Below are positions 1 to 64,000 of a stretch of DNA of 64,000 nucleotides, one piece after another. Made by a program: the position numbers and the translations under genes. The first letter of the stretch is position 1, and the number at the start of each line of letters is the position of its first letter. Source of the DNA: Methylobacterium sp. SyP6R (GTDB taxonomy: Bacteria; Pseudomonadota; Alphaproteobacteria; Rhizobiales; Beijerinckiaceae). Below the pieces are notes generated by a model. It worked only from the letters and a program-made list of their open reading frames with translations. It did not search any database and had not been told where the DNA came from. The DNA lies in NCBI RefSeq assembly GCF_019216885.1, contig NZ_JAAQRC020000001.1:5025501-5089500 (forward strand). The letters are read 5' to 3'.

Positions 1-15
1 TGGCTCGCGCCGCCG

Positions 16-849
16 TCACCCGCCTCGCCCCGGCCGCCGGTCCTGCGGCGTGTAGTCGATCGTCGTGAAGCTGCCGCCCTGGAGGGTACGGGCGACCGGA
101 TCGAGGGGGTTCTCCTGGCCTAAGATCTCCTCGGCCCAATCCTCCGCCGACTGCGTCGGGCGGTAGCCGATCGCGGCCGCGGCCTGACTGTTGTCCCAGT
201 AGCTGCGCGGGTTGTTCGAGGCACCCCAGACCGCGACGTAGCCGGGGATCGGCGCCGCGATGCTGCGCAGGACCAGTTGGCCGAGGTCGTCGTGACCGAG
301 CCAGGTCGAGAGATGGCGGAACTCCGTCGGGCGCGGCAGGGCGCTGCCGATGCGCAGCGCCACCCCCTCGATGCCGTGCCGGTCCCAGTACATCCGGCCC
401 ATCAGCTCGCCCCAGGCCTTGCTCAGGCCATAGGCGCCGTCGGGCCGGAACGGCGCATCGATCGCGAGCCGCTCGTCCACCGAATGCATGCCGAAGGCGT
501 GGTTGGAACTGGCGAAGACGATTCGGCGCACGCCGTGGCGGCGCGCGCCCTCGTAGACGGCCTGCAGAGCCACGAGGTTGTTGTCGATCACCTCCGGCAG
601 GGGTTTCTCGACGCTGGTGCCGGCCATGTGGACCAGCACGTCGGTATCTGCGAGCAGCCGGTCGACGGCCTCGGCGTCGCGCAGGTCGCCGGTGGTGACG
701 GTCTCGGCGTCGGAGAGCGGCGTCAGCGCCGTCGGCCCGCCGCCGGAGCGCAGGACGTGGCCGGCCGCCAGCAGCCGCGGCCGCAGCACCGCCCCGATCT
801 GCCCGCCCGCCCCCGACAGGGCGACCCGGATCCCCGCTGCCTCGCTCAT
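16..849 (-). CDS. NAD-dependent epimerase/dehydratase, uronate dehydrogenase-like
   Basis: A 277-residue extended short-chain dehydrogenase that probably oxidises a hexuronic acid (or related sugar) to its aldarolactone in the cytoplasm. Seen: a Rossmann glycine motif GAGGQIG at residues 13-19, an ASSNHAFG segment near residue 115, and the catalytic Tyr140/Lys144 pair (YGLSK). The ASSNH segment, the length and the C-terminal region with NNPRSYWDN resemble uronate dehydrogenases more than UDP-sugar epimerases. The chosen ATG sits just before the glycine motif; a longer upstream reading is antisense to the divergent lactonase gene and was discarded. The divergent neighbour encodes an SMP-30 lactonase, which would hydrolyse the product of a uronate dehydrogenase, so the pair is consistent with an oxidative uronate pathway. 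The exact substrate is inferred. Confidence 0.8.
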   Translation of the reverse strand: MSEAAGIRVALSGAGGQIGAVLRPRLLAAGHVLRSGGGPTALTPLSDAETVTTGDLRDAEAVDRLLADTDVLVHMAGTSVEKPLPEVIDNNLVALQAVYEGARRHGVRRIVFASSNHAFGMHSVDERLAIDAPFRPDGAYGLSKAWGELMGRMYWDRHGIEGVALRIGSALPRPTEFRHLSTWLGHDDLGQLVLRSIAAPIPGYVAVWGASNNPRSYWDNSQAAAAIGYRPTQSAEDWAEEILGQENPLDPVARTLQGGSFTTIDYTPQDRRPGRGG

Positions 850-1011
850 GATTCCTCCCGTATCATCGTTGGGGCGCGCTCGAAGCGGCGCGAGCTCGAC
901 GCTCATCATCGGCGAGCGGCGGCCCGCCGTCGAGGCGCTCCCGCTTGCATCGGACGGCTCCTCCCGCATAGCTCCGCCGCCAAGAACCCGAGACGCAAGG
1001 AGGAACGCCGC

Positions 1012-1947
1012 ATGTGGACGCCGACGATCCGGTATCCCGACCCCGCCATCGAGGTCATCGACCCGTCCTTTGCCCGCTACCGGGTGTTCAGCGCCGGGGT
1101 CGAGCGCCTCGCCACCGGTTGCCGCTGGAGCGAGGGCCCGGTCTGGTTCGGCGACGGGCGCACCCTCCTGTGGAGCGACATCCCCAACAACCGCATCCTG
1201 CGCTTCGACGAGGAGACCGGCGCGGTCTCGGCCTTCCGCAAGCCGTCGAACTTCGCCAACGGCAACACCCGCGACCGCCAGGGCCGCCTCGTCACCTGCG
1301 AGCATGGCGGGCGGCGGGTGACGCGCACGGAGTACGACGGCAGCATCACGGTGCTCGCCGATGCTTACGAGGGCAAGCGCCTCAACTCGCCGAACGACGT
1401 GGTCGTGGCCTCCGACGGCGCGGTCTGGTTCACCGATCCGCCCTTCGGCATCCTCGGCAACTACGAGGGCGAGCGGGCCGAGCCGGAACTGCCGCAGAAC
1501 GTCTACCGCCTCGACCCGGTCACGGGCCTGCTCACCGCCGCGGCGACCGACCTCGCCGGACCGAACGGCCTGTGTTTCTCCCCCGACGAATCGATCCTCT
1601 ACCTCGTCGAGTCGCGGGCGCAGCCGAACCGCCGCATCCTCGCCTTCGACGTCTCAGGGGGACGGCTCAGCAACCAGCGCGTCCACATCGATGCCGGCCC
1701 CGGCACGCCGGACGGCTTCCGCTGCGACACCGACGGCAACCTCTGGTGCGGCTGGGGCATGGGCGACGACGCCCTCGACGGGGTGATGGTGTTCAACCCG
1801 GAAGGCACCCTGATCGGCCGCATCCGCCTGCCCGAGCGCTGCGCCAACCTCTGCTTCGGCGGCCGCCACCGCAACCGGCTGTTCATGGCGGCGAGCCAGT
1901 CGCTCTACGCGGTCTACGTCGATGCGCAGGGCGTGGCCGGGGGGTGA
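1012..1947 (+). CDS. SMP-30/gluconolactonase family lactonase
   Basis: A 311-residue six-bladed beta-propeller lactonase that would hydrolyse an aldono- or aldarolactone using a bound divalent metal. Residues matching the metal and active-site set of the SMP-30 family are visible: Glu41 (WSEGPVW), Asn128 (NSPNDV), Asn185 (GPNGL) and Asp234 (TPDGF). The ATG is preceded at good distance by a strong AAGGAGG ribosome site, which fixes the start. No signal peptide is seen, so it is cytoplasmic. It is transcribed away from the uronate dehydrogenase-like gene, with about 160 bp of shared promoter region. The two together could convert a uronate to an aldarate. Sugar specificity cannot be read from the sequence. 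Confidence 0.88.
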   Translation: MWTPTIRYPDPAIEVIDPSFARYRVFSAGVERLATGCRWSEGPVWFGDGRTLLWSDIPNNRILRFDEETGAVSAFRKPSNFANGNTRDRQGRLVTCEHGGRRVTRTEYDGSITVLADAYEGKRLNSPNDVVVASDGAVWFTDPPFGILGNYEGERAEPELPQNVYRLDPVTGLLTAAATDLAGPNGLCFSPDESILYLVESRAQPNRRILAFDVSGGRLSNQRVHIDAGPGTPDGFRCDTDGNLWCGWGMGDDALDGVMVFNPEGTLIGRIRLPERCANLCFGGRHRNRLFMAASQSLYAVYVDAQGVAGG

Positions 1948-1972
1948 GCCCGGCCACACCGAGGCGGGGTCG

Positions 1973-3013
1973 CTAAACCCGCCGCCCCGCAGCCACCAGG
2001 CACATGAGCTCGAACAGCACCTGCGCGGCGCATTGCGCCGTGTTGCTGGTCGGATCGTATTGCGGCGCCACCTCGACCACGTCGCCGCCGACGAAGTTCA
2101 GCCCAGCGAGCCCGCGCAGCAGTTCCAGCACCTCGCGGGGCGTGAGCCCGCCCATCTCCGGCGTGCCGGTGCCCGGGGCGAAGCCGGGATCGAGGCTGTC
2201 GACGTCGAAGGAGAGATAGGTCGGGCCGTCGCCCGCGACCTCGCGGGCCCGGGCGATCACGGCGGGAAGCCCGAGCTGCGGCACCTCCTCGGCGTGGATC
2301 ACGGTCATGCCGGAGACGTACGAGAACTCCCACAGGTACTCGGCGCCGCCGCGGATGCCGATCTGGATCGTGCGCGCCGGATCGAGCACGCCGTCGAGCA
2401 CCGCTTGGCGGAAGGGCCCGCCATGGTGGAACTTCGAGCCCTCGTAGACGCCGCCGGTGTCGCAATGGGCGTCGATGTGGATCATGCCCACTGGCCGGTC
2501 GGCACCGACCGCCCGCAAGGTGGCGCGGCTGATCGAGTGGTCGCCGCCCACCGCCAGCGGCACCACGCCGGCCTTCACCACGGTGGCGAAGAACGCCTCG
2601 ATGTCCTCGTGGCAGCTCTCGAGGGAGAAGCGGCTGCGGAACGGCACGTCGCCGATATCGGCCGCCTTCAGCTCCGCCGCCGGCGTCATCCGCAGCACGT
2701 GCTCGTAGGGGCCGATGCGCTCCACCGCCCGCACCGCCCGCGGCCCGTGGCGGGCGCCGGCCCGGTTGGTGACGCCGAGATCCATCGGCACGCCGATCAG
2801 CGCCACGTCGAGGCCGCCGAAATCGGGGAGCGCCGCGGCCTCGGGGCGGTAGGGCAGGCCGAGGAAGGTCGCGACATCGGCGAACGGCCATTTGCGCCGG
2901 TCGCTCTCGCTGAATTGCTGACGCGCCGCCTTGGCGAAATCCGGGTCGTCGATGTCGCCGCCGGTCGCGTCGAGATAGCGGGCGCGAAGGGCCGCGAGCT
3001 TGGCCTGATCCAT
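1973..3013 (-). CDS. Agmatinase/arginase-family ureohydrolase
   Basis: A 346-residue binuclear metal hydrolase that cleaves a guanidino compound to urea plus an amine. All six canonical metal ligands are present: His159 (GGDHS), Asp181, His183, Asp185 (DAHCD), Asp270 and Asp272 (SFDVDSLDP). The protein is about 40 residues longer than E. coli agmatinase because of an N-terminal extension ending in a KWPFADVATFLGLPY segment. That extension occurs in environmental ureohydrolases whose substrates range over agmatine, guanidinobutyrate and other guanidines, so agmatine is only one possibility. The ATG chosen (MDQAK) is the first after a proline/arginine-rich stretch that looks non-coding. The gene is convergent with the lactonase gene and has no polyamine gene beside it. 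Confidence 0.85.
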   Translation of the reverse strand: MDQAKLAALRARYLDATGGDIDDPDFAKAARQQFSESDRRKWPFADVATFLGLPYRPEAAALPDFGGLDVALIGVPMDLGVTNRAGARHGPRAVRAVERIGPYEHVLRMTPAAELKAADIGDVPFRSRFSLESCHEDIEAFFATVVKAGVVPLAVGGDHSISRATLRAVGADRPVGMIHIDAHCDTGGVYEGSKFHHGGPFRQAVLDGVLDPARTIQIGIRGGAEYLWEFSYVSGMTVIHAEEVPQLGLPAVIARAREVAGDGPTYLSFDVDSLDPGFAPGTGTPEMGGLTPREVLELLRGLAGLNFVGGDVVEVAPQYDPTSNTAQCAAQVLFELMCLVAAGRRV

Positions 3014-3249
3014 AGGTGCTCCGGTCGTGGGGCCCGCCAGGGCGCGCGGGCACGGCACTCGGGGGGTCGGCCTACGAGGGCCCCGGCGCGCCCGGCGTGC
3101 CCTCGGCCCGCGCCACCCGGCCGCGACAAGAGCGCAGGCCGGCCATGCTGGCAAGCCCGTTGTCCCTGCGGGTACCGGCGGGCCAGGACACGGGCATCAG
3201 GACACCGTCATCCGCTTATCCGCCGCCGAGATCGTGAAGGCCGCCATCG

Positions 3250-4734
3250 ATGGGCGACATCCTCCCCGACGCCCCTCCGGGCCCCCGTCCCCGCCGCCGA
3301 CGGGCCGGCCCGATCCTTGCGCCCATCCTTGCTCCCGTCCTTGCTTTCCTGGCCCCCACCTGGCCCGGCGTCTGGCTGCTCGCGGGCGCCCATCTCCTGG
3401 CCTTCGCGGACCGGTTCATCGCCGCCCTGGTCGCCCCGGCGATCAAGGCGGATCTCGGCTTGAGCGATTTCGAACTCGGCCTCGCCCAGGGCACCGCCTT
3501 CGTGGCGGCTTACGCGGTCGCCTCGCTCGGTGCCGGCCCCCTGGTCGACCGCGTCCACCGCCCGCGCCTGATCGCGGCCGGAATCCTGGTCTGGAGCCTC
3601 GCCTCCCTGGCTTGCGGGCTGGCGACCGACCTCGCCGAGTTCGTCCTCGCCCGGCTGATGCTCGGCCTCGGCCAGGCCGCCCTCACCCCGGCCGCCCTCG
3701 CGCTCATCGCCACGCACCAGAGGCGGGGCCGGATCGGGCACGGCGTCGCGCTCTACACCGCCGGCGCGGTCCTGGGGCGCGGCACGGCCCTGGTGCTCGG
3801 CGGCGGGCTCCTCGCCCTCCTGCCGGCGATGGTGCCGGTGCTCGGCCTCGCCGCGCCGGTCGCGGCCTGGCGGGTGCTGTTCGTCCTCAGCACCGTGCCG
3901 AACCTGATCCTCATGACCGTGCTGCTGCGGCTCGACGATCCCGGCCGCGGCGGCAAGCGGCGTCCCTCGCGGGCGCGGGTCGGGCCGTGGCTCGCCCGCC
4001 ATGCCGGGGCCTACGCCGCCCTCATGGTCGCGGGGGCCGCCGTGACCCTGGTGGTGCAGACCACCAATGCCTGGGCGGTCACGCTGCTGGTGCGGCGCTT
4101 CGGCCTGCCGCTCTCCTCGGCCGGGATGCTGTTCGGGTTCGTGGTGGCGGTTGCCGCGCCGCTCGGCCAGATCGCCGGCGGGCGCCTCCTCGACCGCGGA
4201 GCCAAGCGGATCTCGCAAACGTGGCCGCTGGTTTCGCGACGAGAACCTGCGACACGACAAGAACCTCGGCGGATGAAGCGTCGGCCTGCCGACGCAAGTC
4301 CGCCGAGGCGCCGCCTGTCCGGCGGACGGCCGCTGCTCGGCGTCCTCGTCGGGACGCCGCCGCTCTTGAGCGTCGTCTGCCTCGCGGACAGCCTTCCCCT
4401 CGCGGCGGCTTCCCTCGCGGCCCTGGTCTTCTGCCTCGGCATCGGCTCGGTGGCGGCGCTCGCAGGCCTGCAGATCATGACGCCGCGGTCCCTGCGCGGC
4501 CGCGTCACGGCCCCGTTCATGGCCGGCGTCACGCTGGCGGGCTTCGGGCTCGGCCCGCCGCTCGTCGGCTTCCTGGCCGACCGCGTCTTCGGCGAGGCCG
4601 GGCTCGGCCGCGCGCTCCTGGCGACCTGCTCTCTGGCCTATGCGTTAGGAATCATTGCCCTTCTGCTGGGAGCGCCCTACCTTAAGGGCACTGGGGCGAG
4701 ACCCGGGACCGGACAGGCGCGGGCCGCCCGCTGA
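3250..4734 (+). CDS. MFS transporter carrying an in-frame palindromic insertion
   Basis: A 494-residue major facilitator superfamily permease of the inner membrane; substrate unknown. About twelve hydrophobic helices are seen. The first half has DRF in helix 1 and an antiporter-like GAGPLVDR motif after helix 2; the second half has the matching GGRLLDRGAKR motif after helix 8. Directly after that motif, residues ~321-355 are Arg/Pro-rich and unlike any MFS loop. This stretch is encoded by a 98-bp two-hairpin repeat (see the repeat entry) that keeps the frame open, after which helices 9-12 resume. The insertion lies in the predicted cytoplasmic loop between helices 8 and 9, so the protein may still work. 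The AraC regulator follows after 17 bp and may share the transcript. Confidence 0.8.
   Translation: MGDILPDAPPGPRPRRRRAGPILAPILAPVLAFLAPTWPGVWLLAGAHLLAFADRFIAALVAPAIKADLGLSDFELGLAQGTAFVAAYAVASLGAGPLVDRVHRPRLIAAGILVWSLASLACGLATDLAEFVLARLMLGLGQAALTPAALALIATHQRRGRIGHGVALYTAGAVLGRGTALVLGGGLLALLPAMVPVLGLAAPVAAWRVLFVLSTVPNLILMTVLLRLDDPGRGGKRRPSRARVGPWLARHAGAYAALMVAGAAVTLVVQTTNAWAVTLLVRRFGLPLSSAGMLFGFVVAVAAPLGQIAGGRLLDRGAKRISQTWPLVSRREPATRQEPRRMKRRPADASPPRRRLSGGRPLLGVLVGTPPLLSVVCLADSLPLAAASLAALVFCLGIGSVAALAGLQIMTPRSLRGRVTAPFMAGVTLAGFGLGPPLVGFLADRVFGEAGLGRALLATCSLAYALGIIALLLGAPYLKGTGARPGTGQARAAR
4211..4308 (+). repeat. 98-bp two-hairpin palindromic element, copy A (inside MFS gene)
   Basis: Two inverted-repeat units. 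The second is strong: CCTCGGCGGA pairs with TCCGCCGAGG, and inside it GCGTCGGC pairs with GCCGACGC. The same 98-bp element with about three-quarters identity lies at 8157-8254. Stem positions differ between the copies in a compensatory way. The copy is read through in frame by the transporter gene. Confidence 0.85.
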
Positions 4735-4751
4735 GCGGGTCCGCGAGCGCG

Positions 4752-5858
4752 ATGGATACGATCACCCTCGAGCCGAGCCCATCGGGCCGGACCTATGACG
4801 ATCAGGCCCAGGACGACCGGGTCCAAGACGACCGGGCCCACGACGACGCCTTCGAGGCCTATCGCGCGCTCTATAGCGGCGGGGCCGACGTCGAGCGGCT
4901 GGCCGACCCCTCCGGCGGTTCCTTCACCGGCCGATTGCGGATCGAGGTCGTGGCCCACCGGCTGCCGCGGATGCTGCTCTTCGACCGCCGGCTGGCCGGC
5001 GTCTCGCATGCCCGGGCGCCGCGACGGGTCGCCCGCGACGGCTTCGACCACGTCACCCTCCACCTCGTCCTGTCGGGCAGCATGATGCTGGAGGTGCCCG
5101 GCGCGATCCGTCGGGTCGAGGCCGGGAGCTTGGCCCTGTTCGACCTCACCCGGCCGCAGCGCACCTGGACCGAAGGCGCGCGCATCGTCACCGCGGCAAT
5201 CGCCCGCGACCGGTTCGACGCCGCGGCGCTGGACGGCCTCGACCTGCACGGCCTGGTCCTCGGCCCGCGCGAGGCCGGGCTGGTCATCGACTTCGCGCGC
5301 TCGCTCGCCGCGCATGCGGTCGCCCTGACACCGGAGATCGCCGCCGCCGCGACCGAGTCGCTGTGCCTGATGCTCGGCGCCACCCTGGCCACCTTGCGCG
5401 ACAGGCATGCGCCGCTGGCACCGCCGGTCGCGGGCAGCCGCGCCCGCGCCCGCGCCCTCGCCTATATCGAGCGGCATCTCGCGGATCGCGACCTCACCAC
5501 GGCGGCGATCGCGGCCGGGGCCGGCGTGTCGCGCAGCGTGCTCTACCGATTGTTCGAGCCGGTGGGCGGCGTCGCCCGGTTCGTGCAGCAGCAGCGCATT
5601 GCGCGCCTGCGCCGCGCGCTGTCCCGGGCCGACGAGGAGCGCAGCATCGACGAACTCGCGAGCGCCGCCGGCTTCACCTCGCCGAGCCATGCCGGTCGGC
5701 TGTTCCGTGACGCGTTCGGCATCCCGCCCGGGGAATACCGGCGCTCCTTGCGCACCGGGTCCTCCCCGGCCTCGATTGTCCCGGTCGGCGCGCCGCAGCG
5801 GAGGCTCGCGGCGGGCCCGCCGATCGGCCTCGCGGCCTGGCACGGCGAGCTCCTGTGA
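4752..5858 (+). CDS. AraC-family transcriptional regulator
   Basis: A 368-residue activator-type regulator. Residues ~1-30 are an Asp/Gln-rich linker with a repeated DDR/DDQ pattern. Residues ~35-215 form a cupin-like AraC ligand/dimer domain containing FDHVTLHLVLSG. Residues ~235-340 carry the two helix-turn-helix motifs of the AraC C-terminus (AIAAGAGVSRSVLYRLFEP, then ELASAAGFTSPSHAGRLF, ending FGIPPGEYR). This matches the long AraC_binding_2 + HTH_18 architecture seen in regulators of uptake and catabolic genes. It lies 17 bp after the MFS gene on the same strand, so local control of that transporter is a reasonable guess. No operator was recognised. Confidence 0.88.
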   Translation: MDTITLEPSPSGRTYDDQAQDDRVQDDRAHDDAFEAYRALYSGGADVERLADPSGGSFTGRLRIEVVAHRLPRMLLFDRRLAGVSHARAPRRVARDGFDHVTLHLVLSGSMMLEVPGAIRRVEAGSLALFDLTRPQRTWTEGARIVTAAIARDRFDAAALDGLDLHGLVLGPREAGLVIDFARSLAAHAVALTPEIAAAATESLCLMLGATLATLRDRHAPLAPPVAGSRARARALAYIERHLADRDLTTAAIAAGAGVSRSVLYRLFEPVGGVARFVQQQRIARLRRALSRADEERSIDELASAAGFTSPSHAGRLFRDAFGIPPGEYRRSLRTGSSPASIVPVGAPQRRLAAGPPIGLAAWHGELL

Positions 5859-5907
5859 TGCGGTCCCGTGAACGGCGCGGCCGGCCCCCGCCGGCCGCGC
5901 CGGACGA

Positions 5908-6408
5908 TCACGCCTTGCGCGGACGGCCGCGCTTGGCGGTCTTGGTGTCGGCCGGCTCCTTCACGACGGCATCCGACGCGGCGCGCTTGGCGGCGGCGGC
6001 GACGTTGCGGCCCCGGCCCAGCCCGATGCTCTTGGCGAGCTCCGAGCGCTGGGCGGCGTAGTTGGCGGCGACCATCGGGTAGTCGTGCGGCAGGCCCCAC
6101 TTGCGGCGGTACTCCTCGGGGGTGAGCCCGCGGGTCGACAGGTGGCGCTTGAGCGACTTGTACTGCTTCCCGTCCTCGAGGCTGATCAGGTAGTCCGGGG
6201 TCACCGTCTTCTTGATCGGCATCAGCGGCACGGGCTTCTCGGCCTCCTTGGCGGCCGGCTGGCCGAGGGAGACGAAGGCGCTGTGCACGGTGCCGATCAG
6301 GCTGGCGAGGTCGGCAGCCGGAACGGAGTTGTTGGCGACGTAGGCCGATACGACGTCAGCGGCGAGGGCGACGAAATCGACCTCCTGGACCAGATCTTCT
6401 TGCGACAC
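5908..6408 (-). CDS. mucR: MucR/Ros-family nucleoid-type transcriptional regulator
   Basis: A 166-residue MucR/Ros protein. In this family these are H-NS-like DNA binders controlling exopolysaccharide, motility and host-interaction genes. The conserved C-terminal core is clear: DYLISLEDGKQYKSLKRHL, then TPEEYRRKWGLPHDYPMVA, NYAAQRSELAKSIGLG. The zinc-finger ligands are largely lost: the first Cys is Ser, the second ligand position is Asp, one His remains (KRHL) and the last His is Arg; the protein has no cysteine. Zinc-less MucR relatives exist in rhizobia, so it may still bind DNA. The N-terminal ~60 residues are the helical oligomerisation region and the Lys/Arg-rich tail ends GRPRKA. It is divergent from the acyltransferase pair, a plausible target. 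Confidence 0.92.
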   Translation of the reverse strand: MSQEDLVQEVDFVALAADVVSAYVANNSVPAADLASLIGTVHSAFVSLGQPAAKEAEKPVPLMPIKKTVTPDYLISLEDGKQYKSLKRHLSTRGLTPEEYRRKWGLPHDYPMVAANYAAQRSELAKSIGLGRGRNVAAAAKRAASDAVVKEPADTKTAKRGRPRKA

Positions 6409-6772
6409 GGAGAATCATCCTAACTTACGCGCCCGTTCGACGGGCTTATGTGCGATATCGGGCATTGCACCACGGTTTCAACCCATCCTCGCGCATGCAC
6501 CCATGAATTTCCCACAGATGCTTTTGATAATCGGGCACGCCTGCCATCGCGCAACGGCTTCATGGGGAATTCGGAGATGCACCCAAGCCTTGCGCCGTCC
6601 GGAGCCTAGACGCCCCCCTACTCTGCAACGAAGCTCGGACCGGCGGATCGCGGGCGGAAGAATGAGCACAAATAGCTCAGGAGCGTCGAGTCACCGGCGT
6701 GAAATCTCGCATACCGCCCTTTCCATGGCGTCGGACTTGCACTAACGCCGACGCACGACCGGCGAGCGCCGC
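6409..6772. promoter_or_regulatory. Divergent mucR / MBOAT intergenic region
   Basis: No gene could be supported here. A short hairpin GCCCGT-TCG-ACGGGC lies at 6431-6445, close to the mucR start on its transcript leader. The middle part (around 6500-6540) is locally richer in A/T, as expected for promoters and for binding by a MucR-type protein. No precise promoter could be assigned. Confidence 0.35.
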
Positions 6773-8143
6773 ATGCCCTTCAACTCCCTGCCGTTCCTGC
6801 TGCTGTTCCTGCCGGTGGCGCTCGGGCTGCACGCGCTCTGCATCGCCCGGCGGCCGGGCTGGCGCGTCGCCTGGCTGGCCTTGCTGTCCTTCGCCTTCTA
6901 CGGCTGGTGGGACCGGCTTTTCGTGCCGCTGCTGGCGGTGTCCGTCGCGCTCAACTGGCTCGCCGGCGAGGCCTATCTCAGGAGCGGACGCGGCGCGATC
7001 CTCACCGTCGCCATCGTCCTCGATCTCGGGCTGCTCGGCCTCTACAAGTATCTCGGCTTCTTCGCCGGCTTGGTCGACGCCGTCACCGGCGCGGATCTGA
7101 AGCTCGTCTCCCTGGCCCTGCCGCTCGGCATCTCGTTCTTCACCTTCCAGCACATCGCCTACCTGGTCGATCTGCGGCGCGGCACGGCGGAGCGGATGGG
7201 GCTCGCCGAGTACACGGTCTACGTCGCGTTCTTCCCCCGCGTGATCGCCGGTCCCCTGGTGCGGCCGTCCGAACTCGTCGGCCAGTTGCGCGTCCCCGAA
7301 TCGTCCTCCGCCGACCGCGCCGCAAGCGGCCTGATGCTTCTCACGGCCGGCCTCGCCAAGAAGGTGTTTCTCGGCGACGGGCTCGGGTCATACGTCGATC
7401 CGCTCTGGGCCGCCGCCGCTGCCGGCGGGCAGCCTGATCTCGCCACCGCCGCGCAAGCGACGATCGGCTACGCGCTCCAGCTCTATTTCGACTTCTCGGG
7501 CTATACCGACATGGCGCTCGGCCTCGCGCTCCTGTTCGGCATCGTCCTGCCGGAGAACTTTCGCGCGCCGTACCGGGCGGTCTCGATCCAGGATTTCTGG
7601 CGCCGCTGGCACGTCACCCTGTCGCTGTTCCTGCGCGACTACCTCTACATCCCGTTCGGCGGCAGCCGGCACGGCGTGCCGCGCCAGATCCTGGCGCTCT
7701 TCGCCACCATGGCGCTCGGCGGGCTGTGGCACGGGGCGGGGCTCACCTTCGTGGCCTGGGGCGCGGCGCACGGGATCGCGCTGGGCCTCCACGTGCTGTG
7801 GCGCCGCGCCGGTCTCGCCCTGCCGGAGGCGGCGGGTTGGCTCGCGACCTTCACCTTCGTCTGCCTCGCCTGGGTGCCGTTCCGGGCTCCGGATTTCACC
7901 ACCGCGCTCAGCCTCTATCGCGGGCTCCTCGGCCTCGGTACCGAGAGTGGCGGCACCGCCGCGTTCTGGCCCCTCGCCACTGGTGCCGCGGTGCTCGCCA
8001 TCCTCGGTCCCACCGCCCACGAGGCGGTGGAGCGCCTGATCCCTCGGGCATGGGCCGCCGCAGCGACCGCCCTGCTCATGGCCGCGATCCTGCTCCAGGT
8101 CGGCAACGATGCCAACCAGGCCTTCATCTATGCCCGCTTCTAA
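6773..8143 (+). CDS. MBOAT-family membrane O-acyltransferase (AlgI-like)
   Basis: A 456-residue polytopic inner-membrane protein of the MBOAT/AlgI type, which passes acyl (usually acetyl) groups across the membrane onto polysaccharides or other exported molecules. Family landmarks visible: FYGWWD in the first helices, LYKYLGFF, SFFTFQHIAYLVD, FPRVIAGPLVR, YFDFSGYTDMALGLALLFG, NFRAPYRAVSIQDFWRRWH and LGGLWHGAG, whose His320 is the conserved catalytic histidine. Length and order match AlgI/PatA-like proteins. The next gene overlaps its last codons and encodes the SGNH/AlgJ-like partner normally found beside AlgI-type proteins. The acceptor polymer is not encoded nearby. The gene is divergent from mucR. 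Confidence 0.92.
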   Translation: MPFNSLPFLLLFLPVALGLHALCIARRPGWRVAWLALLSFAFYGWWDRLFVPLLAVSVALNWLAGEAYLRSGRGAILTVAIVLDLGLLGLYKYLGFFAGLVDAVTGADLKLVSLALPLGISFFTFQHIAYLVDLRRGTAERMGLAEYTVYVAFFPRVIAGPLVRPSELVGQLRVPESSSADRAASGLMLLTAGLAKKVFLGDGLGSYVDPLWAAAAAGGQPDLATAAQATIGYALQLYFDFSGYTDMALGLALLFGIVLPENFRAPYRAVSIQDFWRRWHVTLSLFLRDYLYIPFGGSRHGVPRQILALFATMALGGLWHGAGLTFVAWGAAHGIALGLHVLWRRAGLALPEAAGWLATFTFVCLAWVPFRAPDFTTALSLYRGLLGLGTESGGTAAFWPLATGAAVLAILGPTAHEAVERLIPRAWAAAATALLMAAILLQVGNDANQAFIYARF

Positions 8144-9215
8144 GGTCCCCAGCAGGTTTCGCAACAGTGGCCGCCGGTTTTGCGAAAGGAACCTGCGACA
8201 CGAACAGAAGCCAAGCGGACGAAGCGTTGGCGTGCCACCGCAAGTCTGCTTGGCCCGCCGCTTCCTGGCGCTGACGGCCCTGTTCCTGGCGCTCCTCGTC
8301 GCCGGAGTGGCGGGCCGGGTGATCTGGTTCGACGCCTACTGGGTCTTTCGCCAGGACCCGCCCTGGCGGGCGGCGACCGGGGGCAACAGCCGCCTCCTCG
8401 ACCGCCAGACCCGCCGGGCCAAGGTGCTGCAGGCGCTGACGCGGCCCTACGACCTCGCGCTGATCGGCTCCTCGACGGTCTATCACGGCCTCGATCCCGC
8501 CGACGTCACGGCTCTCGCACCGAGCCGGGTGTTCAATGCCGGCATCTCGGCGATCATCGCCACGGAGCTGCCGGTGATCGCCGCCATCGTCGCTTCCCGG
8601 GGCCCGGCGCGGGCGACGCTCGGGCTCGACTACTACATGTTCTCCCGCCCCAGCGTGCCGGTGCATCTCGACGAGGCGCTGGCGACACCGAGCGGCCGGC
8701 TCGCCGCCCTGATGGGGAGCGTGCTCGGCCGCTACGCGCTGACCGACAGCCGGCTCGCGGCGGTCGCGGGCGGCGACGATCCGGGCGCCTGGACCCGAAT
8801 GGGTTTTCGCATCACCCCGCCGCTCCCCGCAGAACTGACCCTGGAGAACGACGCCACGCGCCGGCGCACCACCGCGCCGTTCCGGCCCGAGACCCTGGCG
8901 GGCCTCGCGCTCGCGCTGGACCGGCTCTCCGGCCTCGATCTGACGATCTACCTGTCGCCGGTGAGCGACGCGCAGCGGCGGGTGCTCGCCGCGCTCGGGC
9001 TCACCGACGATTTTTCGCGGTGGCGCGAGGCGGTGATGCACCTCTGCGCCGCCCACGGCCGGCCGGTCCTCGACCTCACCGCCCTCGGCGATCCCTACCC
9101 GTTCGATCCGGCGCAAGGCTCGACCCCGGCCTGGCTCGACAACCTGCACTACACGCCGCTGATCGGCCGCCAGGTGCTGGAGCGGCTGGGCTTGCGGCGG
9201 GCGGCGGGGCGGTGA
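8130..9215 (+). CDS. AlgJ/AlgX-like SGNH-fold acyltransferase partner with repeat inserted near N-terminus
   Basis: About 361 residues with one N-terminal membrane anchor (FLALTALFLALLVAGVAG) and a periplasmic SGNH-like domain: the nucleophile region IGSSTVYHGL near residue 113 and the C-terminal Asp/His block DNLHYTP near residue 340. It would complete polysaccharide acylation with the MBOAT protein. The likely native start is the ATG 14 bp before the end of the MBOAT gene (MPASK), giving translational coupling. Residues ~10-42 are then encoded by copy B of the 98-bp palindromic element, inserted in frame ahead of the membrane anchor. Alternatives are GTG or TTG codons inside the element at 8232 and 8250. 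Either way the element now forms the 5' end of the coding region. Confidence 0.75.
   Translation: MPASKVPSRFRNSGRRFCERNLRHEQKPSGRSVGVPPQVCLARRFLALTALFLALLVAGVAGRVIWFDAYWVFRQDPPWRAATGGNSRLLDRQTRRAKVLQALTRPYDLALIGSSTVYHGLDPADVTALAPSRVFNAGISAIIATELPVIAAIVASRGPARATLGLDYYMFSRPSVPVHLDEALATPSGRLAALMGSVLGRYALTDSRLAAVAGGDDPGAWTRMGFRITPPLPAELTLENDATRRRTTAPFRPETLAGLALALDRLSGLDLTIYLSPVSDAQRRVLAALGLTDDFSRWREAVMHLCAAHGRPVLDLTALGDPYPFDPAQGSTPAWLDNLHYTPLIGRQVLERLGLRRAAGR
8157..8254 (+). repeat. 98-bp two-hairpin palindromic element, copy B (5' end of SGNH gene)
   Basis: First hairpin arms TTTCGCAA and TTGCGAAA (8157-8164, 8180-8187). Second hairpin arms CCAAGCGGAC and GTCTGCTTGG (8211-8220, 8244-8253) with an inner GCGTTGGC/GCCACCGC stem. 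It aligns without gaps to copy A at 4211-4308. At three outer-stem positions both partners changed together, so pairing is kept. Confidence 0.85.
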
Positions 9216-9228
9216 GGGGTCGGGAGCC

Positions 9229-10647
9229 TCACCCCACCGACATCGTCAACGGCGGCTGCACCTCCGCCGGGAGCGGCGAGACGTAGCCCTCCGCCCCCGT
9301 CCGGGCCCTGAGATCCGCCTTCGCAGCCTCGCGCAGGTCCCCATCGGTGGCGAGCCGCGCGCCCAATGCCGCCATGGCTTTGGCCACCTGCACCATCGCC
9401 TTGTGGGCGGCCGGCGTCTTGCCCTGCGCCACCACCTGCCAGGTGTGGAACGGGGTGCCCACCGCCACCGTCGGCGCATGGGCCTGGACGGTCGGCACCA
9501 CCCAGCTCACGTCGCCGACATCGGTCGAGCCGATCGCCGGGTTGCGGCGGGCATCGAGCGGCACCAGGAAGTCGGCGAGGGGCGCCTCCGTCACCGGCAG
9601 CCCGATGGTGCGATAGACCGCCGCGATGTCCTGCGGGGAAAGCGTGCCCTGGATCTCACGAGCGAAGGCGCGGTCGGCCTCGTCGAAATGCGGCGTGCCG
9701 AGATCCTCCATCACCCCGTGCAGGGCCTCCTCCAGGGCCGTGTTCCCGACGAGGTTCGAGACCGCGCTGACGACGCGCATCTCCATGGTGGTCTCGGTCA
9801 TCAGGGCCGCGCCCTCGGCGATCTTGCGCACCCGGGCGACGAGGTCGCGCATGCCGGGCAGGTCGCGGGCGCGGATCGAGTAGCGCACGCGGGCATGGGC
9901 CTGGACGACGTTGGGGGCGATGCCGCCGGTCTCGAGATAGGCGTAATGCACCCGCGCGTCGCTCGGCATGTGCTCGCGCATGTAGTTGACGCCGACATTC
10001 ATCAGTTCGACCGCATCGAGGGCCGAGCGCCCGAGATGCGGGGCGGCGGCGGCATGCGCGGCGCGGCCGGTGAACACGAAATCGGCCCGGGTGTTGGCGA
10101 GCGAGAGCGGCGGCGCGACCTCCCAGAAGCTCGACGGGTGCCAGGTGACGGCGGCGTCCGCATCCGAGAACAGGCCCTCGCGCACCATGAAGGCCTTGGC
10201 GGCCCCGCCCTCTTCCGCCGGGCAGCCGTAATAGCGCACGCGGCCCGGCAGCCCCTGCTCGGCGAGCCAGTCCTTCAGGGCGGTGGCGGCGAGGAGCGCC
10301 GCCGACCCGAGCAGGTTGTGCCCGCAGCCATGGCCGTGGCCGCCGGTCTCGACGGGTCTGTGCGCGGCGACGCCCGCCTCCTGGCTCAGGCCCGGCAGCG
10401 CGTCGTACTCGCCGAGGAACGCGATCACCGGACCGCCCTCCCCCGCCTCGCCGATCACCGCGGTCGGGATGCCGGCGGCGCCTTCCGTCACGCGAAAACC
10501 CTGGTGGCGCAATTCGGCGGCATGCGCCGCGGCCGAGCGCGCTTCCGTATAGCAGACCTCCGGCATGCCCCAGACCTCGTCCGAGAGGGCGATCAGCCGG
10601 GCCTTGTGGGTGTCGACCTGGCGCCAGACGGCGTTGCGGTTGTCCAT
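9229..10647 (-). CDS. M20-family amidohydrolase (AbgB-like)
   Basis: A 472-residue metallopeptidase/amidohydrolase of family M20D, cytoplasmic, likely removing an acyl or aminobenzoyl-type group from an amino acid or dipeptide. Metal-site motifs seen: GEYDALPG, GHGHGCGHN and CPAEEGG; a dimerisation/lid domain follows (FTGRAAHAAAAPHLGRSALDA, the M20 'substrate His' motif); ASGSTD-like GSTDVGDVSW sits near the C-terminus. The insert-rich length and the sequence GHGHGCGHNLLG point to the p-aminobenzoyl-glutamate hydrolase/AbgB group. A strong AGGAGGAACCCCC precedes the ATG. The gene is divergent from a peptide-type ABC importer, suggesting that the importer brings in its substrate. Confidence 0.88.
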   Translation of the reverse strand: MDNRNAVWRQVDTHKARLIALSDEVWGMPEVCYTEARSAAAHAAELRHQGFRVTEGAAGIPTAVIGEAGEGGPVIAFLGEYDALPGLSQEAGVAAHRPVETGGHGHGCGHNLLGSAALLAATALKDWLAEQGLPGRVRYYGCPAEEGGAAKAFMVREGLFSDADAAVTWHPSSFWEVAPPLSLANTRADFVFTGRAAHAAAAPHLGRSALDAVELMNVGVNYMREHMPSDARVHYAYLETGGIAPNVVQAHARVRYSIRARDLPGMRDLVARVRKIAEGAALMTETTMEMRVVSAVSNLVGNTALEEALHGVMEDLGTPHFDEADRAFAREIQGTLSPQDIAAVYRTIGLPVTEAPLADFLVPLDARRNPAIGSTDVGDVSWVVPTVQAHAPTVAVGTPFHTWQVVAQGKTPAAHKAMVQVAKAMAALGARLATDGDLREAAKADLRARTGAEGYVSPLPAEVQPPLTMSVG

Positions 10648-10872
10648 GGGGGTTCCTCCTTGCGCCCGAGCCTCATGCACGGAGCCTGCCGGCTCAAGCG
10701 CGGCGGGAGCGGATGTGGCGCGCGAATTGCGAATGGCTGTGGGAATGGCTGTGGGTCTAACGGCTCGGAGGCCGAATGCCCCGGGGCAACGATTTTCAGT
10801 GGCTTGCGGACCGGGAGCGCGGGCGCGATGGTGCCTGTCAGTTTCTCGAGCCAGCCAGAAGGGTGAGCGTCC

Positions 10873-12666
10873 ATGACCGAGCATGACCTGCGCACGATGA
10901 TCGGCGAGGTGAAGGACGGGAGCCTGTCGCGGCGCGGTTTCGTTCGGCGGATGCTGGCGCTCGGACTCACCGCTCCGATGGCCGGGATGATGCTGGCCCA
11001 GAACGGCGTCGCCTTCGCGGCGAATGCCTTGCGGGATGCCTACAAGCCGACCAAGGCCGGCGGCGGCGGGCCGCTGAAGCTGCTGTTCTGGCAGGCCGCG
11101 ACGCTCATCAACCCGCATTTCGCCATCGGCACCAAGGACCAGGAAGGCTCGCGCATCTTCTACGAGCCGCTGGCGGCCTGGGACGCCGACGGCAACCTCT
11201 TCCCGATCCTGGCGGCCGAGATCCCCTCCAAGGAGAATGGCGGTGTGGCGGCCGACGGCCGCTCGGTGACCTGGAAGCTGAAGCCGAACGTGAAGTGGCA
11301 CGACGGCAAGCCCTTCACCGCCGACGACGTGGTCTTCACCGCCGAATACGCCGCCAACCCGGCCACCGCCGCGGTGACGAGCGGCAGCTACATCAACGTC
11401 AAGGTCGAGAAAGTCGACGACCTGACGGTGAAGCTCTCCTTCAAGGAGCCGACGCCGTTCTGGGCCGATGCCTTCGTGTCGAGCGCCGGGATGGTCATCC
11501 CCAAGCACATCTTCGCGGATTATATCGGCGACAAGTCCCGCGACGCGCCGGCCAACCTCGCCCCGGTCGGCACCGGGCCGTACAAGTTCAGCGAGTTCCG
11601 CCCCGGCGACACCCTGCGCGGGGTGCGCAACCCCGATTACCACGTGCCGAACCGGCCGTTCTTCGACTCGATCGAGATGAAGGGCGGCGGCGACGCCGTC
11701 TCGGCCGCCCGCGCCGTGCTGCAGACCGGCGAATACGATTACGCCTGGAACATGCAGGTCGAGGACGAGATCCTCAAGCGGCTCGAGGCCGAGGGCAAGG
11801 GCCGGGTCACCATGGAATACGGGGGCAACCTCGAATTCCTGCTGCTGAACGCCACCGATCCGAACGTCGAGGTCGACGGCGAGCGCGCCTCGCTCAAGAC
11901 CAAGCATCCGGCCTTCTCGGATCCGGCGGTGCGCAAGGCGATGAACCTGCTCGTCAACCGGGCGGCGATCCAGCAATACATCTACGGCCGCACGGGGCGG
12001 GCCACCGCCAACGTCTTCAACGGCCCGGCGCCCTTCGTCTCGAAGAACACCTCCTTCGCCTTCGAGCCCGACAAGGCGGCGCAGATCCTCGAAGACGCCG
12101 GCTGGAAGAAAGGGGGCGACGGCATCCGCGCCAAGGACGGCAAGAAGCTGAAGTTCGTCTTCCAGACCTCGATCAACGCCCCGCGCCAGAAGACCCAGGC
12201 GATCATCAAGCAAGCGGCCCAGAAGGCCGGCATCGAGATGGAGCTGAAATCGGTTCCCGGCTCGGTATTCTTCTCCTCGGACGTGGCGAACCCGGATACC
12301 TATCCGCATTTCTACGCCGACATGGAGATGTATACCTGGAACATGACGCAGGCCGATCCGGCGGTGTTCGCCCTGCAATACGTGTCCTGGGAGGCCGCCA
12401 CCAAGGCCAACAAGTGGCAGGGCCGCAACATCTGCCGGATGCAGAACCCGGAGGTCGATGCCTGCTACCGCGCGGCGCAGGGCGAGCTCGACCTCGTCAA
12501 GCGCGCCGCCCTGTTCGTCAAGATGAACGACCTGGTGGTGGCCGATTACGTCCTGCCGCTGCTCCACCGCGCCCAGGTCTCGGCAATCAACGGCAAGCTC
12601 CAGGCGCCCGCGACCGGCTGGGACAACTCGCTGACCTTCCTGGCCGAGTGGTACAAGCAGGCTTAA
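10873..12666 (+). CDS. ABC transporter substrate-binding protein, peptide family 5 (Tat-exported)
   Basis: A 597-residue periplasmic binding protein for peptides or peptide-like solutes. Residues ~18-50 form a twin-arginine signal (LSRRGFVRRMLALG, then a hydrophobic stretch ending near VAFAAN), so it is probably exported folded by Tat. Family-5 features are present: VTWKLKPNVKWHDGKPFTADDVVFT, LKHPAFSDPAVRKAMNLLVNR-like segments and GTGPYKFSEF. Stop and next start are 10 bp apart, followed by two permeases and a double ATPase, making a full importer. The M20 amidohydrolase is divergently transcribed from a 225-bp intergenic region, so co-regulation is plausible. The ligand is unknown. Confidence 0.92.
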   Translation: MTEHDLRTMIGEVKDGSLSRRGFVRRMLALGLTAPMAGMMLAQNGVAFAANALRDAYKPTKAGGGGPLKLLFWQAATLINPHFAIGTKDQEGSRIFYEPLAAWDADGNLFPILAAEIPSKENGGVAADGRSVTWKLKPNVKWHDGKPFTADDVVFTAEYAANPATAAVTSGSYINVKVEKVDDLTVKLSFKEPTPFWADAFVSSAGMVIPKHIFADYIGDKSRDAPANLAPVGTGPYKFSEFRPGDTLRGVRNPDYHVPNRPFFDSIEMKGGGDAVSAARAVLQTGEYDYAWNMQVEDEILKRLEAEGKGRVTMEYGGNLEFLLLNATDPNVEVDGERASLKTKHPAFSDPAVRKAMNLLVNRAAIQQYIYGRTGRATANVFNGPAPFVSKNTSFAFEPDKAAQILEDAGWKKGGDGIRAKDGKKLKFVFQTSINAPRQKTQAIIKQAAQKAGIEMELKSVPGSVFFSSDVANPDTYPHFYADMEMYTWNMTQADPAVFALQYVSWEAATKANKWQGRNICRMQNPEVDACYRAAQGELDLVKRAALFVKMNDLVVADYVLPLLHRAQVSAINGKLQAPATGWDNSLTFLAEWYKQA

Positions 12667-12676
12667 AAGACCACAG

Positions 12677-13636
12677 ATGGGAGCCTATCTCCTCCGCCGC
12701 CTCCTGATCGCGATCCCGAGCCTGCTCGGGATCAGCCTCATCCTGTTCACCGTCCTGGCGCTCGCGCCGGGCGACCCGTTCGGGGAACTCGCCACCAACC
12801 CCAACGTGCCGCCCAAGGTGCGCGAGGCGCTGCGGTTAAAATTCGGCCTCGATGACCCGATCCTGGTGCGCTACCTGCACTGGCTGACGGCGATGCTCCA
12901 GGGCGACTGGGGTTTCTCCTTCGCCAGCCGGGTGAACGTCGACGAACTGATCCTGCAACGCCTGCCCACCACCCTGTTCGTGGTCGGCTCGTCGCAGGTC
13001 CTGGCGCTCCTCATCGCCGTGCCGGTCGGCATCCTGGCGGCGATCCGGCCCTACTCGGTCTTCGATCAGGTGGCGAACACGCTGGCCTTCATCGGCTTCT
13101 CGCTGCCGACCTTCTTCACCGGCCTGCTGTTCATCCTGCTGTTCAGCCTCACGCTCGACTGGCTGCCCTTCGTCTACCAGGCCGATATCTCCGCCACCGG
13201 CTGGCGCTGGGCCTGGGAGCATGTCCGGCAGGCGATCATGCCGGTCTGCGTCCTCGGCTTCTTCCAGGCCGCCTCCTATACCCGCTACGTCCGCGCCTCG
13301 GTCCTCGACGTGGCGCGCCTCGACTACGTCACCACCGCCCGGGCCAAGGGCCTGTCGGACGGCACCGTCACGGTCCGCCACATCGCCCGCAACGCGCTGA
13401 TCCCGGTCGTGACGCTGGTGGCGCTCCAGATCCCGGCGGTGTTCGGCGGCGCCATCGTCACCGAGCAGATCTTCCGGATTCCCGGGATCGGCTCGCTCCT
13501 CATCAACGCGATGCTCGCCAACGACACGCCGGTGGTGATGGCCGTCACCTTCGTGTTCGCCTGCCTCGTCGTCCTGTTCAACCTCGTCGCGGACCTCCTC
13601 TATGGCTGGCTCGACCCTCGCATCTCCTACCGCTGA
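12677..13636 (+). CDS. Peptide ABC transporter permease, DppB/GsiC type
   Basis: A 319-residue inner-membrane permease with six predicted helices. It begins YLLRRLLIAIPSLLGISLILF, typical of DppB-type proteins, and carries the cytoplasmic coupling (EAA) segment DYVTTARAKGLSDGTVTVRHIARNALIP. It is the first of two permeases and its last 35 bp overlap the start of the second, so the two are probably translated together in a 1:1 ratio. It forms the membrane channel with the next gene product, energised by the double ATPase downstream. Confidence 0.93.
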   Translation: MGAYLLRRLLIAIPSLLGISLILFTVLALAPGDPFGELATNPNVPPKVREALRLKFGLDDPILVRYLHWLTAMLQGDWGFSFASRVNVDELILQRLPTTLFVVGSSQVLALLIAVPVGILAAIRPYSVFDQVANTLAFIGFSLPTFFTGLLFILLFSLTLDWLPFVYQADISATGWRWAWEHVRQAIMPVCVLGFFQAASYTRYVRASVLDVARLDYVTTARAKGLSDGTVTVRHIARNALIPVVTLVALQIPAVFGGAIVTEQIFRIPGIGSLLINAMLANDTPVVMAVTFVFACLVVLFNLVADLLYGWLDPRISYR

Positions 13637-14528
13637 GGCGGCGCCCGCGCCGCCGGCGGTCTCGGGGCGGGACACCTGGCGGCGCTTCCGCCGCCACCGC
13701 CTCGCGGTCGTCAGCGTCGGGGTGCTGGGCCTGCTGGTGCTCGCGGTCCTCGTCGGCGGCTGGGTCTGGCCGGTGGCGATCGACGACATCGACTTCGCCG
13801 CCACCCTCCAGGGCCCGTCCTGGGCCCATCCGCTCGGCACCGACGACCTCGGCCAGGACCTGCTCGCCCGGATGATCTATGGCGGACGCATCTCGCTCGC
13901 CGTCGGTTTTGCCGCCATGGTGGTGGCGACCTTCGTCGGCGTGGTGGTCGGCGCGCTCGCCGGCATGTCGCGGCGCTTCCTCGACCCGTTCCTGATGTGG
14001 CTGACCGACCTGTTCCTGTCGCTGCCGCAGCTGCCGCTCCTGCTCCTCATCATCTACCTGTTCCGCGATCAGCTGAAGCAGCTCTTCGGCGTCGAGGGCG
14101 GCGTCTTCGTGATGATCGTCGCGGTGATCGGCGGCCTGCGCTGGATGCCGGTGGCCCGCCTCGTGCGGGCGCAGTTCCTGTCCTTGCGCGAGAAGGAATT
14201 CGTGGAAGCCGCGCGCTCGCAGGGCGCGACCGCCTGGCACCTCGTCACCCGCCACATCCTGCCGAACGCGATCGGCCCGGTCATCGTCGCGGCGACGATC
14301 GAGGTGTCTTCGGCGATCATCGCCGAATCGACCCTGTCGTTCTTAGGCCTCGGCTTCCCGCCCGACATCCCGACCTGGGGCCGGCTCCTCTACGACGCCA
14401 AGGACCACCTCGACGTGGCGCCGCACTGGGCGCTGTTTCCGGGCGCCGCGATCTTCCTGACCGTCCTGTCGATCAACTTCATCGGCGATGGGCTCCGCGA
14501 CGCCCTCGACCCGCGGCGGGTCTTGTGA
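13602..14528 (+). CDS. Peptide ABC transporter permease, DppC/GsiD type
   Basis: A 308-residue second permease of the importer. Residues ~25-35 (TWRRFRRHRLAVVSVGVLG) are the DppC N-terminal signature; a periplasmic segment has HPLGTDDLGQDLLARMIYGGR, and the coupling segment is EFVEAARSQGATAWHLVTRHILPN. The ATG used lies inside the previous gene, with an out-of-frame overlap of 35 bp; a later start would remove the Ala/Pro-rich N-terminal tail only. Between this gene and the ATPase gene lies a ~140-bp palindromic repeat, which may lower downstream expression or act as an mRNA stabiliser. Confidence 0.93.
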   Translation: MAGSTLASPTAEAAPAPPAVSGRDTWRRFRRHRLAVVSVGVLGLLVLAVLVGGWVWPVAIDDIDFAATLQGPSWAHPLGTDDLGQDLLARMIYGGRISLAVGFAAMVVATFVGVVVGALAGMSRRFLDPFLMWLTDLFLSLPQLPLLLLIIYLFRDQLKQLFGVEGGVFVMIVAVIGGLRWMPVARLVRAQFLSLREKEFVEAARSQGATAWHLVTRHILPNAIGPVIVAATIEVSSAIIAESTLSFLGLGFPPDIPTWGRLLYDAKDHLDVAPHWALFPGAAIFLTVLSINFIGDGLRDALDPRRVL

Positions 14529-14547
14529 CGGCAGGCTTCGCCTGGAT

Positions 14548-14690
14548 TCCCACCCTGGACCTCATCCTGAGGTGCTGGGCGATCGCAGATCGCGCAGCCT
14601 CGAAGGAGGCCTCCAGATCCCTCGGAGACCACGGGAGGTCTCCTTCGAGGCTCGCTCCGCTCGCACCTCAGGATGAGGTCGCGGGTGGGA
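14548..14690. repeat. ~140-bp palindromic intergenic repeat, copy R1
   Basis: Ends are inverted repeats: TCCCACCC...ACCTCATCCTGAGGTGC on the left and GCACCTCAGGATGAGGT...GGGTGGGA on the right. Each arm holds its own small palindrome (ACCTCA/TGAGGT), and inner arms CCTCGAAGGAG / CTCCTTCGAGG pair again. Other copies are at 16639-16771, 24359-24495 and 58191-58333. It sits within the peptide-importer operon. Confidence 0.9.
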
Positions 14691-14715
14691 GAGTGCGTGA
14701 GCAGGGTAGCCCACG

Positions 14716-16584
14716 ATGACGCCTACAAGTCACTCCCGCCCGATCCTCTCGGTCCAGGACCTCACCGTCGCGTTCCGCTCCGAGCAGGCCTGGCGCCCGG
14801 TGGTGCACGGCGTCTCGTTCGACATCGGCCCGAAGGAGACCGTCGCCCTCGTCGGCGAATCGGGTTCAGGGAAAAGCGTCACCGCGATGTCGATCATGCG
14901 GCTCACCCCGCGCGACGCGACCCGGACCGGCGGCCGGGTGCTGCTGGAAGGCCGCGACCTCCTGCGCCTGCCCGACGCCGAGATGCGGCGCATCCGCGGC
15001 GACGACGTCGCGATGATCTTCCAGGAGCCGATGACGAGCCTCAACCCGGTCCTCACCGTCGGCTTCCAGATCGGCGAGGCCCTGCGGCTCCACCGCGGGA
15101 TGTCGCACAGCGAGGCCGAGGCCGAAACCGTCCGGCTGTTCGACAAGGTGCGGATCCCCGCCGCCGCCTCGCGGGTGCACGATTACCCGCACCGCTTCTC
15201 CGGCGGCATGCGCCAGCGGGTGATGATCGCCATGGCGCTGGCCTGCCGGCCGAAGCTCCTGATCGCCGACGAGCCGACCACGGCGCTGGACGTGACGATC
15301 CAGGCCCAGATCCTCGACCTCATCAAGCTCCTCCAGGAGGAGGAGGGCATGTCGGTCCTGTTCATCACCCACGACATGGGGGTGGTGGCCGAGATCGCCG
15401 ACCGCACCGTGGTGATGGTCGACGGGCGCGCCGTCGAGACGGGGGCGACCGAACAGATCTTCCGCCGCCCGGCCCACCCTTACAGCCGCGCGCTGCTCGC
15501 CGCCGTGCCGACCCTCGGGGCGATGAAGGGCCAGCCGCACCCGGCCCGCTTCCCGATCGTCGACCGCAAAACCGGCGAGCCGGAAGCCGCGCCGCCGCTG
15601 CCCGACACGGTGCGGGAGGGCGAGCGCCCGGTACTGGAGGTGAAGGGCCTCACCACCCGCTTCGACATCCGCGGCGGCCTGCTCTCGCGGGTGCGCGGCC
15701 GGGTCCACGCGGTCGAGAACGTGTCCTTCGCGGTAAGGGCGGGCGAGACCCTGGCCCTCGTCGGCGAGTCGGGCTGCGGCAAGTCCACCACCGGCCGCTC
15801 GGTGCTGCGGCTGATCGAGCCGGTCGCCGGCGCGGTGCTCCTCGACGGCGAGGACGTGCTCGGCCTGTCGCCCGCCGCCCTGCGCGCCACACGCCGGCGG
15901 ATGCAGATGATCTTCCAGGATCCCTTCGCCAGCCTCGATCCGCGCATGAGCGTCGGCGCGGCCATCGCCGAGCCCCTGCTGATCAACCGTCTCTGCTCAC
16001 GATCGGAGGCCCGCGAGCGCGCCGCCGACCTGCTGCGACGGGTCGGCCTCAAGCCCGAGATGGCCGGCCGCTTCCCGCACGAATTCTCCGGCGGCCAGCG
16101 CCAGCGCATCTGCATCGCCCGGACGCTCGCGCTCGAACCCCGGCTGATCGTGGCGGACGAATCGGTCTCGGCCCTCGACGTGTCGGTGAAGGCGCAGGTG
16201 GTGAACCTGATGCTCGACCTCCAGGCCTCGCTGGGCCTCGCCTACCTGTTCATCTCGCACGACATGGCGGTGGTGGAGCGGGTCAGCCACCGGGTCGCCG
16301 TGATGTATCTCGGCGAGATCGTCGAGATCGGCCCCCGCGCGGCGATCTTCGGCGCGCCCCAGCATCCGTACACGAAGAAGCTGATCGCCGCCGTGCCCGT
16401 CCCCGATCCGGGGCGGCGCCGGCAGCTGCACGCGGTGCGCAGCGACGAGATCAAGAGCCCGATCCGCCCGGTCGATTACGTGCCGCCGGAGCGGCCGTAC
16501 CGGGAGGTCTCGCCGGGGCATGTGGTGCAGGTCTGGGGGCCGGAATGGGAGGCACCGGCTGTGGCGGCGGTCGCGGTGGCGTGA
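14716..16584 (+). CDS. Peptide ABC transporter, fused double ATP-binding protein (GsiA/DppDF-like)
   Basis: A 622-residue tandem ATPase that powers the two permeases upstream. Domain 1 (residues ~1-265) has Walker A GESGSGKS at 47-54, signature [15 protein letters not shown] and Walker [13 protein letters not shown]. Domain 2 (~305-575) has Walker A GESGCGKS near 350, signature [19 protein letters not shown] and Walker [13 protein letters not shown]. Each ends in the oligopeptide-transporter tail with [12 protein letters not shown] or [12 protein letters not shown]. The fusion corresponds to separate DppD and DppF in many bacteria and to GsiA in E. coli. It is separated from the permease gene only by repeat R1, so it most likely belongs to the same operon. 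Confidence 0.93.
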
Positions 16585-16638
16585 GCGATTCGGTAGCTCA
16601 GCGCTTCTAAACCCTGCCGTGGACGGAAAAACCTTCTT

Positions 16639-16771
16639 TCCTACCCTCGACCTCATCCTGAGGTGCTACCGGAGGGAGCCTAGAAGGAGGGATCCAGAAG
16701 TCTCCGAGATCCTTGGAGCCCTCCTTCGAGGCTCCCTCCGGTCGCACCTCAGGATGAGGTCGCGAATGGGA
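16639..16771. repeat. ~140-bp palindromic intergenic repeat, copy R2
   Basis: Same outer arms as R1 (ACCTCATCCTGAGGTGC / GCACCTCAGGATGAGGT) with a diverged centre whose arms still pair (GGAGGGAGCCT / AGGCTCCCTCC). It lies between the convergent ends of the ABC ATPase gene and the hemY-like gene. The rest of the 16585-16945 gap holds a smaller hairpin with CCCGGG arms at 16858-16883, and nothing else was recognised. Confidence 0.88.
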
Positions 16772-16945
16772 TGTTTCTTGGAGGTGATCGACCTGGAGAG
16801 TATGTCTTCAGAGGCGAATGCGCCCCGCTCGATCGTCGCCCACCTGAGGTTATGGAACCCGGGCTCCGCTGCGCGGCCCCGGGATGATCAGGTGTCTGTC
16901 AGGCACGTCCAGCGGATCGGCTCCGTCAAGGCAGGATGGTCGCGC

Positions 16946-18418
16946 CTACCGCCCCGGCCCGACCACCTCCGGCACCTTCGCCGAGACCGGCACCACCGGC
17001 GGGGTCACGGCCCCGGCCGGGATCGGGCTCACAGGGGCGACGGCGTTGCCGGGCTTCGGAGCCGGCTCGGCGCCGTTGAGCGCACCGGCCGCAGCCGGCG
17101 CGGGCTCGTGCGCGGTCCCGTGGGCACGGCCGAGCAGGTCCGGCGGGGTCTGCCAGACGAAGGCGTCGAGGCGGCCGCTGACCGGGGAGATCGGCGCCCA
17201 GCGGTCGGTGACGAGGCCGTCGGCGCACCAGGCCGGATCGCGCGGGGCGCGGGCGGCGCGGGCCTGCCATTCGCGGGCCTTGCCGGACGCCGCGCCGTGC
17301 TCGGCCTCCTCGATCTCGGCCATCAGCTCGTAGGCGCGCACGGTCGGCTGATCGGTGAGCAGCGGCGCCAGCACGTCGCGGGCGCGGCCGAACTCGCGGG
17401 CGTCGAGCGCCGCGCGGGCGATGGCGAAGCGCGATTCCGGATGCCAGGACGAGATGCGGGCCAGGGTCTCGGCGCGGGCCAGACGATCGCGGCTCGAATC
17501 ACCGGTGCGCAGGTCGAGATAGACCCGGGCGAGGTCCGGATGCGGGTTGGCGCGCCAGGCGGCCTCGACCACCTTCGCGCCGCGCTTGAGGTCGCCGCGG
17601 CGGGCGAAGAGCCGGCCCGCCACCGCGGCCGCCGGCACCAGGTCGGGGGCGAGCTTCACCGCCTCGCGTCCTTGCGCCAGGGCGCGCTCGGGATCGCCCG
17701 CCTCGAGGTCGAGGGCGCTGGCGGTCAGCAGCACGGCGCGCTGGCGGCGCATCGCCGCCTTGTCGGAGAGGCCCAGCGCCGCACGGCGCGAGACGGTGTC
17801 GAGGGCGCCCGACCAGTCGCGGTCGGCGCACTGGCCCTCCATCACCGCCTCGTTGGCCCAGGTCACGCTCGGGGCGAGGCGGGCGGCCTCGATCGCGTAG
17901 GCGCGGGCCGAGGCTTCGTCGTCCTGGCGCCGGGCCTCGACGAACAGGCCGCGCAGGCCGAGCACCCGGGTCTCGGGATCGTCGACCATGCGGCGGAAGG
18001 CGCGCTCGGCCCCGGCGCGGTCGCCGGAGATCTGGGCGGCCTGGGCGGTCAGCAGCAGGGCGAGCGGTTCGGCGCCGAGCAGGCGCTCGGCCTCGCCGGC
18101 ATGGCGGCGCGCCGCGATCGGATCACCGGACCCCACCGCCACCATGCCGCGCGACAGGGCGTTGTAGCCCCGGGCCTGGCGCCGGCGCCGGCTCGACAGG
18201 GTCAGCCGCTCGGGCAGGTTCAGGATGCCCCGGGCGAAGGCCCAGACGAAGCCCAGCACCACCGCGAGCACCATCACGCCGACGAGCGCGGCGGCGAGGC
18301 TGGTCGCCAGTTCGTAGCCGCCCCAGGTCACGGTGACCACGCCGGGCCGGTCGGCGAGCCAGACCGCCCCGTAGGCGGCGAGGGCGAGGAGAGCCAGGAA
18401 GGCGAGTGCGCGCCACAT
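16946..18418 (-). CDS. hemY: HemY-like N-terminal membrane domain and TPR protein
   Basis: A 490-residue protein with two N-terminal membrane helices (residues ~4-24 and ~40-62) followed by an Arg-rich connector (LSSRRRRQARGYNALSRGM) and a cytoplasmic/periplasmic array of TPR-like helical repeats to about residue 400, then a Pro/Ala-rich tail. This is the COG3898/HemY_N family; despite the name it is not protoporphyrinogen oxidase and its role is unclear. It is the last gene of the transcription order hemD, Mic60-like, hemY-like, which is the standard alphaproteobacterial arrangement. A perfect 10-bp stem hairpin lies just upstream of its start. Confidence 0.85.
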   Translation of the reverse strand: MWRALAFLALLALAAYGAVWLADRPGVVTVTWGGYELATSLAAALVGVMVLAVVLGFVWAFARGILNLPERLTLSSRRRRQARGYNALSRGMVAVGSGDPIAARRHAGEAERLLGAEPLALLLTAQAAQISGDRAGAERAFRRMVDDPETRVLGLRGLFVEARRQDDEASARAYAIEAARLAPSVTWANEAVMEGQCADRDWSGALDTVSRRAALGLSDKAAMRRQRAVLLTASALDLEAGDPERALAQGREAVKLAPDLVPAAAVAGRLFARRGDLKRGAKVVEAAWRANPHPDLARVYLDLRTGDSSRDRLARAETLARISSWHPESRFAIARAALDAREFGRARDVLAPLLTDQPTVRAYELMAEIEEAEHGAASGKAREWQARAARAPRDPAWCADGLVTDRWAPISPVSGRLDAFVWQTPPDLLGRAHGTAHEPAPAAAGALNGAEPAPKPGNAVAPVSPIPAGAVTPPVVPVSAKVPEVVGPGR

Positions 18419-18496
18419 CTTTCCATCAACTCCAGAAAGCCGCGCTGCCGCTAGCGGGCGCGCGAGGGGGCGTCGAGCGAGCCCCGAGAGATCACG

Positions 18497-18520
18497 GCGG
18501 CCGCCCGGACGGGCGGCCGC
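18497..18520. repeat. Perfect 10-bp stem hairpin between Mic60-like and hemY-like genes
   Basis: GCGGCCGCCC and GGGCGGCCGC separated by GGAC. On the coding (minus) strand no T-run follows it, so it is not a classical intrinsic terminator; it may limit read-through or be an mRNA processing structure. Confidence 0.6.
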
Positions 18521-18532
18521 ATTTTGAGAGCG

Positions 18533-20866
18533 TCAGCGGGTCGCCGGACCTTGAATGGCCGCGAAGGAGGCGGCCAGCCGCGCCCGCGCGGCCTCGCCGG
18601 CTGCGGCGCGGGCCTTCAGGCGCTGGCCGAACTCGGCGGCCTCCTTGCGGGCGGCCTCCGGCAGGGCGTCGAAGGCCTGCGCCGCCTCCGCCACCGCGCC
18701 GCGGGCCAGCGCATCCTGGATCTTGGCGACGCCCGCCTCGGTCGGGTCGGCGGCGTTGCTCGGCGCCGGAGCCGCACCCTCGGATCCGACCTTCTTCACC
18801 GAGACGATCGATTCGGCCATGCTGGTCAGCCGGTCGGCGATGCTGCCGCGCTCGGCCACCGCCTTCTGCCGGGCGGCGAGCGCCGCCGCGTTCAGCTTGG
18901 CGGCGACCGGCTGGAAGCTCTGGGCGAGCGAGGCCGCGGTCGGCGCCCCACTTTGCGCGAAGGGCTCCAGCGGCGCCAGCGCCCCGGCCTGGCCGGGATC
19001 GAGCTGCTTCAGGGTCGCCAGGGCATCGGCGTAGGGCGCGCCGGTATTGAGCGCGCTGGCGATCCGGTCGGAGGCCACCACCCGGAGCGCCGCCTGGACG
19101 CTGCTCGCCTCGGCCCGGCCCTCGACCGCCTTGGCGAGGTCGGCGAGGCGCTGGTCGACGGTCTTGGTGCGGGCGTCGGCGGATTGCTGGAGCGCGTCGA
19201 AGCGCTGGTCCGCCGCCTTGGCCCGGGTGTCGAGGGCCTGTCGCAGCTCGTCGAGGCGCTGGCCGAGCGCCTTGTCGGCCTGCTCCTCGGCCGCCGCGCG
19301 GGTGCCGAGATCGGCCTGCAGCGCCTTCAGCCCCTTGTCGAGCCCGTCGAGGCGGCCGCGCAGGTCGGCGCCGTCGCCGCGGCCCTGGAGCGCCGTCACC
19401 GCCTGGGCGAGGCCGTCGACCCGCTGGCGCAGGCCGGCATCGGTCCCGCCCGAGCGGCCCTGGAGCTCGGCGACCTGCTTCTCAAGGCCCTGGAGACGCA
19501 CCGGATCGATGCCGGCGCTCGGCGTCGGGGTTGCCCCCTGAGCCACCGGCGCCGCCTGTCCGGCCGCCGGGGCGGGCGCGGCCTCCGCCTTGCGCAGGGC
19601 CTCGTCGGCCCGCTGGCTCGCCGCCTTGGCGGCGGCATCGGCCGCCCGCACCGCGTCGGGCAACGGACGCACCGTGGACTCGAGCGAGGCGATGCGGCGA
19701 TCGAGAGCCTGGACGCTGTCGCGCGGCGCGAGATCGGCCAGGCGCTGCTCCAGCGGCACCGTGCCGGCGCCGTCGGCCTGCGGCGTGCCGGGCTTCGGCA
19801 GGTTGATGCCGTAGGCCGGGCCGTAGGTGGTCACGCCGTAGAGCAGGCCCGCGCCGACCACGCCGCCCAGGAGCGAGGCGGCCAGAACCGAGCCGAAGCC
19901 GGCACCGGAGCGGCCTTGCGGCGCTGCCGCGGCCGGGACGGCAGTCGCCGGGATGGCACTCGTGGTCCTGGCGGCCTCGGGCTTCGGGGCATCCTTCGGA
20001 GGGGACACGCCGGGGCCGGTCGCCTGGGGACCCGTCTTGGGCACCGTCGCGGGCGGCACGGTCGAGGGCTTCGCGCCGGTGGCGCCGACCGGGTTGGGCC
20101 CCGAGCCCGCCGAGGCGGCGCCGGTCGTCGCGCCGGTGCCGGCGGTGGGGGATTTCGGCTCCGGAGGCTTGCCGCCGGTCGCGCCGGTCACGGGTGCAAT
20201 GGGTTTCCCGTCAGCCGGCTTGGCATCGCCGACCTTGAGCGGGCCGCTGCCCGGGCCCGTGACCACCGTGCCGGTCGGAGATTTCGGGGCGCCTCCGGTC
20301 GGGGAGACGGCCGAGGTCGTCGCGGAGGACGGCGCGCCGGGCTTGGATTCGCCGGGCTTCGCGGACGCGGCCCCCGTCGCGCCGACTGGCGTCGCGGCGC
20401 CTCCGGTCGCGCCGCCGGCCGGCTTCGATGCCGTGGCACCGGAGGCACCCGGGGTCGAGACCGGGCCGGACGTTGCGCCGGTCGCCCCCGGCTTCGAGGC
20501 CGAGGCGCCCGACATCGAAGCCGCGCCGGTCGCGCCGGTCGCGCCGGGCTTCGGAGCCTCGGCCGCCTTCGGCGGCTCGCCGGGCTTCGCGGTCGCGGGA
20601 GCCGTCACGCCGGGCTTCACCCCGTCGGACTTGGCCCCGTCGGACTTGGCCGCATCCTTGGCCACATCGAACGGCTTCGCCGGCTCGGACTTGCCCGGTT
20701 CAGTCTTGCCCGGTTCGGTCCTGCCCGGCTCCGTCTTGGACGCCTCCTTGGGCGCGTCCGCGATGCGGGTCGCCTTCAGGTCGATGATCGGCCCATCCGC
20801 CGGGTTGCCGCCGCGCCCGCCCGGACGGTTGCGCGAATCCTTCTGGTCCTTGTCGGATGGGGTCAC
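18533..20866 (-). CDS. Alphaproteobacterial Mic60/mitofilin-like inner-membrane protein
   Basis: A 777-residue protein in three parts: a disordered N-terminal region of ~320 residues rich in Gly/Ala/Thr/Pro/Lys with many GAT and GATGAT runs; one membrane helix at ~321-345 (SVLAASLLGGVVGAGLLYGV); then a long periplasmic coiled coil (~380-640, with ADQRFDALQQSADARTKTVDQR-like heptads) and a C-terminal helical mitofilin-type domain. This layout, and the place between hemD and the hemY-like gene, fit alphaMic60, the bacterial relative of the mitochondrial crista-organising protein, reported to shape intracytoplasmic membranes. The start is GTG with a GAGGA ribosome site upstream. The N-terminal low-complexity region looks unusually long. 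Confidence 0.82.
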   Translation of the reverse strand: MTPSDKDQKDSRNRPGGRGGNPADGPIIDLKATRIADAPKEASKTEPGRTEPGKTEPGKSEPAKPFDVAKDAAKSDGAKSDGVKPGVTAPATAKPGEPPKAAEAPKPGATGATGAASMSGASASKPGATGATSGPVSTPGASGATASKPAGGATGGAATPVGATGAASAKPGESKPGAPSSATTSAVSPTGGAPKSPTGTVVTGPGSGPLKVGDAKPADGKPIAPVTGATGGKPPEPKSPTAGTGATTGAASAGSGPNPVGATGAKPSTVPPATVPKTGPQATGPGVSPPKDAPKPEAARTTSAIPATAVPAAAAPQGRSGAGFGSVLAASLLGGVVGAGLLYGVTTYGPAYGINLPKPGTPQADGAGTVPLEQRLADLAPRDSVQALDRRIASLESTVRPLPDAVRAADAAAKAASQRADEALRKAEAAPAPAAGQAAPVAQGATPTPSAGIDPVRLQGLEKQVAELQGRSGGTDAGLRQRVDGLAQAVTALQGRGDGADLRGRLDGLDKGLKALQADLGTRAAAEEQADKALGQRLDELRQALDTRAKAADQRFDALQQSADARTKTVDQRLADLAKAVEGRAEASSVQAALRVVASDRIASALNTGAPYADALATLKQLDPGQAGALAPLEPFAQSGAPTAASLAQSFQPVAAKLNAAALAARQKAVAERGSIADRLTSMAESIVSVKKVGSEGAAPAPSNAADPTEAGVAKIQDALARGAVAEAAQAFDALPEAARKEAAEFGQRLKARAAAGEAARARLAASFAAIQGPATR

Positions 20867-20987
20867 GGCCGAAGATCCTCACCTGTGGCTCCGGGCCGGG
20901 GCGCGCCGGAAGGCGGCCTGATCGGCTCGGCGTGGGCACGACCGCGGGGCAGGATCCCGCCCGGGCCGCGCAACGATTGATCGTCCC

Positions 20988-21788
20988 TTAGCATCGCTCC
21001 CGGCCCGGGCGAAGGGCCGGCGACACCTCTGCGTCATTGTCCTGTCGAATGGGCGCCGGACCGGCCGAGAGCAAGCCCGCCAACAGAGCCTCCTCGTCCG
21101 GCCGTGCCGCGACGACATGGGACAGGATCCCGGCCGCGACCAGGGGCGCGGCCACGTCGGCCGACAGGCAATGATGCGCCAGGTGGCAAAAGGCGTCCTC
21201 CCGCCCCGCGGCCCGGGCGAGGCCGAGGGCCGTCGCGGCGCTGCGCCGGGAATAGTGGAGCGCCGCGTCGAGGGCGCCCGCCTCCAGGGCCTCGGCTACC
21301 GGCTCCGGCAGGGCCGGCAGGGGCCGGGCCGCGTAGGCGACCCAGACCGTGAGCCGGTAGCCGCGGGCGGCGAGCGTGTCGCCCGGCTCGTCCTTGCGCT
21401 CGCGCCCGGCGGCATGGAGGAGGCGCGCGCCGCGCGGCAGGGCGGCGCCGATCAGGTTGGCGAGGGCGCGGGCGTCGCCCCCGGCCTCGTGGATGGACAC
21501 GAGGCCCGCCGCGCGGGCGGCACAGGCCGTGCGGGCCCCGACGCAATAGGCCGGCAGCGCGGCGAGCGGGGAGCCGGCGAGCGCCGGTACCGCGCTCGCG
21601 CTCGTGAGGACCAGGGCGTCGAACGGACCGTCCGGCGCCGGCGCGCCGCTGAGCGCCAGATCGAGGACCGGGGCGAGGAGCGGGCGGTGGCCCAGAGCCG
21701 CGACGCGCTCGGCCGTGCGTGCGCCGGCCGGCAGCGGCCGCGCGACCCAGACCCTGAGGGCGGTCCGGCATTCCGTCGCCCGCGTCAC
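20988..21788 (-). CDS. hemD: Uroporphyrinogen-III synthase
   Basis: A 266-residue cytoplasmic enzyme that closes and inverts ring D of hydroxymethylbilane to give uroporphyrinogen III, the common precursor of haem, cobalamin and chlorophylls. HemD sequences diverge strongly. Support comes from the N-terminal VWVARPLPAGARTAERVAALGH (ancient 'tRP...a..l...G' pattern), FDALVLTSASAVPAL, AYCVGARTA and the second-domain [13 protein letters not shown], and from gene order with the Mic60-like gene downstream. The start is GTG. The usual upstream partner hemC is absent; tsaD follows divergently at once. Confidence 0.8.
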   Translation of the reverse strand: MTRATECRTALRVWVARPLPAGARTAERVAALGHRPLLAPVLDLALSGAPAPDGPFDALVLTSASAVPALAGSPLAALPAYCVGARTACAARAAGLVSIHEAGGDARALANLIGAALPRGARLLHAAGRERKDEPGDTLAARGYRLTVWVAYAARPLPALPEPVAEALEAGALDAALHYSRRSAATALGLARAAGREDAFCHLAHHCLSADVAAPLVAAGILSHVVAARPDEEALLAGLLSAGPAPIRQDNDAEVSPALRPGRERC

Positions 21789-21934
21789 GCGTCACGCCCC
21801 CGGGAGTCCCCCTCCAAAGCGCCCCACCCCATGCATCCGACCCCTTTGCCGGCCATGCCCGGCGGGTTATCTGAAGGGCACCATACCGGCCGCCGCGCGG
21901 CGTGCCAGCCCCCTCGCGAGACCATGCCCCCACC

Positions 21935-22996
21935 ATGAACGTCCTCGGGATCGAAACCACCTGCGACGAGACCGCGGCCGCGATCGTGACGGTGGAGGAG
22001 GACGGGCGCGGCGCGATCCGCTCCAACGAAGTGCTGAGCCAGATCGCCGAGCACGCCGCCTATGGCGGGGTGGTGCCGGAGATCGCGGCGCGCGCCCATG
22101 TCGAGGTGCTGGACCGGCTGGTCGCCCGGGCGCTCGACAATGCCGGGATGCGGCTCTCCGATCTCGACGGCATCGCGGTCGCGGCGGGGCCGGGCCTGAT
22201 CGGCGGTGTGCTGGTCGGCCTCGTCACCGGCAAGACCCTGGCGCTGGTGGCGCGAAAGCCCCTCGTGGCGGTCAACCACCTCGAGGCCCATGCGCTGACC
22301 GCCCGTCTCACCGACGGCCTCGCCTTTCCGTACCTGCTGCTGCTCGCCTCCGGCGGCCACACCCAGCTCGTCGCCGTCAAGGGCGTCGGGGAATACGTGC
22401 GCCTCGGCGGCACCATCGACGACGCGATCGGCGAGGCCTTCGACAAGGTGGCGAAGCTCCTGGGCCTCGCCTATCCGGGCGGGCCGGAGGTCGAGCGCGC
22501 CGCCGAGGGCGGCAACCCCGAGCGCTTCGCCCTGCCGCGGCCGATGCTCGGCCGGCGCGAGCCGAATTTTTCCCTGTCCGGCCTCAAGACGGCCTTGCGG
22601 ATCGAGGCCGAGCGCATCGCCCCTCTCACCAACCAGGACGTGGCCGATCTCTGCGCCGGCTTCCAGGCGGCGGTCGTCGACGTGGTGGTCGACCGGGTGC
22701 GGGTGGCCCTGCGCGATTTCGGCCCCGTCGCCGGCCACCCGACCGCGCTCGTGGCCGCCGGGGGCGTCGCGGCCAACGGCGCCCTGCGGCGGGCGCTCGC
22801 CCGCCAGGCCGGCGAGGCCGGATTACCCCTCGTCGCCCCGCCCCTGCCGCTCTGCGGCGACAACGGCGCGATGATCGCCTGGGCCGGCATCGAGCGCCTG
22901 CGGCTCGGGCTCACCGACGACATCACCGCGCCGGCCCGGCCGCGCTGGCCCTTCGCGCAAGCCAAGGATGTCGCGCCGGCCCAAGCCGCCGGATGA
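21935..22996 (+). CDS. tsaD: tRNA N6-adenosine threonylcarbamoyltransferase
   Basis: A 353-residue member of the Kae1/TsaD family that transfers threonylcarbamoyl to A37 of ANN-decoding tRNAs, working with TsaB and TsaE (neither is in the window). Seen: [14 protein letters not shown] at the N-terminus, metal-binding His115 and His119 (NHLEAH), [35 protein letters not shown], and the C-terminal [10 protein letters not shown] and [12 protein letters not shown]. The ATG chosen starts directly at MNVLGIE. The stop overlaps the ATG of the GNAT gene (ATGA). Its divergent position next to the hem cluster is common in alphaproteobacteria. Confidence 0.97.
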
Positions 22997-23895
22997 GTCC
23001 CGCGGAGGCCGAGGCGCAGCAGCGCCGCTGGCGGGAACTGGTCGACGAGCGCCTGCCCGCCGCCGCCGCCGCGCATCCGGACTGGCCGGTCTCGCAGAAT
23101 CACTGCTTCGCCCGCATCCTGCTCGACAATGCCTGCGGCGGGCCCTGGCGCGAGAGCGTGGCCCCGCCCGCCTGGGCCAACATGCCGCCCGAGCGCCTGG
23201 ACCTGGCCCTGAGCCTGGGCGAGGCCGTACTGGAGGGCCGGCAGGACCTCGCCGCGCTCAATCATCGTTCGCTGCTGTGGCGGCGCAAGCGGCGGGCGCC
23301 GCCGCCGCCCGAGAGCCTGCAAGGCGAGGATTTTTCCCTGCGGCGCTGGCGGCTCTCCGACGACGAGCCCTTCGCGGCGCTCTGCGCCGATCCGGAGGTG
23401 ATGCGGTTCTTCCCCGCTCCGAAGACCGTGCGCGAGAGCCAGGTCGAGGCGAGGGCGCTGGCCCGGCGCTTCGACGAGGACGGGTTCGGCCCCTGGGTCG
23501 TCGAGGCGCCGGAGGGGTTCTGCGGCTTCGTCGGCTGCTGGCGCCCGGCTCGCCCACTGCCCCTCGGGCCCCTGATCGGGCAGGAAATCGGCTTGGTCGA
23601 GATCGGCTGGCGCCTCGCATGGCCGGCCTGGGGTCGGGGCTTCGCCGTGCGCGGCGCCCGCCTGGCGCTCGCCGACGTGTTCTCGCGCTGCGCGCTGAAC
23701 GAGGTCGTGGCCTATACGGCCGAGGTGAACGTGCCCTCGCTCCGGGTGATGCAGCGCCTCGGCATGAGCGAGGTCGGCGGGTTCGACCATCCGGGACTGC
23801 CCGAGGGCCATCCGTTGCGGCCGCACCGGCTGTATCGGCTGGCGGCGACGGATTTCCTCGCCGGTGGCGGGGCGGGCGGCGCTGGCCTAGAATAG
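22993..23895 (+). CDS. GNAT-family acetyltransferase with extra N-terminal domain
   Basis: A 300-residue protein. Residues ~95-290 form a RimJ/RimL-type GNAT acetyltransferase ([69 protein letters not shown]). Residues 1-90 are a separate helical domain with [20 protein letters not shown] and a Pro-rich linker, resembling small stand-alone proteins of Methylobacteriaceae, so this looks like a fusion. The start codon overlaps the tsaD stop, so translation is coupled. Acetyl-CoA is the presumed donor; the acceptor is unknown. Confidence 0.85.
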
Positions 23896-23997
23896 AATCC
23901 GCTTGCACCACCGTCGGACGTCCGGTTTTCGTCACCTCGCGAAACGCCGTCTGCCCATCCGTCGGGACGCAGGATCGGGGAATCCGGAAGGCGCACC

Positions 23998-24306
23998 ATG
24001 TCCCAGCCGACACCGTCGAGACCGCCCCGCCGGGCGAATCCCGGCCCGGGTCGGCACCGCATCGGGGTCCTCGTGCCCGACATGCGCGCCCCGACCTTCC
24101 GGCGCGACGCGCAGCGGCAGGTGGAGGCCGTTGCGGCGAGCCGCCAGGCGCAGGACGACCAGGATTTCATCGATGCCGTCGCGGCGGGTGACGACAGAGA
24201 CCGGTCTCGTGAGTCGATGACGCGGCGTCGGCGTCAGCTGCGCCTGCCGGAACCTCGCGACGCGACGACAGCTTCCTTGGATGTATTCCCGTGCTCCCAC
24301 CGTTGA
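23998..24306 (+). CDS. Orphan MazE-like antitoxin (DUF3018), C-terminus altered
   Basis: A 102-residue small basic protein. The segment HRIGVLVPDMRAPTFRRDA then QRQVEAVAASRQAQDDQDFIDAV matches the DUF3018/MazE-like antitoxins that normally precede an overlapping mazF-type toxin gene. Here the family's short acidic C-terminus is replaced by an Arg-rich tail and no MazF reading frame is seen in any frame downstream; repeat R3 begins about 50 bp after the stop. It is probably a leftover of a decayed toxin-antitoxin module. Whether it is still made is unknown. Confidence 0.6.
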   Translation: MSQPTPSRPPRRANPGPGRHRIGVLVPDMRAPTFRRDAQRQVEAVAASRQAQDDQDFIDAVAAGDDRDRSRESMTRRRRQLRLPEPRDATTASLDVFPCSHR

Positions 24307-24358
24307 TCACACGAGGCTCGCTCGACCGATTGCATCGACCGGCGCGCCACGGACTTGC

Positions 24359-24495
24359 TCCCACCCGCGACCTCGTCCTGAGGTGCGACCGTAAGGGAGC
24401 CTCGAAGGAGGGCTCCAGGGACGCCAGAGACATCTGGAGCCCGCCTTCGAGGCTGCCGCACGCGGCAGCACCTCAGGACGAGGTCGCGGGTGGGA
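24359..24495. repeat. ~140-bp palindromic intergenic repeat, copy R3
   Basis: Same family as R1, R2 and R4. Here the left arm reads ACCTCGTCCTGAGGT and the right ACCTCAGGACGAGGT, i.e. an A-to-G change on one arm is matched by a T-to-C change on the other, so the outer pairing is preserved. It lies between the orphan antitoxin and gpsA. Confidence 0.88.
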
Positions 24496-24556
24496 TGGGG
24501 CCGATCGCCGATCCGGCAGCCTCCGAATGCGACGCTCTCGCTCTCGGTTGGGCATC

Positions 24557-25552
24557 ATGACCGGCATCGGCCCGATCGCGGTCCTGGGCGGCGGTGCCTG
24601 GGGCACGGCGCTCGCCAACGCGGCGGCCGCCGCGGCCGAGCGGCCGGTGGTGCTGTGGATGCGCGATGCGGGAAGCGCCGCCGACATGGCGCGCACCCGC
24701 GAGAATGCCCGTCACCTCCCCGGCGTGAGCCTGCATCCGGGGGTGCGCCCCACCGCGTCCGCCGCGGACCTCGGCGAGGCCGAGGCTTTGCTGGTGGTGA
24801 CGCCGGCCCAGACGCTGCGGAGCGTGCTGATCACCTTGCGCCCGCAGCTGCGGCCGGACGCCGCCCTGGTCCTGTGCGCCAAGGGCATCGAGCGCGGGAC
24901 CGACGCCTTCCTGACCGACGTCGCCGCCGAGGCCGCGCCGGGCGCGGCCCTCGCGGTCCTGTCGGGCCCGAGCTTCGCGGCGGATGTCGCCCGCGGGTTG
25001 CCCACCGCCGTGACGCTGGCGAGCCGCGACGGCGCGCTGGCGGCGCGGCTCGCCGCCGCCCTGTCCGGGCCGACCTTCCGGGTCTATCACGGCAGCGACC
25101 CGCGCGGGGTCGAGATCGGCGGGGCGGCCAAGAACGTGCTCGCCATCGCCTGCGGGGCGGCGATCGGCCGGGGCCTCGGGGAAAGCGCCCGGGCGGCGCT
25201 GGTCGCCCGCAGTTTCGCCGAGCTGATGCGTTTTGCCCGCGCCTGGGACGCCTGCCCCGAGACGCTGATGGGGCTGTCCGGCCTCGGCGACCTCGTGCTC
25301 AGCGCCGCCTCGTCCCAATCGCGCAACTTCGCCTTCGGCGAGCGTCTCGGGCGGGGCGCGAGCCTCGAGGAGGCCTCCGGCGGCAAGCTTGCCGAGGGGG
25401 CGCTGACCGCCCAGGCGCTGGTGGCGCTCGCCCGCCGGCGCGGCGTCGAGATGCCGGTGGCCGAGGCGGTGGCCGGTCTGCTCTCCGGCGCGCTCAGCCT
25501 CGACGCGGCGATCGCCGACCTGCTCAGCCGGCCCCTGCGGGCCGAGGTCTGA
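24557..25552 (+). CDS. gpsA: Glycerol-3-phosphate dehydrogenase [NAD(P)+]
   Basis: A 331-residue cytoplasmic enzyme reducing dihydroxyacetone phosphate to sn-glycerol 3-phosphate for phospholipid synthesis. Seen: N-terminal nucleotide-binding GGGAWGTALA at residues 10-19, the CAKGIERGT and LSGPSFAADVARGLPTAV motifs, the catalytic-lysine segment IGGAAKNVLAIACG, and the C-terminal LSGLGDLVLSA and SRNFAFGERLG. Length and order are standard. tsaD and gpsA are commonly adjacent in alphaproteobacteria; here the GNAT gene, the orphan antitoxin and repeat R3 separate them. Confidence 0.96.
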   Translation: MTGIGPIAVLGGGAWGTALANAAAAAAERPVVLWMRDAGSAADMARTRENARHLPGVSLHPGVRPTASAADLGEAEALLVVTPAQTLRSVLITLRPQLRPDAALVLCAKGIERGTDAFLTDVAAEAAPGAALAVLSGPSFAADVARGLPTAVTLASRDGALAARLAAALSGPTFRVYHGSDPRGVEIGGAAKNVLAIACGAAIGRGLGESARAALVARSFAELMRFARAWDACPETLMGLSGLGDLVLSAASSQSRNFAFGERLGRGASLEEASGGKLAEGALTAQALVALARRRGVEMPVAEAVAGLLSGALSLDAAIADLLSRPLRAEV

Positions 25553-25576
25553 GCCGGCCGGACGGCGCGAGGGGCG

Positions 25577-25736
25577 TTATACCAATGGCCTAAGATGCTG
25601 ACGCATCGATTCGATCTCGGGCAAGCCCGAGATCGACGGGGCCATTGACCCATCTCGAATTTTCGACACCAAGCCAAAGGCTTGGCGAGAATTCGAGAAC
25701 GGAACCAAAGGTCGTTTCCAACGACCGTTGGTATTA
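25577..25736. repeat. 160-bp palindromic repeat ending in the fhs stop codon
   Basis: Outer arms TACCAATGG and CCGTTGGTA; inside are GATCTCGGGC / GCCCGAGATC, CTCGAATTTTCG / CGAGAATTCGAG and a GGTCGTT / AACGACC hairpin. The right end supplies the TAA stop of fhs (TTA on the plus strand). It fills the space between the convergent gpsA and fhs genes and may serve as a two-way terminator. No second copy is in the window. Confidence 0.75.
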
Positions 25737-27410
25737 GAACAGCCCCTCGATCCGACCCTCGGCGTCGAGATAGATCCCTTCCGCCGCCGGCACCTTGGGC
25801 AGGCCCGGCATGGTCATGATCTCCCCGCAGATCGCCACGACGAAGCCGGCGCCTGCCGAGAGGCGCACGTCGCGCACCGCCACCACGTGGCCGCTCGGCG
25901 CGCCGATCAGGGCCGGGTCGGTGGAGAACGAGTACTGGGTCTTGGCCATGCAGACCGGAAGGTGGCCGTGGCCGCCCTGCGCGAAGGCCGCGAGCTTCGC
26001 CGCCGCCTTCGATTCCACCTGGATGTCGGCGGCGCCGTAGAGCGTCTTGGCGACGGTGCGGATCTTGTCCTCGAGCGGCATCGCGTCCGGGTAGACGAAA
26101 TGCGGCGTCGCGGCAGGACCCGCATCGGCGAGGCTCGCGACGGCGTGGGCCAGGCCCTCGGCGCCCGCCCCGCCCTCGGCCCAGTGCCGGCAGGTGATCG
26201 CCTCGACGTCGAGGCGGTCGCGGCAGAGCGCCTTGAGGGTGGCGTGCTCGGCCTCCGTGTCGGCGTGGAAGTGGTTCACCGCCACCACCACCGGCGCGCC
26301 GAAGCGGCGCACGTTCTCGACGTGGCGGGCGAGGTTGGCAAAGCCCCGCTCCAGGGCCGCGACGTCCTCGCGGCCGAGATCGCCCTTGGCGACGCCGCCA
26401 TGCATCTTGAGGGCGCGCACGGTGGCGACGATCACCACCGCGGACGGGTTCAGGCCCGCCTGCCGGCACTTGATGTCGAAGAACTTTTCCGCCCCGAGAT
26501 CGGCGCCGAAGCCGGCTTCCGTCACCACGTAGTCGCCGAGCCGGAGGCCCGCCCGGGTCGCGATCACCGAGTTGCAGCCATGCGCGATGTTGGCAAACGG
26601 CCCGCCATGGATCAGCGCCGGGCTGCCCTCCAGGGTCTGGACGAGGTTGGGCTGCAGCGCGTCCTTGAGCAGCACCGTCATGGCACCGGTGGCCTTGAGG
26701 TCGGCGAGCGTCACGGGCTTGCGGTCGCGGGTCTCCGCCACCACGATCCGGCCGAGGCGCGCCTCCAGGTCGGCGAGGTCGCGGGCGAGGCAGAACACCG
26801 CCATCACCTCCGAGGCCACCGTGATGTCGAAGCCGTCCTCGCGCGGATAGCCGTTGGCCACGCCCCCGAGGCTCTGGGTGATGGTGCGCAAGGCCCGGTC
26901 GTTCATGTCGAGCACGCGCCGGAACGCCACCCGGCGCAGGTCGATGTCGAGCTTGTTGCCCCAGTAGATGTGGTTGTCGATCAGCGCCGCCGCGAGGCTG
27001 TGGGCCGAGGTGATGGCGTGGAAGTCGCCGGTGAAGTGGAGGTTGATCGCCTCCATCGGCACCACCTGGGCCTTGCCGCCGCCGGCCGCCCCGCCCTTCA
27101 TGCCGAAACACGGCCCGAGGGAGGGCTCGCGCAGGCAGATCACCGTCTTGCGGCCGGTGCGGTTGAGTGCGTCGCCGAGGCCGACCGTGGTGGTGGTCTT
27201 GCCCTCGCCGGCCGGGGTCGGGCTGATCGCCGTCACCAGGATCAGCTTGCCCTCGGGCTTCGCTTCCAGGCCCCGGATATGGCCGTGGTCGATCTTGGCG
27301 ATGTGCCGGCCGTAGGGGTGCAGGGCGTCGTCCGGGATGCCGAGGCGCTCCGCAATCGCGGTGATCGGCTGGAGGGTGGCCGCGCGGGCGATCTCGATGT
27401 CGGTCGGCAT
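25734..27410 (-). CDS. fhs: Formate-tetrahydrofolate ligase
   Basis: A 558-residue cytoplasmic enzyme that makes 10-formyl-tetrahydrofolate from formate, ATP and tetrahydrofolate. In methylotrophs it is the entry point of formate carbon into the serine cycle. Seen: the P-loop [10 protein letters not shown] at residues 65-74, [67 protein letters not shown] and the C-terminal [13 protein letters not shown]. The length is the family norm. The stop codon lies at the edge of a palindromic repeat. No other C1 gene adjoins it. Confidence 0.98.
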
Positions 27411-27693
27411 TGTGTCCCGATCGTTGTTCTGGGAGCCGGAGGGAGGCGGCTTGGCGTGGCGGGGATTCTAGGCGGAGGCCGCCCTTGTCGAAAAGATCAA
27501 ATCGCTTGAGCAGGATACTCAGAAAAATTGAAGACCCTCGCGCGGGTTGCGAACAGGCGAGTGACGACCGGACGTGTCGCGAGGCCGCCGTTAGCCATGC
27601 CGGCAGATCGCCGCGGTCCCGGCGGCGAAGGCTTCACCATTGCGGCTCCAGGGTGGTGCCGTTGCAGGCCGGCGGTGAGCGGGAGAGACTGGG

Positions 27694-28032
27694 ATGGCCT
27701 TCTGGCTGCGGGCCGGGCTGGTGATCGGCGCGATCTACTACCTGTCGCCGTTGCGCCTCGGCGAGGCGCCCTCCCCGGCCCGGACGGCGCAGGCCGCCCC
27801 GGGGCTCGCCGAGATCGCAGGGCCGGTCCTCGCCGCATTGCCAGATTCCCTACGGCCCGAGTTCCTGCGCGCCCGGATGGGCGAGGCCGCCGCCGCGGAG
27901 GCCGGGCGCACCCTCGGGGCGGGCCTGCGCGCAGTCGCGGCGGAGGCGGGCCGCGCGCCCTCCCGCGACACCCTGACGGTCCATGACCGGCAACCGGCCT
28001 GGCGCGGCGCCGCCGAGCGGGAGATGCGCTGA
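27694..28032 (+). CDS. Hypothetical small membrane-anchored protein
   Basis: 112 residues, unrecognised. Residues ~2-18 (AFWLRAGLVIGAIYYLS) are a single hydrophobic helix or uncleaved signal; the rest is Ala/Arg-rich and helical with no cysteine. A GGGAGAG stretch precedes the ATG. Base composition and third-position GC are like the neighbours, which supports a real gene. It is divergent from fhs with a ~280-bp gap in which no other gene was found. No function is proposed. Confidence 0.5.
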   Translation: MAFWLRAGLVIGAIYYLSPLRLGEAPSPARTAQAAPGLAEIAGPVLAALPDSLRPEFLRARMGEAAAAEAGRTLGAGLRAVAAEAGRAPSRDTLTVHDRQPAWRGAAEREMR

Positions 28033-28261
28033 CCCCGTTCCGCCATGAACAGGCAAGGATCCGATGGTATAGACTGCGCCTAGACCGAAAGGCCTATGCC
28101 TGTCGTGTGAGCAGCAAGCGGAACTTTGGCCGACTGCCTCTGTTTCCAGATTGTGAACCTAACAAGCGATCATCGGAATTGCTGTACGGCTCCGAGCCGA
28201 TAACGGGCGAGGCGGTGGTATTGCTTTTTTCTGTCCAACAAAGCCTTGAGCCCGATCTGCC

Positions 28262-28492
28262 GTGCCCCGCTACTTCTTCGATATCCTGGATTCGACGCAG
28301 AGCGTGCCGGACGAGGCGGGCCTCGATTGCCGCGACATCGCCGAGGCGCATCGCCAGGCGCAGACCCTGATCGACGACGCGATGAACGGCCCCGAAGCGA
28401 CGCGGATCGACTGGTGCGCGTGGCGCGTCGAGGTGCGCGACGAGGCACGGCACCTGATCTTCACCGTGCCGTTCCCGCCCCGCAGCGATTGA
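28262..28492 (+). CDS. DUF6894 small protein
   Basis: 76 residues starting MPRYFFDILDS and containing DEAGLDCRDIAEAHRQA, the pattern of the DUF6894 family. These small proteins are abundant in Methylobacterium and Bradyrhizobium and often sit alone or near stress genes; their function is not known. The single Trp-rich segment DWCAWRVEVRDE and the C-terminal beta-strand FTVPF fit a small alpha/beta fold. It stands as a single gene with ~230 bp upstream and ~190 bp downstream free of recognisable genes. Confidence 0.8.
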   Translation: MPRYFFDILDSTQSVPDEAGLDCRDIAEAHRQAQTLIDDAMNGPEATRIDWCAWRVEVRDEARHLIFTVPFPPRSD

Positions 28493-28680
28493 ACGCCCAC
28501 GAAATCCGCCATCCTCTCACGCAGGCTATCCCCAGGGTCGGCCGGCTCACCGGGCGGCAAGGGCTAACATCTCGCGTTCCTGCCACTATACTCAGTCGGA
28601 GTGTTGTGGATCCGGCTGCGTCGCGCAGCGGGATGCGACGGTCCGGAGCGCGTCTCCGGCCGCGCCGGGAAGGCTTTGCG

Positions 28681-29271
28681 ATGTCCGACACCGAGGAGGA
28701 GGTACCGGCCGACCGTGTGGTCGAGACCCTTGAGGTTTTGCTGCGCTCGCCGCCTTTCCTGCGCTCGCCGAAGCTGGCGCGCTTCCTGCGCTTCGTGGTC
28801 GAGGAGGAGTTGGCCGGACGGGGCGCGACCATCAAAGCCTACACCATCGCCACCCAGGCGCTGGGCCGCGGCCCCGATTTCGATGCGAGTCTTGATCCGA
28901 GCGTGCGGGTCGAGGCCGGCCGCCTGCGGCGGGCGCTAGACGACACCTATGCCCAGCACCCTGCGGGGCTCGAGGTCCGCGTCACCGTGCCGGTGGGCGG
29001 CTACCGGCCCCGGTTCGCCCTCGTGGCGGAGGCGCCGGCCGCCCCGGAGGATGCGGCCGTGCCGGAGCCCGAGGAGGCCCTGCGCCTCCCGGCGGCAGAG
29101 GAGGAGCCGCGCGCGATGGTGGTCGGGTTCAGCCCCCGCGGCCAGGTGGCGGTCATCGCGCTGCTCGCCGGCATCCTGTTGGTGCTCTGCGTCGATCTCG
29201 GTCTGACCCTGAGCACCCGCTTAGGCGCCGATCCCGTGCCGCCGCGCGACATCGCCGCACGAAGCAAGTAA
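28681..29271 (+). CDS. Membrane-anchored protein with the N-terminal domain of adenylate cyclase-type TPR regulators
   Basis: 196 residues. Residues ~10-110 match a domain usually found at the N-terminus of large rhizobial 'adenylate cyclase'/TPR proteins: LLRSPPFLRSPKLARFLRFVVEEELAG, IKAYTIATQALGRGPDFDASLDPSVRVEAGRLRRAL, then VPVGGYRPRF. It looks like a winged-helix-like DNA- or partner-binding domain. Here it stands alone and is followed by an acidic linker and one C-terminal membrane helix (VAVIALLAGILLVLCVDLG). The TPR half is absent. The stop codon lies inside a 13-bp tandem repeat. Role unknown. Confidence 0.7.
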   Translation: MSDTEEEVPADRVVETLEVLLRSPPFLRSPKLARFLRFVVEEELAGRGATIKAYTIATQALGRGPDFDASLDPSVRVEAGRLRRALDDTYAQHPAGLEVRVTVPVGGYRPRFALVAEAPAAPEDAAVPEPEEALRLPAAEEEPRAMVVGFSPRGQVAVIALLAGILLVLCVDLGLTLSTRLGADPVPPRDIAARSK

Positions 29272-29316
29272 CGGCGGCAAGTAACGGCGGCGAGTAACCT
29301 CAGCAAGTAACCGCGG
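29265..29316. repeat. Four tandem 13-bp units over a stop codon
   Basis: Units CAAGTAACGGCGG, CAAGTAACGGCGG, CGAGTAACCTCAG and CAAGTAACCGCGG. The first unit contains the TAA stop of the preceding gene; the others place TAA in different frames because 13 is not a multiple of 3. Replication slippage is the likely origin. Confidence 0.85.
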
Positions 29317-29327
29317 CAGATGAACGG

Positions 29328-29609
29328 TCAGGTCCAGCGGGTGGCGAAGCGAGCGAGATCCGCCGCGCTTGCGAAGGCGACGACGCCAAGGGTGCGGGTC
29401 TCCTCCGGCAGGCCCGGGAACAGCACGTAGGTCACGCTGCGCCGGCTATAGGCGGTGCTGGGCGCCTCCGTGACGGTCCAGTCCCGCACCTCCTGCGCGA
29501 GCGCGTCGGGATCGTCCGGCGCGACCAGGCCGGACCGCTCGCGCAGGGCGAGCACGTAGGGGCCGAGATCCGGATGCTGCTCGCGCAGGACCTTGACGAT
29601 ATCGATCAT
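29328..29609 (-). CDS. Hypothetical protein, 93 residues
   Basis: A small protein starting MIDIVKVLREQHPDLG, with a helical N-terminal half and a beta-rich C-terminal half (SVTYVLFPGLPEETRTLGVVAFAS). No family was recognised. The ATG chosen is the last plausible one: a longer reading runs through the repeat directly upstream and into the EthD gene region in another frame. Codon bias matches the neighbours. It lies between the 13-bp tandem repeat and repeat T3. Confidence 0.55.
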   Translation of the reverse strand: MIDIVKVLREQHPDLGPYVLALRERSGLVAPDDPDALAQEVRDWTVTEAPSTAYSRRSVTYVLFPGLPEETRTLGVVAFASAADLARFATRWT

Positions 29610-29611
29610 CG

Positions 29612-29717
29612 CTCGAGCATTTTCCGACGACGTGGAGACCGGTCCGCGAGGACAAGGCGGCAAAGCAACGGGCCCGGACCACCGCCCGACCGCAGCGCGG
29701 TCGAACGGTGGTCCGGA
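29612..29717. repeat. ~105-bp palindromic repeat, copy T3
   Basis: Begins CTCGAGCATTTTCCGACGACG and ends with the inverted pair CCGGACCACCG ... CGGTGGTCCGG. It is related to copies T1 (54677-54780, inverted) and T2 (55433-55538). It exactly fills the gap between the 93-residue gene and the EthD gene. Confidence 0.75.
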
Positions 29718-29719
29718 TA

Positions 29720-30037
29720 TCAGAAGCTCTGCGGCTCGTTGATTTGCACCACCGGCTGGCCCTTGAAGAAATTCGGGATGTCGCCGAAGATTTCCTTGCC
29801 GTGGGCCGCGCCCGCCTTCTGGAAGTCGTCGAGCGAGCGGAAGGCGAGGAGCGCCATCACCTGGAACGGGGCCGGGCTGCCGTCGGGCGTGCCACCGGCC
29901 TTCACCACCTCGACCTTGTCCAGGCCCATCGGGGACCAGCGCTCGCGCACCAGCGGAATGTGGTGCTTGAGGTAATAGTCGAGGTCGAAGGGCAGGGCGT
30001 CGGCGCCGCCCGGATACATCACGCTGACCAGGATCAT
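29720..30037 (-). CDS. EthD-domain small protein
   Basis: A 105-residue EthD-type alpha/beta ferredoxin-like barrel protein. It starts MILVSVMYPGG and has the family pattern FDLDYYLKHHIPLVRERW, then FQVMALLAFRSLDDFQKA and FFKGQPVVQINEP. Such proteins form dimers and are linked to degradation of ethers and other small compounds, often with unknown substrates. The gene starts ~120 bp downstream (in its own direction) of the dgcA stop, so it might be the last member of a dgcN-dgcA transcript, but no functional link is evident. Confidence 0.85.
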   Translation of the reverse strand: MILVSVMYPGGADALPFDLDYYLKHHIPLVRERWSPMGLDKVEVVKAGGTPDGSPAPFQVMALLAFRSLDDFQKAGAAHGKEIFGDIPNFFKGQPVVQINEPQSF

Positions 30038-30160
30038 GGCGTTCGGTCTCTCCCGGATGCGGGACCCGTCCCCGGTCCCTGACGGCCAGAGAGCATCCTT
30101 TGCCGGCCCGGCGCAAGCGCGCCGGGCTCGGGCTCGGGTCGGTTCAGGCGGAAAAATCCG

Positions 30161-31141
30161 TCATCCCCACAAGGCGGGCTCCGGCGGGTGGACCAGGCTG
30201 CCCTCGAACCTCAGGCCGGGCTCGCGGTCGCTGGCCAGCAGCAGCGGGCCGTCGAGGTCGACGAAGTCGGCGAACCCTGAGAGCAGCATCGCCGGCGCCA
30301 TGGCGAGCGAGGTGCCGAGCATGCAGCCGACCATGATCGACAGGCCCCGTGCCTTCGCGTCCTGCGCAAGCCGCAGGGCCTCGGTGAGGCCGCCGGCCTT
30401 GTCGAGCTTGATGTTGATCGCGTCGTAGCGATCTTTCAGGGCGTCGAGGTCGACGTCGCCGTGCAGGCTCTCGTCGGCGCAGATCGGGATCGGACGCGCG
30501 ATCCGGGCCAGCAGCCCGTCATCGCCCGCCGGCAGGGGCTGCTCGATCAGTTCCACCCCGGCCGCCGCGCAGGCCGCGAGGTTGGCCTCCAGCGTGTCGG
30601 CCGACCACGCCTCGTTGGCATCGACCACGAGCCGCGACGCCGGCGCACCCCGGCGCACCGCGGCGATCCGCTCCGGATCGCCCGCCCCGCCGAGCTTCAC
30701 CTTCAGGAGCGGCCGCGCCGCCGCCATATGGGCCGCCGCCGCCATCTCCTCCGGCGTGCCGAGGCTCAGCGTGTAGCAGGTCGTCACCGGCGCGGGCGCC
30801 GGGATGCCGGCGAGCACGTGGGCGGGCCTGCCGCTCCGCTTGGCTTCGAGGTCCCACAGGGCGCAGTCGAGGGCGTTGCGGGCGGCCCCCGCCGGCATCC
30901 GGCCGGCGAGATCCCGGCGGGTGAGCCCGGCGGCCAGCGCCTCGCCTTGCTGGGCAATCAAGTCGCGCACGCCCTCCACGGTCTCGCCGTAGCGGGCGTA
31001 AGGAACGCATTCGCCGCGGCCGGTGACGGTGCCGTCCGTGACCTCGGCCACCACCACCACGGCCTCCGTCCGGCTGCCGCGGGAGATGGTGAAGCGGCCG
31101 GCAATCGGCCAGCGCTCGATTGTCGTCGCGAGCCGGATCAC
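30161..31141 (-). CDS. dgcA: Enolase-superfamily N-acetyl-D-glutamate racemase/dipeptide epimerase
   Basis: A 326-residue muconate lactonising/dipeptide epimerase-type enolase. Catalytic features seen: KVKLGG, DANEAW, LIEQPLP, ICADES and NIKLDKAGG, giving the two lysine bases and three acidic metal ligands. Alone it would be called L-Ala-D/L-Glu epimerase. However it overlaps the upstream DUF1611 gene (GTGA), and the pair is the DgcN-DgcA arrangement reported to convert D-glutamate via N-acetyl-D-glutamate to L-glutamate. The GTG start embedded in the dgcN stop implies coupled translation. A glutamate ABC importer is divergent from dgcN, which supports this reading. Confidence 0.82.
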   Translation of the reverse strand: MIRLATTIERWPIAGRFTISRGSRTEAVVVVAEVTDGTVTGRGECVPYARYGETVEGVRDLIAQQGEALAAGLTRRDLAGRMPAGAARNALDCALWDLEAKRSGRPAHVLAGIPAPAPVTTCYTLSLGTPEEMAAAAHMAAARPLLKVKLGGAGDPERIAAVRRGAPASRLVVDANEAWSADTLEANLAACAAAGVELIEQPLPAGDDGLLARIARPIPICADESLHGDVDLDALKDRYDAINIKLDKAGGLTEALRLAQDAKARGLSIMVGCMLGTSLAMAPAMLLSGFADFVDLDGPLLLASDREPGLRFEGSLVHPPEPALWG

Positions 31142-32148
31142 GCCGGGAACTCCGCGACCAGCCGGTCGACCAGCCCCTCGACGCCGAACCGCACCGGATC
31201 GGTCGCCGGCAGGCCGTAATCGCCGGCGAGCGTGTCGAGGAGCGCCCTCGCCTCCCCTTCCGCCAGGGCCTGGGTGTTGATGGCGATGCCGGTCGGCCGG
31301 ATCTCCGGGTTGGTCAGGCGGCCGAGCTGGATGGTGAGGTCGATCACCTCGCGGATGCTCGGCAGCGGGTGCTTGACCCCGCGCATCGTCGTGCGGGTCG
31401 GCTCGTGGCAGACCACGAAGGCGTCGGGTTGGGCGCCGTGCAGCAGGCCGAGGCTGACGCCGGCGAAGCTCGGATGGAACAGCGAGCCCTGGCCCTCGAT
31501 CAGGTCCCAATGCTGCGGATCGGCGGCGGGCGCGATCCACTCGACGGCGCCGGAGATGAAATCGGCCACCACCGCGTCGATGGCGACGCCGCGGCCGGAG
31601 ATGAACACCCCGGTCTGGCCGGTGGCGCGGAAATCGGCGTCGAGACCGCGGGCCCGCATGCCCTTCTCGAGCGCCAGCACGGTGTATTTCTTGCCGACCG
31701 AGCAGTCGGTGCCGACGGTGAGCAGCCGCCGGCCCGGCCGCCGCGTGCCCTTGCCGGTATCGAAGCGCTCGTCGGAATGGCGCACGTCGTGGAGCTGGCG
31801 CCCGTGGCGCGACGCGGCCTCGGCGATCGCCGGCACCGAGCCGAGGCGGGTGTGAAGCCCGCTCGCCACGTCGAGCCCGGCCTCGATCGCCTGGACGATG
31901 GTGGAGATCCAGTGCTCGGGCAGCACGCCGCCGGCATTGACCACGCCGACGATCAGCGTACGGGCGCCCTTGGCGACGCCCTCGGCGATCGTCAGGTCCG
32001 GGATGCCGAGATCGGCGGCGCAACCGGGCAGGCGCAATTGCCCGACGCACCATTCGGGCCGCCAGTCGACGATGCCGTAGGCGGTCTTGGCGGCGAGCTT
32101 GTCGGGCACGTCGCCGAGGAACATCAGGTAGGGCGTGGCGATCTGCAT
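31138..32148 (-). CDS. dgcN: DUF1611 protein, D-glutamate N-acetyltransferase DgcN-like
   Basis: A 336-residue DUF1611 protein: N-terminal Rossmann-like domain (IVDWRPEWCVGQL, then GVVNAGGVLPEHW) and a C-terminal P-loop domain with GTDCSVGKK at 146-154 and IEGQGSLFHPSFAGVSLGLLHG. DUF1611 includes DgcN, reported as the acetyltransferase that starts a D-glutamate catabolic route with DgcA. The gene order dgcN then dgcA with a 4-bp overlap supports that identity over an orphan DUF1611. It is divergent from a glutamate/aspartate importer over a ~300-bp region. Confidence 0.82.
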   Translation of the reverse strand: MQIATPYLMFLGDVPDKLAAKTAYGIVDWRPEWCVGQLRLPGCAADLGIPDLTIAEGVAKGARTLIVGVVNAGGVLPEHWISTIVQAIEAGLDVASGLHTRLGSVPAIAEAASRHGRQLHDVRHSDERFDTGKGTRRPGRRLLTVGTDCSVGKKYTVLALEKGMRARGLDADFRATGQTGVFISGRGVAIDAVVADFISGAVEWIAPAADPQHWDLIEGQGSLFHPSFAGVSLGLLHGAQPDAFVVCHEPTRTTMRGVKHPLPSIREVIDLTIQLGRLTNPEIRPTGIAINTQALAEGEARALLDTLAGDYGLPATDPVRFGVEGLVDRLVAEFPA

Positions 32149-32455
32149 CGGTCTCGTCGGTCCGTCGTCGCGGGGGCGTCACGGGTGCCGGGCGCGCGTG
32201 GCAATCACCGGCAGGACACCTTCGCGCGGGCGCGGCCACGGTGCAACAGGCCCGCCGCGAGGGGGTGCCCAGCCAGGGGCGACCTGCACCGGCGCCGACT
32301 GGCCCGCGCCTTGCCAGGGGCGGGCCGGGCACGGCCCTCGGTTTGTCAGGTCTTGCGCAGAATGCCCCACCCGGCGGCGGCGGCGGCCCCGAGCCTAACC
32401 CTTGACGTGATGATCGCCGTGGCGGACTAGGTCGATGCCCAATAGGAGAGCACGA
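32149..32455. promoter_or_regulatory. Divergent dgcN / gltI intergenic region
   Basis: No gene seen. A CTTGAC hexamer at 32401-32406 with the weak hexamer GGACTA 17 bp later is the best promoter candidate for the importer, followed by the AGGAG ribosome site at 32444-32448. The rest is GC-rich with several short GGGCGGGCC-type inverted stretches. Shared regulation of both sides is possible, but no operator was identified. Confidence 0.35.
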
Positions 32456-33367
32456 ATGCGTTTGAGAAGCCTGCTTCCCGTCCTGCTCGCCGGTCTGGCG
32501 GCCTCCGCCGGCACCGCTTCGGCCCAGGATCTCAGCGGGACGCTGAAGAAGATCAAGGAGACCGGGCAGATCACGCTGGCCTACCGCGATTCCTCGGTGC
32601 CGTTCTCCTACCTCGACAACAACCAGAAGCCGGTCGGCTTCGCGATGGACATCTGCTACAAGATCGTCGACGCGGTGAAGTCCGAGCTGAAGCTCGACAA
32701 GCTCGAGGTCAAGCTCAACCCGGTGACGTCGGCGACGCGCATCCCGCTGATCGCCAACGGCACCGTCGACCTCGAATGCGGCTCGACCACCAACAACGTC
32801 GAGCGGCAGAAGCAGGTCGCCTTCACCAACACCCACTTCCTCACCGCCAACCGCTTCATCGCCAAGAAGTCGAGCGGCCTGACGAAGTTCGAGGACCTGA
32901 AGGGCAAGACCGTCGTGTCGACCTCGGGCACGACCAACATCAAGCAGATCAACGAGTACAACGCCGAGAAGAAGCTCGGCATCACGATCCTGCCGGCCAA
33001 GGACCACGCCGAGGCGTTCCTGATGGTCGAGACCGGCCGCGCCGCCGCCTTCGTGATGGACGACGTGCTGCTCGCCTCGCTCGCCGCCTCGTCCAAGGAG
33101 CCGACCGCCTACGCGATCTCGACCGACGCCCTGTCGAAGCCCGAGCCCTACGGCATCATGCTGCGCAAGGACGATGCGCCGTTCAAGAAGGTCGCGGACG
33201 CCGCCACCGCCGCCTTCTACAAGAGCCCCGAGGCCAAGGTCACCTACGACAAGTGGTTCATGAAGCCGATCCCGCCGCGGGACATCAACCTGAACCTGCC
33301 GATGAGCGAGGCGCTGCAGCACGCCTTCGCCAAGCCGAGCGACAGCCCGGACCCGGCCGCCTACTGA
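32456..33367 (+). CDS. gltI: Glutamate/aspartate ABC transporter substrate-binding protein
   Basis: A 303-residue periplasmic binding protein with a Sec signal peptide (residues ~1-25, ending ASAQD). It follows E. coli GltI closely: DSSVPFSYLDNNQKPVGF, CGSTTNNVERQKQVAFTNT, TVVSTSGTTNIKQ, AFVMDDVLLA and MLRKDDAPFKK. Glutamate or aspartate is therefore the expected ligand; whether the D form is also bound cannot be told. The second in-frame ATG is chosen because an AGGAG site sits 7 bp before it; the upstream ATG would add seven polar residues. It opens a four-gene importer operon. Confidence 0.93.
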   Translation: MRLRSLLPVLLAGLAASAGTASAQDLSGTLKKIKETGQITLAYRDSSVPFSYLDNNQKPVGFAMDICYKIVDAVKSELKLDKLEVKLNPVTSATRIPLIANGTVDLECGSTTNNVERQKQVAFTNTHFLTANRFIAKKSSGLTKFEDLKGKTVVSTSGTTNIKQINEYNAEKKLGITILPAKDHAEAFLMVETGRAAAFVMDDVLLASLAASSKEPTAYAISTDALSKPEPYGIMLRKDDAPFKKVADAATAAFYKSPEAKVTYDKWFMKPIPPRDINLNLPMSEALQHAFAKPSDSPDPAAY

Positions 33368-33542
33368 TCTGAAGACCGGGCGCCGCTTTCGCTGCGGCAG
33401 GGCGGCGCCCCACTTCGTTCCCTCTCGGCACTTTTTCCCTGTGCCTTCGCCCGCGTCCGGCCTCGCCCGGGCCGGAAAACCGTATACCATCGGACGCCGA
33501 CATCAGCCTCCCCGAGAACCGAGCGGACCCGGAAGACAGGGC

Positions 33543-34262
33543 ATGAACTACAACTGGAACTGGGGCATCTTCTTCGAGGCGTCGCCCGAGGGGAACGGCA
33601 CCTACGCCGACATGCTGCTGTCGGGCCTGATGTGGACGATCCTCACGGCGCTCTGCGCCTGGGTCATCGCCTTCGCCATCGGCTCGGTCGTCGGCGTGCT
33701 GCGCACCCTGCCGAGCCGCGGGGCGCAAGCGGTCGGCAACGCCTATGTCGAACTCTTCCGCAACATCCCGCTCCTCGTGCAGATGTTCCTCTGGTACTTC
33801 GTGCTGCCGGAGGTGCTGCCGGAATCCTGGGGCACCTGGCTGAAGCAGCTGCCAAACGCGCCGTTCTACACCGCCGTGGTGTGCCTCGGCTTCTTCACCG
33901 CCTCGCGCGTCGCCGAGCAGGTGCGGGCCGGCATCCAGGCCCTGCCGCGGGGCCAGCGCATGGCCGGCACGGCGCTCGGGCTCACCACCGCCCAGACCTA
34001 CCGCTACGTGCTGCTGCCCAACGCCTACCGCATCATCCTGCCGCCGCTGACCTCCGAGTTCCTCAACAACCTGAAGAACACGTCGGTGGCGCTGACCATC
34101 GGCCTCCTGGAGCTGACTGCGCGAGCCCGCGCGATGCAGGAATTCTCGTTCCAGGTCTTCGAGGCCTTCACGGCGGCGACCCTCATCTACATCGTCATCA
34201 ACCTGCTGGTGGTGACCGTGGCCGGCGTGATCGAGCGCCGCGTCGCGGTGCCGGGCCGCTGA
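33543..34262 (+). CDS. gltJ: Glutamate/aspartate ABC transporter permease
   Basis: A 239-residue inner-membrane permease of the polar amino-acid family. It begins MNYNWNWGIFFEASPEG like GltJ and carries VELFRNIPLLVQMFLWYFVLPEVLP and the ATPase-coupling segment GQRMAGTALGLTTAQTYRYVLLPNAYR. Several hydrophobic helices are visible. The stretch of 175 bp between the binding-protein stop and this ATG holds no other gene. It pairs with the next permease as a heterodimer. Confidence 0.93.
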   Translation: MNYNWNWGIFFEASPEGNGTYADMLLSGLMWTILTALCAWVIAFAIGSVVGVLRTLPSRGAQAVGNAYVELFRNIPLLVQMFLWYFVLPEVLPESWGTWLKQLPNAPFYTAVVCLGFFTASRVAEQVRAGIQALPRGQRMAGTALGLTTAQTYRYVLLPNAYRIILPPLTSEFLNNLKNTSVALTIGLLELTARARAMQEFSFQVFEAFTAATLIYIVINLLVVTVAGVIERRVAVPGR

Positions 34263-34292
34263 TCCTCTAACGCTTCGGGCAGGGTCCTCGCG

Positions 34293-34985
34293 ATGTTCTC
34301 GAATTTCGATTTCGGCGTCATCCTGAATTCCTGGCGCTACCTGTTCCTCGACGGGATGACCTTCACGCTGACCCTGACCGCGCTCGCGGCGATCGGCGGC
34401 GTGATTCTCGGCACGCTGATCGCCATGATGCGGCTGTCGGGCCTGCCTGTGCTGCCCCAGATCGCCAAGGTCTACGTCAACTTCATGCGCTCGCTGCCGC
34501 TGGTGCTGGTGATCTTCTGGTTCTACTTCCTGGTGCCGTATATCGGGCAGTGGGTCACCGGGTCCGAGCGGCCGATCCAGGTCGGCGCCTTCTCGTCCTC
34601 GCTCATCACCTTCACGCTGTTCGAGGCGGCCTACTTCTCCGAGATCATGCGGGCGGGCATCCAGTCGATCCCCAAGGGACAGGGCGCGGCGGCCTCGGCG
34701 CTCGGCCTCACCTACTGGCAATCGATGGCCAACGTCATCCTGCCCCAGGCCTTCCGCAACATGCTGCCGGTGCTTCTGACCCAGACCATCGTGCTGTTCC
34801 AGGACACCTCACTGGTCTACGTCCTGTCGATCACCGACTTCCTCGGCGCCGCCTCCAAGATCGCGCAGCGCGACGGGCGCCTCGTCGAGATGTACCTGTT
34901 CGCGGCCGTCGTCTACTTTGCCGTCTGCTTCATCGCCTCGCTCCTGGTGCGCCGCCTGCAGCGCCGGGTCGCCATCATCCGATAG
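34293..34985 (+). CDS. gltK: Glutamate/aspartate ABC transporter permease
   Basis: A 230-residue second permease. GltK-like features: [28 protein letters not shown] at the start (helix 1), [21 protein letters not shown], and the coupling segment [29 protein letters not shown], ending with a basic tail. It follows the first permease by 30 bp and precedes the ATPase by 10 bp, so all are one operon. It functions only as part of this importer. Confidence 0.93.
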
Positions 34986-34995
34986 GATCCGCGCC

Positions 34996-35856
<861 letters not shown>

Positions 35857-35884
35857 ACGTGCGCCATCCGCAGGTGTGAGTGCG

Positions 35885-35906
35885 AGGGGCCCCGCGTGGG
35901 CCCCTT
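35885..35906 (+). terminator. Possible terminator hairpin of the glt operon
   Basis: AGGGGCCC and GGGCCCCT separated by CGCGT, then only TTGT. The stem is strong but the T-run is weak, so efficiency is doubtful. Located just after gltL. Confidence 0.5.
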
Positions 35907-35926
35907 GTCGTTGGTCGAAGACCCGC

Positions 35927-36100
35927 AACCCGACCCTCCCCCCTCTGCGGGGGAGGATGGCCCCCGGAGGGGGCCGGGAGAGGGGACGCCGCCTCCGGAG
36001 AAGTCGCGACCAGTCTCAAAGGCGCCACGTCGATTAGCGTCGCGCTGCCCCTCTCCCGGCTCACTGCGTTCGCCACCCTCCCCCGCAGAGGGGGAGGGTT
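35927..36100. repeat. ~175-bp CCCTCCCCC-type inverted repeat
   Basis: Left arm ACCCTCCCCCCTCTGCGGGG with GCCGGGAGAGGGG; right arm CCCCTCTCCCGG with CCCCCGCAGAGGGGGAGGGTT. This type of large imperfect palindrome is widespread in alphaproteobacterial genomes. It occupies most of the gap between gltL and the ECF sigma gene; nothing else was recognised there. Only one copy is in the window. Confidence 0.8.
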
Positions 36101-36205
36101 GAGGTCGAGCTGGTTGACATCCGCCGCTCACGCGGATGTGAACGTCTCCCGCAGAACAGCGAGACCCCGCGGGATTAGACGCCGCCCGGCGCACGTTCAC
36201 CCATT

Positions 36206-36781
36206 ATGATGCTTCGCAAGCGCCCCGATGTCCTCGACCTCCTGGTGCCGCTCCGGCGCTACGCCCGGTCCCTGACGCGCGATTCCGCTCAGGCCGACGA
36301 CCTCGTGCACGACACCCTCGTGCGCGCCCTCGAGCGCCAGGGCTCCCTGCGCCCGGGCACCAACCTGCGCACCTGGCTGATGACGGTGCTGCACAACGCC
36401 TTCATCGACGACCAGCGCCGCCGCAAGGTGGAAGCACGCTACGCCGATGCCCTCGGCCACATCGTCGAGGAGGCGACGCCGCCGGCCCAGGAAGGCCATG
36501 TGCGCCTGGCCCAGGTGCGCGAGGCGTTCGGGCGCCTGCCGGCTGAGCAGCGCGAGGCCCTGCACCTCGTGACCATCGAGGGGCTGGCCTACCAGGAGGC
36601 CGCCGACGTGCTCGGCATCCCGATCGGCACGCTGATGTCGCGCCTCGGACGGGCCCGGGCGGCCCTGCGCAATATCGAGAGCGGCGGCGTCTCCCGCCTG
36701 CCGGCCCCGGAGGACGCGCCCGAGCGACCGGCCCCGCGCCTGCGGGTGGTCGAGGGCGGCACCAGCACGAGGGCGTCGTGA
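36206..36781 (+). CDS. ECF-family RNA polymerase sigma factor
   Basis: A 191-residue extracytoplasmic-function sigma factor. Region 2 (residues ~10-80: LVPLRRYARSLTRDSAQADDLVHDTLVRAL, then LRTWLMTVLHNAFIDDQRR) binds the -10 element and core polymerase. Region 4 (~105-155: LAQVREAFGRLPAEQREALHLVTIEGLAYQEAADVLGIPIGTLMSRLGRAR) binds -35. A Pro-rich tail follows. The stop overlaps the start of the anti-sigma gene (ATGA), a coupling that keeps the pair in balance. The inducing signal is not evident. It is not the EcfG-NepR-PhyR general stress unit. Confidence 0.92.
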   Translation: MMLRKRPDVLDLLVPLRRYARSLTRDSAQADDLVHDTLVRALERQGSLRPGTNLRTWLMTVLHNAFIDDQRRRKVEARYADALGHIVEEATPPAQEGHVRLAQVREAFGRLPAEQREALHLVTIEGLAYQEAADVLGIPIGTLMSRLGRARAALRNIESGGVSRLPAPEDAPERPAPRLRVVEGGTSTRAS

Positions 36782-37605
36782 TGAGCGGCGAACACTCACC
36801 GGAGACGACCATGGATCCGATCACCGAGGCCGACCTGAACGCCTATATCGATGGCCAGCTCGACCTCGGCCGGCGGATCGAGGTCGAGGAGCATCTGGCG
36901 GCGCGGCCGGAGGTGGCGGCCAGGGTGATGGCCGACCTGCACACCCGCGACGCCCTGCGCGCCGCCTTCGGGCCGGTGCAGGGAATCGAGGGGCACGGTG
37001 TCGACGTGCGGCCTGGCCCCTCGCCCGAGCGCCTCGCCGCGGCGGCCCGCCGCCTCGACCGGGCGCTGACCTGGCGGCGCATCGGCGCGCGGCTCCAGCG
37101 CGCCGCCGTGATCGCCATGCTGGTCGGGACCGGCTGGCTCCTGCACAACGAGACCGGCGATTTCGGCGTGCAGAACACCAACGCCTCGACCTATTCCCCG
37201 ACCTTCGTCGAGGAGGCGTTGCAGGCCCGCCAGGCCGCCCAGGTCCGCGCCCGGGTGACCTCGCAGCGCCCGACCCCGGCCTATGACCGCCGCGAGGTCG
37301 AGGCGGCGACCGGCATCGCCCTGCCCGACTTGCCGTCGGACTGGCGCGTCGACGACATGCAGATCTTTCCCTCGCGCAGCGGCGCGGGCGTCGAGGTCGC
37401 GATCGATGCCGGCCAGCTCGGCAAGGTCGCGCTCTTCGCCACCCGCATGCCGGATGCGGAGGCGAGCGCGCCCGCCATCGTCCGCTCGCCGGAGGCCGTC
37501 ACGGTCTACTGGAAGGCCGGGCACGGCGCCTACGCCCTCAGCGGCTCGGGCAGCGAGCCCGATCTCGGCCGCGCCGCCGCCACCCTGGCGGCCCTGAAGC
37601 ACTGA
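36778..37605 (+). CDS. Membrane-anchored anti-sigma factor
   Basis: A 275-residue partner of the sigma factor. Residues ~15-70 form the cytoplasmic anti-sigma domain (TEADLNAYIDGQLDLGRRIEVEEHLAARPEVAARV) without the HxxxCxxC zinc motif; one membrane helix lies at ~103-122 (AAVIAMLVGTGWLLHN); residues ~130-275 are periplasmic with a beta-rich sensor-like domain (VYWKAGHGAYALSG). The ATG used overlaps the sigma stop; an alternative ATG 30 bp on (MDPITEAD) would still keep the domain. It presumably holds the sigma factor at the membrane until a periplasmic signal arrives. Confidence 0.88.
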   Translation: MMSGEHSPETTMDPITEADLNAYIDGQLDLGRRIEVEEHLAARPEVAARVMADLHTRDALRAAFGPVQGIEGHGVDVRPGPSPERLAAAARRLDRALTWRRIGARLQRAAVIAMLVGTGWLLHNETGDFGVQNTNASTYSPTFVEEALQARQAAQVRARVTSQRPTPAYDRREVEAATGIALPDLPSDWRVDDMQIFPSRSGAGVEVAIDAGQLGKVALFATRMPDAEASAPAIVRSPEAVTVYWKAGHGAYALSGSGSEPDLGRAAATLAALKH

Positions 37606-37641
37606 CCGTCTCACCCGCCCCATCCCGGAGCACTCTCCCCG

Positions 37642-38352
37642 ATGAATACTCCTTACGCCTGGCAGACCCATGCGGCTCCCGCCGGTGCGGTCTTCGACGA
37701 GGGCCTGCGGCGCCACATGCTGCGGGTCTACAACACGATGGGCCTCGGCCTGGCGCTGACCGGCCTCGTCGCGCTCGGCGTCTCCTCGACCCCGGCACTC
37801 TATAAGCCGCTCTTCGGCACGCCGCTGAAATACGTCGTGATGCTGGCCCCGCTGGCCTTCATCATGGTGCTGTCGTTCCGCGCCGACCGGATCTCGGCCG
37901 CCACCGCCCACACCCTGTTCTGGACCTTCTGCGGGGTGATGGGGCTGTCGCTCGCCTCGATCTTCCTGGTCTTCACCGGCACCAGCATCGCCCGCACCTT
38001 CTTCATCACCGCGGCGATGTTCGGGGCGACCAGCCTGTACGGCTACACCACCAAGCGCGACCTCTCGCGGATGGGCTCGTTCCTGGTGATGGGCTTGATC
38101 GGCCTCGTCATCGCCAGCCTGGTCAACATCTTTCTGGCCTCGTCCGCGCTGCAATTCGCGATCTCGCTGATCGGCGTGGTGATCTTCACCGGCCTCACCG
38201 CCTACGACACCCAGTCGATCAAGGAGCAGTATGCCGAGAACTGGGGCGAGGAAGCCAATTCCAAGCTCGCGGTGTTCGGCGCCCTGTCGCTCTACCTGAA
38301 CTTCATCAACCTGTTCCAGATGCTGCTGAGCCTCACCGGCGAGCGGGAATAA
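37642..38352 (+). CDS. Bax inhibitor-1/YccA-family membrane protein
   Basis: A 236-residue BI-1 family protein with seven predicted helices. It starts with an N-terminal tail containing DEGLRRHMLRVYNTMGLGLALTG and includes SLASIFLVFTG, TAAMFGATSLYGYTTKRDLSRMG and LTAYDTQSIKEQYAE, the conserved TAYDTQ motif. Relatives include E. coli YbhL and YccA; in bacteria they affect FtsH proteolysis or calcium leak, with modest evidence. It begins 36 bp after the anti-sigma gene and may be a target or a member of the sigma operon. A clear intrinsic terminator follows. Confidence 0.92.
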   Translation: MNTPYAWQTHAAPAGAVFDEGLRRHMLRVYNTMGLGLALTGLVALGVSSTPALYKPLFGTPLKYVVMLAPLAFIMVLSFRADRISAATAHTLFWTFCGVMGLSLASIFLVFTGTSIARTFFITAAMFGATSLYGYTTKRDLSRMGSFLVMGLIGLVIASLVNIFLASSALQFAISLIGVVIFTGLTAYDTQSIKEQYAENWGEEANSKLAVFGALSLYLNFINLFQMLLSLTGERE

Positions 38353-38389
38353 TCACCTCCCTCCACCACGAACGGACCCTCGACTTCAC

Positions 38390-38424
38390 ACCCGCTCGTC
38401 CCGCGAGGGATAGGCGGGTTTTTT
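38390..38424 (+). terminator. Rho-independent terminator after the BI-1 gene
   Basis: Stem ACCCGC / GCGGGT enclosing an inner TCCC-GCGA-GGGA stem, followed by TTTTTT. Placed ~35 bp after the stop, it closes the sigma/anti-sigma/BI-1 transcript. Confidence 0.85.
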
Positions 38425-38553
38425 CGCTGTCCGTCATGCTCCCAAGGACGCGAGGGGCAAGGATGCGAGGGGCAAGACGGCGGCCTCTGCCCTCGACGGA
38501 AACGGATCGGGAACTCTCCTCGCTGCCCCCTCGATAACCGTCCTTGCCGACGC

Positions 38554-38907
38554 TCAGTGTCCTGTGGGCGGCAAATAGCGCATTGCTGCGATGAGAATAC
38601 CGACCGCCGCGACAAGCATGCCGCCGAGCTTCACGGTCATCCGTTGTTCAAGAAGGCGCAGTTCACCCCGCACATCGGCAATCTCGGATCGCAGTGAGGC
38701 CAAGCCGAGATCCAAGTCCTTCCGGAGCGCGGCGTTGCTGACATCCAGATCCTTCCGGAGCGCGGCGTTGCCGAGTTCGAGCTTGTGGACGGCGTTGTCC
38801 AGGTCCGCCTTGCTGGCAGCCTGGGTATCCATGAAGTCGGCCAGCGCCTCGACCTGTTCGGTGGTGAACCCGGCCTTCTGGAGCTTCAGGACGGCAGCGG
38901 CGCTCAT
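38554..38907 (-). CDS. DUF1640/CCDC90-like coiled-coil membrane protein
   Basis: 117 residues: an N-terminal helix pair with KLQKAGFTTEQVEALADFM, a coiled coil at ~30-90, and a C-terminal membrane helix (LGGMLVAAVGILIAAMRYL). This is the pattern of DUF1640, bacterial relatives of CCDC90/MCUR1. The coiled coil holds an exact-looking 11-residue duplication (NAALRKDLDVS then NAALRKDLDLG) from a 33-bp tandem repeat at 38711-38776. The ATG chosen overlaps the stop of the upstream gene (ATGA). Such proteins often appear in paralogous clusters; function unknown. Confidence 0.78.
   Translation of the reverse strand: MSAAAVLKLQKAGFTTEQVEALADFMDTQAASKADLDNAVHKLELGNAALRKDLDVSNAALRKDLDLGLASLRSEIADVRGELRLLEQRMTVKLGGMLVAAVGILIAAMRYLPPTGH
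38711..38776. repeat. 33-bp tandem duplication in coiled-coil gene
   Basis: Two adjacent 33-bp units sharing the block CCTTCCGGAGCGCGGCGTTG, adding 11 residues (three turns of helix) in frame. Confidence 0.9.
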
Positions 38908-39263
38908 CGGTTCGGCATCCTGCAAAGTCGGTGCTTGTCGCGGATCTGCTTTTGAATATCGTCGACGCGGGCGACGAACATGTCGTTCAGCATCTCATCG
39001 TCAGTCGTCGGCACGACCCGCTCGGCCTCTTGAAACTCTGACATCGGGGCCGCGAGGCCCGAAGACGCGGGCTTCGCGGCTCCCGGAACGTTCACGCCGG
39101 GCTTGACGATCTCCGATCCCCCTCGAACGAGGATGCGAAGCGCCGCGGCGCGAGAGGCGATGCGGCTGCCGGAGCGGACATCGTCGATCGCTGCGACCGA
39201 CGACGTGGACACCGACGAGCTGGGCATCGGCGTGTCGACGAGCGCGCAATTCGGTTCACCCAT
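38904..39263 (-). CDS. Hypothetical protein coupled to the DUF1640-like gene
   Basis: 119 residues starting MGEPNCALVDTPMPSS, Ser/Ala/Val-rich in the first half and charged/helical at the end (MLNDMFVARVDDIQKQIRDKHR). No family recognised. It is placed by its 4-bp stop/start overlap with the downstream coiled-coil gene. A much longer upstream reading exists but is antisense to the trp genes and was discarded. Overall GC is a little lower than in the neighbours. Confidence 0.55.
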   Translation of the reverse strand: MGEPNCALVDTPMPSSSVSTSSVAAIDDVRSGSRIASRAAALRILVRGGSEIVKPGVNVPGAAKPASSGLAAPMSEFQEAERVVPTTDDEMLNDMFVARVDDIQKQIRDKHRLCRMPNR

Positions 39264-39536
39264 GAGGCCAGCATGCCTGCCGACATAGTGTCGATCAACG
39301 GCAGATGTGTCGTTGCCATGCGATGGACGAGCGCGGCGCGAGGCCGGACGCGGGAACGAGGGGCGCTTGACGCCCGGGCGAAGCCTCACCTCGTTCCCCC
39401 CTCCCGCCGAGCCTCGAAATCCCCCGATGTCATGACAAGCCGTTTTCCCCCCGGGGCCTGCCGCCACTCTGCCCTTGCACCCCGCCCCTTGACCTCCCGC
39501 CGCCCCAAGCCCCACACCGCGCGCCGAGAGGCGCCC

Positions 39537-40157
39537 ATGTCCGACATCCTGGTCATCGACAACTACGATTCCTTCACCTGGAACCTCGTCCACCTGATCG
39601 GGCCGCTCGCCGGCGCGATCGAGGTGGTGCGCAACGATGCGATCACCGTCGAGGAGATCCGCCGGCGCGCGCCCGACGCCCTGGTGCTGTCGCCCGGCCC
39701 CTGCACGCCGAGCGAGGCCGGTATCTGCCTCGACGTGGTGCGGAGCTTGAGCGACGAGATCCCGATGCTCGGCGTCTGCCTCGGCCTCCAGGCGATCGGC
39801 CAGGCCTTCGGCGGCGATGTGGTGCGGGCGCCGGCTCCGATGCACGGCAAGGTCTCGCAGGTGCGGCACCGGGCGACCGGGCTGTTTCGCGGCATCAACG
39901 GGCCGTTCTCGGCCACGCGCTACCACTCGCTGGTCGTCGAGCGGGCGACCTGCCCGGCGAACCTCGTCGTGACCGCGGAGGCCGACGGGCTGATCATGGC
40001 CCTGGAGCATGCGGAGCGGCCGGTGCACGGGGTGCAGTTCCACCCCGAGAGCATCCTGTCGCAGCACGGCGAGACCATGGTGCGCAATTTCCTCGCCCTC
40101 GCCGCGGCGTGGAATATGAAGGCCCGGGGTGACAAGCGCGGCCGAGATGTGCATTGA
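39537..40157 (+). CDS. trpG: Anthranilate synthase component II, glutamine amidotransferase
   Basis: A 206-residue class-I amidotransferase that delivers ammonia from glutamine to TrpE for anthranilate. Catalytic Cys81 (GVCLGLQ), His169 and Glu171 (VQFHPES) are present, with the oxyanion block LSPGPCTPSEAG at ~51-62. It could also serve p-aminobenzoate synthase (PabA role), as is common when only one such gene exists. trpE is not in the window. trpD and trpC follow on the same strand at 45 and 60 bp. Confidence 0.95.
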   Translation: MSDILVIDNYDSFTWNLVHLIGPLAGAIEVVRNDAITVEEIRRRAPDALVLSPGPCTPSEAGICLDVVRSLSDEIPMLGVCLGLQAIGQAFGGDVVRAPAPMHGKVSQVRHRATGLFRGINGPFSATRYHSLVVERATCPANLVVTAEADGLIMALEHAERPVHGVQFHPESILSQHGETMVRNFLALAAAWNMKARGDKRGRDVH

Positions 40158-40202
40158 CGGGACCGGCCCGACACAGGCGCTGAGATCAGGCACGTACTCG
40201 TC

Positions 40203-41216
40203 ATGGACTCGTTCAAGCCCTACCTGGCGAAGGTCGCCACGGGCGCCGCGCTGACGCGCGAGGAGGCGCGCCGCGCCTTCGATCACCTGCTCTCCGGCGA
40301 GGTGACGCACGCCCAGGCCGGCGCCTTCCTGATGGCCCTGCACGTCCGCGGCGAGGCTCTGGACGAGATCACCGGCGCCGCGGGCGCCTTGCGCGAGCGC
40401 ATGACCCGCGTCGCGGCGCCCGAGGGCGCGATCGACATCGTCGGCACCGGCGGGGATCATTCGGGCAGCTACAACGTCTCGACGCTCGCGGCGATCGTCA
40501 CCGCCGCCTGCGGCGTGCCGGTGGCCAAGCACGGCAACCGCGCCGCCTCGTCCCGCTCGGGCGCCGCCGACGTGCTCTCGGCGCTGGGCGTCGGCATCGG
40601 CCTCACCCCCGATCACCTCGCCCGCTGCCTCGCAGAGGCAGGCCTGTGCTTCATGTTCGCCCAGTCGCACCACGCCTCGATGCGCCACGTCGCGCCGGTG
40701 CGGGTCGAGATCGGCACCCGGACCCTGTTCAACGTGCTCGGGCCGCTCTGCAACCCGGCCGGGGTGTCGGCGCAGCTGCTCGGCGTCTACGCGGCTTCCC
40801 TCGCCGAGCCGATGACCCGGGTGCTGGGCGAACTCGGCAGCCGCCGGGTCTGGACCGTGCACGGCTCGGACGGGCTCGACGAGATCACCACCACCGGCCC
40901 CACCGCCGTAGTCGCCCTGGAAGACGGCGCGATCCGCCGCTTCACCCTCGATCCGCGGGAGCTGGGCCTGCGCCTGGCACAACCGGAGGAGTTGCGCGGC
41001 GGCGACCCGGCGCACAATGCGGGGGCCCTGCGCGAGGTCCTCGACGGCGCCCGCACACCCTACCGCGACATCGGAATCCTCAATGCCGCAGCGGCCCTGA
41101 TGGTGGCCGGGCGCGTTGACAGCCTGCAGGACGGCGTGACCCGCGCCGCCCAGGCGATCGATACCGGCGCGGCCAGGGCGGTCCTGGAGCGCCTGGCGGT
41201 CGTCTCGAACGCGTAA
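40203..41216 (+). CDS. trpD: Anthranilate phosphoribosyltransferase
   Basis: A 337-residue enzyme adding phosphoribose to anthranilate. Seen: the GTGGDHSGSYNVST loop that binds PRPP, KHGNRAASSRSGAADVLSALG, HHASMRHVAPVR, RTLFNVLGPLCNPA and HGSDGLDEI. Standard family length. Middle gene of the trpG-trpD-trpC group typical of alphaproteobacteria. No attenuator or trp leader was recognised upstream of trpG. Confidence 0.97.
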   Translation: MDSFKPYLAKVATGAALTREEARRAFDHLLSGEVTHAQAGAFLMALHVRGEALDEITGAAGALRERMTRVAAPEGAIDIVGTGGDHSGSYNVSTLAAIVTAACGVPVAKHGNRAASSRSGAADVLSALGVGIGLTPDHLARCLAEAGLCFMFAQSHHASMRHVAPVRVEIGTRTLFNVLGPLCNPAGVSAQLLGVYAASLAEPMTRVLGELGSRRVWTVHGSDGLDEITTTGPTAVVALEDGAIRRFTLDPRELGLRLAQPEELRGGDPAHNAGALREVLDGARTPYRDIGILNAAAALMVAGRVDSLQDGVTRAAQAIDTGAARAVLERLAVVSNA

Positions 41217-41276
41217 TTCGACGGCGTCTCCCTGAACTCGATATCCCCGACACGCTCCCGAGGGGAGGACACGGCC

Positions 41277-42125
41277 TTGTCCGACACCGATACGACGTCT
41301 TCCGACGGCGAGGCCCGGCCGCGCCCGGCCGACGTGCTCGCCCATATCGAGGCCTACAAACGGCGCGAGATCGCCTCGGCGAAGCTGCGCGTGCCGCTGG
41401 CCGAATTGGAGAAACGCGCCGCGAAGGCCGACCCGCCCCGGGGCTTCGCCGACGCGATCGCCGCCCACGTGGCGCAGGATCGCTTCGCGCTGATCGCCGA
41501 GATCAAGAAGGCCTCGCCCTCCCGCGGCCTGATCCGCGAGGATTTCGATCCGCCGGTCCTCGCCCGCGCCTACGAGGCGGGCGGCGCCACCTGCCTGTCG
41601 GTGCTCACCGACGAGCCCTCGTTCAAGGGCAAGCCCGAATACCTGACGGCGGCCCGCGCCGCCTGCTCGCTCCCGGTCCTGCGCAAGGACTTCCTGTTCG
41701 AGCCCTACCAGGTGGTCGAGGCCCGGGCCTGGGGCGCCGACTGCATCCTCGTCATCATGGCGAGCCTCGACGACGACGAGGCGTCGGCCCTGGTCGAGAC
41801 CGCCCACGATCTCGGCATGGACGTGCTGGTCGAGGTGCATGACGAGGCGGAGCTGGCCCGCGCGCTGCCCCTCGGCACCCGGCTCATCGGCGTCAACAAC
41901 CGCGACCTGCGGACCTTCAAGGTCTCCCTCGACAACGCCGTGCGCCTGAGCCCGCTGGTGCCCCAGGACCGGATCCTGGTCGGCGAGAGCGGCATCGGCA
42001 GCCACGGCGACGCGCAGATCCTGGCGCGTGCCGGCATCCGCACGCTGCTCGTCGGCGAGAGCCTGATGCGGCAGGACGACGTGACGGCGGCGACGAAGCA
42101 GTTGCTGTTCGGCGATCAGGCCTGA
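41277..42125 (+). CDS. trpC: Indole-3-glycerol phosphate synthase (TTG start)
   Basis: A 282-residue (beta/alpha)8 enzyme making indole-3-glycerol phosphate. Seen: [64 protein letters not shown] and [12 protein letters not shown]. No ATG is available; a TTG preceded by GAGGGGAGGA fits well and is taken as the start. The final 10 bp overlap the convergent hydrolase gene, so the two 3' ends lie on opposite strands with no spacer. Confidence 0.95.
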
Positions 42126-42994
42126 GTCGCGACGGGGGCGGTCAGGAACCCGATCAGGGCTTCGCCGACCGCCGCCGGCTCCTCGTGCTGGAGCCAGTGG
42201 GTGGCCTGCGGAAAGTAGCGTAAAGTGCCCTGCTCGCAGAGGCGCAGGCTCTCGGCGGCAAGCCCGCGTTCGAGCGCCGTGTCGCGCTCGCCCCACAGCA
42301 CCAGGACCGGCGGCCGGATCGGTCCCGGCGCCGGCCCCCGCCTCAGGCGCAGGGCCCGGTACCAGTTCAGCATCGCCGTGATGGCGCCAGGCCGGCGCCA
42401 GGCGGCGGCGTAGAGGTCGAGATCGTGGGGCGAGAAGGCGCCGGGCCGGCTCGAATTCGTCAGGGCCCGGCGGAGAGCCGCGCAATCGCCGACGCGCAGC
42501 AGCGCCTCGGGCAGGCCGGGGAGCTGGAACAGCCCGACATAGACGCTCCGCAGCGCCTGAGTCGGGTGCCGGCGGGCATAGGCGCCGAACACGTCCGGAT
42601 GCGGCGCGTTGAGGATCGCCAGCCGCTCCAGGCGATCGGGATGGCGCGCGGCCACCCACCAGGCGACGAGGCCGCCCCAATCGTGCCCGACGAGGCGGAA
42701 GCGATCATGCCCGAGGGCGTCGGCGAGGCCGGTCACGTCGTCGGCGAGACGGTCGAGATGGTAGGCCGCGATCCCCTCCGGCCGGCTCGACAGGCCGTAG
42801 CCGCGCTGATCCGGCGCCACCACCCGCAAGCCCGCTGCCGCGAGCGGGCCGATCTGGTGCCGCCAGCCCCACCAGGTCTCGGGGAAGCCGTGGAGCAGCA
42901 CGGTGAGGGGCCCGTCCTCCGGGCCGGCCTCGGCGACGGACAGGGTCAGGCCGCGGACCGGGATGCGACGTGTCGTGGGATCGATCGGCGTCAT
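42116..42994 (-). CDS. Alpha/beta hydrolase, epoxide hydrolase-like
   Basis: A 292-residue cytoplasmic hydrolase. The oxyanion motif [10 protein letters not shown] begins at His35 and the nucleophile is Asp105 in GHDWGG, as in epoxide hydrolases and haloalkane dehalogenases rather than Ser esterases. The cap region contains conserved Tyr/Trp residues (LNWYRAL) and the base is the late His in [21 protein letters not shown] is also typical of epoxide hydrolases. It probably opens an epoxide via an ester intermediate; the natural substrate is unknown. It overlaps the end of trpC. Confidence 0.88.
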
Positions 42995-43173
42995 CGCGGC
43001 GGCCTCCTCGGTGACTTGAGCCTCGATGACTCAAGCCTCGGTGACTTGCCTCGGTGACTTGGACAGCGAGAGCGGAACGCGGCACCGAGGTCGGGTTCGG
43101 TAGACTGACGCTGAGCGAGGCGTTGCGCCGCAGCATCACCTGCGACGTGGATACCACAAAACGCGGATAGACC

Positions 43174-43202
43174 CTTGCCAGCCGAGCGGGCAGGGCTTAG
43201 CT
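43174..43202 (+). promoter_or_regulatory. Promoter of the AbcR-like small RNA
   Basis: CTTGCC, 17 bp, TTAGCT, close to the alphaproteobacterial housekeeping pattern CTTGAC-N17-CTATAT. It is set ~7 bp before the first base that pairs in the RNA's 5' hairpin. Confidence 0.6.
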
Positions 43203-43208
43203 TTTAAT

Positions 43209-43297
43209 GGCAACGCGGCGATGGCGTCGCGGCGTTGCTGCCCTCTTTGGGCGTTTCCTCCCTAGACTTGGGCCACACCTCGCGTGTGGCCTTTTTT
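43209..43297 (+). ncRNA. Trans-acting small RNA, AbcR/alpha-r15-like
   Basis: About 89 nt between a good promoter and an intrinsic terminator with no coding potential. A 5' hairpin pairs GGCAACGC with GCGTTGCT and, inside, GCGAT with GTCGC. A single-stranded linker CCCTCTTTGGGCGTTTCCTC follows and continues CCTAGACTT; its TTTCCTCCC is complementary to ribosome sites. The terminator stem GGCCACAC/GTGTGGCC plus six T ends it. Layout and linker resemble AbcR (alpha-r15) RNAs of Hyphomicrobiales, Hfq-dependent repressors of ABC-transporter mRNAs. Identity rests on remembered family features, not a covariance search. Confidence 0.65.
43271..43297 (+). terminator. Rho-independent terminator of the small RNA
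   Basis: Perfect 8-bp stem GGCCACAC / GTGTGGCC with CTCGC loop and TTTTTT. No protein gene ends nearby on this strand, so it belongs to the small RNA. Confidence 0.92.
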
Positions 43298-43510
43298 CTT
43301 AGGTGCGAGGACGTCTGTCAACGGTCAAGCTGAGTGGGATTCACCGTGTTTTGCGCGAGCCCGCAGGGCCTTGCGCCGGGACCGACAAGGTCCGGACAAT
43401 CCCGGACCGGCCGCGTTCACCATCCATCAAGCAAAGGTGCGGATGCGCACGGCGCAAGACGCCCTTACGTCCTAAACGTCGCCCTGTCACGCGGCGAAGG
43501 AGGCTCGGCG

Positions 43511-43603
43511 ATGATCAGGGAAAGACTCGACGACATCCGGTTCCTCGTGACCCTCGCGGTGGTGGCGATGGTCGGCAGCCTGCTCGCGGGCCTGTTCACC
43601 TGA
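43511..43603 (+). CDS. 30-residue single-helix membrane protein
   Basis: MIRERLDDIRF followed by a hydrophobic helix (LVTLAVVAMVGSLLAGLF). A strong GAAGGAGG ribosome site is 7 bp before the ATG and the stop sits inside the loop of an intrinsic terminator, so the unit has all signals of a real short gene. No family recognised. It lies just downstream of the small RNA. Confidence 0.6.
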   Translation: MIRERLDDIRFLVTLAVVAMVGSLLAGLFT

Positions 43604-43624
43604 GACGGGCAGGCCCGATTTTTT
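43587..43624 (+). terminator. Rho-independent terminator of the 30-residue gene
   Basis: CGGGCCTG and CAGGCCCG (8-bp perfect stem) followed by A and TTTTTT; the stop codon TGA is in the loop. Confidence 0.85.
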
Positions 43625-43675
43625 GCCGATCCGATTTTTTGAAAAACTTCTTTTCGGCGGTGGCATCGGGGCGGT

Positions 43676-44677
43676 TCACGCCGTGCCGGCCACCAGGGCC
43701 GCGACGGCAGCGCGGTCCGGCAGGGCCTCGAACACGCCCTTGCGGCAGACCACGCAGGCACCGCAGGCGGCAGCCATGCGCAGGCTCTCGGGGAGCGGGC
43801 GGCCCTCGGCGAGACCGACCGCGAGCCCCGCCGTGAAGGCGTCGCCGGCCCCGAGCGTGTCGAGTGCCGTCACGGAGAAGGCCGGCTGGGCCAGGACGGG
43901 ATGGCCGATCCGGAAGGCGAGCGCGCCACCGGCCCCGAGGGTGATCACGACGAGGTCCGGCCCGCGGGCGAGGAGCGCCTCCGCGAGGCCGCCCCAGGCC
44001 TCCGGGCCCCCCTCGCCCGCCCCGCTCCCGCCATCGGGCACGGGCATCCCGAGGGCCGCGCCGAAGGCCGCCGCCTCGACGGCGTTGACGACCAGGATCG
44101 CGGCCTGCGCCAGAATCTCCGGCAACGGCACCCGGAACGGCGACGGGTTGAGCAGGGTGCGCACGCCCGCCGCGCGGGCGATCCGGAAGGTCTCCGCCAC
44201 CGCATCGTCACCGACCTCGAACTGCGCCAGGACGAGGGCGCTCCCGGCGATCCGCTCCGCCGCCGCCCGCACCTCCGCGGCCCCAAGCCGGGCATTGGCG
44301 CCCGGATGCACCGCGAGGCAGTTCTCGCCCGAGGCGTCGATGAAGCCGATGCCGGCCCCCGTCGGGCCGGCGAAACGGTGCAGCATCGCGGCGGGCAGGC
44401 CGGCACGGGCGAGGGCCGGCGCGGCGAGGGCCGCGAGCGGGTCGTCGCCGATCGCCAGGAGGCCGTCGACCGTGGCGCCGAGACGCCGTGCGCCGACCGC
44501 GAGGTTGAGGCCCTTGCCGCCCGGCTCGACCAGGAAAGCCTGTGCCCTCAGCGATTCGCCCGCTCGCGGCAGACGGTCAACCGTGGCAGAACAGGCCACC
44601 ACGAAGCTCCCGAGGACGAAGAGAGCCGGATCGGCCACCATGTCGACTCTCTCCCCGACGCTGATTTCGGCGCTCAT
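43676..44677 (-). CDS. PfkB-family sugar kinase (ribokinase-like)
   Basis: A 333-residue carbohydrate kinase. PfkB signatures: the GGKGLNLAVGARRLG motif near residue 55, LLNPSPFR, NAVEAAAFG and the C-terminal DTLGAGDAFTAGLAVGLAEG with the catalytic Asp. It most resembles ribokinase-type members, but nothing fixes the sugar. The ATG chosen (MSAEIS) gives a compact N-terminus; a start 51 bp upstream is possible. It is divergent from a GntR regulator at 65 bp, the likely regulator of this kinase. Confidence 0.87.
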   Translation of the reverse strand: MSAEISVGERVDMVADPALFVLGSFVVACSATVDRLPRAGESLRAQAFLVEPGGKGLNLAVGARRLGATVDGLLAIGDDPLAALAAPALARAGLPAAMLHRFAGPTGAGIGFIDASGENCLAVHPGANARLGAAEVRAAAERIAGSALVLAQFEVGDDAVAETFRIARAAGVRTLLNPSPFRVPLPEILAQAAILVVNAVEAAAFGAALGMPVPDGGSGAGEGGPEAWGGLAEALLARGPDLVVITLGAGGALAFRIGHPVLAQPAFSVTALDTLGAGDAFTAGLAVGLAEGRPLPESLRMAAACGACVVCRKGVFEALPDRAAVAALVAGTA

Positions 44678-44742
44678 GCCCCCTCCCCATCCCGTCGCCC
44701 GCGCCGTGCCGGCGCGCGGCCGTCGCATCGGCTGAGCCGCCG

Positions 44743-45522
44743 ATGCCCGAGCCCTCGTCCGGGCCCGGCCCGGGCCCCCCTGCCCTGACGAGCCTGGTGC
44801 GGCTGCGCCACGATACCGCGAAGCCGCTCTATCAGCAGCTGGAAGAGCAGCTGCGCGGGCTGATCGAGGACGGCACGGTGGCGGGCGGCACGACGCTGCC
44901 GGCCGAGCGGCCCTTCGCGGAGGCGTTGGGCGTGAGCCGCACCACGGTGCAGCGCTGCTACGATTCCTTACGCCGGCAGCACTACCTCACCGCCCATGGC
45001 CGGCACGGCTTCATCGTCGCGGCCGGGCGCACCCGGCTCAGCCCGGGCATGGACCGGCTCAAGGGCTTCACCGAGGAGATGCGGGAACTCGGCCGCGTGC
45101 CCTCGACGCGGATCGTCGATCGCCGCGTGGTCCAGGACCGCTCGATCGCCTCGCTGTTCGGCCTGCCCTCGACCGCCCCGTTCCTGAAGCTGGTCCGCAT
45201 CCGCTGCGGCGACGGCATGCCGCTGTCGCGGGAGGTGGCGTGGTACGACCTCACGGCGGTGCCGGCGCTGGCCGAGGGCGATCTCGACGGCTCGGTCTAC
45301 GCATTCCTGGGCGCGCACGGGGCGGCCCTGGTGCGCTGCCGCCAGACCATCGAGGCGGCGATGCCGGACGAGACGGAATGCGCGGTGTTCGGTTTCACGC
45401 AAGCCCTGCCCTGCCTGCTGATCAAGCGCCACTCCTATGCCCGGGACGACCGGATGATCGAGTATGTCGAGGGCCTGTTTCGCGGCGACGCCTACGCCTA
45501 CCGGCTCGACCTGAGGGCGTGA
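44743..45522 (+). CDS. GntR-family regulator with UTRA ligand domain
   Basis: A 259-residue HutC-type regulator. The winged helix is at ~25-95 (PLYQQLEEQLRGLIEDG, LPAERPFAEALGVSRTTVQRCYDSLRRQHYL), followed by a UTRA ligand domain at ~105-250 with FLKLVRIRCGDGMPLSREVAWYDL. Effectors of this class are often phosphosugars. It faces the PfkB kinase gene across 65 bp, so that kinase is the probable target. The last 25 bp overlap the convergent LuxR gene. Confidence 0.88.
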   Translation: MPEPSSGPGPGPPALTSLVRLRHDTAKPLYQQLEEQLRGLIEDGTVAGGTTLPAERPFAEALGVSRTTVQRCYDSLRRQHYLTAHGRHGFIVAAGRTRLSPGMDRLKGFTEEMRELGRVPSTRIVDRRVVQDRSIASLFGLPSTAPFLKLVRIRCGDGMPLSREVAWYDLTAVPALAEGDLDGSVYAFLGAHGAALVRCRQTIEAAMPDETECAVFGFTQALPCLLIKRHSYARDDRMIEYVEGLFRGDAYAYRLDLRA

Positions 45523-46193
45523 GCCCGAACCGCCGCCACCTCGGCACCGTAGGCCACCGGCAACTGCACCGCCGCCACCAGGGCGACCAGTTGGCTCTGC
45601 TGCCGGGTCCCGGTCTTGAGGAAGATGCGGGCGACGTGGGTGCGCGCCGTGGTGACGCTGATGCCGAGTTCCGCGGCGATCTCGGCGAGGCAGCCGCCAT
45701 GGGCCAGGCCTGCGCCGACCTGCGCCTCGGCCCGGGTGAGGCCGAACAGGGTACGCAGCTGCACCTCGATCTTCCCTTGAGCCCGCAGGAGCCGGGCCAC
45801 CACCACCGCCCGCCCCGGCGCCGCTTCGTCGTCCAGAGGCGAGACGCAGACCGAGACGCCCGGCTCGTCCGGGCCGCCGCCCTCGAGCTGCAGGAAGCCG
45901 ACCGCCTCCCCGGGCCGCCCGTCGCAGGCCGCCTGGATCAGGGCCTGGAGCCGCGAGCGGCCCTCCGCCTGGCGTGCTCCGAGGTGCCTGACGACGTGAT
46001 GCGCGGTTCCGTGATGCTTGGTGCCGTGACAGCCGCCTGTCGCGTGCTGGCCCGACAGGGCTCCGTCGGGCCGGTCGAGGAGGTCCGTCGCCTCCCGGTT
46101 GGCGTGGAGGATGTGCCCCTGCCGGTCGACCACCAGCACCGCGAGGGCGAGGGCGTCGAGGGCGGCGGCCGCCGCCGGCTGCCAGGCGGTCAT
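45498..46193 (-). CDS. PAS/LuxR-family transcriptional regulator
   Basis: 231 residues. The N-terminal half is PAS-like (ALDALALAVLVVDRQGHILHANREATDLL) with a His-rich patch CHGTKHHGTAHHVVRH that could bind metal. The C-terminal ~65 residues are a LuxR helix-turn-helix (FGLTRAEAQVGAGLAHGGCLAEIA, then LGISVTTARTHVARIFLKTGT). No receiver domain is present, so it is not a standard response regulator. The inner ATG is chosen since the extra ~50 residues of the longer form look unfolded; that form would start at 46343. Target unknown. Confidence 0.8.
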   Translation of the reverse strand: MTAWQPAAAAALDALALAVLVVDRQGHILHANREATDLLDRPDGALSGQHATGGCHGTKHHGTAHHVVRHLGARQAEGRSRLQALIQAACDGRPGEAVGFLQLEGGGPDEPGVSVCVSPLDDEAAPGRAVVVARLLRAQGKIEVQLRTLFGLTRAEAQVGAGLAHGGCLAEIAAELGISVTTARTHVARIFLKTGTRQQSQLVALVAAVQLPVAYGAEVAAVRAHALRSSR

Positions 46194-46860
46194 GCCGGCG
46201 GTCACGGTGCGGTGGTCCCGGTCACGCGGCTGCGGCGCCGCCCGTCCTCCACCCCACACCCACTGCACGCGTGCATCGTCGCCCCCCGGCAAGCCGTCGC
46301 GAACGAGCGGGTCTCGACCCGTTCGGGTCCATATAAGTACCAAAACCTCTGCGGCACAAGACTGTTCATCGCAGCCGCGGCGCAGTGATTAAATCAGACA
46401 TGATTGGTCTGATTGCGGTCAGATGCTTGCATCCGGCATCAATCGGAGCCCTGTGGTCGGGATTGGTATCATCCTTTCGGATGAGACGCGGGCCACCGAA
46501 TGATCGACCGCTTCGTCTCGGTGCCGGCGCCATGGTCGAGGCCGCCGTGCTGGCGATCCTCACCGTCGGCTCGGCAATCGATCGCGGCATCTTCGGAGAC
46601 GATCACCTGCAATCCAGGCAGTACGATTTCATTTCACGCCAGATAACAAATTGCCTGATCCGTGAATTTTTACAGCAATTGCTCGTTTCTGGAGTGCGTT
46701 CGCCTCATGAATACGGGATCGACCCCGCATCGTCTCCCCTGATCCGGGCAGCCAGGAATCCGGTATGTCGCGGAGCGTGTTCGACGCCCACGCCACATCC
46801 GCTGCACCGGCCGATCGAACCGGCTCCCGAGACGGGCCACCCGCCGTCCGGTCGACGCCG
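46194..46860. other. Gene-free region with a short palindrome
   Basis: No credible gene on either strand. The middle part (about 46380-46720) is poorer in G/C than its surroundings. A perfect 7-bp inverted repeat ATCAGAC / GTCTGAT with 7-bp spacing lies at 46393-46413 and could be an operator upstream of the LuxR gene. The remainder shows nothing recognisable. Confidence 0.4.
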
Positions 46861-47988
46861 TCAGGCGGGCGCGCTCGCCAGGCGCGGCGTCGCTCCCGCC
46901 CGGCGCGGGCGGCGCCAGATCAAGCGGCCGAGGGCCGTGCCGGCGCGGCGGCAGAACAGGGCGGCGGCGAGAAACCAGGCGAGGCCGAGCCAGAGGCCCT
47001 GCAGGATCGCCAGCAGGGCCGAGCCCAGCACCAGGGCACCGCGGCCGAGCAGCGCCAGGACTGCGCGGGTGCGCCCGCCCAGGCCCTCGGACAGGCGGGC
47101 GACGCGGCGCAGGTCGTCGGCATTCTCCGCCACGGCGAGGGCCTGGAGGGTGCCGCGGGCGCCGAGCCGCGCCTGGATCCGGGCCGATTGCTCCCCGACG
47201 CTGCGGATCTCGCGGAACGCGCCCGGCTTGAGAACCCCCTTCGCCCCCTGGCGCAGGGCAGCGATGTCGAGCCGGCCGGCGGCCGCGGTGGCAAGGCCCA
47301 AAGCCTCCCGGTCGATCGCGGCGCCGGCGCTGCGGGTGAGATGCGCGGCCAGCGGCCGGGACAGCTTGCCGGTGCGGGCGGCGAGCTTCAGGGTCGTGGT
47401 GCCGGCATGGACCGGCACGCTCGAGCCGAGGGACACGATGGTGGCGCCGGTCAGCGCCAGCCCGGCGGTGGCAAGCCCGAGGAGCAGCGGGTCGTAGGCC
47501 TCGCCGCGGGCGAGCCGCCCGCCCTCGCGCCACACATCGCGCAGATCGCCGTAGCCGACGAGGTCGCCCGCCACGGCGCCGGCGAGCCCGGCCATGCCGG
47601 CCCCCTCCCCGCTGACGAAACCGGTCGCCGCGTCGGTCAGCGCCCGGCGCGGCGCGGTCTCGGCGAGCGCCGCCACGGCCGCCCGCCGCTCGGGCGAGAC
47701 CGCCACGCCCCGCTCCTCGGCCAAGGCCAGGAAGCTGTGCGCCAGGTCGTCGTCGCCCGCCGCCACGGCCGCGTCGAGGCCGGCACCGATCCGCTCCGGA
47801 TCGGCGACCGAAGCCAGGCGCAGGGTCGCCAGCGCCGCCGGGTCGTCGGCGGCCTCGCGCAGGCGCCAGGCCTGCGCGCATTCCGGCAGCAGGACGGGCG
47901 CGGAGACCGCGACGCCAGCGCCGGCGAGCAGCATCAGCGCCCCGGCCGCGCGCCGGCGCCAGCGCGAATCCGGCACGGCGATCCGCAC
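46861..47988 (-). CDS. Hypothetical membrane protein downstream of the AlsS-like gene
   Basis: 375 residues, GTG start, unrecognised. One N-terminal helix (ALMLLAGAGVAVSAPVLL), a soluble Ala-rich helical region to ~165, a hydrophobic pair near 120-200 (AGMAGLAGAVAGDLVG, GLATAGLALTGATIVSLG) and a C-terminal helix with a basic tail (AILQGLWLGLAWFLAAALFCRR). Similar proteins occur as conserved hypotheticals in Methylobacterium. It starts 3 bp after the stop of the ThDP-enzyme gene and is almost certainly cotranscribed with it. Confidence 0.7.
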   Translation of the reverse strand: MRIAVPDSRWRRRAAGALMLLAGAGVAVSAPVLLPECAQAWRLREAADDPAALATLRLASVADPERIGAGLDAAVAAGDDDLAHSFLALAEERGVAVSPERRAAVAALAETAPRRALTDAATGFVSGEGAGMAGLAGAVAGDLVGYGDLRDVWREGGRLARGEAYDPLLLGLATAGLALTGATIVSLGSSVPVHAGTTTLKLAARTGKLSRPLAAHLTRSAGAAIDREALGLATAAAGRLDIAALRQGAKGVLKPGAFREIRSVGEQSARIQARLGARGTLQALAVAENADDLRRVARLSEGLGGRTRAVLALLGRGALVLGSALLAILQGLWLGLAWFLAAALFCRRAGTALGRLIWRRPRRAGATPRLASAPA

Positions 47989-47991
47989 CGC

Positions 47992-49647
47992 CTAGCCCGG
48001 CTCGACCTGCGGGGCATGGCCGCCGAGTTCGTCGACCAGCACCCGGGTGTTCTCGGAGTAGTCGATCGGCACAGCCACGAGGTGCACGCCGCCCGCCGCG
48101 AAGGCGGCCTCCAGGGTCGGCGCCAGCGCCTCGGCGGAGGTCACGCGATGGCCCTTGGCGCCGTAGGATTCGGCGTAGACGACGAAATCCGGGTTGCTGA
48201 AGGTCATGCCGTAATCGGGGAACTTGTCGACCGCCTGCTTCCAGCGGATCATGCCGTAGGCGCTATCGTCGAGCACCAGCACCACGAGGTCGAGCTTGAG
48301 GCGCACCGCCGTCTCGAGCTCCTGGCTGTTCATCATGAACCCGCCGTCGCCGCAGACCGCCAGGACCCGGCGCTCCGGATGGACGAGCTTGGCCATCATC
48401 GCCGAGGGCAGGCCCGCCCCCATCGTGGCGAGCGCGTTGTCGAGGAGCAGCGTGTTGGCGACGTGGGTGCGGTAGTTGCGGGCAAACCAGATCTTGTACA
48501 TGCCGTTGTCGAGGCAGACGATGCCGTCCTCCGGCATCACCGCCCGGACATCATGGACGAGGCGCTGCGGCGTCACCGGGAAGCGGTCCTCCTCGGCCCG
48601 GTCGTTGATGCGGGCGAGGATGTGCTGGCGCATCTCCAGGAGGGCGGGCTCCGGATCGAGCCGTCCGCCGAGCCGGTCGGCCAGCGCCGTGACGGTGGTG
48701 CCGATATCGCCCACCACCTCGGCATCCGGATGGAAGACCTGCTCGACGCTGGCCGAGACGTAGCCGACATGGATCACCCGCGGGCCGCCCGCGACCCGGC
48801 CCATCAGGAAGGGCGGCTTCTCGACGGTGTCGTGGCCGATCGAGATGATGAGGTCGGCGCTGTCGATCGCCTCGTGGACGTAGTCGCGCTCCGACAGGGC
48901 CGCGGTGCCCACGTAGAGGTTCGAGCCGCCGGTCACCGCGCCCTTGCCCATCTGGGTGTTGAAGAACGGAATCCGGGTGCGGCGCACGAAGTCGGAGAGC
49001 GGCTCGACCAGGCGCGGGCGGTTGCCGGCGGCGCCGATCATGATCAGCGGGCGGCGGGCCTGGAGGATCATCGCGGCGGCGCGCTCGATCGCCGCGGGGT
49101 TGGCCACCGGCCGGTCGATCGGGTGCGACGGCACCAGGGCGACGTCGGCCTCTTCCGCCGCGATGTCCTCCGGCAGTTCGAGGTGGACCGGGCCCGGCCG
49201 CTCCTCGGTGGCGACCCGGAAGGCGTCGCGCACGATGGTGGGGATCGAGGCGGCCGACACGATCTGGCGCGTCATCTTGGTGAGCGGGCGCATCGCCGCG
49301 ATCACGTCGACGATCTGGAACCGGGCCTGGCGGGCGCTCATGATCGGCTTCTGGCCGGTGAGCATCAGCATCGGCATCGCGCCGAGATGGGCGTAGGCCG
49401 CCCCCGTGGTGAAGTTGAGGGCGCCGGGGCCCAGCGTCGAGATGCACACGCCGGGCCGTCCGGTGAGGCGCCCATGGGTCGCCGCCATGAAGGCCGCCGC
49501 CTGCTCGTGGCGGGTCAGCACCAGCTCGATCTTCGACTGTCGCAGCGATTCGACGACGTCGAGATTCTCCTCGCCCGGGATGCCGAAGATCCGGTCCACG
49601 CCCTCGTTCTCGAGGGCGGCGACGAGCAGATCGGAACCTTTGGTCAT
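47992..49647 (-). CDS. Acetolactate synthase-like ThDP-dependent enzyme (AlsS type)
   Basis: A 551-residue thiamine-diphosphate enzyme of the acetolactate synthase family. Seen: FGIPGEENLD, catalytic Glu48 (RHEQAA), STLGPGALNFTTG, GQKPIMSARQARFQIVDV and the ThDP/Mg motif GDGGFMMNSQELETAVR. The C-terminal VPIDYSENTRVL resembles catabolic AlsS; no small regulatory subunit gene follows, which also points to a catabolic role (pyruvate to acetolactate, acetoin pathway). No acetolactate decarboxylase gene is nearby, so the pathway is uncertain. Confidence 0.85.
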   Translation of the reverse strand: MTKGSDLLVAALENEGVDRIFGIPGEENLDVVESLRQSKIELVLTRHEQAAAFMAATHGRLTGRPGVCISTLGPGALNFTTGAAYAHLGAMPMLMLTGQKPIMSARQARFQIVDVIAAMRPLTKMTRQIVSAASIPTIVRDAFRVATEERPGPVHLELPEDIAAEEADVALVPSHPIDRPVANPAAIERAAAMILQARRPLIMIGAAGNRPRLVEPLSDFVRRTRIPFFNTQMGKGAVTGGSNLYVGTAALSERDYVHEAIDSADLIISIGHDTVEKPPFLMGRVAGGPRVIHVGYVSASVEQVFHPDAEVVGDIGTTVTALADRLGGRLDPEPALLEMRQHILARINDRAEEDRFPVTPQRLVHDVRAVMPEDGIVCLDNGMYKIWFARNYRTHVANTLLLDNALATMGAGLPSAMMAKLVHPERRVLAVCGDGGFMMNSQELETAVRLKLDLVVLVLDDSAYGMIRWKQAVDKFPDYGMTFSNPDFVVYAESYGAKGHRVTSAEALAPTLEAAFAAGGVHLVAVPIDYSENTRVLVDELGGHAPQVEPG

Positions 49648-50314
49648 CGGGCGCTCCTCCGGGCGTGTCCGTCTCTTGAGTTAAGACCCCGGATGACTCG
49701 GCGCAACGGATCGGACGCCGCCGGGTCGGTCCGGGATCGGATCGCGGCATCCGGAAGCACAGGAGCGGGGGAATGCGGCCAACGGCCCCATCATCCCGTA
49801 CCCTCGGCAAGTCCGGTGCACGGACTGCCCCGATCGTCATCGCTGCGCCGGGACGAGATCGTCGTACTCTCCCGCCGTGACATCCGCAGCGTCTCGGCAG
49901 AAAGGCGCCACTCCAAATGAATAATATTATAAATTTTGTATATCGATAATTTACATTCGCAAATTTCAATTATAGATACACGTCAATATTTTAAATACTC
50001 CAGCCATGTATCAAGCGGCAACGATCGGTACCGAAGGGCCATCACGCTGTAGCGTCGCGTAAAAATCCTCCTCTTCCGTGCCATTTTATCGATCGCCGGA
50101 GACGTGGTGGCCTATCGTCAGAGAAACGATCCAGACAAAATAAGACAAAACTCGTGCGACGCCGGGGCCTCCCGGCATAACTTCGTCCTTCTGCGTCAGA
50201 TTTGCCGTCTCACCGTGAGGAACCGGGCGCGAGATGCTGTGTTGCCGTGCCGCACTGCAACGGCCCGATCCGAGCCGCCGCAATGGCCCTGTCCTTCGAG
50301 CAACGGACGATTTG
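49648..50314. promoter_or_regulatory. Long divergent intergenic region with an AT-rich patch before the rhodopsin gene
   Basis: No gene could be supported. Bases ~49915-50060 are strikingly AT-rich (runs such as AATATTATAAATTTTG and ATTTTAAATACTCC) in a very GC-rich genome. A GCCGGG / CCCGGC hairpin lies at about 50161-50176. The patch may hold promoters for the rhodopsin operon or the AlsS-like gene, or mark the edge of acquired DNA. Confidence 0.5.
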
Positions 50315-51073
50315 ATGTCACCTCAATTCTGGCTCTGGCTCGGCTTCGCCGGCATGAGCGTCGGCGCTGCCCTCATCCTGTTCATCGGCAAGAGCCGCAC
50401 GCCGGCCGAGGAAACGGACACCATCATCCACGGCCTCGTGCCGATCATCGCCGCCTGCTCGTATCTCGCGATGGCGACCGGGCAGGGCAGCATCGTCCTG
50501 CCGGCCGGGCCGGATGCCGGCACCGCTACCCGGGCGTTCTACTTCGCCCGCTACATCGACTGGTCGTTCACCACGCCGCTGCTGCTGCTCGGCCTGGCGA
50601 ACACCGCGATGCACAGCGGCATGCGCCGCCGGGCGGTCGTCGGAGGGATGATCGGCTCCGACCTGATCATGATCGTCACCGCGCTGGTCTTCGGCCTGAG
50701 TCAGGTGGCGTGGCTGAAATGGACCTGGTTCGCGATCTCCTGCGGCGCCTTCCTGGCGGTATATTACGGCATCTTCGTGCAGCTGCGCCAAGAGAACGCC
50801 CGCGAGCGGGACGATACCCGCGCCGACTTCCTGCGCAACGCCGTGTTCCTGTCGGTGATCTGGCTCGCCTATCCGGTCGTGCTCCTGTTCGGCGACGACG
50901 GGCTCGGTCTGCTCGGCCCGGCGCTCGGCCTCGGCATCATCGCGGTGCTCGATCTCGTGGCGAAGGTCGTCTACGGCGTGATGGCGACGATGCAGACCGC
51001 CAAGCGGGTCGAGCGCGACCTCGCCGAGGGCAAGGCGGCACCGGTGCGCCCCCACCTCGCGGCGGCCGAGTAG
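50315..51073 (+). CDS. Microbial (type-1) rhodopsin, DTG-motif, predicted proton pump
   Basis: A 252-residue seven-helix retinal protein. Helix C reads ARYIDWSFTTPLLLLG: Arg79, Asp82, Thr86 and Gly93 align with bacteriorhodopsin Arg82, Asp85 (proton acceptor), Thr89 and Asp96 (proton donor). Helix G has Asp213 and the retinal-binding Lys217 (LDLVAKVVYG). Tyr50 and WLAYPVV in helix F are conserved too. The acceptor is kept and the cytoplasmic donor is Gly, a 'DTG' pump. Leu90, at the position that tunes colour, predicts green absorption. The ATG at MSPQFW is preferred on length. The blh gene follows after 6 bp, so the operon makes its own chromophore. Confidence 0.95.
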   Translation: MSPQFWLWLGFAGMSVGAALILFIGKSRTPAEETDTIIHGLVPIIAACSYLAMATGQGSIVLPAGPDAGTATRAFYFARYIDWSFTTPLLLLGLANTAMHSGMRRRAVVGGMIGSDLIMIVTALVFGLSQVAWLKWTWFAISCGAFLAVYYGIFVQLRQENARERDDTRADFLRNAVFLSVIWLAYPVVLLFGDDGLGLLGPALGLGIIAVLDLVAKVVYGVMATMQTAKRVERDLAEGKAAPVRPHLAAAE

Positions 51074-51079
51074 GCGCCG

Positions 51080-52048
51080 ATGATGCGCCGGCCTTCCCCG
51101 ATCCCGGCGCTGGCCGGCGCGCCGATGCCGCAGATCCTGCGGCCCGGCCTCCTTCGGGGAGCGGCGTCCTGCCTGCTCCCCGCGGCCGCCCTGCTTCTCG
51201 CTGCGACCGCCCTGCTGCCGCGGCAGGCGGGCTGGCTCGCCGTCCTCGCCCTGGTGATCGGTCTCGGCGTGCCGCACGGCGCCCTCGACGGCGAGGTGGC
51301 GAGACCCTTCCTGCGCCCGCGCTTCGGCCGGGCCTGGTTCGCCGTCTTCGCCGCCCCCTATCTCGCGCTCACCGCGGCCGTCCTGATCGCGTGGAGGCTG
51401 GCCCCCGGGACCACCCTCGCGGGGTTCCTCGGCCTGTCGGTCCTGCATTTCGGCCGGGAGGATGCCGGGCCGGGTCGTCCGATCGAGGCCCTCGTCAGGG
51501 GCGGCCTGCCGGTCGCGCTACCGGCCCTGGCGAGCCCCGACGAGACCGCCCGCATCTTCGCGGTGGTGACCCACACCGCGATGCCGGTGCCGCCGACATG
51601 GTGGACGGCATCCGCCTGGGCCTGGCTCGGCCTCGCCCTCGCCTGGCTCATCGCGGGCCGGCCTGCCCCGCGCGTGCTCGCGGAGGTCGCCGCCTTGGGC
51701 CTCGCCTTCCTGGTCCTGCCGCCTCTCAGCGCCTTCGGGCTCTACTTCGTCTGCCTGCACGCGCCGCGGCACATGCGGGCGCTGGCCGACGACCCCGTCC
51801 GGGCGCCTGCGGTGGACGGAATGGGCCGGGCGGTCCTGCTGGCGCTGCCGGTCTTCGGGCTCACGCTGGTCGTCGGCCTTCTGCTGTGGCCGACCTATCC
51901 GCAGGGACACGGCGTCGAGCGGTTGCTCGCACTGACGCTCCAGCTCCTCGCCGCCCTGACCCTGCCGCACCTGCTGCTGGACCGGTGGGTCGAGTGGTCG
52001 GCGATGCGGGCCGATGCGCGGTCCCGTTCCCACCGCGGTGGGCGGTGA
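51080..52048 (+). CDS. blh: Brp/Blh-family beta-carotene 15,15'-dioxygenase
   Basis: A 322-residue polytopic membrane enzyme that splits beta-carotene into two retinal molecules. The four iron-ligand histidines of the family are seen with the expected spacing: His66 (GVPHGALDGE), His123 (LHFGRED), His227 and His231 (LHAPRHM); His297 (LPHLLLDRW) is also conserved. Six or more hydrophobic helices are present. It starts 6 bp after the rhodopsin stop, giving a two-gene operon. Carotenoid synthesis genes (crtE, crtB, crtI, crtY) are not in the window and must lie elsewhere for retinal to be made. Confidence 0.92.
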   Translation: MMRRPSPIPALAGAPMPQILRPGLLRGAASCLLPAAALLLAATALLPRQAGWLAVLALVIGLGVPHGALDGEVARPFLRPRFGRAWFAVFAAPYLALTAAVLIAWRLAPGTTLAGFLGLSVLHFGREDAGPGRPIEALVRGGLPVALPALASPDETARIFAVVTHTAMPVPPTWWTASAWAWLGLALAWLIAGRPAPRVLAEVAALGLAFLVLPPLSAFGLYFVCLHAPRHMRALADDPVRAPAVDGMGRAVLLALPVFGLTLVVGLLLWPTYPQGHGVERLLALTLQLLAALTLPHLLLDRWVEWSAMRADARSRSHRGGR

Positions 52049-52057
52049 GCCACCGCC

Positions 52058-52666
52058 TCACTCCTGCTGGCGCGGGCGCCGCGGCGGGCGGGCCGCCATC
52101 GCCGCCGAGGCGAGGGCGTCGGCGGGGGCGGTCTTGCCGCGCACCGGGGCGCGAGCCTTCTCGGAGGCCGGGCGGGCCGGCGGCGCGGGCATCTCGGCGG
52201 GCTCCGGGGCCGCCGCGGGCGTCTCGTGGGCCGCCTTCTCCGGGACCGCCTTGGCGGCGGGCTTCGCCTTGGCAGGCTCCTTGGCCGCCCCCTTGGCCGG
52301 ACCCTTCGCGGACTTGGGCTTCGCCGCCGGCGCCGCGACCGGGTCGAGGTCGGCGGCGAGCGCCATCAGGTGGCGGCGATGCGCCACCGCCGGTCCGTCC
52401 TTGAGGTCCGGGTGGTGCTTGTCGAGGCGGGTCACCAGGGCCTTGACCTCGGCATCCTTCAGCCCGTCGACGATCAGCGCCAGGGGCTGGGGGCCCAGCG
52501 CCTCGCGCACCGCCCGCAGGCCCGCCAGATCCAGGGTCTTGGCCTTCAGCTGCTTCGTCACCAGGGCGTGGGCGGCCTTGGTGACGTCGCTGCGGATCGC
52601 CGGGAAGGCCTCCGGCGCCTCCGCGATCGCGCACAGGACCGCGAGGCCGTCGATCTCAAGCGCCAT
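52058..52666 (-). CDS. Hypothetical partner of orphan ParA
   Basis: 202 residues: a folded helical N-terminal domain (~1-108, with AIRSDVTKAAHALVTKQLKAKTLDL and ALIVDGLKDAEVKALVTRLDKHHP) and a long Lys/Ala/Pro-rich disordered tail (KGPAKGAAKEPAKAKPAAKAVPEK). It overlaps the ParA gene by 11 bp and so is translated with it. Positively charged low-complexity tails are typical of partners that stimulate ParA-type ATPases, but no family was recognised. Confidence 0.65.
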   Translation of the reverse strand: MALEIDGLAVLCAIAEAPEAFPAIRSDVTKAAHALVTKQLKAKTLDLAGLRAVREALGPQPLALIVDGLKDAEVKALVTRLDKHHPDLKDGPAVAHRRHLMALAADLDPVAAPAAKPKSAKGPAKGAAKEPAKAKPAAKAVPEKAAHETPAAAPEPAEMPAPPARPASEKARAPVRGKTAPADALASAAMAARPPRRPRQQE

Positions 52667-53570
52667 CCAGGGCCTCCTTCAGCTCGGCCACCACTGGGGT
52701 GATCACCTCGCCGATCAGGTCGCGGCTGGCGTCACGATACTTGTTGGCGAAGGTCTGATACTCCAGGGTGAGCGCGTTCGCCAGGGCCGCCGATTGCGGC
52801 ACGCGGGTCCTGAACAGTCGAAACCGCGCGCCTTCCGCAGCGGCACTCTCCTGGAGCGTGGCGTAGGTGGTCGCCTGCTGCTTGGTGTTCTGCCAGCGGG
52901 TGATCAGCACGTGCGGGGGTCGTTTGGGCGCCAGCATGCTCTCCGAGGCGCTGCCGACGCCCCAGATCGTCTCGTAGAACGCCTTGAGGCCGTAGGTGGA
53001 CAGGAAGTCCGAGATGCAGGCGACCACCACGAGGTCGCTCGCCCGGATCGCCACCTCGGTCATCGGCGAGATGCCGGGGGCGCAGTCGAACAGCACGTAG
53101 TCGTACTGGTCGCGCAAGGGCGCGAAGTCTTCCTGGAACAGCTTCCACAGGTGGCCCTCGATGGCGTGCATCGAGTATTTGCGCTTGGTGAGCGCGTAGA
53201 TGATCTCGCGCTCGACGATGCGCAAGGAGGGGCCGGAGGCCAGCAGCGAGATCGGCAGCGGCTCGCCGAGATGCGTGGTGCTCGAGACGTAGTCGCGGAT
53301 GAAGTCCGGCAGGGCGGCCTTGTCGCGGTCGACGATGCGCAGGCCCAGGTAATAGTCGAGGGTGCGGCCCCCGGTGATCATCTCGGCCAGGATCCCGTCG
53401 CCGGCAAAGCACACCGAGGCGCTGGCCTGGGGGTCGAGGTCGATCACCAGCACCGAGGCGCCGCCGGCGGCCAGCGCATCGGCCAGCATCACCACGCTGG
53501 TGGTCTTGCCGACGCCGCCCTTCATGTTGGCGACAGCAACGAGCTTGCCGGAAACGGGCTTGCCGGTCAT
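52656..53570 (-). CDS. Orphan ParA/MinD-type ATPase
   Basis: A 304-residue Walker-type ATPase. The deviant Walker A KGGVGKTT (Lys17, Lys22) is followed by the switch DLDPQASASVCF and the Walker B VLFDCAPGISPMTEVAI. It is not beside a parB, parS-like cluster, minC or flagellar genes, so it is an orphan. Such ParAs commonly position large cargo (protein complexes, granules, compartments) on the nucleoid with a small partner encoded next to them; the overlapping downstream gene fits that role. Cargo unknown. Confidence 0.88.
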   Translation of the reverse strand: MTGKPVSGKLVAVANMKGGVGKTTSVVMLADALAAGGASVLVIDLDPQASASVCFAGDGILAEMITGGRTLDYYLGLRIVDRDKAALPDFIRDYVSSTTHLGEPLPISLLASGPSLRIVEREIIYALTKRKYSMHAIEGHLWKLFQEDFAPLRDQYDYVLFDCAPGISPMTEVAIRASDLVVVACISDFLSTYGLKAFYETIWGVGSASESMLAPKRPPHVLITRWQNTKQQATTYATLQESAAAEGARFRLFRTRVPQSAALANALTLEYQTFANKYRDASRDLIGEVITPVVAELKEALDGA

Positions 53571-53725
53571 GTGCGGATTCCCGGCCGCTCGGCGGGGGCG
53601 CGGGTCCGCAGCGTCGTCGCGGCGGGCGGGCGGAACGGGGCCATCGGGGCTCTCTTCACGGCGGGTCCCCTTTCCACCACCGGGGCTTGCGGCAAGTCAA
53701 GGCCGGTTGCAGGGCGCTCCCTGCT

Positions 53726-54532
53726 TCAGCCGCCGCAGCGGGTATAGGTGGCCGAGCCGCGCTCGCTCGCCCAGGTCAGGCGGCTGCCCGCCACGGTCAG
53801 GCGCACCCGCGAGGTCCAGTGGCGGCCGGCGCTGCTGCACGAGGCGGTCATGGTCCAGCTCCGCCCCTCGCGCCGCGTGTTCCGGAACCGGCACACAGTC
53901 TTGCCGGCCCGGGCGCTGCCCGGCCGGATCACCGCCGGCAGCAGGCCGTGGCGGGCGGAGCGTCGGCTGGAGCAGGCAGCAAGGCCCGGTCCCCACACGC
54001 CCGCATAGGCCGGTGGCACGTCCTCGTCGGCGTCCCCCATCGCCTCGACCGCGCGGGGAGCCTCCTTGACGGGCCGCTCGCGCTCCGCCCGGCCCTCCTC
54101 GCGCGGCTCGGGCTTCGGCCGCGGCGTGGCGGTCCGGACGGGCGGGGCCGGCGTCCTGTCCTCCGGATCGTCCTCGGGCGCGAGGTCGCGGGGGGCGAGG
54201 TCGTGGGCGGGGGCGGGCTTGACCGGGCCGAAGCCGGACTCGTCCGGGCCCGCATCCCGCAGCGGCGCCGCGCCATCGCGGGCGCCGACCCGGCCCGGCG
54301 GCTCGCGCCAGGTGCTCGCCGGCTGGCCCGCCTCCGGCGGCACCGCATCCGGCGGCGGACGGCGGCGATAGATGGGAATCGTCGAGCGGTAAGGCTTCGA
54401 CAGGACCGGCGGGTCGGCGGGGATCTCGAGGTCCGACTGCGCGACGGCCCGGCCCGGCCCGGCCATGCTGGCCGCGCCGGCCAGCACGAACAGGCCGGCC
54501 GCGAAAAGGCCCGCGCGGTGAAACGCCCTCAT
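53726..54532 (-). CDS. Secreted protein with Pro-rich linker and C-terminal beta domain
   Basis: 268 residues: signal peptide (~1-33, AGLFAAGLFVLAGAASMAG, then AVAQS), a long Pro/Arg/Glu-rich linker to ~175, and a C-terminal beta-rich domain of ~90 residues with paired cysteines (GVWGPGLAACSS, KTVCRFRN, TASCSSAGRHWTSRVRL, SATYTRC). Similar C-terminal domains occur in small periplasmic alphaproteobacterial proteins of unknown role. The inner ATG (MRAFHRAG) directly before the signal peptide is chosen over one 39 bp upstream. Confidence 0.68.
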   Translation of the reverse strand: MRAFHRAGLFAAGLFVLAGAASMAGPGRAVAQSDLEIPADPPVLSKPYRSTIPIYRRRPPPDAVPPEAGQPASTWREPPGRVGARDGAAPLRDAGPDESGFGPVKPAPAHDLAPRDLAPEDDPEDRTPAPPVRTATPRPKPEPREEGRAERERPVKEAPRAVEAMGDADEDVPPAYAGVWGPGLAACSSRRSARHGLLPAVIRPGSARAGKTVCRFRNTRREGRSWTMTASCSSAGRHWTSRVRLTVAGSRLTWASERGSATYTRCGG

Positions 54533-54676
54533 GATGCCCCCAAGGGTCCCCCGACGGATGCCGGCGGTCAAGTCTTAGAGCGCGCGCGAACCTCATGGAC
54601 ATGGGCTTCGGGACCGAGCGCGCAGCGAAATCGTCGGTGTCGCCCGGCGGACACTGTCCCGAGGGGCAAACTTGCC

Positions 54677-54780
54677 TAGAGCGCTTCACGATCGCGCTGC
54701 CATCGCGAAGCTCTCTAGGTCTTTGATTTTGCGGCATTTTCTGCGACGGACCGGCATCCGCTCCGTCGGAAAATGCTCTA
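54677..54780 (-). repeat. ~105-bp palindromic repeat, copy T1 (inverted)
   Basis: On the minus strand it starts TAGAGCATTTTCCGACGGAG, continues AGAAAATGCCGCAAAATC and ends GTGAAGCGCTCTA. It matches T2 at 55433-55538 in the opposite orientation. Its end supplies the TAG stop of the 2OG oxygenase gene. Confidence 0.85.
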
Positions 54781-55410
54781 GCGGCCGAAGATGCCCTTCA
54801 GGAACTGCGCCGTGCGGTTGCGCTTGCGCTTGCGCTCCAGCTCGGCCGCGTCCTTCACCCAGGCGACCTGCACCACCCGGCGCTCGCCCTCGAACGGCCG
54901 GTGGCCGTGCCAGGAATTGTCGGCGCGCAGGAAGGCGAACATCGTTCCCATGGTCGGCGGCACCTCGACCGCGTAGGGCTCGAACCGCTCGCCGTCGTAG
55001 AGCACCCGCAGGCGCCCGGCCTCCGGCGCGTCCCACTCGTCGTTCATGTAGACGAGCAGCGTCATCACCTTCGAGGGGCCGTCGGTGTGGATCGCGCCGT
55101 ATTTCGGCTGCGAGCGGCGCATGATCGTGGTGAGCCGCGGGCAGGAGACGAGGTCGATGCCGAACTTCTCGCTCAGCACCCGCGAGAAGGCGTCGCTCTC
55201 CAGTTCCTCGATCAGGTCCTTGAAGCGGCCGGCGAGCTGCACCTCGTCCACCGTGAGGTAGCCGGGCTTGGCGATGGCCGGGAAGTCGCGCTTCAGCTCA
55301 GGCACCGCGTCCGGGCGCAGGACCTGCCGGCCGAGGAAGTACTGGTAGGGGTCGTGCGCCACGGGGGCGGCGCGCACGGCGTCGACATCGAGGATCGAGA
55401 GGGACGACAT
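54778..55410 (-). CDS. 2-oxoglutarate/Fe(II)-dependent oxygenase
   Basis: A 210-residue jelly-roll dioxygenase. The iron triad is His108 and Asp110 (AIHTDGPSK) with a distal His in SWHGHRPF (168 or 170), followed by Arg for 2-oxoglutarate binding (GERRVVQV). YMNDEWDAPEAGRLRVLYDG is typical of the 2OG-FeII_Oxy_3 group. A basic tail ends the protein (RKRKRNR). The gene is exactly bracketed by T1 and T2, two copies of one palindromic repeat in opposite orientation. Substrate unknown. A longer upstream reading is antisense to the ABC transporter and was not used. Confidence 0.85.
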   Translation of the reverse strand: MSSLSILDVDAVRAAPVAHDPYQYFLGRQVLRPDAVPELKRDFPAIAKPGYLTVDEVQLAGRFKDLIEELESDAFSRVLSEKFGIDLVSCPRLTTIMRRSQPKYGAIHTDGPSKVMTLLVYMNDEWDAPEAGRLRVLYDGERFEPYAVEVPPTMGTMFAFLRADNSWHGHRPFEGERRVVQVAWVKDAAELERKRKRNRTAQFLKGIFGR

Positions 55411-55956
55411 GGGAGCAATCGCACTCGTCAGGCTGGAGCATTCTCCGGCGAAGCGAATACCGGTTCGTCGGAGAAGACGCTGCAAGATCGAAGACCCGGA
55501 GCCGCCCCCGATCGCAACGCGATCGCGCGCGGCTCCAGGCGTGGGGCACGCGGAACACCGGCGGACCATCGGGGCGGATTGCGGCAGCGGCGGGGCACCG
55601 CGGCCCTTGGCTACGCGCCCCAGGTCTGGCCCCGTGCGTTCACGTCTCGGCGAGCGCGCGGGGGCGCGCACCGATGTTCGACGCCTTGCCGCGAGGGGAC
55701 CGGGCTTGACGCGTGAACGGGGTTTAACTTGCAACGGCAACGGCGCCATGGTCCTGCCACGGGGCTGACCCATGGCGGGTCGGACGGCCGCGGGCTTCGG
55801 ATGCCCTCGCGAGAGTCCCGCCGCGATGACGGCGACCGGGAGCGTCGCGAGAGGCACGCGAGGCCAGGCGCTCCCGACCGCCACCGAATCACCGGCCCGC
55901 CGCCTTGAGAGGCGGGCCCGCATGAGGCCCGCCCGCCGGGCGGCCCGGAGACCGCG
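55411..55956. other. Intergenic region with repeat T2
   Basis: No supported gene. The first part is repeat T2. A CTTGAC hexamer at 55705-55710 may be part of a promoter for the downstream ABC transporter, but no matching -10 element was clear. Otherwise GC-rich, unrecognised. Confidence 0.35.
55433..55538 (+). repeat. ~105-bp palindromic repeat, copy T2
   Basis: Begins CTGGAGCATTCTCCGGCGAAG, contains ACCGGTTCGTCGGAGAAGACG and ends CGCGCGGCTCCAG, with GGAGCCG / CGGCTCC and GATCGC / GCGATC pairing inside. Homologous to T1 and T3. Confidence 0.85.
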
Positions 55957-57747
55957 ATGCACGGCTTGAAGCAGGCCCTCCTGCAGATCTGGCGCCTGGC
56001 CTATCCCTACTACACGACCCGCGAGGTCACGACGGTGCGGCTGTGGCCGCTGCCGGCGGTGAAGATGCAGGAACGCTGGGTCGCGCTGACCATGGCGGCC
56101 CTGGTGATCGGCATCGAGTTCGCTCAGGTCGCGATCAACGTCCGCCTGTCGTACTTCAACCGCGACTGGTTCAACGCCATCCAGAGCAAGGATGCGGCGG
56201 CGTTCTGGTCGCTCCTGTTCTCGGTGTTCTGCCTCTGGGCCGCGGTCTACGTGGCGAGCGCCATCATCCAGTACGTGATCCAGTCGTTCCTGCGCATCCG
56301 CTGGCGGGCCTGGATGACGCGGCACTACGTCGACCGCTGGCTCGGCAACGACACCCATTACCGCATGGGCTTCTCCGGTGCCCAGGCCGACAACCCCGAC
56401 CAGCGCATCGCCGACGACATCGACCAGTTCACCCAGACGACGCAGTCGCTGACCATCAGCTTCCTGTCGGCGGTCTCGAACCTGATCTCGTTCTCGGTGA
56501 TCCTGTGGAACATCTCGGCCGCCTTCACGGTGCCGGGGACCGACTGGCACGTGCCGGGCTTCCTGGTCTGGGGCGCGCTGATCTATTCGGCGCTCGTCAC
56601 CTGGATCACCCACCGCATCGGCAAGGCGCTGGTCGGGCTCAACTTCGAGCAGCAGCGCCGCGAGGCGGATTTCCGCTTCTCGCTCGCCCGCCTGCGCGAA
56701 TACGGCGAGCAGGTGGCGCTCCTCGGCGGCTCCCGGGCCGAGAAGGTCTCGCTCGGTGACCGCTTCTCCGCCCTGATCCAGAATTTCTATGCCATCGTCG
56801 ACCGCCGCAAGAAGCTCGCCGCCTTCACGGTCAGCTACCAGCAGGTCAACGTGGTGATCCCCTACATCCTGGTGGCGCCGTACTACTTTGCCGGCCAGAT
56901 CCCGCTCGGGGTGATGACGCAGACCGCCGGCGCGTTCTCGCGGGTCGAGAGCACGATGTCGTTCTTCATCACGTTCTACGTGACTTTGGCCGACTACAAG
57001 GCGCAGGTCGATCGGCTCACCACCTTCGACGCGGCGATGAACCGGGCCGACGCGATGGCGGCGGGCAGCGCGCTGGCGGTCGGGCCGGCGAGCGGGGCGG
57101 GCCTCCACCTCAAGGGCCTCGCCCTCGACCTGCCGGACGGGCGGCGCATCGCCGAGGCGCCCGCCCTCTCGTTCCGGCCGGGCGAGACGACGCTGCTCAC
57201 CGGCCCCTCGGGCTCGGGCAAGTCGACGCTGTTTCGCGCCATCGCGGGCATCTGGCCCTTCGGCGAGGGCTCGGTCACGACGCCGGAGGGCGCGCGCCTG
57301 ATGCTGCTGCCGCAGCGGCCCTACCTGCCGATGGGGACCTTGCGCGCCGCCGCCACCTATCCGGAGCCCGCCGGGCGCCACGACGACGCGGCGGTCCGGG
57401 CGGCCCTCGAGGCGGCGCGGCTGCCGCATCTGGCGGATCACCTCGACGAGGAGGCGCCCTGGGCGCAGGCCCTGTCGCTCGGCGAGCAGCAGCGCCTCGC
57501 CGTCGCCCGGGCGCTGCTCGCCAGGCCCGACTGGCTCTTCCTCGACGAGGCCACCGCCGCCCTCGACGAGCCGACCGAGGCCGCGCTCTACCGCATGCTG
57601 CGCACGGAGCTTCCGGACACCACCATCGTGTCGATCGGCCACCGCTCGACGCTGACCGCCTTCCACGACCGGCGGATCGACATGACCCGCCGCGAGGACG
57701 GCCGCTTCGTGCCGACCGACCTCGCCGCGGCGGTGCCAGCAGAGTAG
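55957..57747 (+). CDS. ABC transporter, permease-ATPase fusion (BclA/YddA, SbmA-related)
   Basis: A 596-residue half-transporter. The N-terminal ~330 residues are an SbmA/BacA-like membrane domain (RLSYFNRDWFNAIQ, RWRAWMTRHYVDRWL, NPDQRIADDIDQFT, LREYGEQVALLGGSRAEK); the C-terminal ~210 residues are an ATPase with Walker [10 protein letters not shown], signature LSLGEQQRLAVARALL and Walker B WLFLDEATAALDE. This is the ABCD-like YddA/BclA group; rhizobial BclA imports antimicrobial peptides and affects very-long-chain fatty acids in the envelope. The role here is inferred from family only. It stands as a single gene. Confidence 0.88.
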   Translation: MHGLKQALLQIWRLAYPYYTTREVTTVRLWPLPAVKMQERWVALTMAALVIGIEFAQVAINVRLSYFNRDWFNAIQSKDAAAFWSLLFSVFCLWAAVYVASAIIQYVIQSFLRIRWRAWMTRHYVDRWLGNDTHYRMGFSGAQADNPDQRIADDIDQFTQTTQSLTISFLSAVSNLISFSVILWNISAAFTVPGTDWHVPGFLVWGALIYSALVTWITHRIGKALVGLNFEQQRREADFRFSLARLREYGEQVALLGGSRAEKVSLGDRFSALIQNFYAIVDRRKKLAAFTVSYQQVNVVIPYILVAPYYFAGQIPLGVMTQTAGAFSRVESTMSFFITFYVTLADYKAQVDRLTTFDAAMNRADAMAAGSALAVGPASGAGLHLKGLALDLPDGRRIAEAPALSFRPGETTLLTGPSGSGKSTLFRAIAGIWPFGEGSVTTPEGARLMLLPQRPYLPMGTLRAAATYPEPAGRHDDAAVRAALEAARLPHLADHLDEEAPWAQALSLGEQQRLAVARALLARPDWLFLDEATAALDEPTEAALYRMLRTELPDTTIVSIGHRSTLTAFHDRRIDMTRREDGRFVPTDLAAAVPAE

Positions 57748-57823
57748 TCGGAGCGAGGAGCCGGAGACGGGGCGACGAAGCGCCTTGACGCGCCGCGTCG
57801 CCCCGCCTAGAAGCCGGCTCACA
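57748..57823. promoter_or_regulatory. Leader region of the tRNA-Val pair
   Basis: Short GC-rich gap that must hold the tRNA promoter. CTTGAC at 57784-57789, then 17 bp, then CTAGAA at 57807-57812, which is a reasonable promoter ending ~11 bp before the tRNA 5' end. Confidence 0.5.
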
Positions 57824-57898
57824 GGGCGCGTAGCTCAGCGGGAGAGCATTCGCTTCACACGCGAAGGGTCACAGGTTCAATCCCTGTCGCGCCCACCA
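57824..57898 (+). tRNA. tRNA-Val (CAC), copy 1
   Basis: 75 nt with encoded CCA. Acceptor GGGCGCG / CGCGCCC, D arm GCTC/GAGC, anticodon arm TTCGC-TTCACAC-GCGAA with anticodon CAC, T arm ACAGG-TTCAATC-CCTGT. It reads the valine codon GTG. Confidence 0.97.
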
Positions 57899-58020
57899 CC
57901 CTTTTCGAGAGTTGATGGCTTCGAGCCTGGCGTTCCGCCGCCACGCGATTTGCCATCGAGACAGGTTCGGTCCGCGATGCGGCTCTTACGCCGCATTACC
58001 CCCGCATGGGACCGTTCGTC

Positions 58021-58095
58021 GGGCGCGTAGCTCAGCGGGAGAGCATTCGCTTCACACGCGAAGGGTCACAGGTTCAATCCCTGTCGCGCCCACCA
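58021..58095 (+). tRNA. tRNA-Val (CAC), copy 2
   Basis: Identical over all 75 nt, including CCA, to the copy 122 bp upstream. The spacer between them is unrelated outside the genes, so this is an older tandem duplication kept identical by conversion or selection. Confidence 0.97.
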
Positions 58096-58190
58096 CTTCT
58101 TTCTCCAGATTTTCGATCCGCTAGGGTTTCGTCCGGCGATCTTGCTCACGTGACACGACAGCAGCCTGAAGCCTGCAGGCGATGGGGCTC

Positions 58191-58333
58191 TCCCACCCTC
58201 AACCTCATCCTGAGGTGTCAGTCGATCGAAGATCGACTGACCTCGAAGGAGGGCTCCAGAAGCCTCTGCGATCCCTGGAGCCCTCCTTCGAGGCCCACTG
58301 CGTGGGCACCTCAGGATGAGGTCGCGGGTGGGA
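58191..58333. repeat. ~140-bp palindromic intergenic repeat, copy R4
   Basis: Outer arms as in R1. The centre carries TCAGTCGATC / GATCGACTGA and GGAGGGCTCCAG / CTGGAGCCCTCC inverted pairs. Lies between the second tRNA and gph. Confidence 0.9.
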
Positions 58334-58402
58334 AAGACCAAAGCCTCACGTGAACGGTCCTGTCGTGTACCGTGGCCATCGCTGCCCCCTCAGGGTCACC
58401 CT

Positions 58403-58427
58403 GGGGTCCCGCCTGCGGCAGGACCCC
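58403..58427. repeat. Small GGGGTCC/GGACCCC hairpin repeat
   Basis: 7-bp perfect stem around CGCCTGCGGCA, followed by CGGATGACGATGG. It resembles the CCCGGG hairpin followed by GATGA at 16858-16883; both look like short repeats of one type. Confidence 0.5.
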
Positions 58428-58445
58428 GGATGACGATGGAGCGTG

Positions 58446-59144
58446 TCAGGCCACGCCCGGATCCAGCCGCCGCACCGCCTCGTACAGCGCCTCGAAATGC
58501 TGGATCACCACGTCCGGCTCCAGCTCCTCCACCGGCACGTCGGTATATCCGAACGGCACCGCCACCACCGGGATGCCGGCAGCCTTGGCGGTGGCGACGT
58601 CGGTGCGCGAATCGCCCACCATCACGGCCCGGGCCGGATCGCCGCCGGCCCGCACGATCGTCTCGGTGAGGTGGCGCGGATCGGGCTTGAAGTAGGGAAA
58701 TGTATCGCGGCCGCAGATCGCCGCGAAGCGTCCATGGATCCCGAGCAGCTCCAGGAGCCGGACCGAGTGGTCCTCCGGCTTGTTGGTGCAGACCGCGAGC
58801 CGGTAGCCCGCCGCCTCCAGCCGGTCGAGGGAGTCCACGACGCCGGGAAAGAGATGCGACACCTCGCAGAGATGCTGGCCGTAATGGGCCAGGAACACCC
58901 GGAAGAGTTCGTCGAGCCGGGTCGGGGTCAGTTCGCGTCCGCCCGCCGCGAAGCCGCGCTGGATCAGCGCCCGCGCCCCCGCCCCGATCAGCTCCCGCGC
59001 CTGCGAGACCGCCACGGACGGCAATCCCTCCCGCTCCAGGATCATGTTGAGCGTGCCGATCAGGTCGCCCGCGGTCTCCGCGAGGGTGCCGTCGAGGTCG
59101 AACACGACGATCGGCGGCAGGGCGTCGGGGCTGGTGGTCGGCAT
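58446..59144 (-). CDS. gph: Phosphoglycolate phosphatase (HAD family)
   Basis: A 232-residue HAD hydrolase removing phosphate from 2-phosphoglycolate. Motif I FDLDGTLAET with nucleophile Asp at ~15, motif II VCTNKP, the KPDP lysine and motif III VMVGDSRTD are present, with an alpha-helical cap between I and II (TPTRLDELFRVFLAHYGQHL). Gph is favoured over other HAD phosphatases by length and overall pattern. The ATG at MPTTSPD is chosen over one 78 bp upstream that adds an Arg-rich stretch. rpiA is encoded ~1.6 kb away. Confidence 0.88.
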   Translation of the reverse strand: MPTTSPDALPPIVVFDLDGTLAETAGDLIGTLNMILEREGLPSVAVSQARELIGAGARALIQRGFAAGGRELTPTRLDELFRVFLAHYGQHLCEVSHLFPGVVDSLDRLEAAGYRLAVCTNKPEDHSVRLLELLGIHGRFAAICGRDTFPYFKPDPRHLTETIVRAGGDPARAVMVGDSRTDVATAKAAGIPVVAVPFGYTDVPVEELEPDVVIQHFEALYEAVRRLDPGVA

Positions 59145-59323
59145 GGTCTCTCGCTGGCTCAAGGCGTCGGGACGCCTCCCATACAGGCGGGCGAAGCGGG
59201 GCGGAACCCGTGGGCGAGGCAAGCCCGGGACAAGCGGGGCCGAGCTATAACAGCCCGAAACGGACGAGTCGGCCGCCGCGCAGGCATGGGCCGTCGTCGC
59301 GATGCGTGCGAGGAGCGGCCGCC

Positions 59324-59728
59324 ATGCTGGGGATTGCGGGTTATCGGATCAGGGCCGCCGGAATCGCGGCCGGGCTGCTCGCCGCGGGCGCGGCGCATGC
59401 CGCCTCCTACGAGTTCGTGCCGGCCCCGCAGGCCGACCTCAACCGGGTCTACCGGGTCGACAAGGCGACCGGCGAGGTCATCTCCTGCCAGTACGGGTTG
59501 CAGGAGAACACGATCGGCACCACCCTGTGCTTCGGCCCCGGCGAGGGCGCCGGCCCCCAGGCCCCGTCCGATTACAGCCTGGTCGCCTCGCGTCACCTGC
59601 GCGAGGCCGGCGTCTTCCGGGTCAACCAGCGCACCGGCGCGATGAGCATCTGCTACGTCCTCGACGATGCCGTGGTCTGCACCCCCCAGGGCAATGCCGG
59701 CAGCGCGGCACCGGCGGCCAAGCCTTGA
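59324..59728 (+). CDS. Hypothetical periplasmic protein
   Basis: 134 residues with a signal peptide (GIAAGLLAAGAAHAAS, cleavage near residue 26) and a small mature domain with paired cysteines: NRVYRVDKATGEVISCQYG, TTLCFGPGEGAG, then a second similar unit FRVNQRTGAMSICYVLDDAVVCTPQG. The two halves share a '(Y/F)RV(D/N)xxTGxxxxC' pattern, so the fold may be an internal duplication. An AGGAG site precedes the ATG. No known family. Confidence 0.7.
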   Translation: MLGIAGYRIRAAGIAAGLLAAGAAHAASYEFVPAPQADLNRVYRVDKATGEVISCQYGLQENTIGTTLCFGPGEGAGPQAPSDYSLVASRHLREAGVFRVNQRTGAMSICYVLDDAVVCTPQGNAGSAAPAAKP

Positions 59729-59765
59729 ACGATTCGAGGCGGCGGGCGCGCGGATCCACGACGGG

Positions 59766-59999
59766 TCACGTCGTGCGCGGCCCAGCGGCCCGCTCCCATT
59801 CCCCAATGATCTCGTGCCCGCCGCAATCGACGGCCGTATAGACGGTCTCGCCGTCGATCAGGTCCGGCCGCAGGCGCAGCTGACGCTCCTGCGGGTCGCG
59901 CTGGAAGCGGATGAGCCGGTTGATGACATGCTCGCGCCGCCCCTCGGACAGGAGGGCGAGCCGCTCCCGGAAGCGGTCCGAGAGCCGGAGTGCCACCAT
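59766..59999 (-). CDS. Hypothetical small protein, possibly RelE/ParE-like
   Basis: 77 residues: basic helical first half (RLSDRFRERLALLSEGRREHVINRLIRFQRDP) and strands VYTAVDCGGHEIIGEWER. The order helix-helix-strands and the 'F..dP..rqLRLRPDLIDGE..Y' pattern are weakly like RelE/ParE toxins, but catalytic residues cannot be assigned. Its ATG overlaps the upstream gene's stop (TGATG), so both are translated together. Convergent with the periplasmic-protein gene. Confidence 0.5.
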   Translation of the reverse strand: MVALRLSDRFRERLALLSEGRREHVINRLIRFQRDPQERQLRLRPDLIDGETVYTAVDCGGHEIIGEWERAAGPRTT

Positions 60000-60535
60000 C
60001 AGGCCGCCGGCGCGCGCAGATACTCCTCGAGCGCGGCCGGATCGGTGAAGATCGGGCCGGACCGCGCGGCAGGATCGTAGGTCGCGCGGAGCGCCCGCAA
60101 AGCCAGGATGAGGTCGAAGCGAATCAGGCAGGACCGCGCATAGGCGGCAAACAGGCGGTCGCGCTCGGCGGTGAGCCGCGCGCCCTCGTCGGGCGCGCGT
60201 GCCTTGACCTGCTTCAGGAACCGCCGGGTTCGCTTCTCCTGGCTGCGGAACGTCGCGGCCTGGGCGTCGGTCTGTTCCGTGAGCAGGTCGATCAGCCGGT
60301 CGAGCTGGCGCAGATCCTGTGTCGTGACCGGCCCCTTCTCCATCCGAAGCCGAAGCGCATCGACCTGAGCCTCGGCGTCGCGCGCCCATTCGGCGTTCCA
60401 TCGTTCCGCATCGCGGACCAGCCGTTCGGACGCGCGCGCCGTGGCCGCGCCCCGCACGGCAAGGTGAGGCGAGACGATCGCCGGAGGCTGGCGGCTGAGA
60501 TGATACGTCAGGTCGATGATCGCGGCATCGATCAT
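59999..60535 (-). CDS. Hypothetical helical protein coupled to the RelE-like gene
   Basis: 178 residues, almost entirely charged alpha-helix in the middle (RLMRDAERWN-type heptads, [35 protein letters not shown]), consistent with a coiled coil. No family recognised and it does not look like a known antitoxin. It is the first gene of a two-gene unit with the 77-residue protein. Confidence 0.55.
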
Positions 60536-60767
60536 GGGCTTGCCTCGTCGGACCGAGTCTAGCATCGGCATCGTCTCCCGGCGAGGCCGGATCGCCGCTT
60601 CCGCCTCCCCTGGCCCCGTGCTAGGGGGCCTCTCGATCAGCGGGGCCGGCCGTGAGGACGCCCCGCCCGCCTTGCTGTCGCCCCAGGGGTGCGTCACGGC
60701 GGACGAGACAATCGAATCGAGACGCCATGCCGATGTCCCAGATCCGTCAATCCCGCGGAGGCCGGCG

Positions 60768-61478
60768 GTGAGCCCCGCCGAGCTCAAGCGCGCCGCCGCC
60801 GCCCGGGCGGTCGGGCTGGTCGAGGACGGCATGCGCCTCGGCCTCGGCACCGGCTCGACCGCGACCCTGTTCGTCGAGCTTCTCGGCGAGAAGGTGCGGG
60901 CCGGGCTCAAGGTCGTCGGCGTGCCGACCTCCGAGGCGACGCGCCGGGCCGCCGAGGCGGCGGGAATCCCGCTCACCACTCTCGACGAGACGCCCGACCT
61001 CGACCTCACGGTCGACGGCGCCGACGAGATCGACCCGCAGCTCCGCCTCATCAAGGGCGGCGGCGGCGCGCTGCTGCGCGAAAAGATCGTGGCGGCGGCG
61101 AGCCGGCGCATGGTGGTGATCGTCGACGGGGCCAAGCGCGTCGAGACGCTGGGGCGCTTCCCCCTGCCGATCGAGGTGGTGCCCTTCGGCCTCGTCGCCA
61201 CCACGCTCGCGGTCGCGGCGGCGATCCGCTCCGCCGGCTGCGCCGGGCCGCTCTCCGTCCGCAAGGGCACCGACGGCGCGCCGTTCCTGACCGATGGCGG
61301 CCACCTGATCCTCGATGCCGGCCTGTCCCGCATCCCCGATCCGGAGGCCTTGGCCCGCGCCCTCGTGGCGGTGCCGGGCGTGGTCGAGCACGGCCTGTTC
61401 CTCGGCCTCGCCACCGGCGCGATCGTCGCGGAGGCGGCCGACGGCCAGCCCCGCATCGTCACCCTCGGGGCGGCCTGA
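60768..61478 (+). CDS. rpiA: Ribose-5-phosphate isomerase A (GTG start)
   Basis: A 236-residue enzyme interconverting ribose 5-phosphate and ribulose 5-phosphate. Seen: [16 protein letters not shown] at ~25-40, [18 protein letters not shown], the catalytic [11 protein letters not shown] and [11 protein letters not shown], and [19 protein letters not shown] [12 protein letters not shown]. There is no ATG in frame; the GTG with GGAG 7 bp before it is taken. A 14-codon reading frame ([14 protein letters not shown]) begins at 60727 and its TGA overlaps this GTG, which may couple translation. A DUF2059 gene follows. Confidence 0.95.
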
Positions 61479-61541
61479 CGCGCCGCCCGCCTCGTTCGTC
61501 ACGGCCGCCCCCGAGCGGGCGCCGCCTTCCGGAGCCAATCG

Positions 61542-62084
61542 ATGTCCCCGCGCCGTACCCGACTCCTCCTGGCGGGTCTCCTCGCCGTGTCCGTGTCGAG
61601 CCCCGCCCTCGCCCAGACGAAGCCCGCCGCCCCGGCAGCACCCGCCGCGCCGCAGCAGGCCGCGATCACCCCGAGCCACCTCGCGCTGGCCAAGGAGGTG
61701 ATGCTCTCCTCCGGCATCGCCCGCTCGTTCGACTCGATCCTCCCGGCCTTCGGCGAGCAGATCAGGCAGGCGGCGGTCACCCGGCCCGAGCTGACCAAGG
61801 ACCTCAACGACGTCATCGAGAAGCTGCAGCCCGAGCTGGAGCTGCAGAAGCAGCGCATCATCGAGACCGCCTCGCGCATCTACGCCAACAAGCTCACTGA
61901 AGCCGAGCTGCGCGACATCGCCACCTTCTTCCGTTCGCCCGCCGGCAAGCGCTACGTCGAGACCCAACCCCAGGTGCTCGACGACATGGTGCAGGCGATG
62001 CAGACCTGGACCCAGGAGGTCTCGGAATATATGATGGTCCGGGTGCGGGCCGAGATGGGCAAGCGCGGCCACCAGCTGCAGTGA
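61542..62084 (+). CDS. DUF2059 periplasmic protein
   Basis: 180 residues with a signal peptide (LLLAGLLAVSVSSPALAQ), an Ala/Pro linker and a DUF2059 domain at ~45-170: FDSILPAFGEQIRQAAV, ASRIYANKLTEAELRDIATFFRSPAGKRYVETQP. The 'YAxxFTexELxxixxFyxSPxGkk' pattern is the family hallmark; function unknown. Its stop overlaps the GTG of the next gene (GTGA), so the two are cotranslated. Confidence 0.88.
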   Translation: MSPRRTRLLLAGLLAVSVSSPALAQTKPAAPAAPAAPQQAAITPSHLALAKEVMLSSGIARSFDSILPAFGEQIRQAAVTRPELTKDLNDVIEKLQPELELQKQRIIETASRIYANKLTEAELRDIATFFRSPAGKRYVETQPQVLDDMVQAMQTWTQEVSEYMMVRVRAEMGKRGHQLQ

Positions 62085-63301
62085 CCGCCCGCACGGCCGG
62101 AGAGCGGGCCGAGACGCTCGATCGTCTCGGCGCGATCGTCATCGCCGCCCTGCCGGCCTGCATGGCCGTGGCGAACCGGTCGAGCCCGGTAGTGGTCGGC
62201 CTCGCCGGGCTCCTGCTGCTCGCAGGTGCAGCTTTGGCCGGGCGTCCGCTGCGGGCGCCCCTCGTCGCGCCGCTCGCGACGCCGGTCGGGATCGCGGCGC
62301 TCGCCTTCCTGGCGTGGTGCGGATTGAGCCTCGCCTGGAGCCCGCTGCCGGGCCTGTCGCTGCGCACCCTGTCCGAGTTCCTGCCGGCGCTCGCCGGCGC
62401 CTACCTGGTGGCGCGCCTGGCGCCGCCGCATCTGGCCAGCGTCGCCGGGCCGGCGGCCTGGGTGATGATCGCGACCTGTGCCTACGTGGTGGCGGACCTC
62501 GCCTCCGGGCTGATGATCCGCGAGGCGTTGGGGCAACGCGTCGCCGCCTTCGCGTTCAACCGGCCGCTCCTCGTCATGATGCTGCTGGCCTTCCCCCTGG
62601 TGGCGTTCCTCGCCGCCACCGGGCGGCGCGGCCTTGCGGCGCTCGTGGCTGCATGCCTCGCCGTGGGGGCCTGGCGTTCGGTCAGCGGCGCGACGGTGCT
62701 GGGGCTCGCCGCCGGCGCACTCACCGTCTTCGCGTTGCGCTGGCTGCCCGCCCGGGCCGGGATCGGCCTCACCGGCGCCGCCCTCCTCGGGGCGCTGATC
62801 CTCGCGCCGGTCGAGGGCGATCTCCTGGCCCGCACCATGCCGGAGGCTTTGCACCAGCGGCTCGCCGGCAGTTCCACCCGGGCCCGGGTCGCCATCGCCC
62901 GCAGCTTCGGCGCGGCGGTCGCCGCCGATCCCTGGCGCGGGGCCGGCTACGGCACATCCGGGCGCTTCCAGGACGTGCCGGCGGCCGAGCGGATCGAGCC
63001 CGAGATGCGCTTCATGCTGGCGGTCGGGCATCCGCATAACAGCTTCCTGCAGGTCTGGGCCGAGCTGGGCGTCGTCGGCGCGACGCTCGCCGCACTCGTC
63101 CTGGTCCTGACCTTGCGCGCCCTGTCGGCCTGGACGACGGTCCCGCGCAGCACCGCGCTCGCGCTGCTGGCGTGCGCCGGCATCGTCGCCTTCGTCGAGC
63201 ACGGCGCCTGGCAGGCCTGGTGGACCGCCGGGGTCGGCGCCGCCATCGCCTGGCTGCGCGCCTTGCAGTATCAGTCGCAAGATCTAACGGACGAGCGGTG
63301 A
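62081..63301 (+). CDS. O-antigen ligase/polymerase-like membrane protein
   Basis: A 406-residue protein with ~10 hydrophobic helices and the large periplasmic loop of the Wzy_C/WaaL family: GAGYGTSGRFQ then AVGHPHNSFLQVWAELGVVGA, with the conserved HxHN and GxxG features. It would join or polymerise surface glycans at the periplasmic side. The start is a GTG overlapping the DUF2059 stop. No glycosyltransferases adjoin it, so its target polymer is unknown. gor begins 5 bp after the stop. Confidence 0.85.
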   Translation: MTARTAGERAETLDRLGAIVIAALPACMAVANRSSPVVVGLAGLLLLAGAALAGRPLRAPLVAPLATPVGIAALAFLAWCGLSLAWSPLPGLSLRTLSEFLPALAGAYLVARLAPPHLASVAGPAAWVMIATCAYVVADLASGLMIREALGQRVAAFAFNRPLLVMMLLAFPLVAFLAATGRRGLAALVAACLAVGAWRSVSGATVLGLAAGALTVFALRWLPARAGIGLTGAALLGALILAPVEGDLLARTMPEALHQRLAGSSTRARVAIARSFGAAVAADPWRGAGYGTSGRFQDVPAAERIEPEMRFMLAVGHPHNSFLQVWAELGVVGATLAALVLVLTLRALSAWTTVPRSTALALLACAGIVAFVEHGAWQAWWTAGVGAAIAWLRALQYQSQDLTDER

Positions 63302-63306
63302 GCCCC

Positions 63307-64000
63307 ATGACCGAGACCCGAGACCAGGCTTTCGGCGAGCAAGAGTTCGATGTGGATCTGTTCGTGATCGGCGGCGGCTCCGGCGGGGTGCGGGCGGCGC
63401 GCATCGCCGCCGGCTACGGCGCGCGGGTGCAACTCGCGGAAGAGTACCGGGTCGGCGGCACCTGCGTGATCCGCGGCTGCGTGCCGAAGAAGCTGATGGT
63501 CTATGCCGGGCGCTTCGCCGACGAGTTCGAGGATGCCGCCGGCTTCGGCTGGGAGGTCGGCACCCCGCGCTTCGACTGGGCGACCCTGAAGGCCCGGCGC
63601 GACGCCGAGGTGACGCGGCTAGAGAGCATCTACGCCACCAACCTGATGCGGGCCGGCGTCGAGGTGGTGGCCGACCGGGCGGTGATCGAGGATCCGCACA
63701 CGGTGCGCCTGGTCCGCTCCGGCACCCGGGTGCGCGCCCGCCACATCCTGGTCGCGGTCGGCGCGCACCCGGTGAAGGAGCCGCTGATCCCCGGCGCCGA
63801 GCTCGCCATCACGTCGAACGAGGTGTTCGAGCTGGAGACCCAGCCCGAGCGGATCCTGGTGGTCGGCGGCGGCTACATCGCGGTCGAGTTCGCGGGCGTG
63901 TTCGCGTCGCTTGGCACCCGCACCACCCTGCTCCATCGCGGCGACCGGCTGCTGCGCGGCTTCGACGGCGAGATCCGCCAGGCCCTCGGCGAGGCCTACG
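63307..64000 (+). CDS. gor: Glutathione-disulfide reductase, N-terminal part (runs off window)
   Basis: 231 residues of a FAD-dependent disulfide reductase. Seen: FAD motif DLFVIGGGSGGVRAARIAAGYGA, the redox pair in GGTCVIRGCVPKK, and the NADPH Rossmann motif VVGGGYIAVEFAGVFASLG. The CVIRGCVPKKLMVY signature fits plant/proteobacterial-type glutathione reductase rather than lipoamide dehydrogenase. The gene starts 5 bp after the ligase-like gene and continues past the window edge. Confidence 0.93.
   Translation, partial: MTETRDQAFGEQEFDVDLFVIGGGSGGVRAARIAAGYGARVQLAEEYRVGGTCVIRGCVPKKLMVYAGRFADEFEDAAGFGWEVGTPRFDWATLKARRDAEVTRLESIYATNLMRAGVEVVADRAVIEDPHTVRLVRSGTRVRARHILVAVGAHPVKEPLIPGAELAITSNEVFELETQPERILVVGGGYIAVEFAGVFASLGTRTTLLHRGDRLLRGFDGEIRQALGEAY

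Follow-up and report, generated by a model that had tools for sequence, protein, structure and literature searches.

A rhodopsin–blh cassette of Methylobacterium sp. SyP6R encoding a predicted MpR-like DTG pump and its putative retinal-forming partner

Results

Organization of the cassette

The stretch of DNA analysed here, called the window throughout, spans 64,000 nucleotides of the genome of Methylobacterium sp. SyP6R and contains, on the plus strand, a rhodopsin gene (50315..51073; 252 aa) followed by a gene for a Brp/Blh-family β-carotene 15,15′-dioxygenase (blh, 51080..52048; 322 aa). The rhodopsin stop codon, TAG, ends at 51073, and the 6-bp gap before blh (51074..51079), already recorded in the initial annotation, suggests that the two genes form a single transcript. 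The mechanically called reading frame of the rhodopsin begins at 50234, 27 codons before the ATG at 50315; because relatives align from this ATG and an indel lies immediately upstream of it in the alignment, 50315 is the better start. The ∼125 bp 5′ of the rhodopsin gene (50189..50314, plus strand) are conserved in the three closest relatives by blastn and alignment and are therefore part of the cassette, likely as a leader or promoter. A promoter scan detected no sigma-70-like site on the plus strand upstream of the rhodopsin, and the promoter and terminator scans returned one site each, both on the minus strand. In its full extent the conserved cassette covers 50189..52013 (plus strand), a blastn block of 86–87% identity.

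Directly downstream of blh, genes for a ParA-type ATPase and for a 202-aa protein without a Pfam match occupy 52058-53570 on the minus strand. PADLOC, run on four neighbouring proteins, gave weak matches for the ParA-type protein and nothing else, and a search of a viral fold library yielded nothing at E 0.001. An Rfam scan found two tRNAs and no other RNA; two tRNA-Val genes (57824-57898 and 58021-58095), both with anticodon cac, lie ∼120 bp apart.

Residues and constraint in the two proteins

The rhodopsin was identified by its Pfam match, its residues, its position in a tree and an AlphaFold2 model (mean pLDDT 93.9) that displays seven transmembrane-length helices. The match to PF01036 (155.8 bits, E 1.6e-45; curated cut-off 24.6) is the only one found in the genome, and the family matched none of 14 control genomes. 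Residues Arg79, Asp82, Thr86, Gly93, Asp213 and Lys217 all occur where the initial annotation had placed them; His39, Glu32, Glu33 and Asp35 are present as well. Lys217, the Schiff-base lysine of helix 7, is present in 55 of 55 aligned sequences, an alignment of nearest relatives composed of the window protein, 49 of the 120 matches listed and five loci. By the PF01036 match and the helix-7 lysine, the predicted protein is a type 1 (microbial) rhodopsin. The Asn, Asp and Gln of helix C that mark NDQ sodium pumps are absent, their place being taken in the window protein by Asp82, Thr86 and Gly93. Estimates of dN/dS are ∼0.06–0.12 against the three closest relatives (L029, L172 and L002), a range indicative of strong purifying selection, and 0.16–0.32 against five more distant ones.

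The partner protein scores 152.2 bits with PF15461 and 180.7 bits with TIGR03753 (cut-off 95.25). Its four expected histidines were confirmed, with His66, His123 and His227 conserved in 47 of 47 aligned Blh proteins (the window, 45 of 66 loci and L156) and His231 in 44, the exceptions being L044, L047 and L053; a fifth histidine beyond the four usually named, His297, is found in 46 of the 47. The spacing of the four (57/104/4) resembles the 57/110/4 of characterised marine Blh. A search of solved structures gave no match for Blh at E 0.001. On the TIGR03753 cut-off and the conserved histidines, the window protein is classed as a Brp/Blh dioxygenase, with the predicted activity of converting β-carotene to retinal. 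The dN/dS of blh is ∼0.29–0.44 against seven relatives, pointing to purifying selection on a gene less constrained than that of the rhodopsin.

Probable placement in the MpR-like clade

A DTG-type three-letter motif alone does not settle the function of a rhodopsin (PMC10154332). The same source distinguishes two DTG/DTS clades: a SpaR-like clade with a His32/His33 pair, and an MpR-like clade, most members of which carry Glu32, Glu33 and Asp35. It describes SpaR as pumping protons at acidic pH, PspR and PaR as reported proton pumps, and MpR of Methylobacterium populi (Cho et al. 2021) as a reported Li+/Na+ pump (PMC10154332). In MpR numbering, Glu32, Glu33 and Asp35 of the window protein match the marks of the MpR-like clade and lie on the cytoplasmic side; the SpaR His32/His33 pair aligns with Thr34/Asp35 and is absent from the window protein. 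The three acidic marks occur in 29 of 66 loci, 27 of which combine them with DTG and His39, the remaining two being L028 (DTA) and L045 (DTS). All of Glu32, Glu33, Asp35, Asp82, Thr86, Gly93 and His39 are shared by these 27 (L002-L027 and L029).

A rhodopsin tree was built with 54 rows; 45 of 66 loci were represented, among them 17 from the set of 27 that carry all the marks. The window protein falls among 19 rows that make up a Methylobacterium DTG group (support 100/100), apart from a five-row SpaR/PspR group (support 100/100). Long-branch warnings were raised for 8xx8, L044, L058, 6lm0, 4jr8 and others, and within the two groups used here for L053 and 7w74. The apparent rhodopsin–Blh fusions of L032 and L033 (577 and 599 aa) were rejected as such, a stop lying after the rhodopsin in each; their tree rows were cut at that point. 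By its residue marks, and by the numbering quoted in PMC10154332, the predicted protein probably belongs to the MpR-like clade; neither its clade nor the aligned positions of the His32/His33 pair would make it a SpaR-like mirror proteorhodopsin.

MpR, likened here by its description, comes from the same genus and has the DTG motif and Glu32/Glu33/Asp35 in the same numbering. The mirror proteorhodopsins (SpaR, 8ANQ; PspR; PaR) resemble the window protein in having no carboxylate at the donor position and a histidine at the position of bacteriorhodopsin Thr46, although SpaR is only 35% identical, falls in a separate clade and has the histidine pair that the window protein lacks. The best structural match, tied with others, is 8XX8 of Salinarimonas soli (46% identity), which differs in having Thr in place of the acceptor Asp and Gln in place of His39. 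It is titled Glycilhalorhodopsin and is presumably a chloride pump; a literature search found no paper on it. Since this best match has Thr at the acceptor position, the choice of ion has shifted within the wider group.

A candidate proton donor

Gly93 stands where bacteriorhodopsin has Asp96, and on this ground the initial annotation had called the pump donor-less. This description is not supported: His39, at the position of bacteriorhodopsin Thr46, aligns with SpaR His37, which has been proposed as the internal donor, alone or within a donor group whose pK was estimated at 5.8 (PMC10154332). All 55 nearest-relative sequences have His39, as do 49 of 68 rows in a wider alignment that includes the window protein twice. 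By analogy with SpaR, His39 is a candidate donor. Eleven DTG rows of actinobacterial and other lineages have Ser at this position (L046, L048-L052, L054, L055, L057, L059 and L065), which shows that a DTG motif can occur without the candidate donor histidine. A pH-dependent photocycle, as the annotation had expected, is still a fair prediction by analogy; because acids replace the His32/His33 pair near the donor, the pH optimum of SpaR cannot be carried over to the window protein.

Evidence for mobility of the cassette

Comparison of the window with its closest relatives suggests that the two genes travel together. With L172 and L029 the window shares only 50189-52013 (with L002, from 50191). 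When window positions 44000-58000 outside the cassette were compared with 34 other loci, flanks masked, no match was found at E 1e-20; at E 1e-5, pieces of 31–118 bp are shared with L020 and L028 only. The 34 loci comprise 32 of the 66 together with two plasmid stretches, with flanks of at most 6–8 kb per side except for one 40-kb plasmid used whole. Flanking sequence longer than 1.5 kb is shared in 13 of 595 locus pairs.

Five plasmid records carry a relative of the window rhodopsin. A 96.4% identical rhodopsin resides on a 1.57-Mb plasmid of M. aquaticum, and the 40-kb plasmid (L171; NZ_CP099615.1, 40,208 bp), which belongs to another Methylobacterium, isolated from a leaf of Arabidopsis, has both genes, with an IS91-family transposase adjoining blh. 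This plasmid also encodes chemotaxis proteins, one of them ∼1.3 kb from the rhodopsin, and a photolyase-type protein. In the window itself, G+C falls to 0.54 at 49750-50249, with values of 0.59–0.61 in two overlapping windows and 0.66–0.79 farther off; the dip, just upstream of the cassette, may mark an insertion edge. From these comparisons we infer a mobile unit made up of rhodopsin, blh and the short leader. With only these elements in the unit, the carotenoid precursor has to be provided either by the host cell or by an external source.

Two light systems across the genus

The initial annotation regarded a second light system beside bacteriochlorophyll as notable. The genome that holds the rhodopsin–blh pair with its DTG motif does encode photosynthetic reaction-centre proteins, as had been anticipated, PF00124 matching it twice (once at G000:C1:937506), but the emphasis on a second system was overstated. 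Reaction-centre proteins are encoded in 107 of 111 genomes of the genus and rhodopsins in 39; a reaction-centre gene is present in 38 of these 39, the exception (G078) being a genome that is 70% complete. Rhodopsin and bacteriochlorophyll in one genome are thus common in Methylobacterium. Dual phototrophy has also been published for Sphingomonas AAP5 and Tardiphaga, which resemble the window genome in this respect and differ from it in that their rhodopsin is a xanthorhodopsin rather than an MpR-like DTG protein (PMC7762795, PMC7701988).

The 39 genomes with blh over the cut-off are the very set that carries rhodopsin; G013, which has no rhodopsin, contains a blh match below the cut-off. In G034, G057, G067 and G080 (in the last as fragments), rhodopsin is matched at least twice and blh no less often.

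Carotenoid genes and the search for a lycopene cyclase

The claim that the two proteins could together make and use retinal is weakened by the search for a lycopene cyclase. Besides blh, the window genome encodes a polyprenyl synthase (PF00348, 155.7 bits), with crtD, in the neighbourhood of its reaction-centre genes (L140). Another locus (L137), ∼0.73 Mb away from the rhodopsin, holds crtB-type and crtI-family genes (SQS_PSY 229.3 bits; crtI_fam TIGR02734 587.7 versus 238.1). The crtB equivalog models fall below their cut-offs at this locus (best 377 versus 500). Genes of the crtE, crtB and crtI types thus appear to be present, with the product of the crtB-type gene assigned by prediction.

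No lycopene cyclase of the CrtY, CrtL or CrtYcd type was found. CrtY (TIGR01789) is over its cut-off in none of the 111 genomes, with 16 of up to 22 candidates scored per genome (16 of 17 in the window genome); within the same scope, 16 genomes have sub-threshold matches, none of which extends past position 142. TIGR01790, applied to the window genome, gave no match over its cut-off and none past the first 56 positions (93 of 93 candidates scored), and PF18916 gave none there. With PF05834, all 94 candidates of the window genome were scored and no single match spans over 145 of the 380 model positions; BchP gives the longest. PF05834 matches 31 times there, seven of these matches exceeding the cut-off by themselves or together with neighbours, and nearly all lie within the first 30–50 positions only. 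A profile built from five CrtY sequences, of which two are divergent, found nothing in the window genome (17 of 77 candidates scored); across the 111 genomes (17 of up to 92 scored in each) it matched 32, always confined to the first 145 positions of 389.

In the 14 control genomes, matches over the cut-off numbered none for TIGR01789, one for TIGR01790 and one for PF18916; because TIGR01789 found nothing in them, a set of 20 genomes, chosen through the loci, provides the working positive control for CrtY. In this set, CrtY was detected in Rosenbergiella (472 bits), Aureimonas (456) and Sphingomonas rubra (447), and two weak matches, of 67 and 59 bits, came from the Rhodospirillales MAG to which L034 belongs; the other 16 genomes, including all 12 Methylobacteriaceae, had no CrtY over the cut-off. 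The 67-bit match is a divergent CrtY (L156; TIGR01790 86 bits, below cut-off). On two contigs of that MAG (L156:546-3542 and L160:1486-3542), a divergent CrtY has a phytoene-synthase-family gene on one side and a second blh on the other.

Several candidates were considered and set aside. Genus-wide, with 15 of up to 93 PF05834 candidates scored per genome, weak full-length matches include L102, which is BchP (TIGR02023 495.2 versus 343.3) and adjoins a PUCC protein, and L109, which by reading also looks like BchP beside PUCC. In the window genome, L175 is BchP (491.9 bits), L174 an FAD protein resembling flavin monooxygenases, L176 of the salicylyl-CoA hydroxylase type (below the cut-off of that model) and L150 a Pyr_redox_2 protein. 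The FAD-binding protein of the 40-kb plasmid matches PF03441 (119.7 bits) and is thereby a photolyase-type protein. Searches with five CrtY proteins came up empty both for that plasmid, where the best E was 0.51, and for the 16.8 kb surrounding the M. aquaticum rhodopsin; L154 served as positive control.

In the window genome, then, a recognised lycopene cyclase of the CrtY, CrtL or CrtYcd type was not found. The initial annotation had held that absence of the β-carotene pathway would count against a working system; half of that absence is observed, the crtE, crtB and crtI types being present and the three cyclase types missing. The pigments that a review names for the genus are C30 acids (PMC9598406). 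Among the papers listed in our searches, none treats retinal supply in Methylobacterium, judging by titles and the openings of abstracts. We tentatively propose, at somewhat less than even likelihood, that Methylobacterium, perhaps with Acetobacteraceae whose rhodopsins are related (three genomes tested), either possesses a cyclase unlike CrtY, CrtL and CrtYcd or uses plant-derived carotenoid or retinal.

Discussion

The cassette is best explained as an MpR-like DTG rhodopsin, probably an outward light-driven cation pump, encoded together with the Blh that would supply its retinal. In such a system Lys217 would bind retinal, with Asp82 and Asp213 as counterions alongside Arg79, and light would drive a cation outward. 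Blh would cleave a carotenoid with a β ring to retinal for the rhodopsin; the carotenoid itself would be formed by a lycopene cyclase outside the CrtY, CrtL and CrtYcd types or would reach the cell from outside. The pump is probably a further member of a published clade, accompanied by a known partner enzyme.

By analogy with MpR, the chances that the window pump moves Na+ or Li+ may be put at about even. Four relatives that do not belong to the group of the window protein have a Na_Ca_ex family gene (PF01699) immediately after blh: L037 (7752-8852; 94.8 bits) and L038, which have a second type of Methylobacterium rhodopsin, L039, an Acetobacteraceae MAG, and the more distant L044 of Aureimonas (2198-3310; 92.3 bits). 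The other loci compared, L062 with its second-type rhodopsin among them, gave no match, some of these loci ending at contig ends, and no such neighbour stands beside the pair in the window. The Na_Ca_ex family includes proton-coupled members; for this reason, and because the window has no such gene, these neighbours give a weak, though independent, hint of cation coupling.

An outward pump that moves H+ alone, as SpaR and PspR do, at acidic pH and with His39 as donor, is a serious contender that we hold to be rather less than an even bet; the Li+/Na+ report for MpR would then reflect an artefact or a side activity. The alignments show an Asp82/Thr86/His39 core common to the window, SpaR and PspR, with Gly93 common to the window and PspR, and the NDQ residues are missing. 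PspR and PaR are themselves reported to pump protons (PMC10154332). Against this, the window protein lies outside the SpaR clade with full support, and the carboxylates Glu32, Glu33 and Asp35 take the place of the histidine pair of that clade. MpR, to our knowledge the only MpR-like member assayed, was reported to pump Li+ and Na+. A sensory or regulatory rhodopsin without net transport is very improbable: the pump counterion residues are retained and no transducer domain occurs in the eight neighbouring window proteins scanned. In its favour stand the silent rhodopsin gene of Sphingomonas AAP5, for which a role outside bioenergetics has been suggested (PMC7762795), and, for the 40-kb plasmid, the chemotaxis-protein gene close to its rhodopsin.

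The failure to find a CrtY, CrtL or CrtYcd cyclase places an endogenous source of retinal in doubt. The rhodopsin might normally be an apoprotein, or might work only when β-carotene or retinal is taken up, as on a leaf. The missing cyclase types would fit such a state, as would a mobile unit restricted to rhodopsin and blh and a 40-kb plasmid devoid of any CrtY-like stretch. We nevertheless consider it unlikely: blh is under purifying selection and always accompanies rhodopsin, which argues that substrate is available, and a cyclase of the CruA type or another kind could provide it.

The MpR-like clade is the group on which the claim that a DTG rhodopsin can pump sodium or lithium has to be judged. 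The missing lycopene cyclase turns the source of retinal for Methylobacterium rhodopsins into a testable question. If the proposal of an unrecognised cyclase or plant-derived supply is true, the cassette, spreading as two genes that leave the precursor pathway behind, would represent a light system dependent on the carotenoids of its host cell or of its plant.
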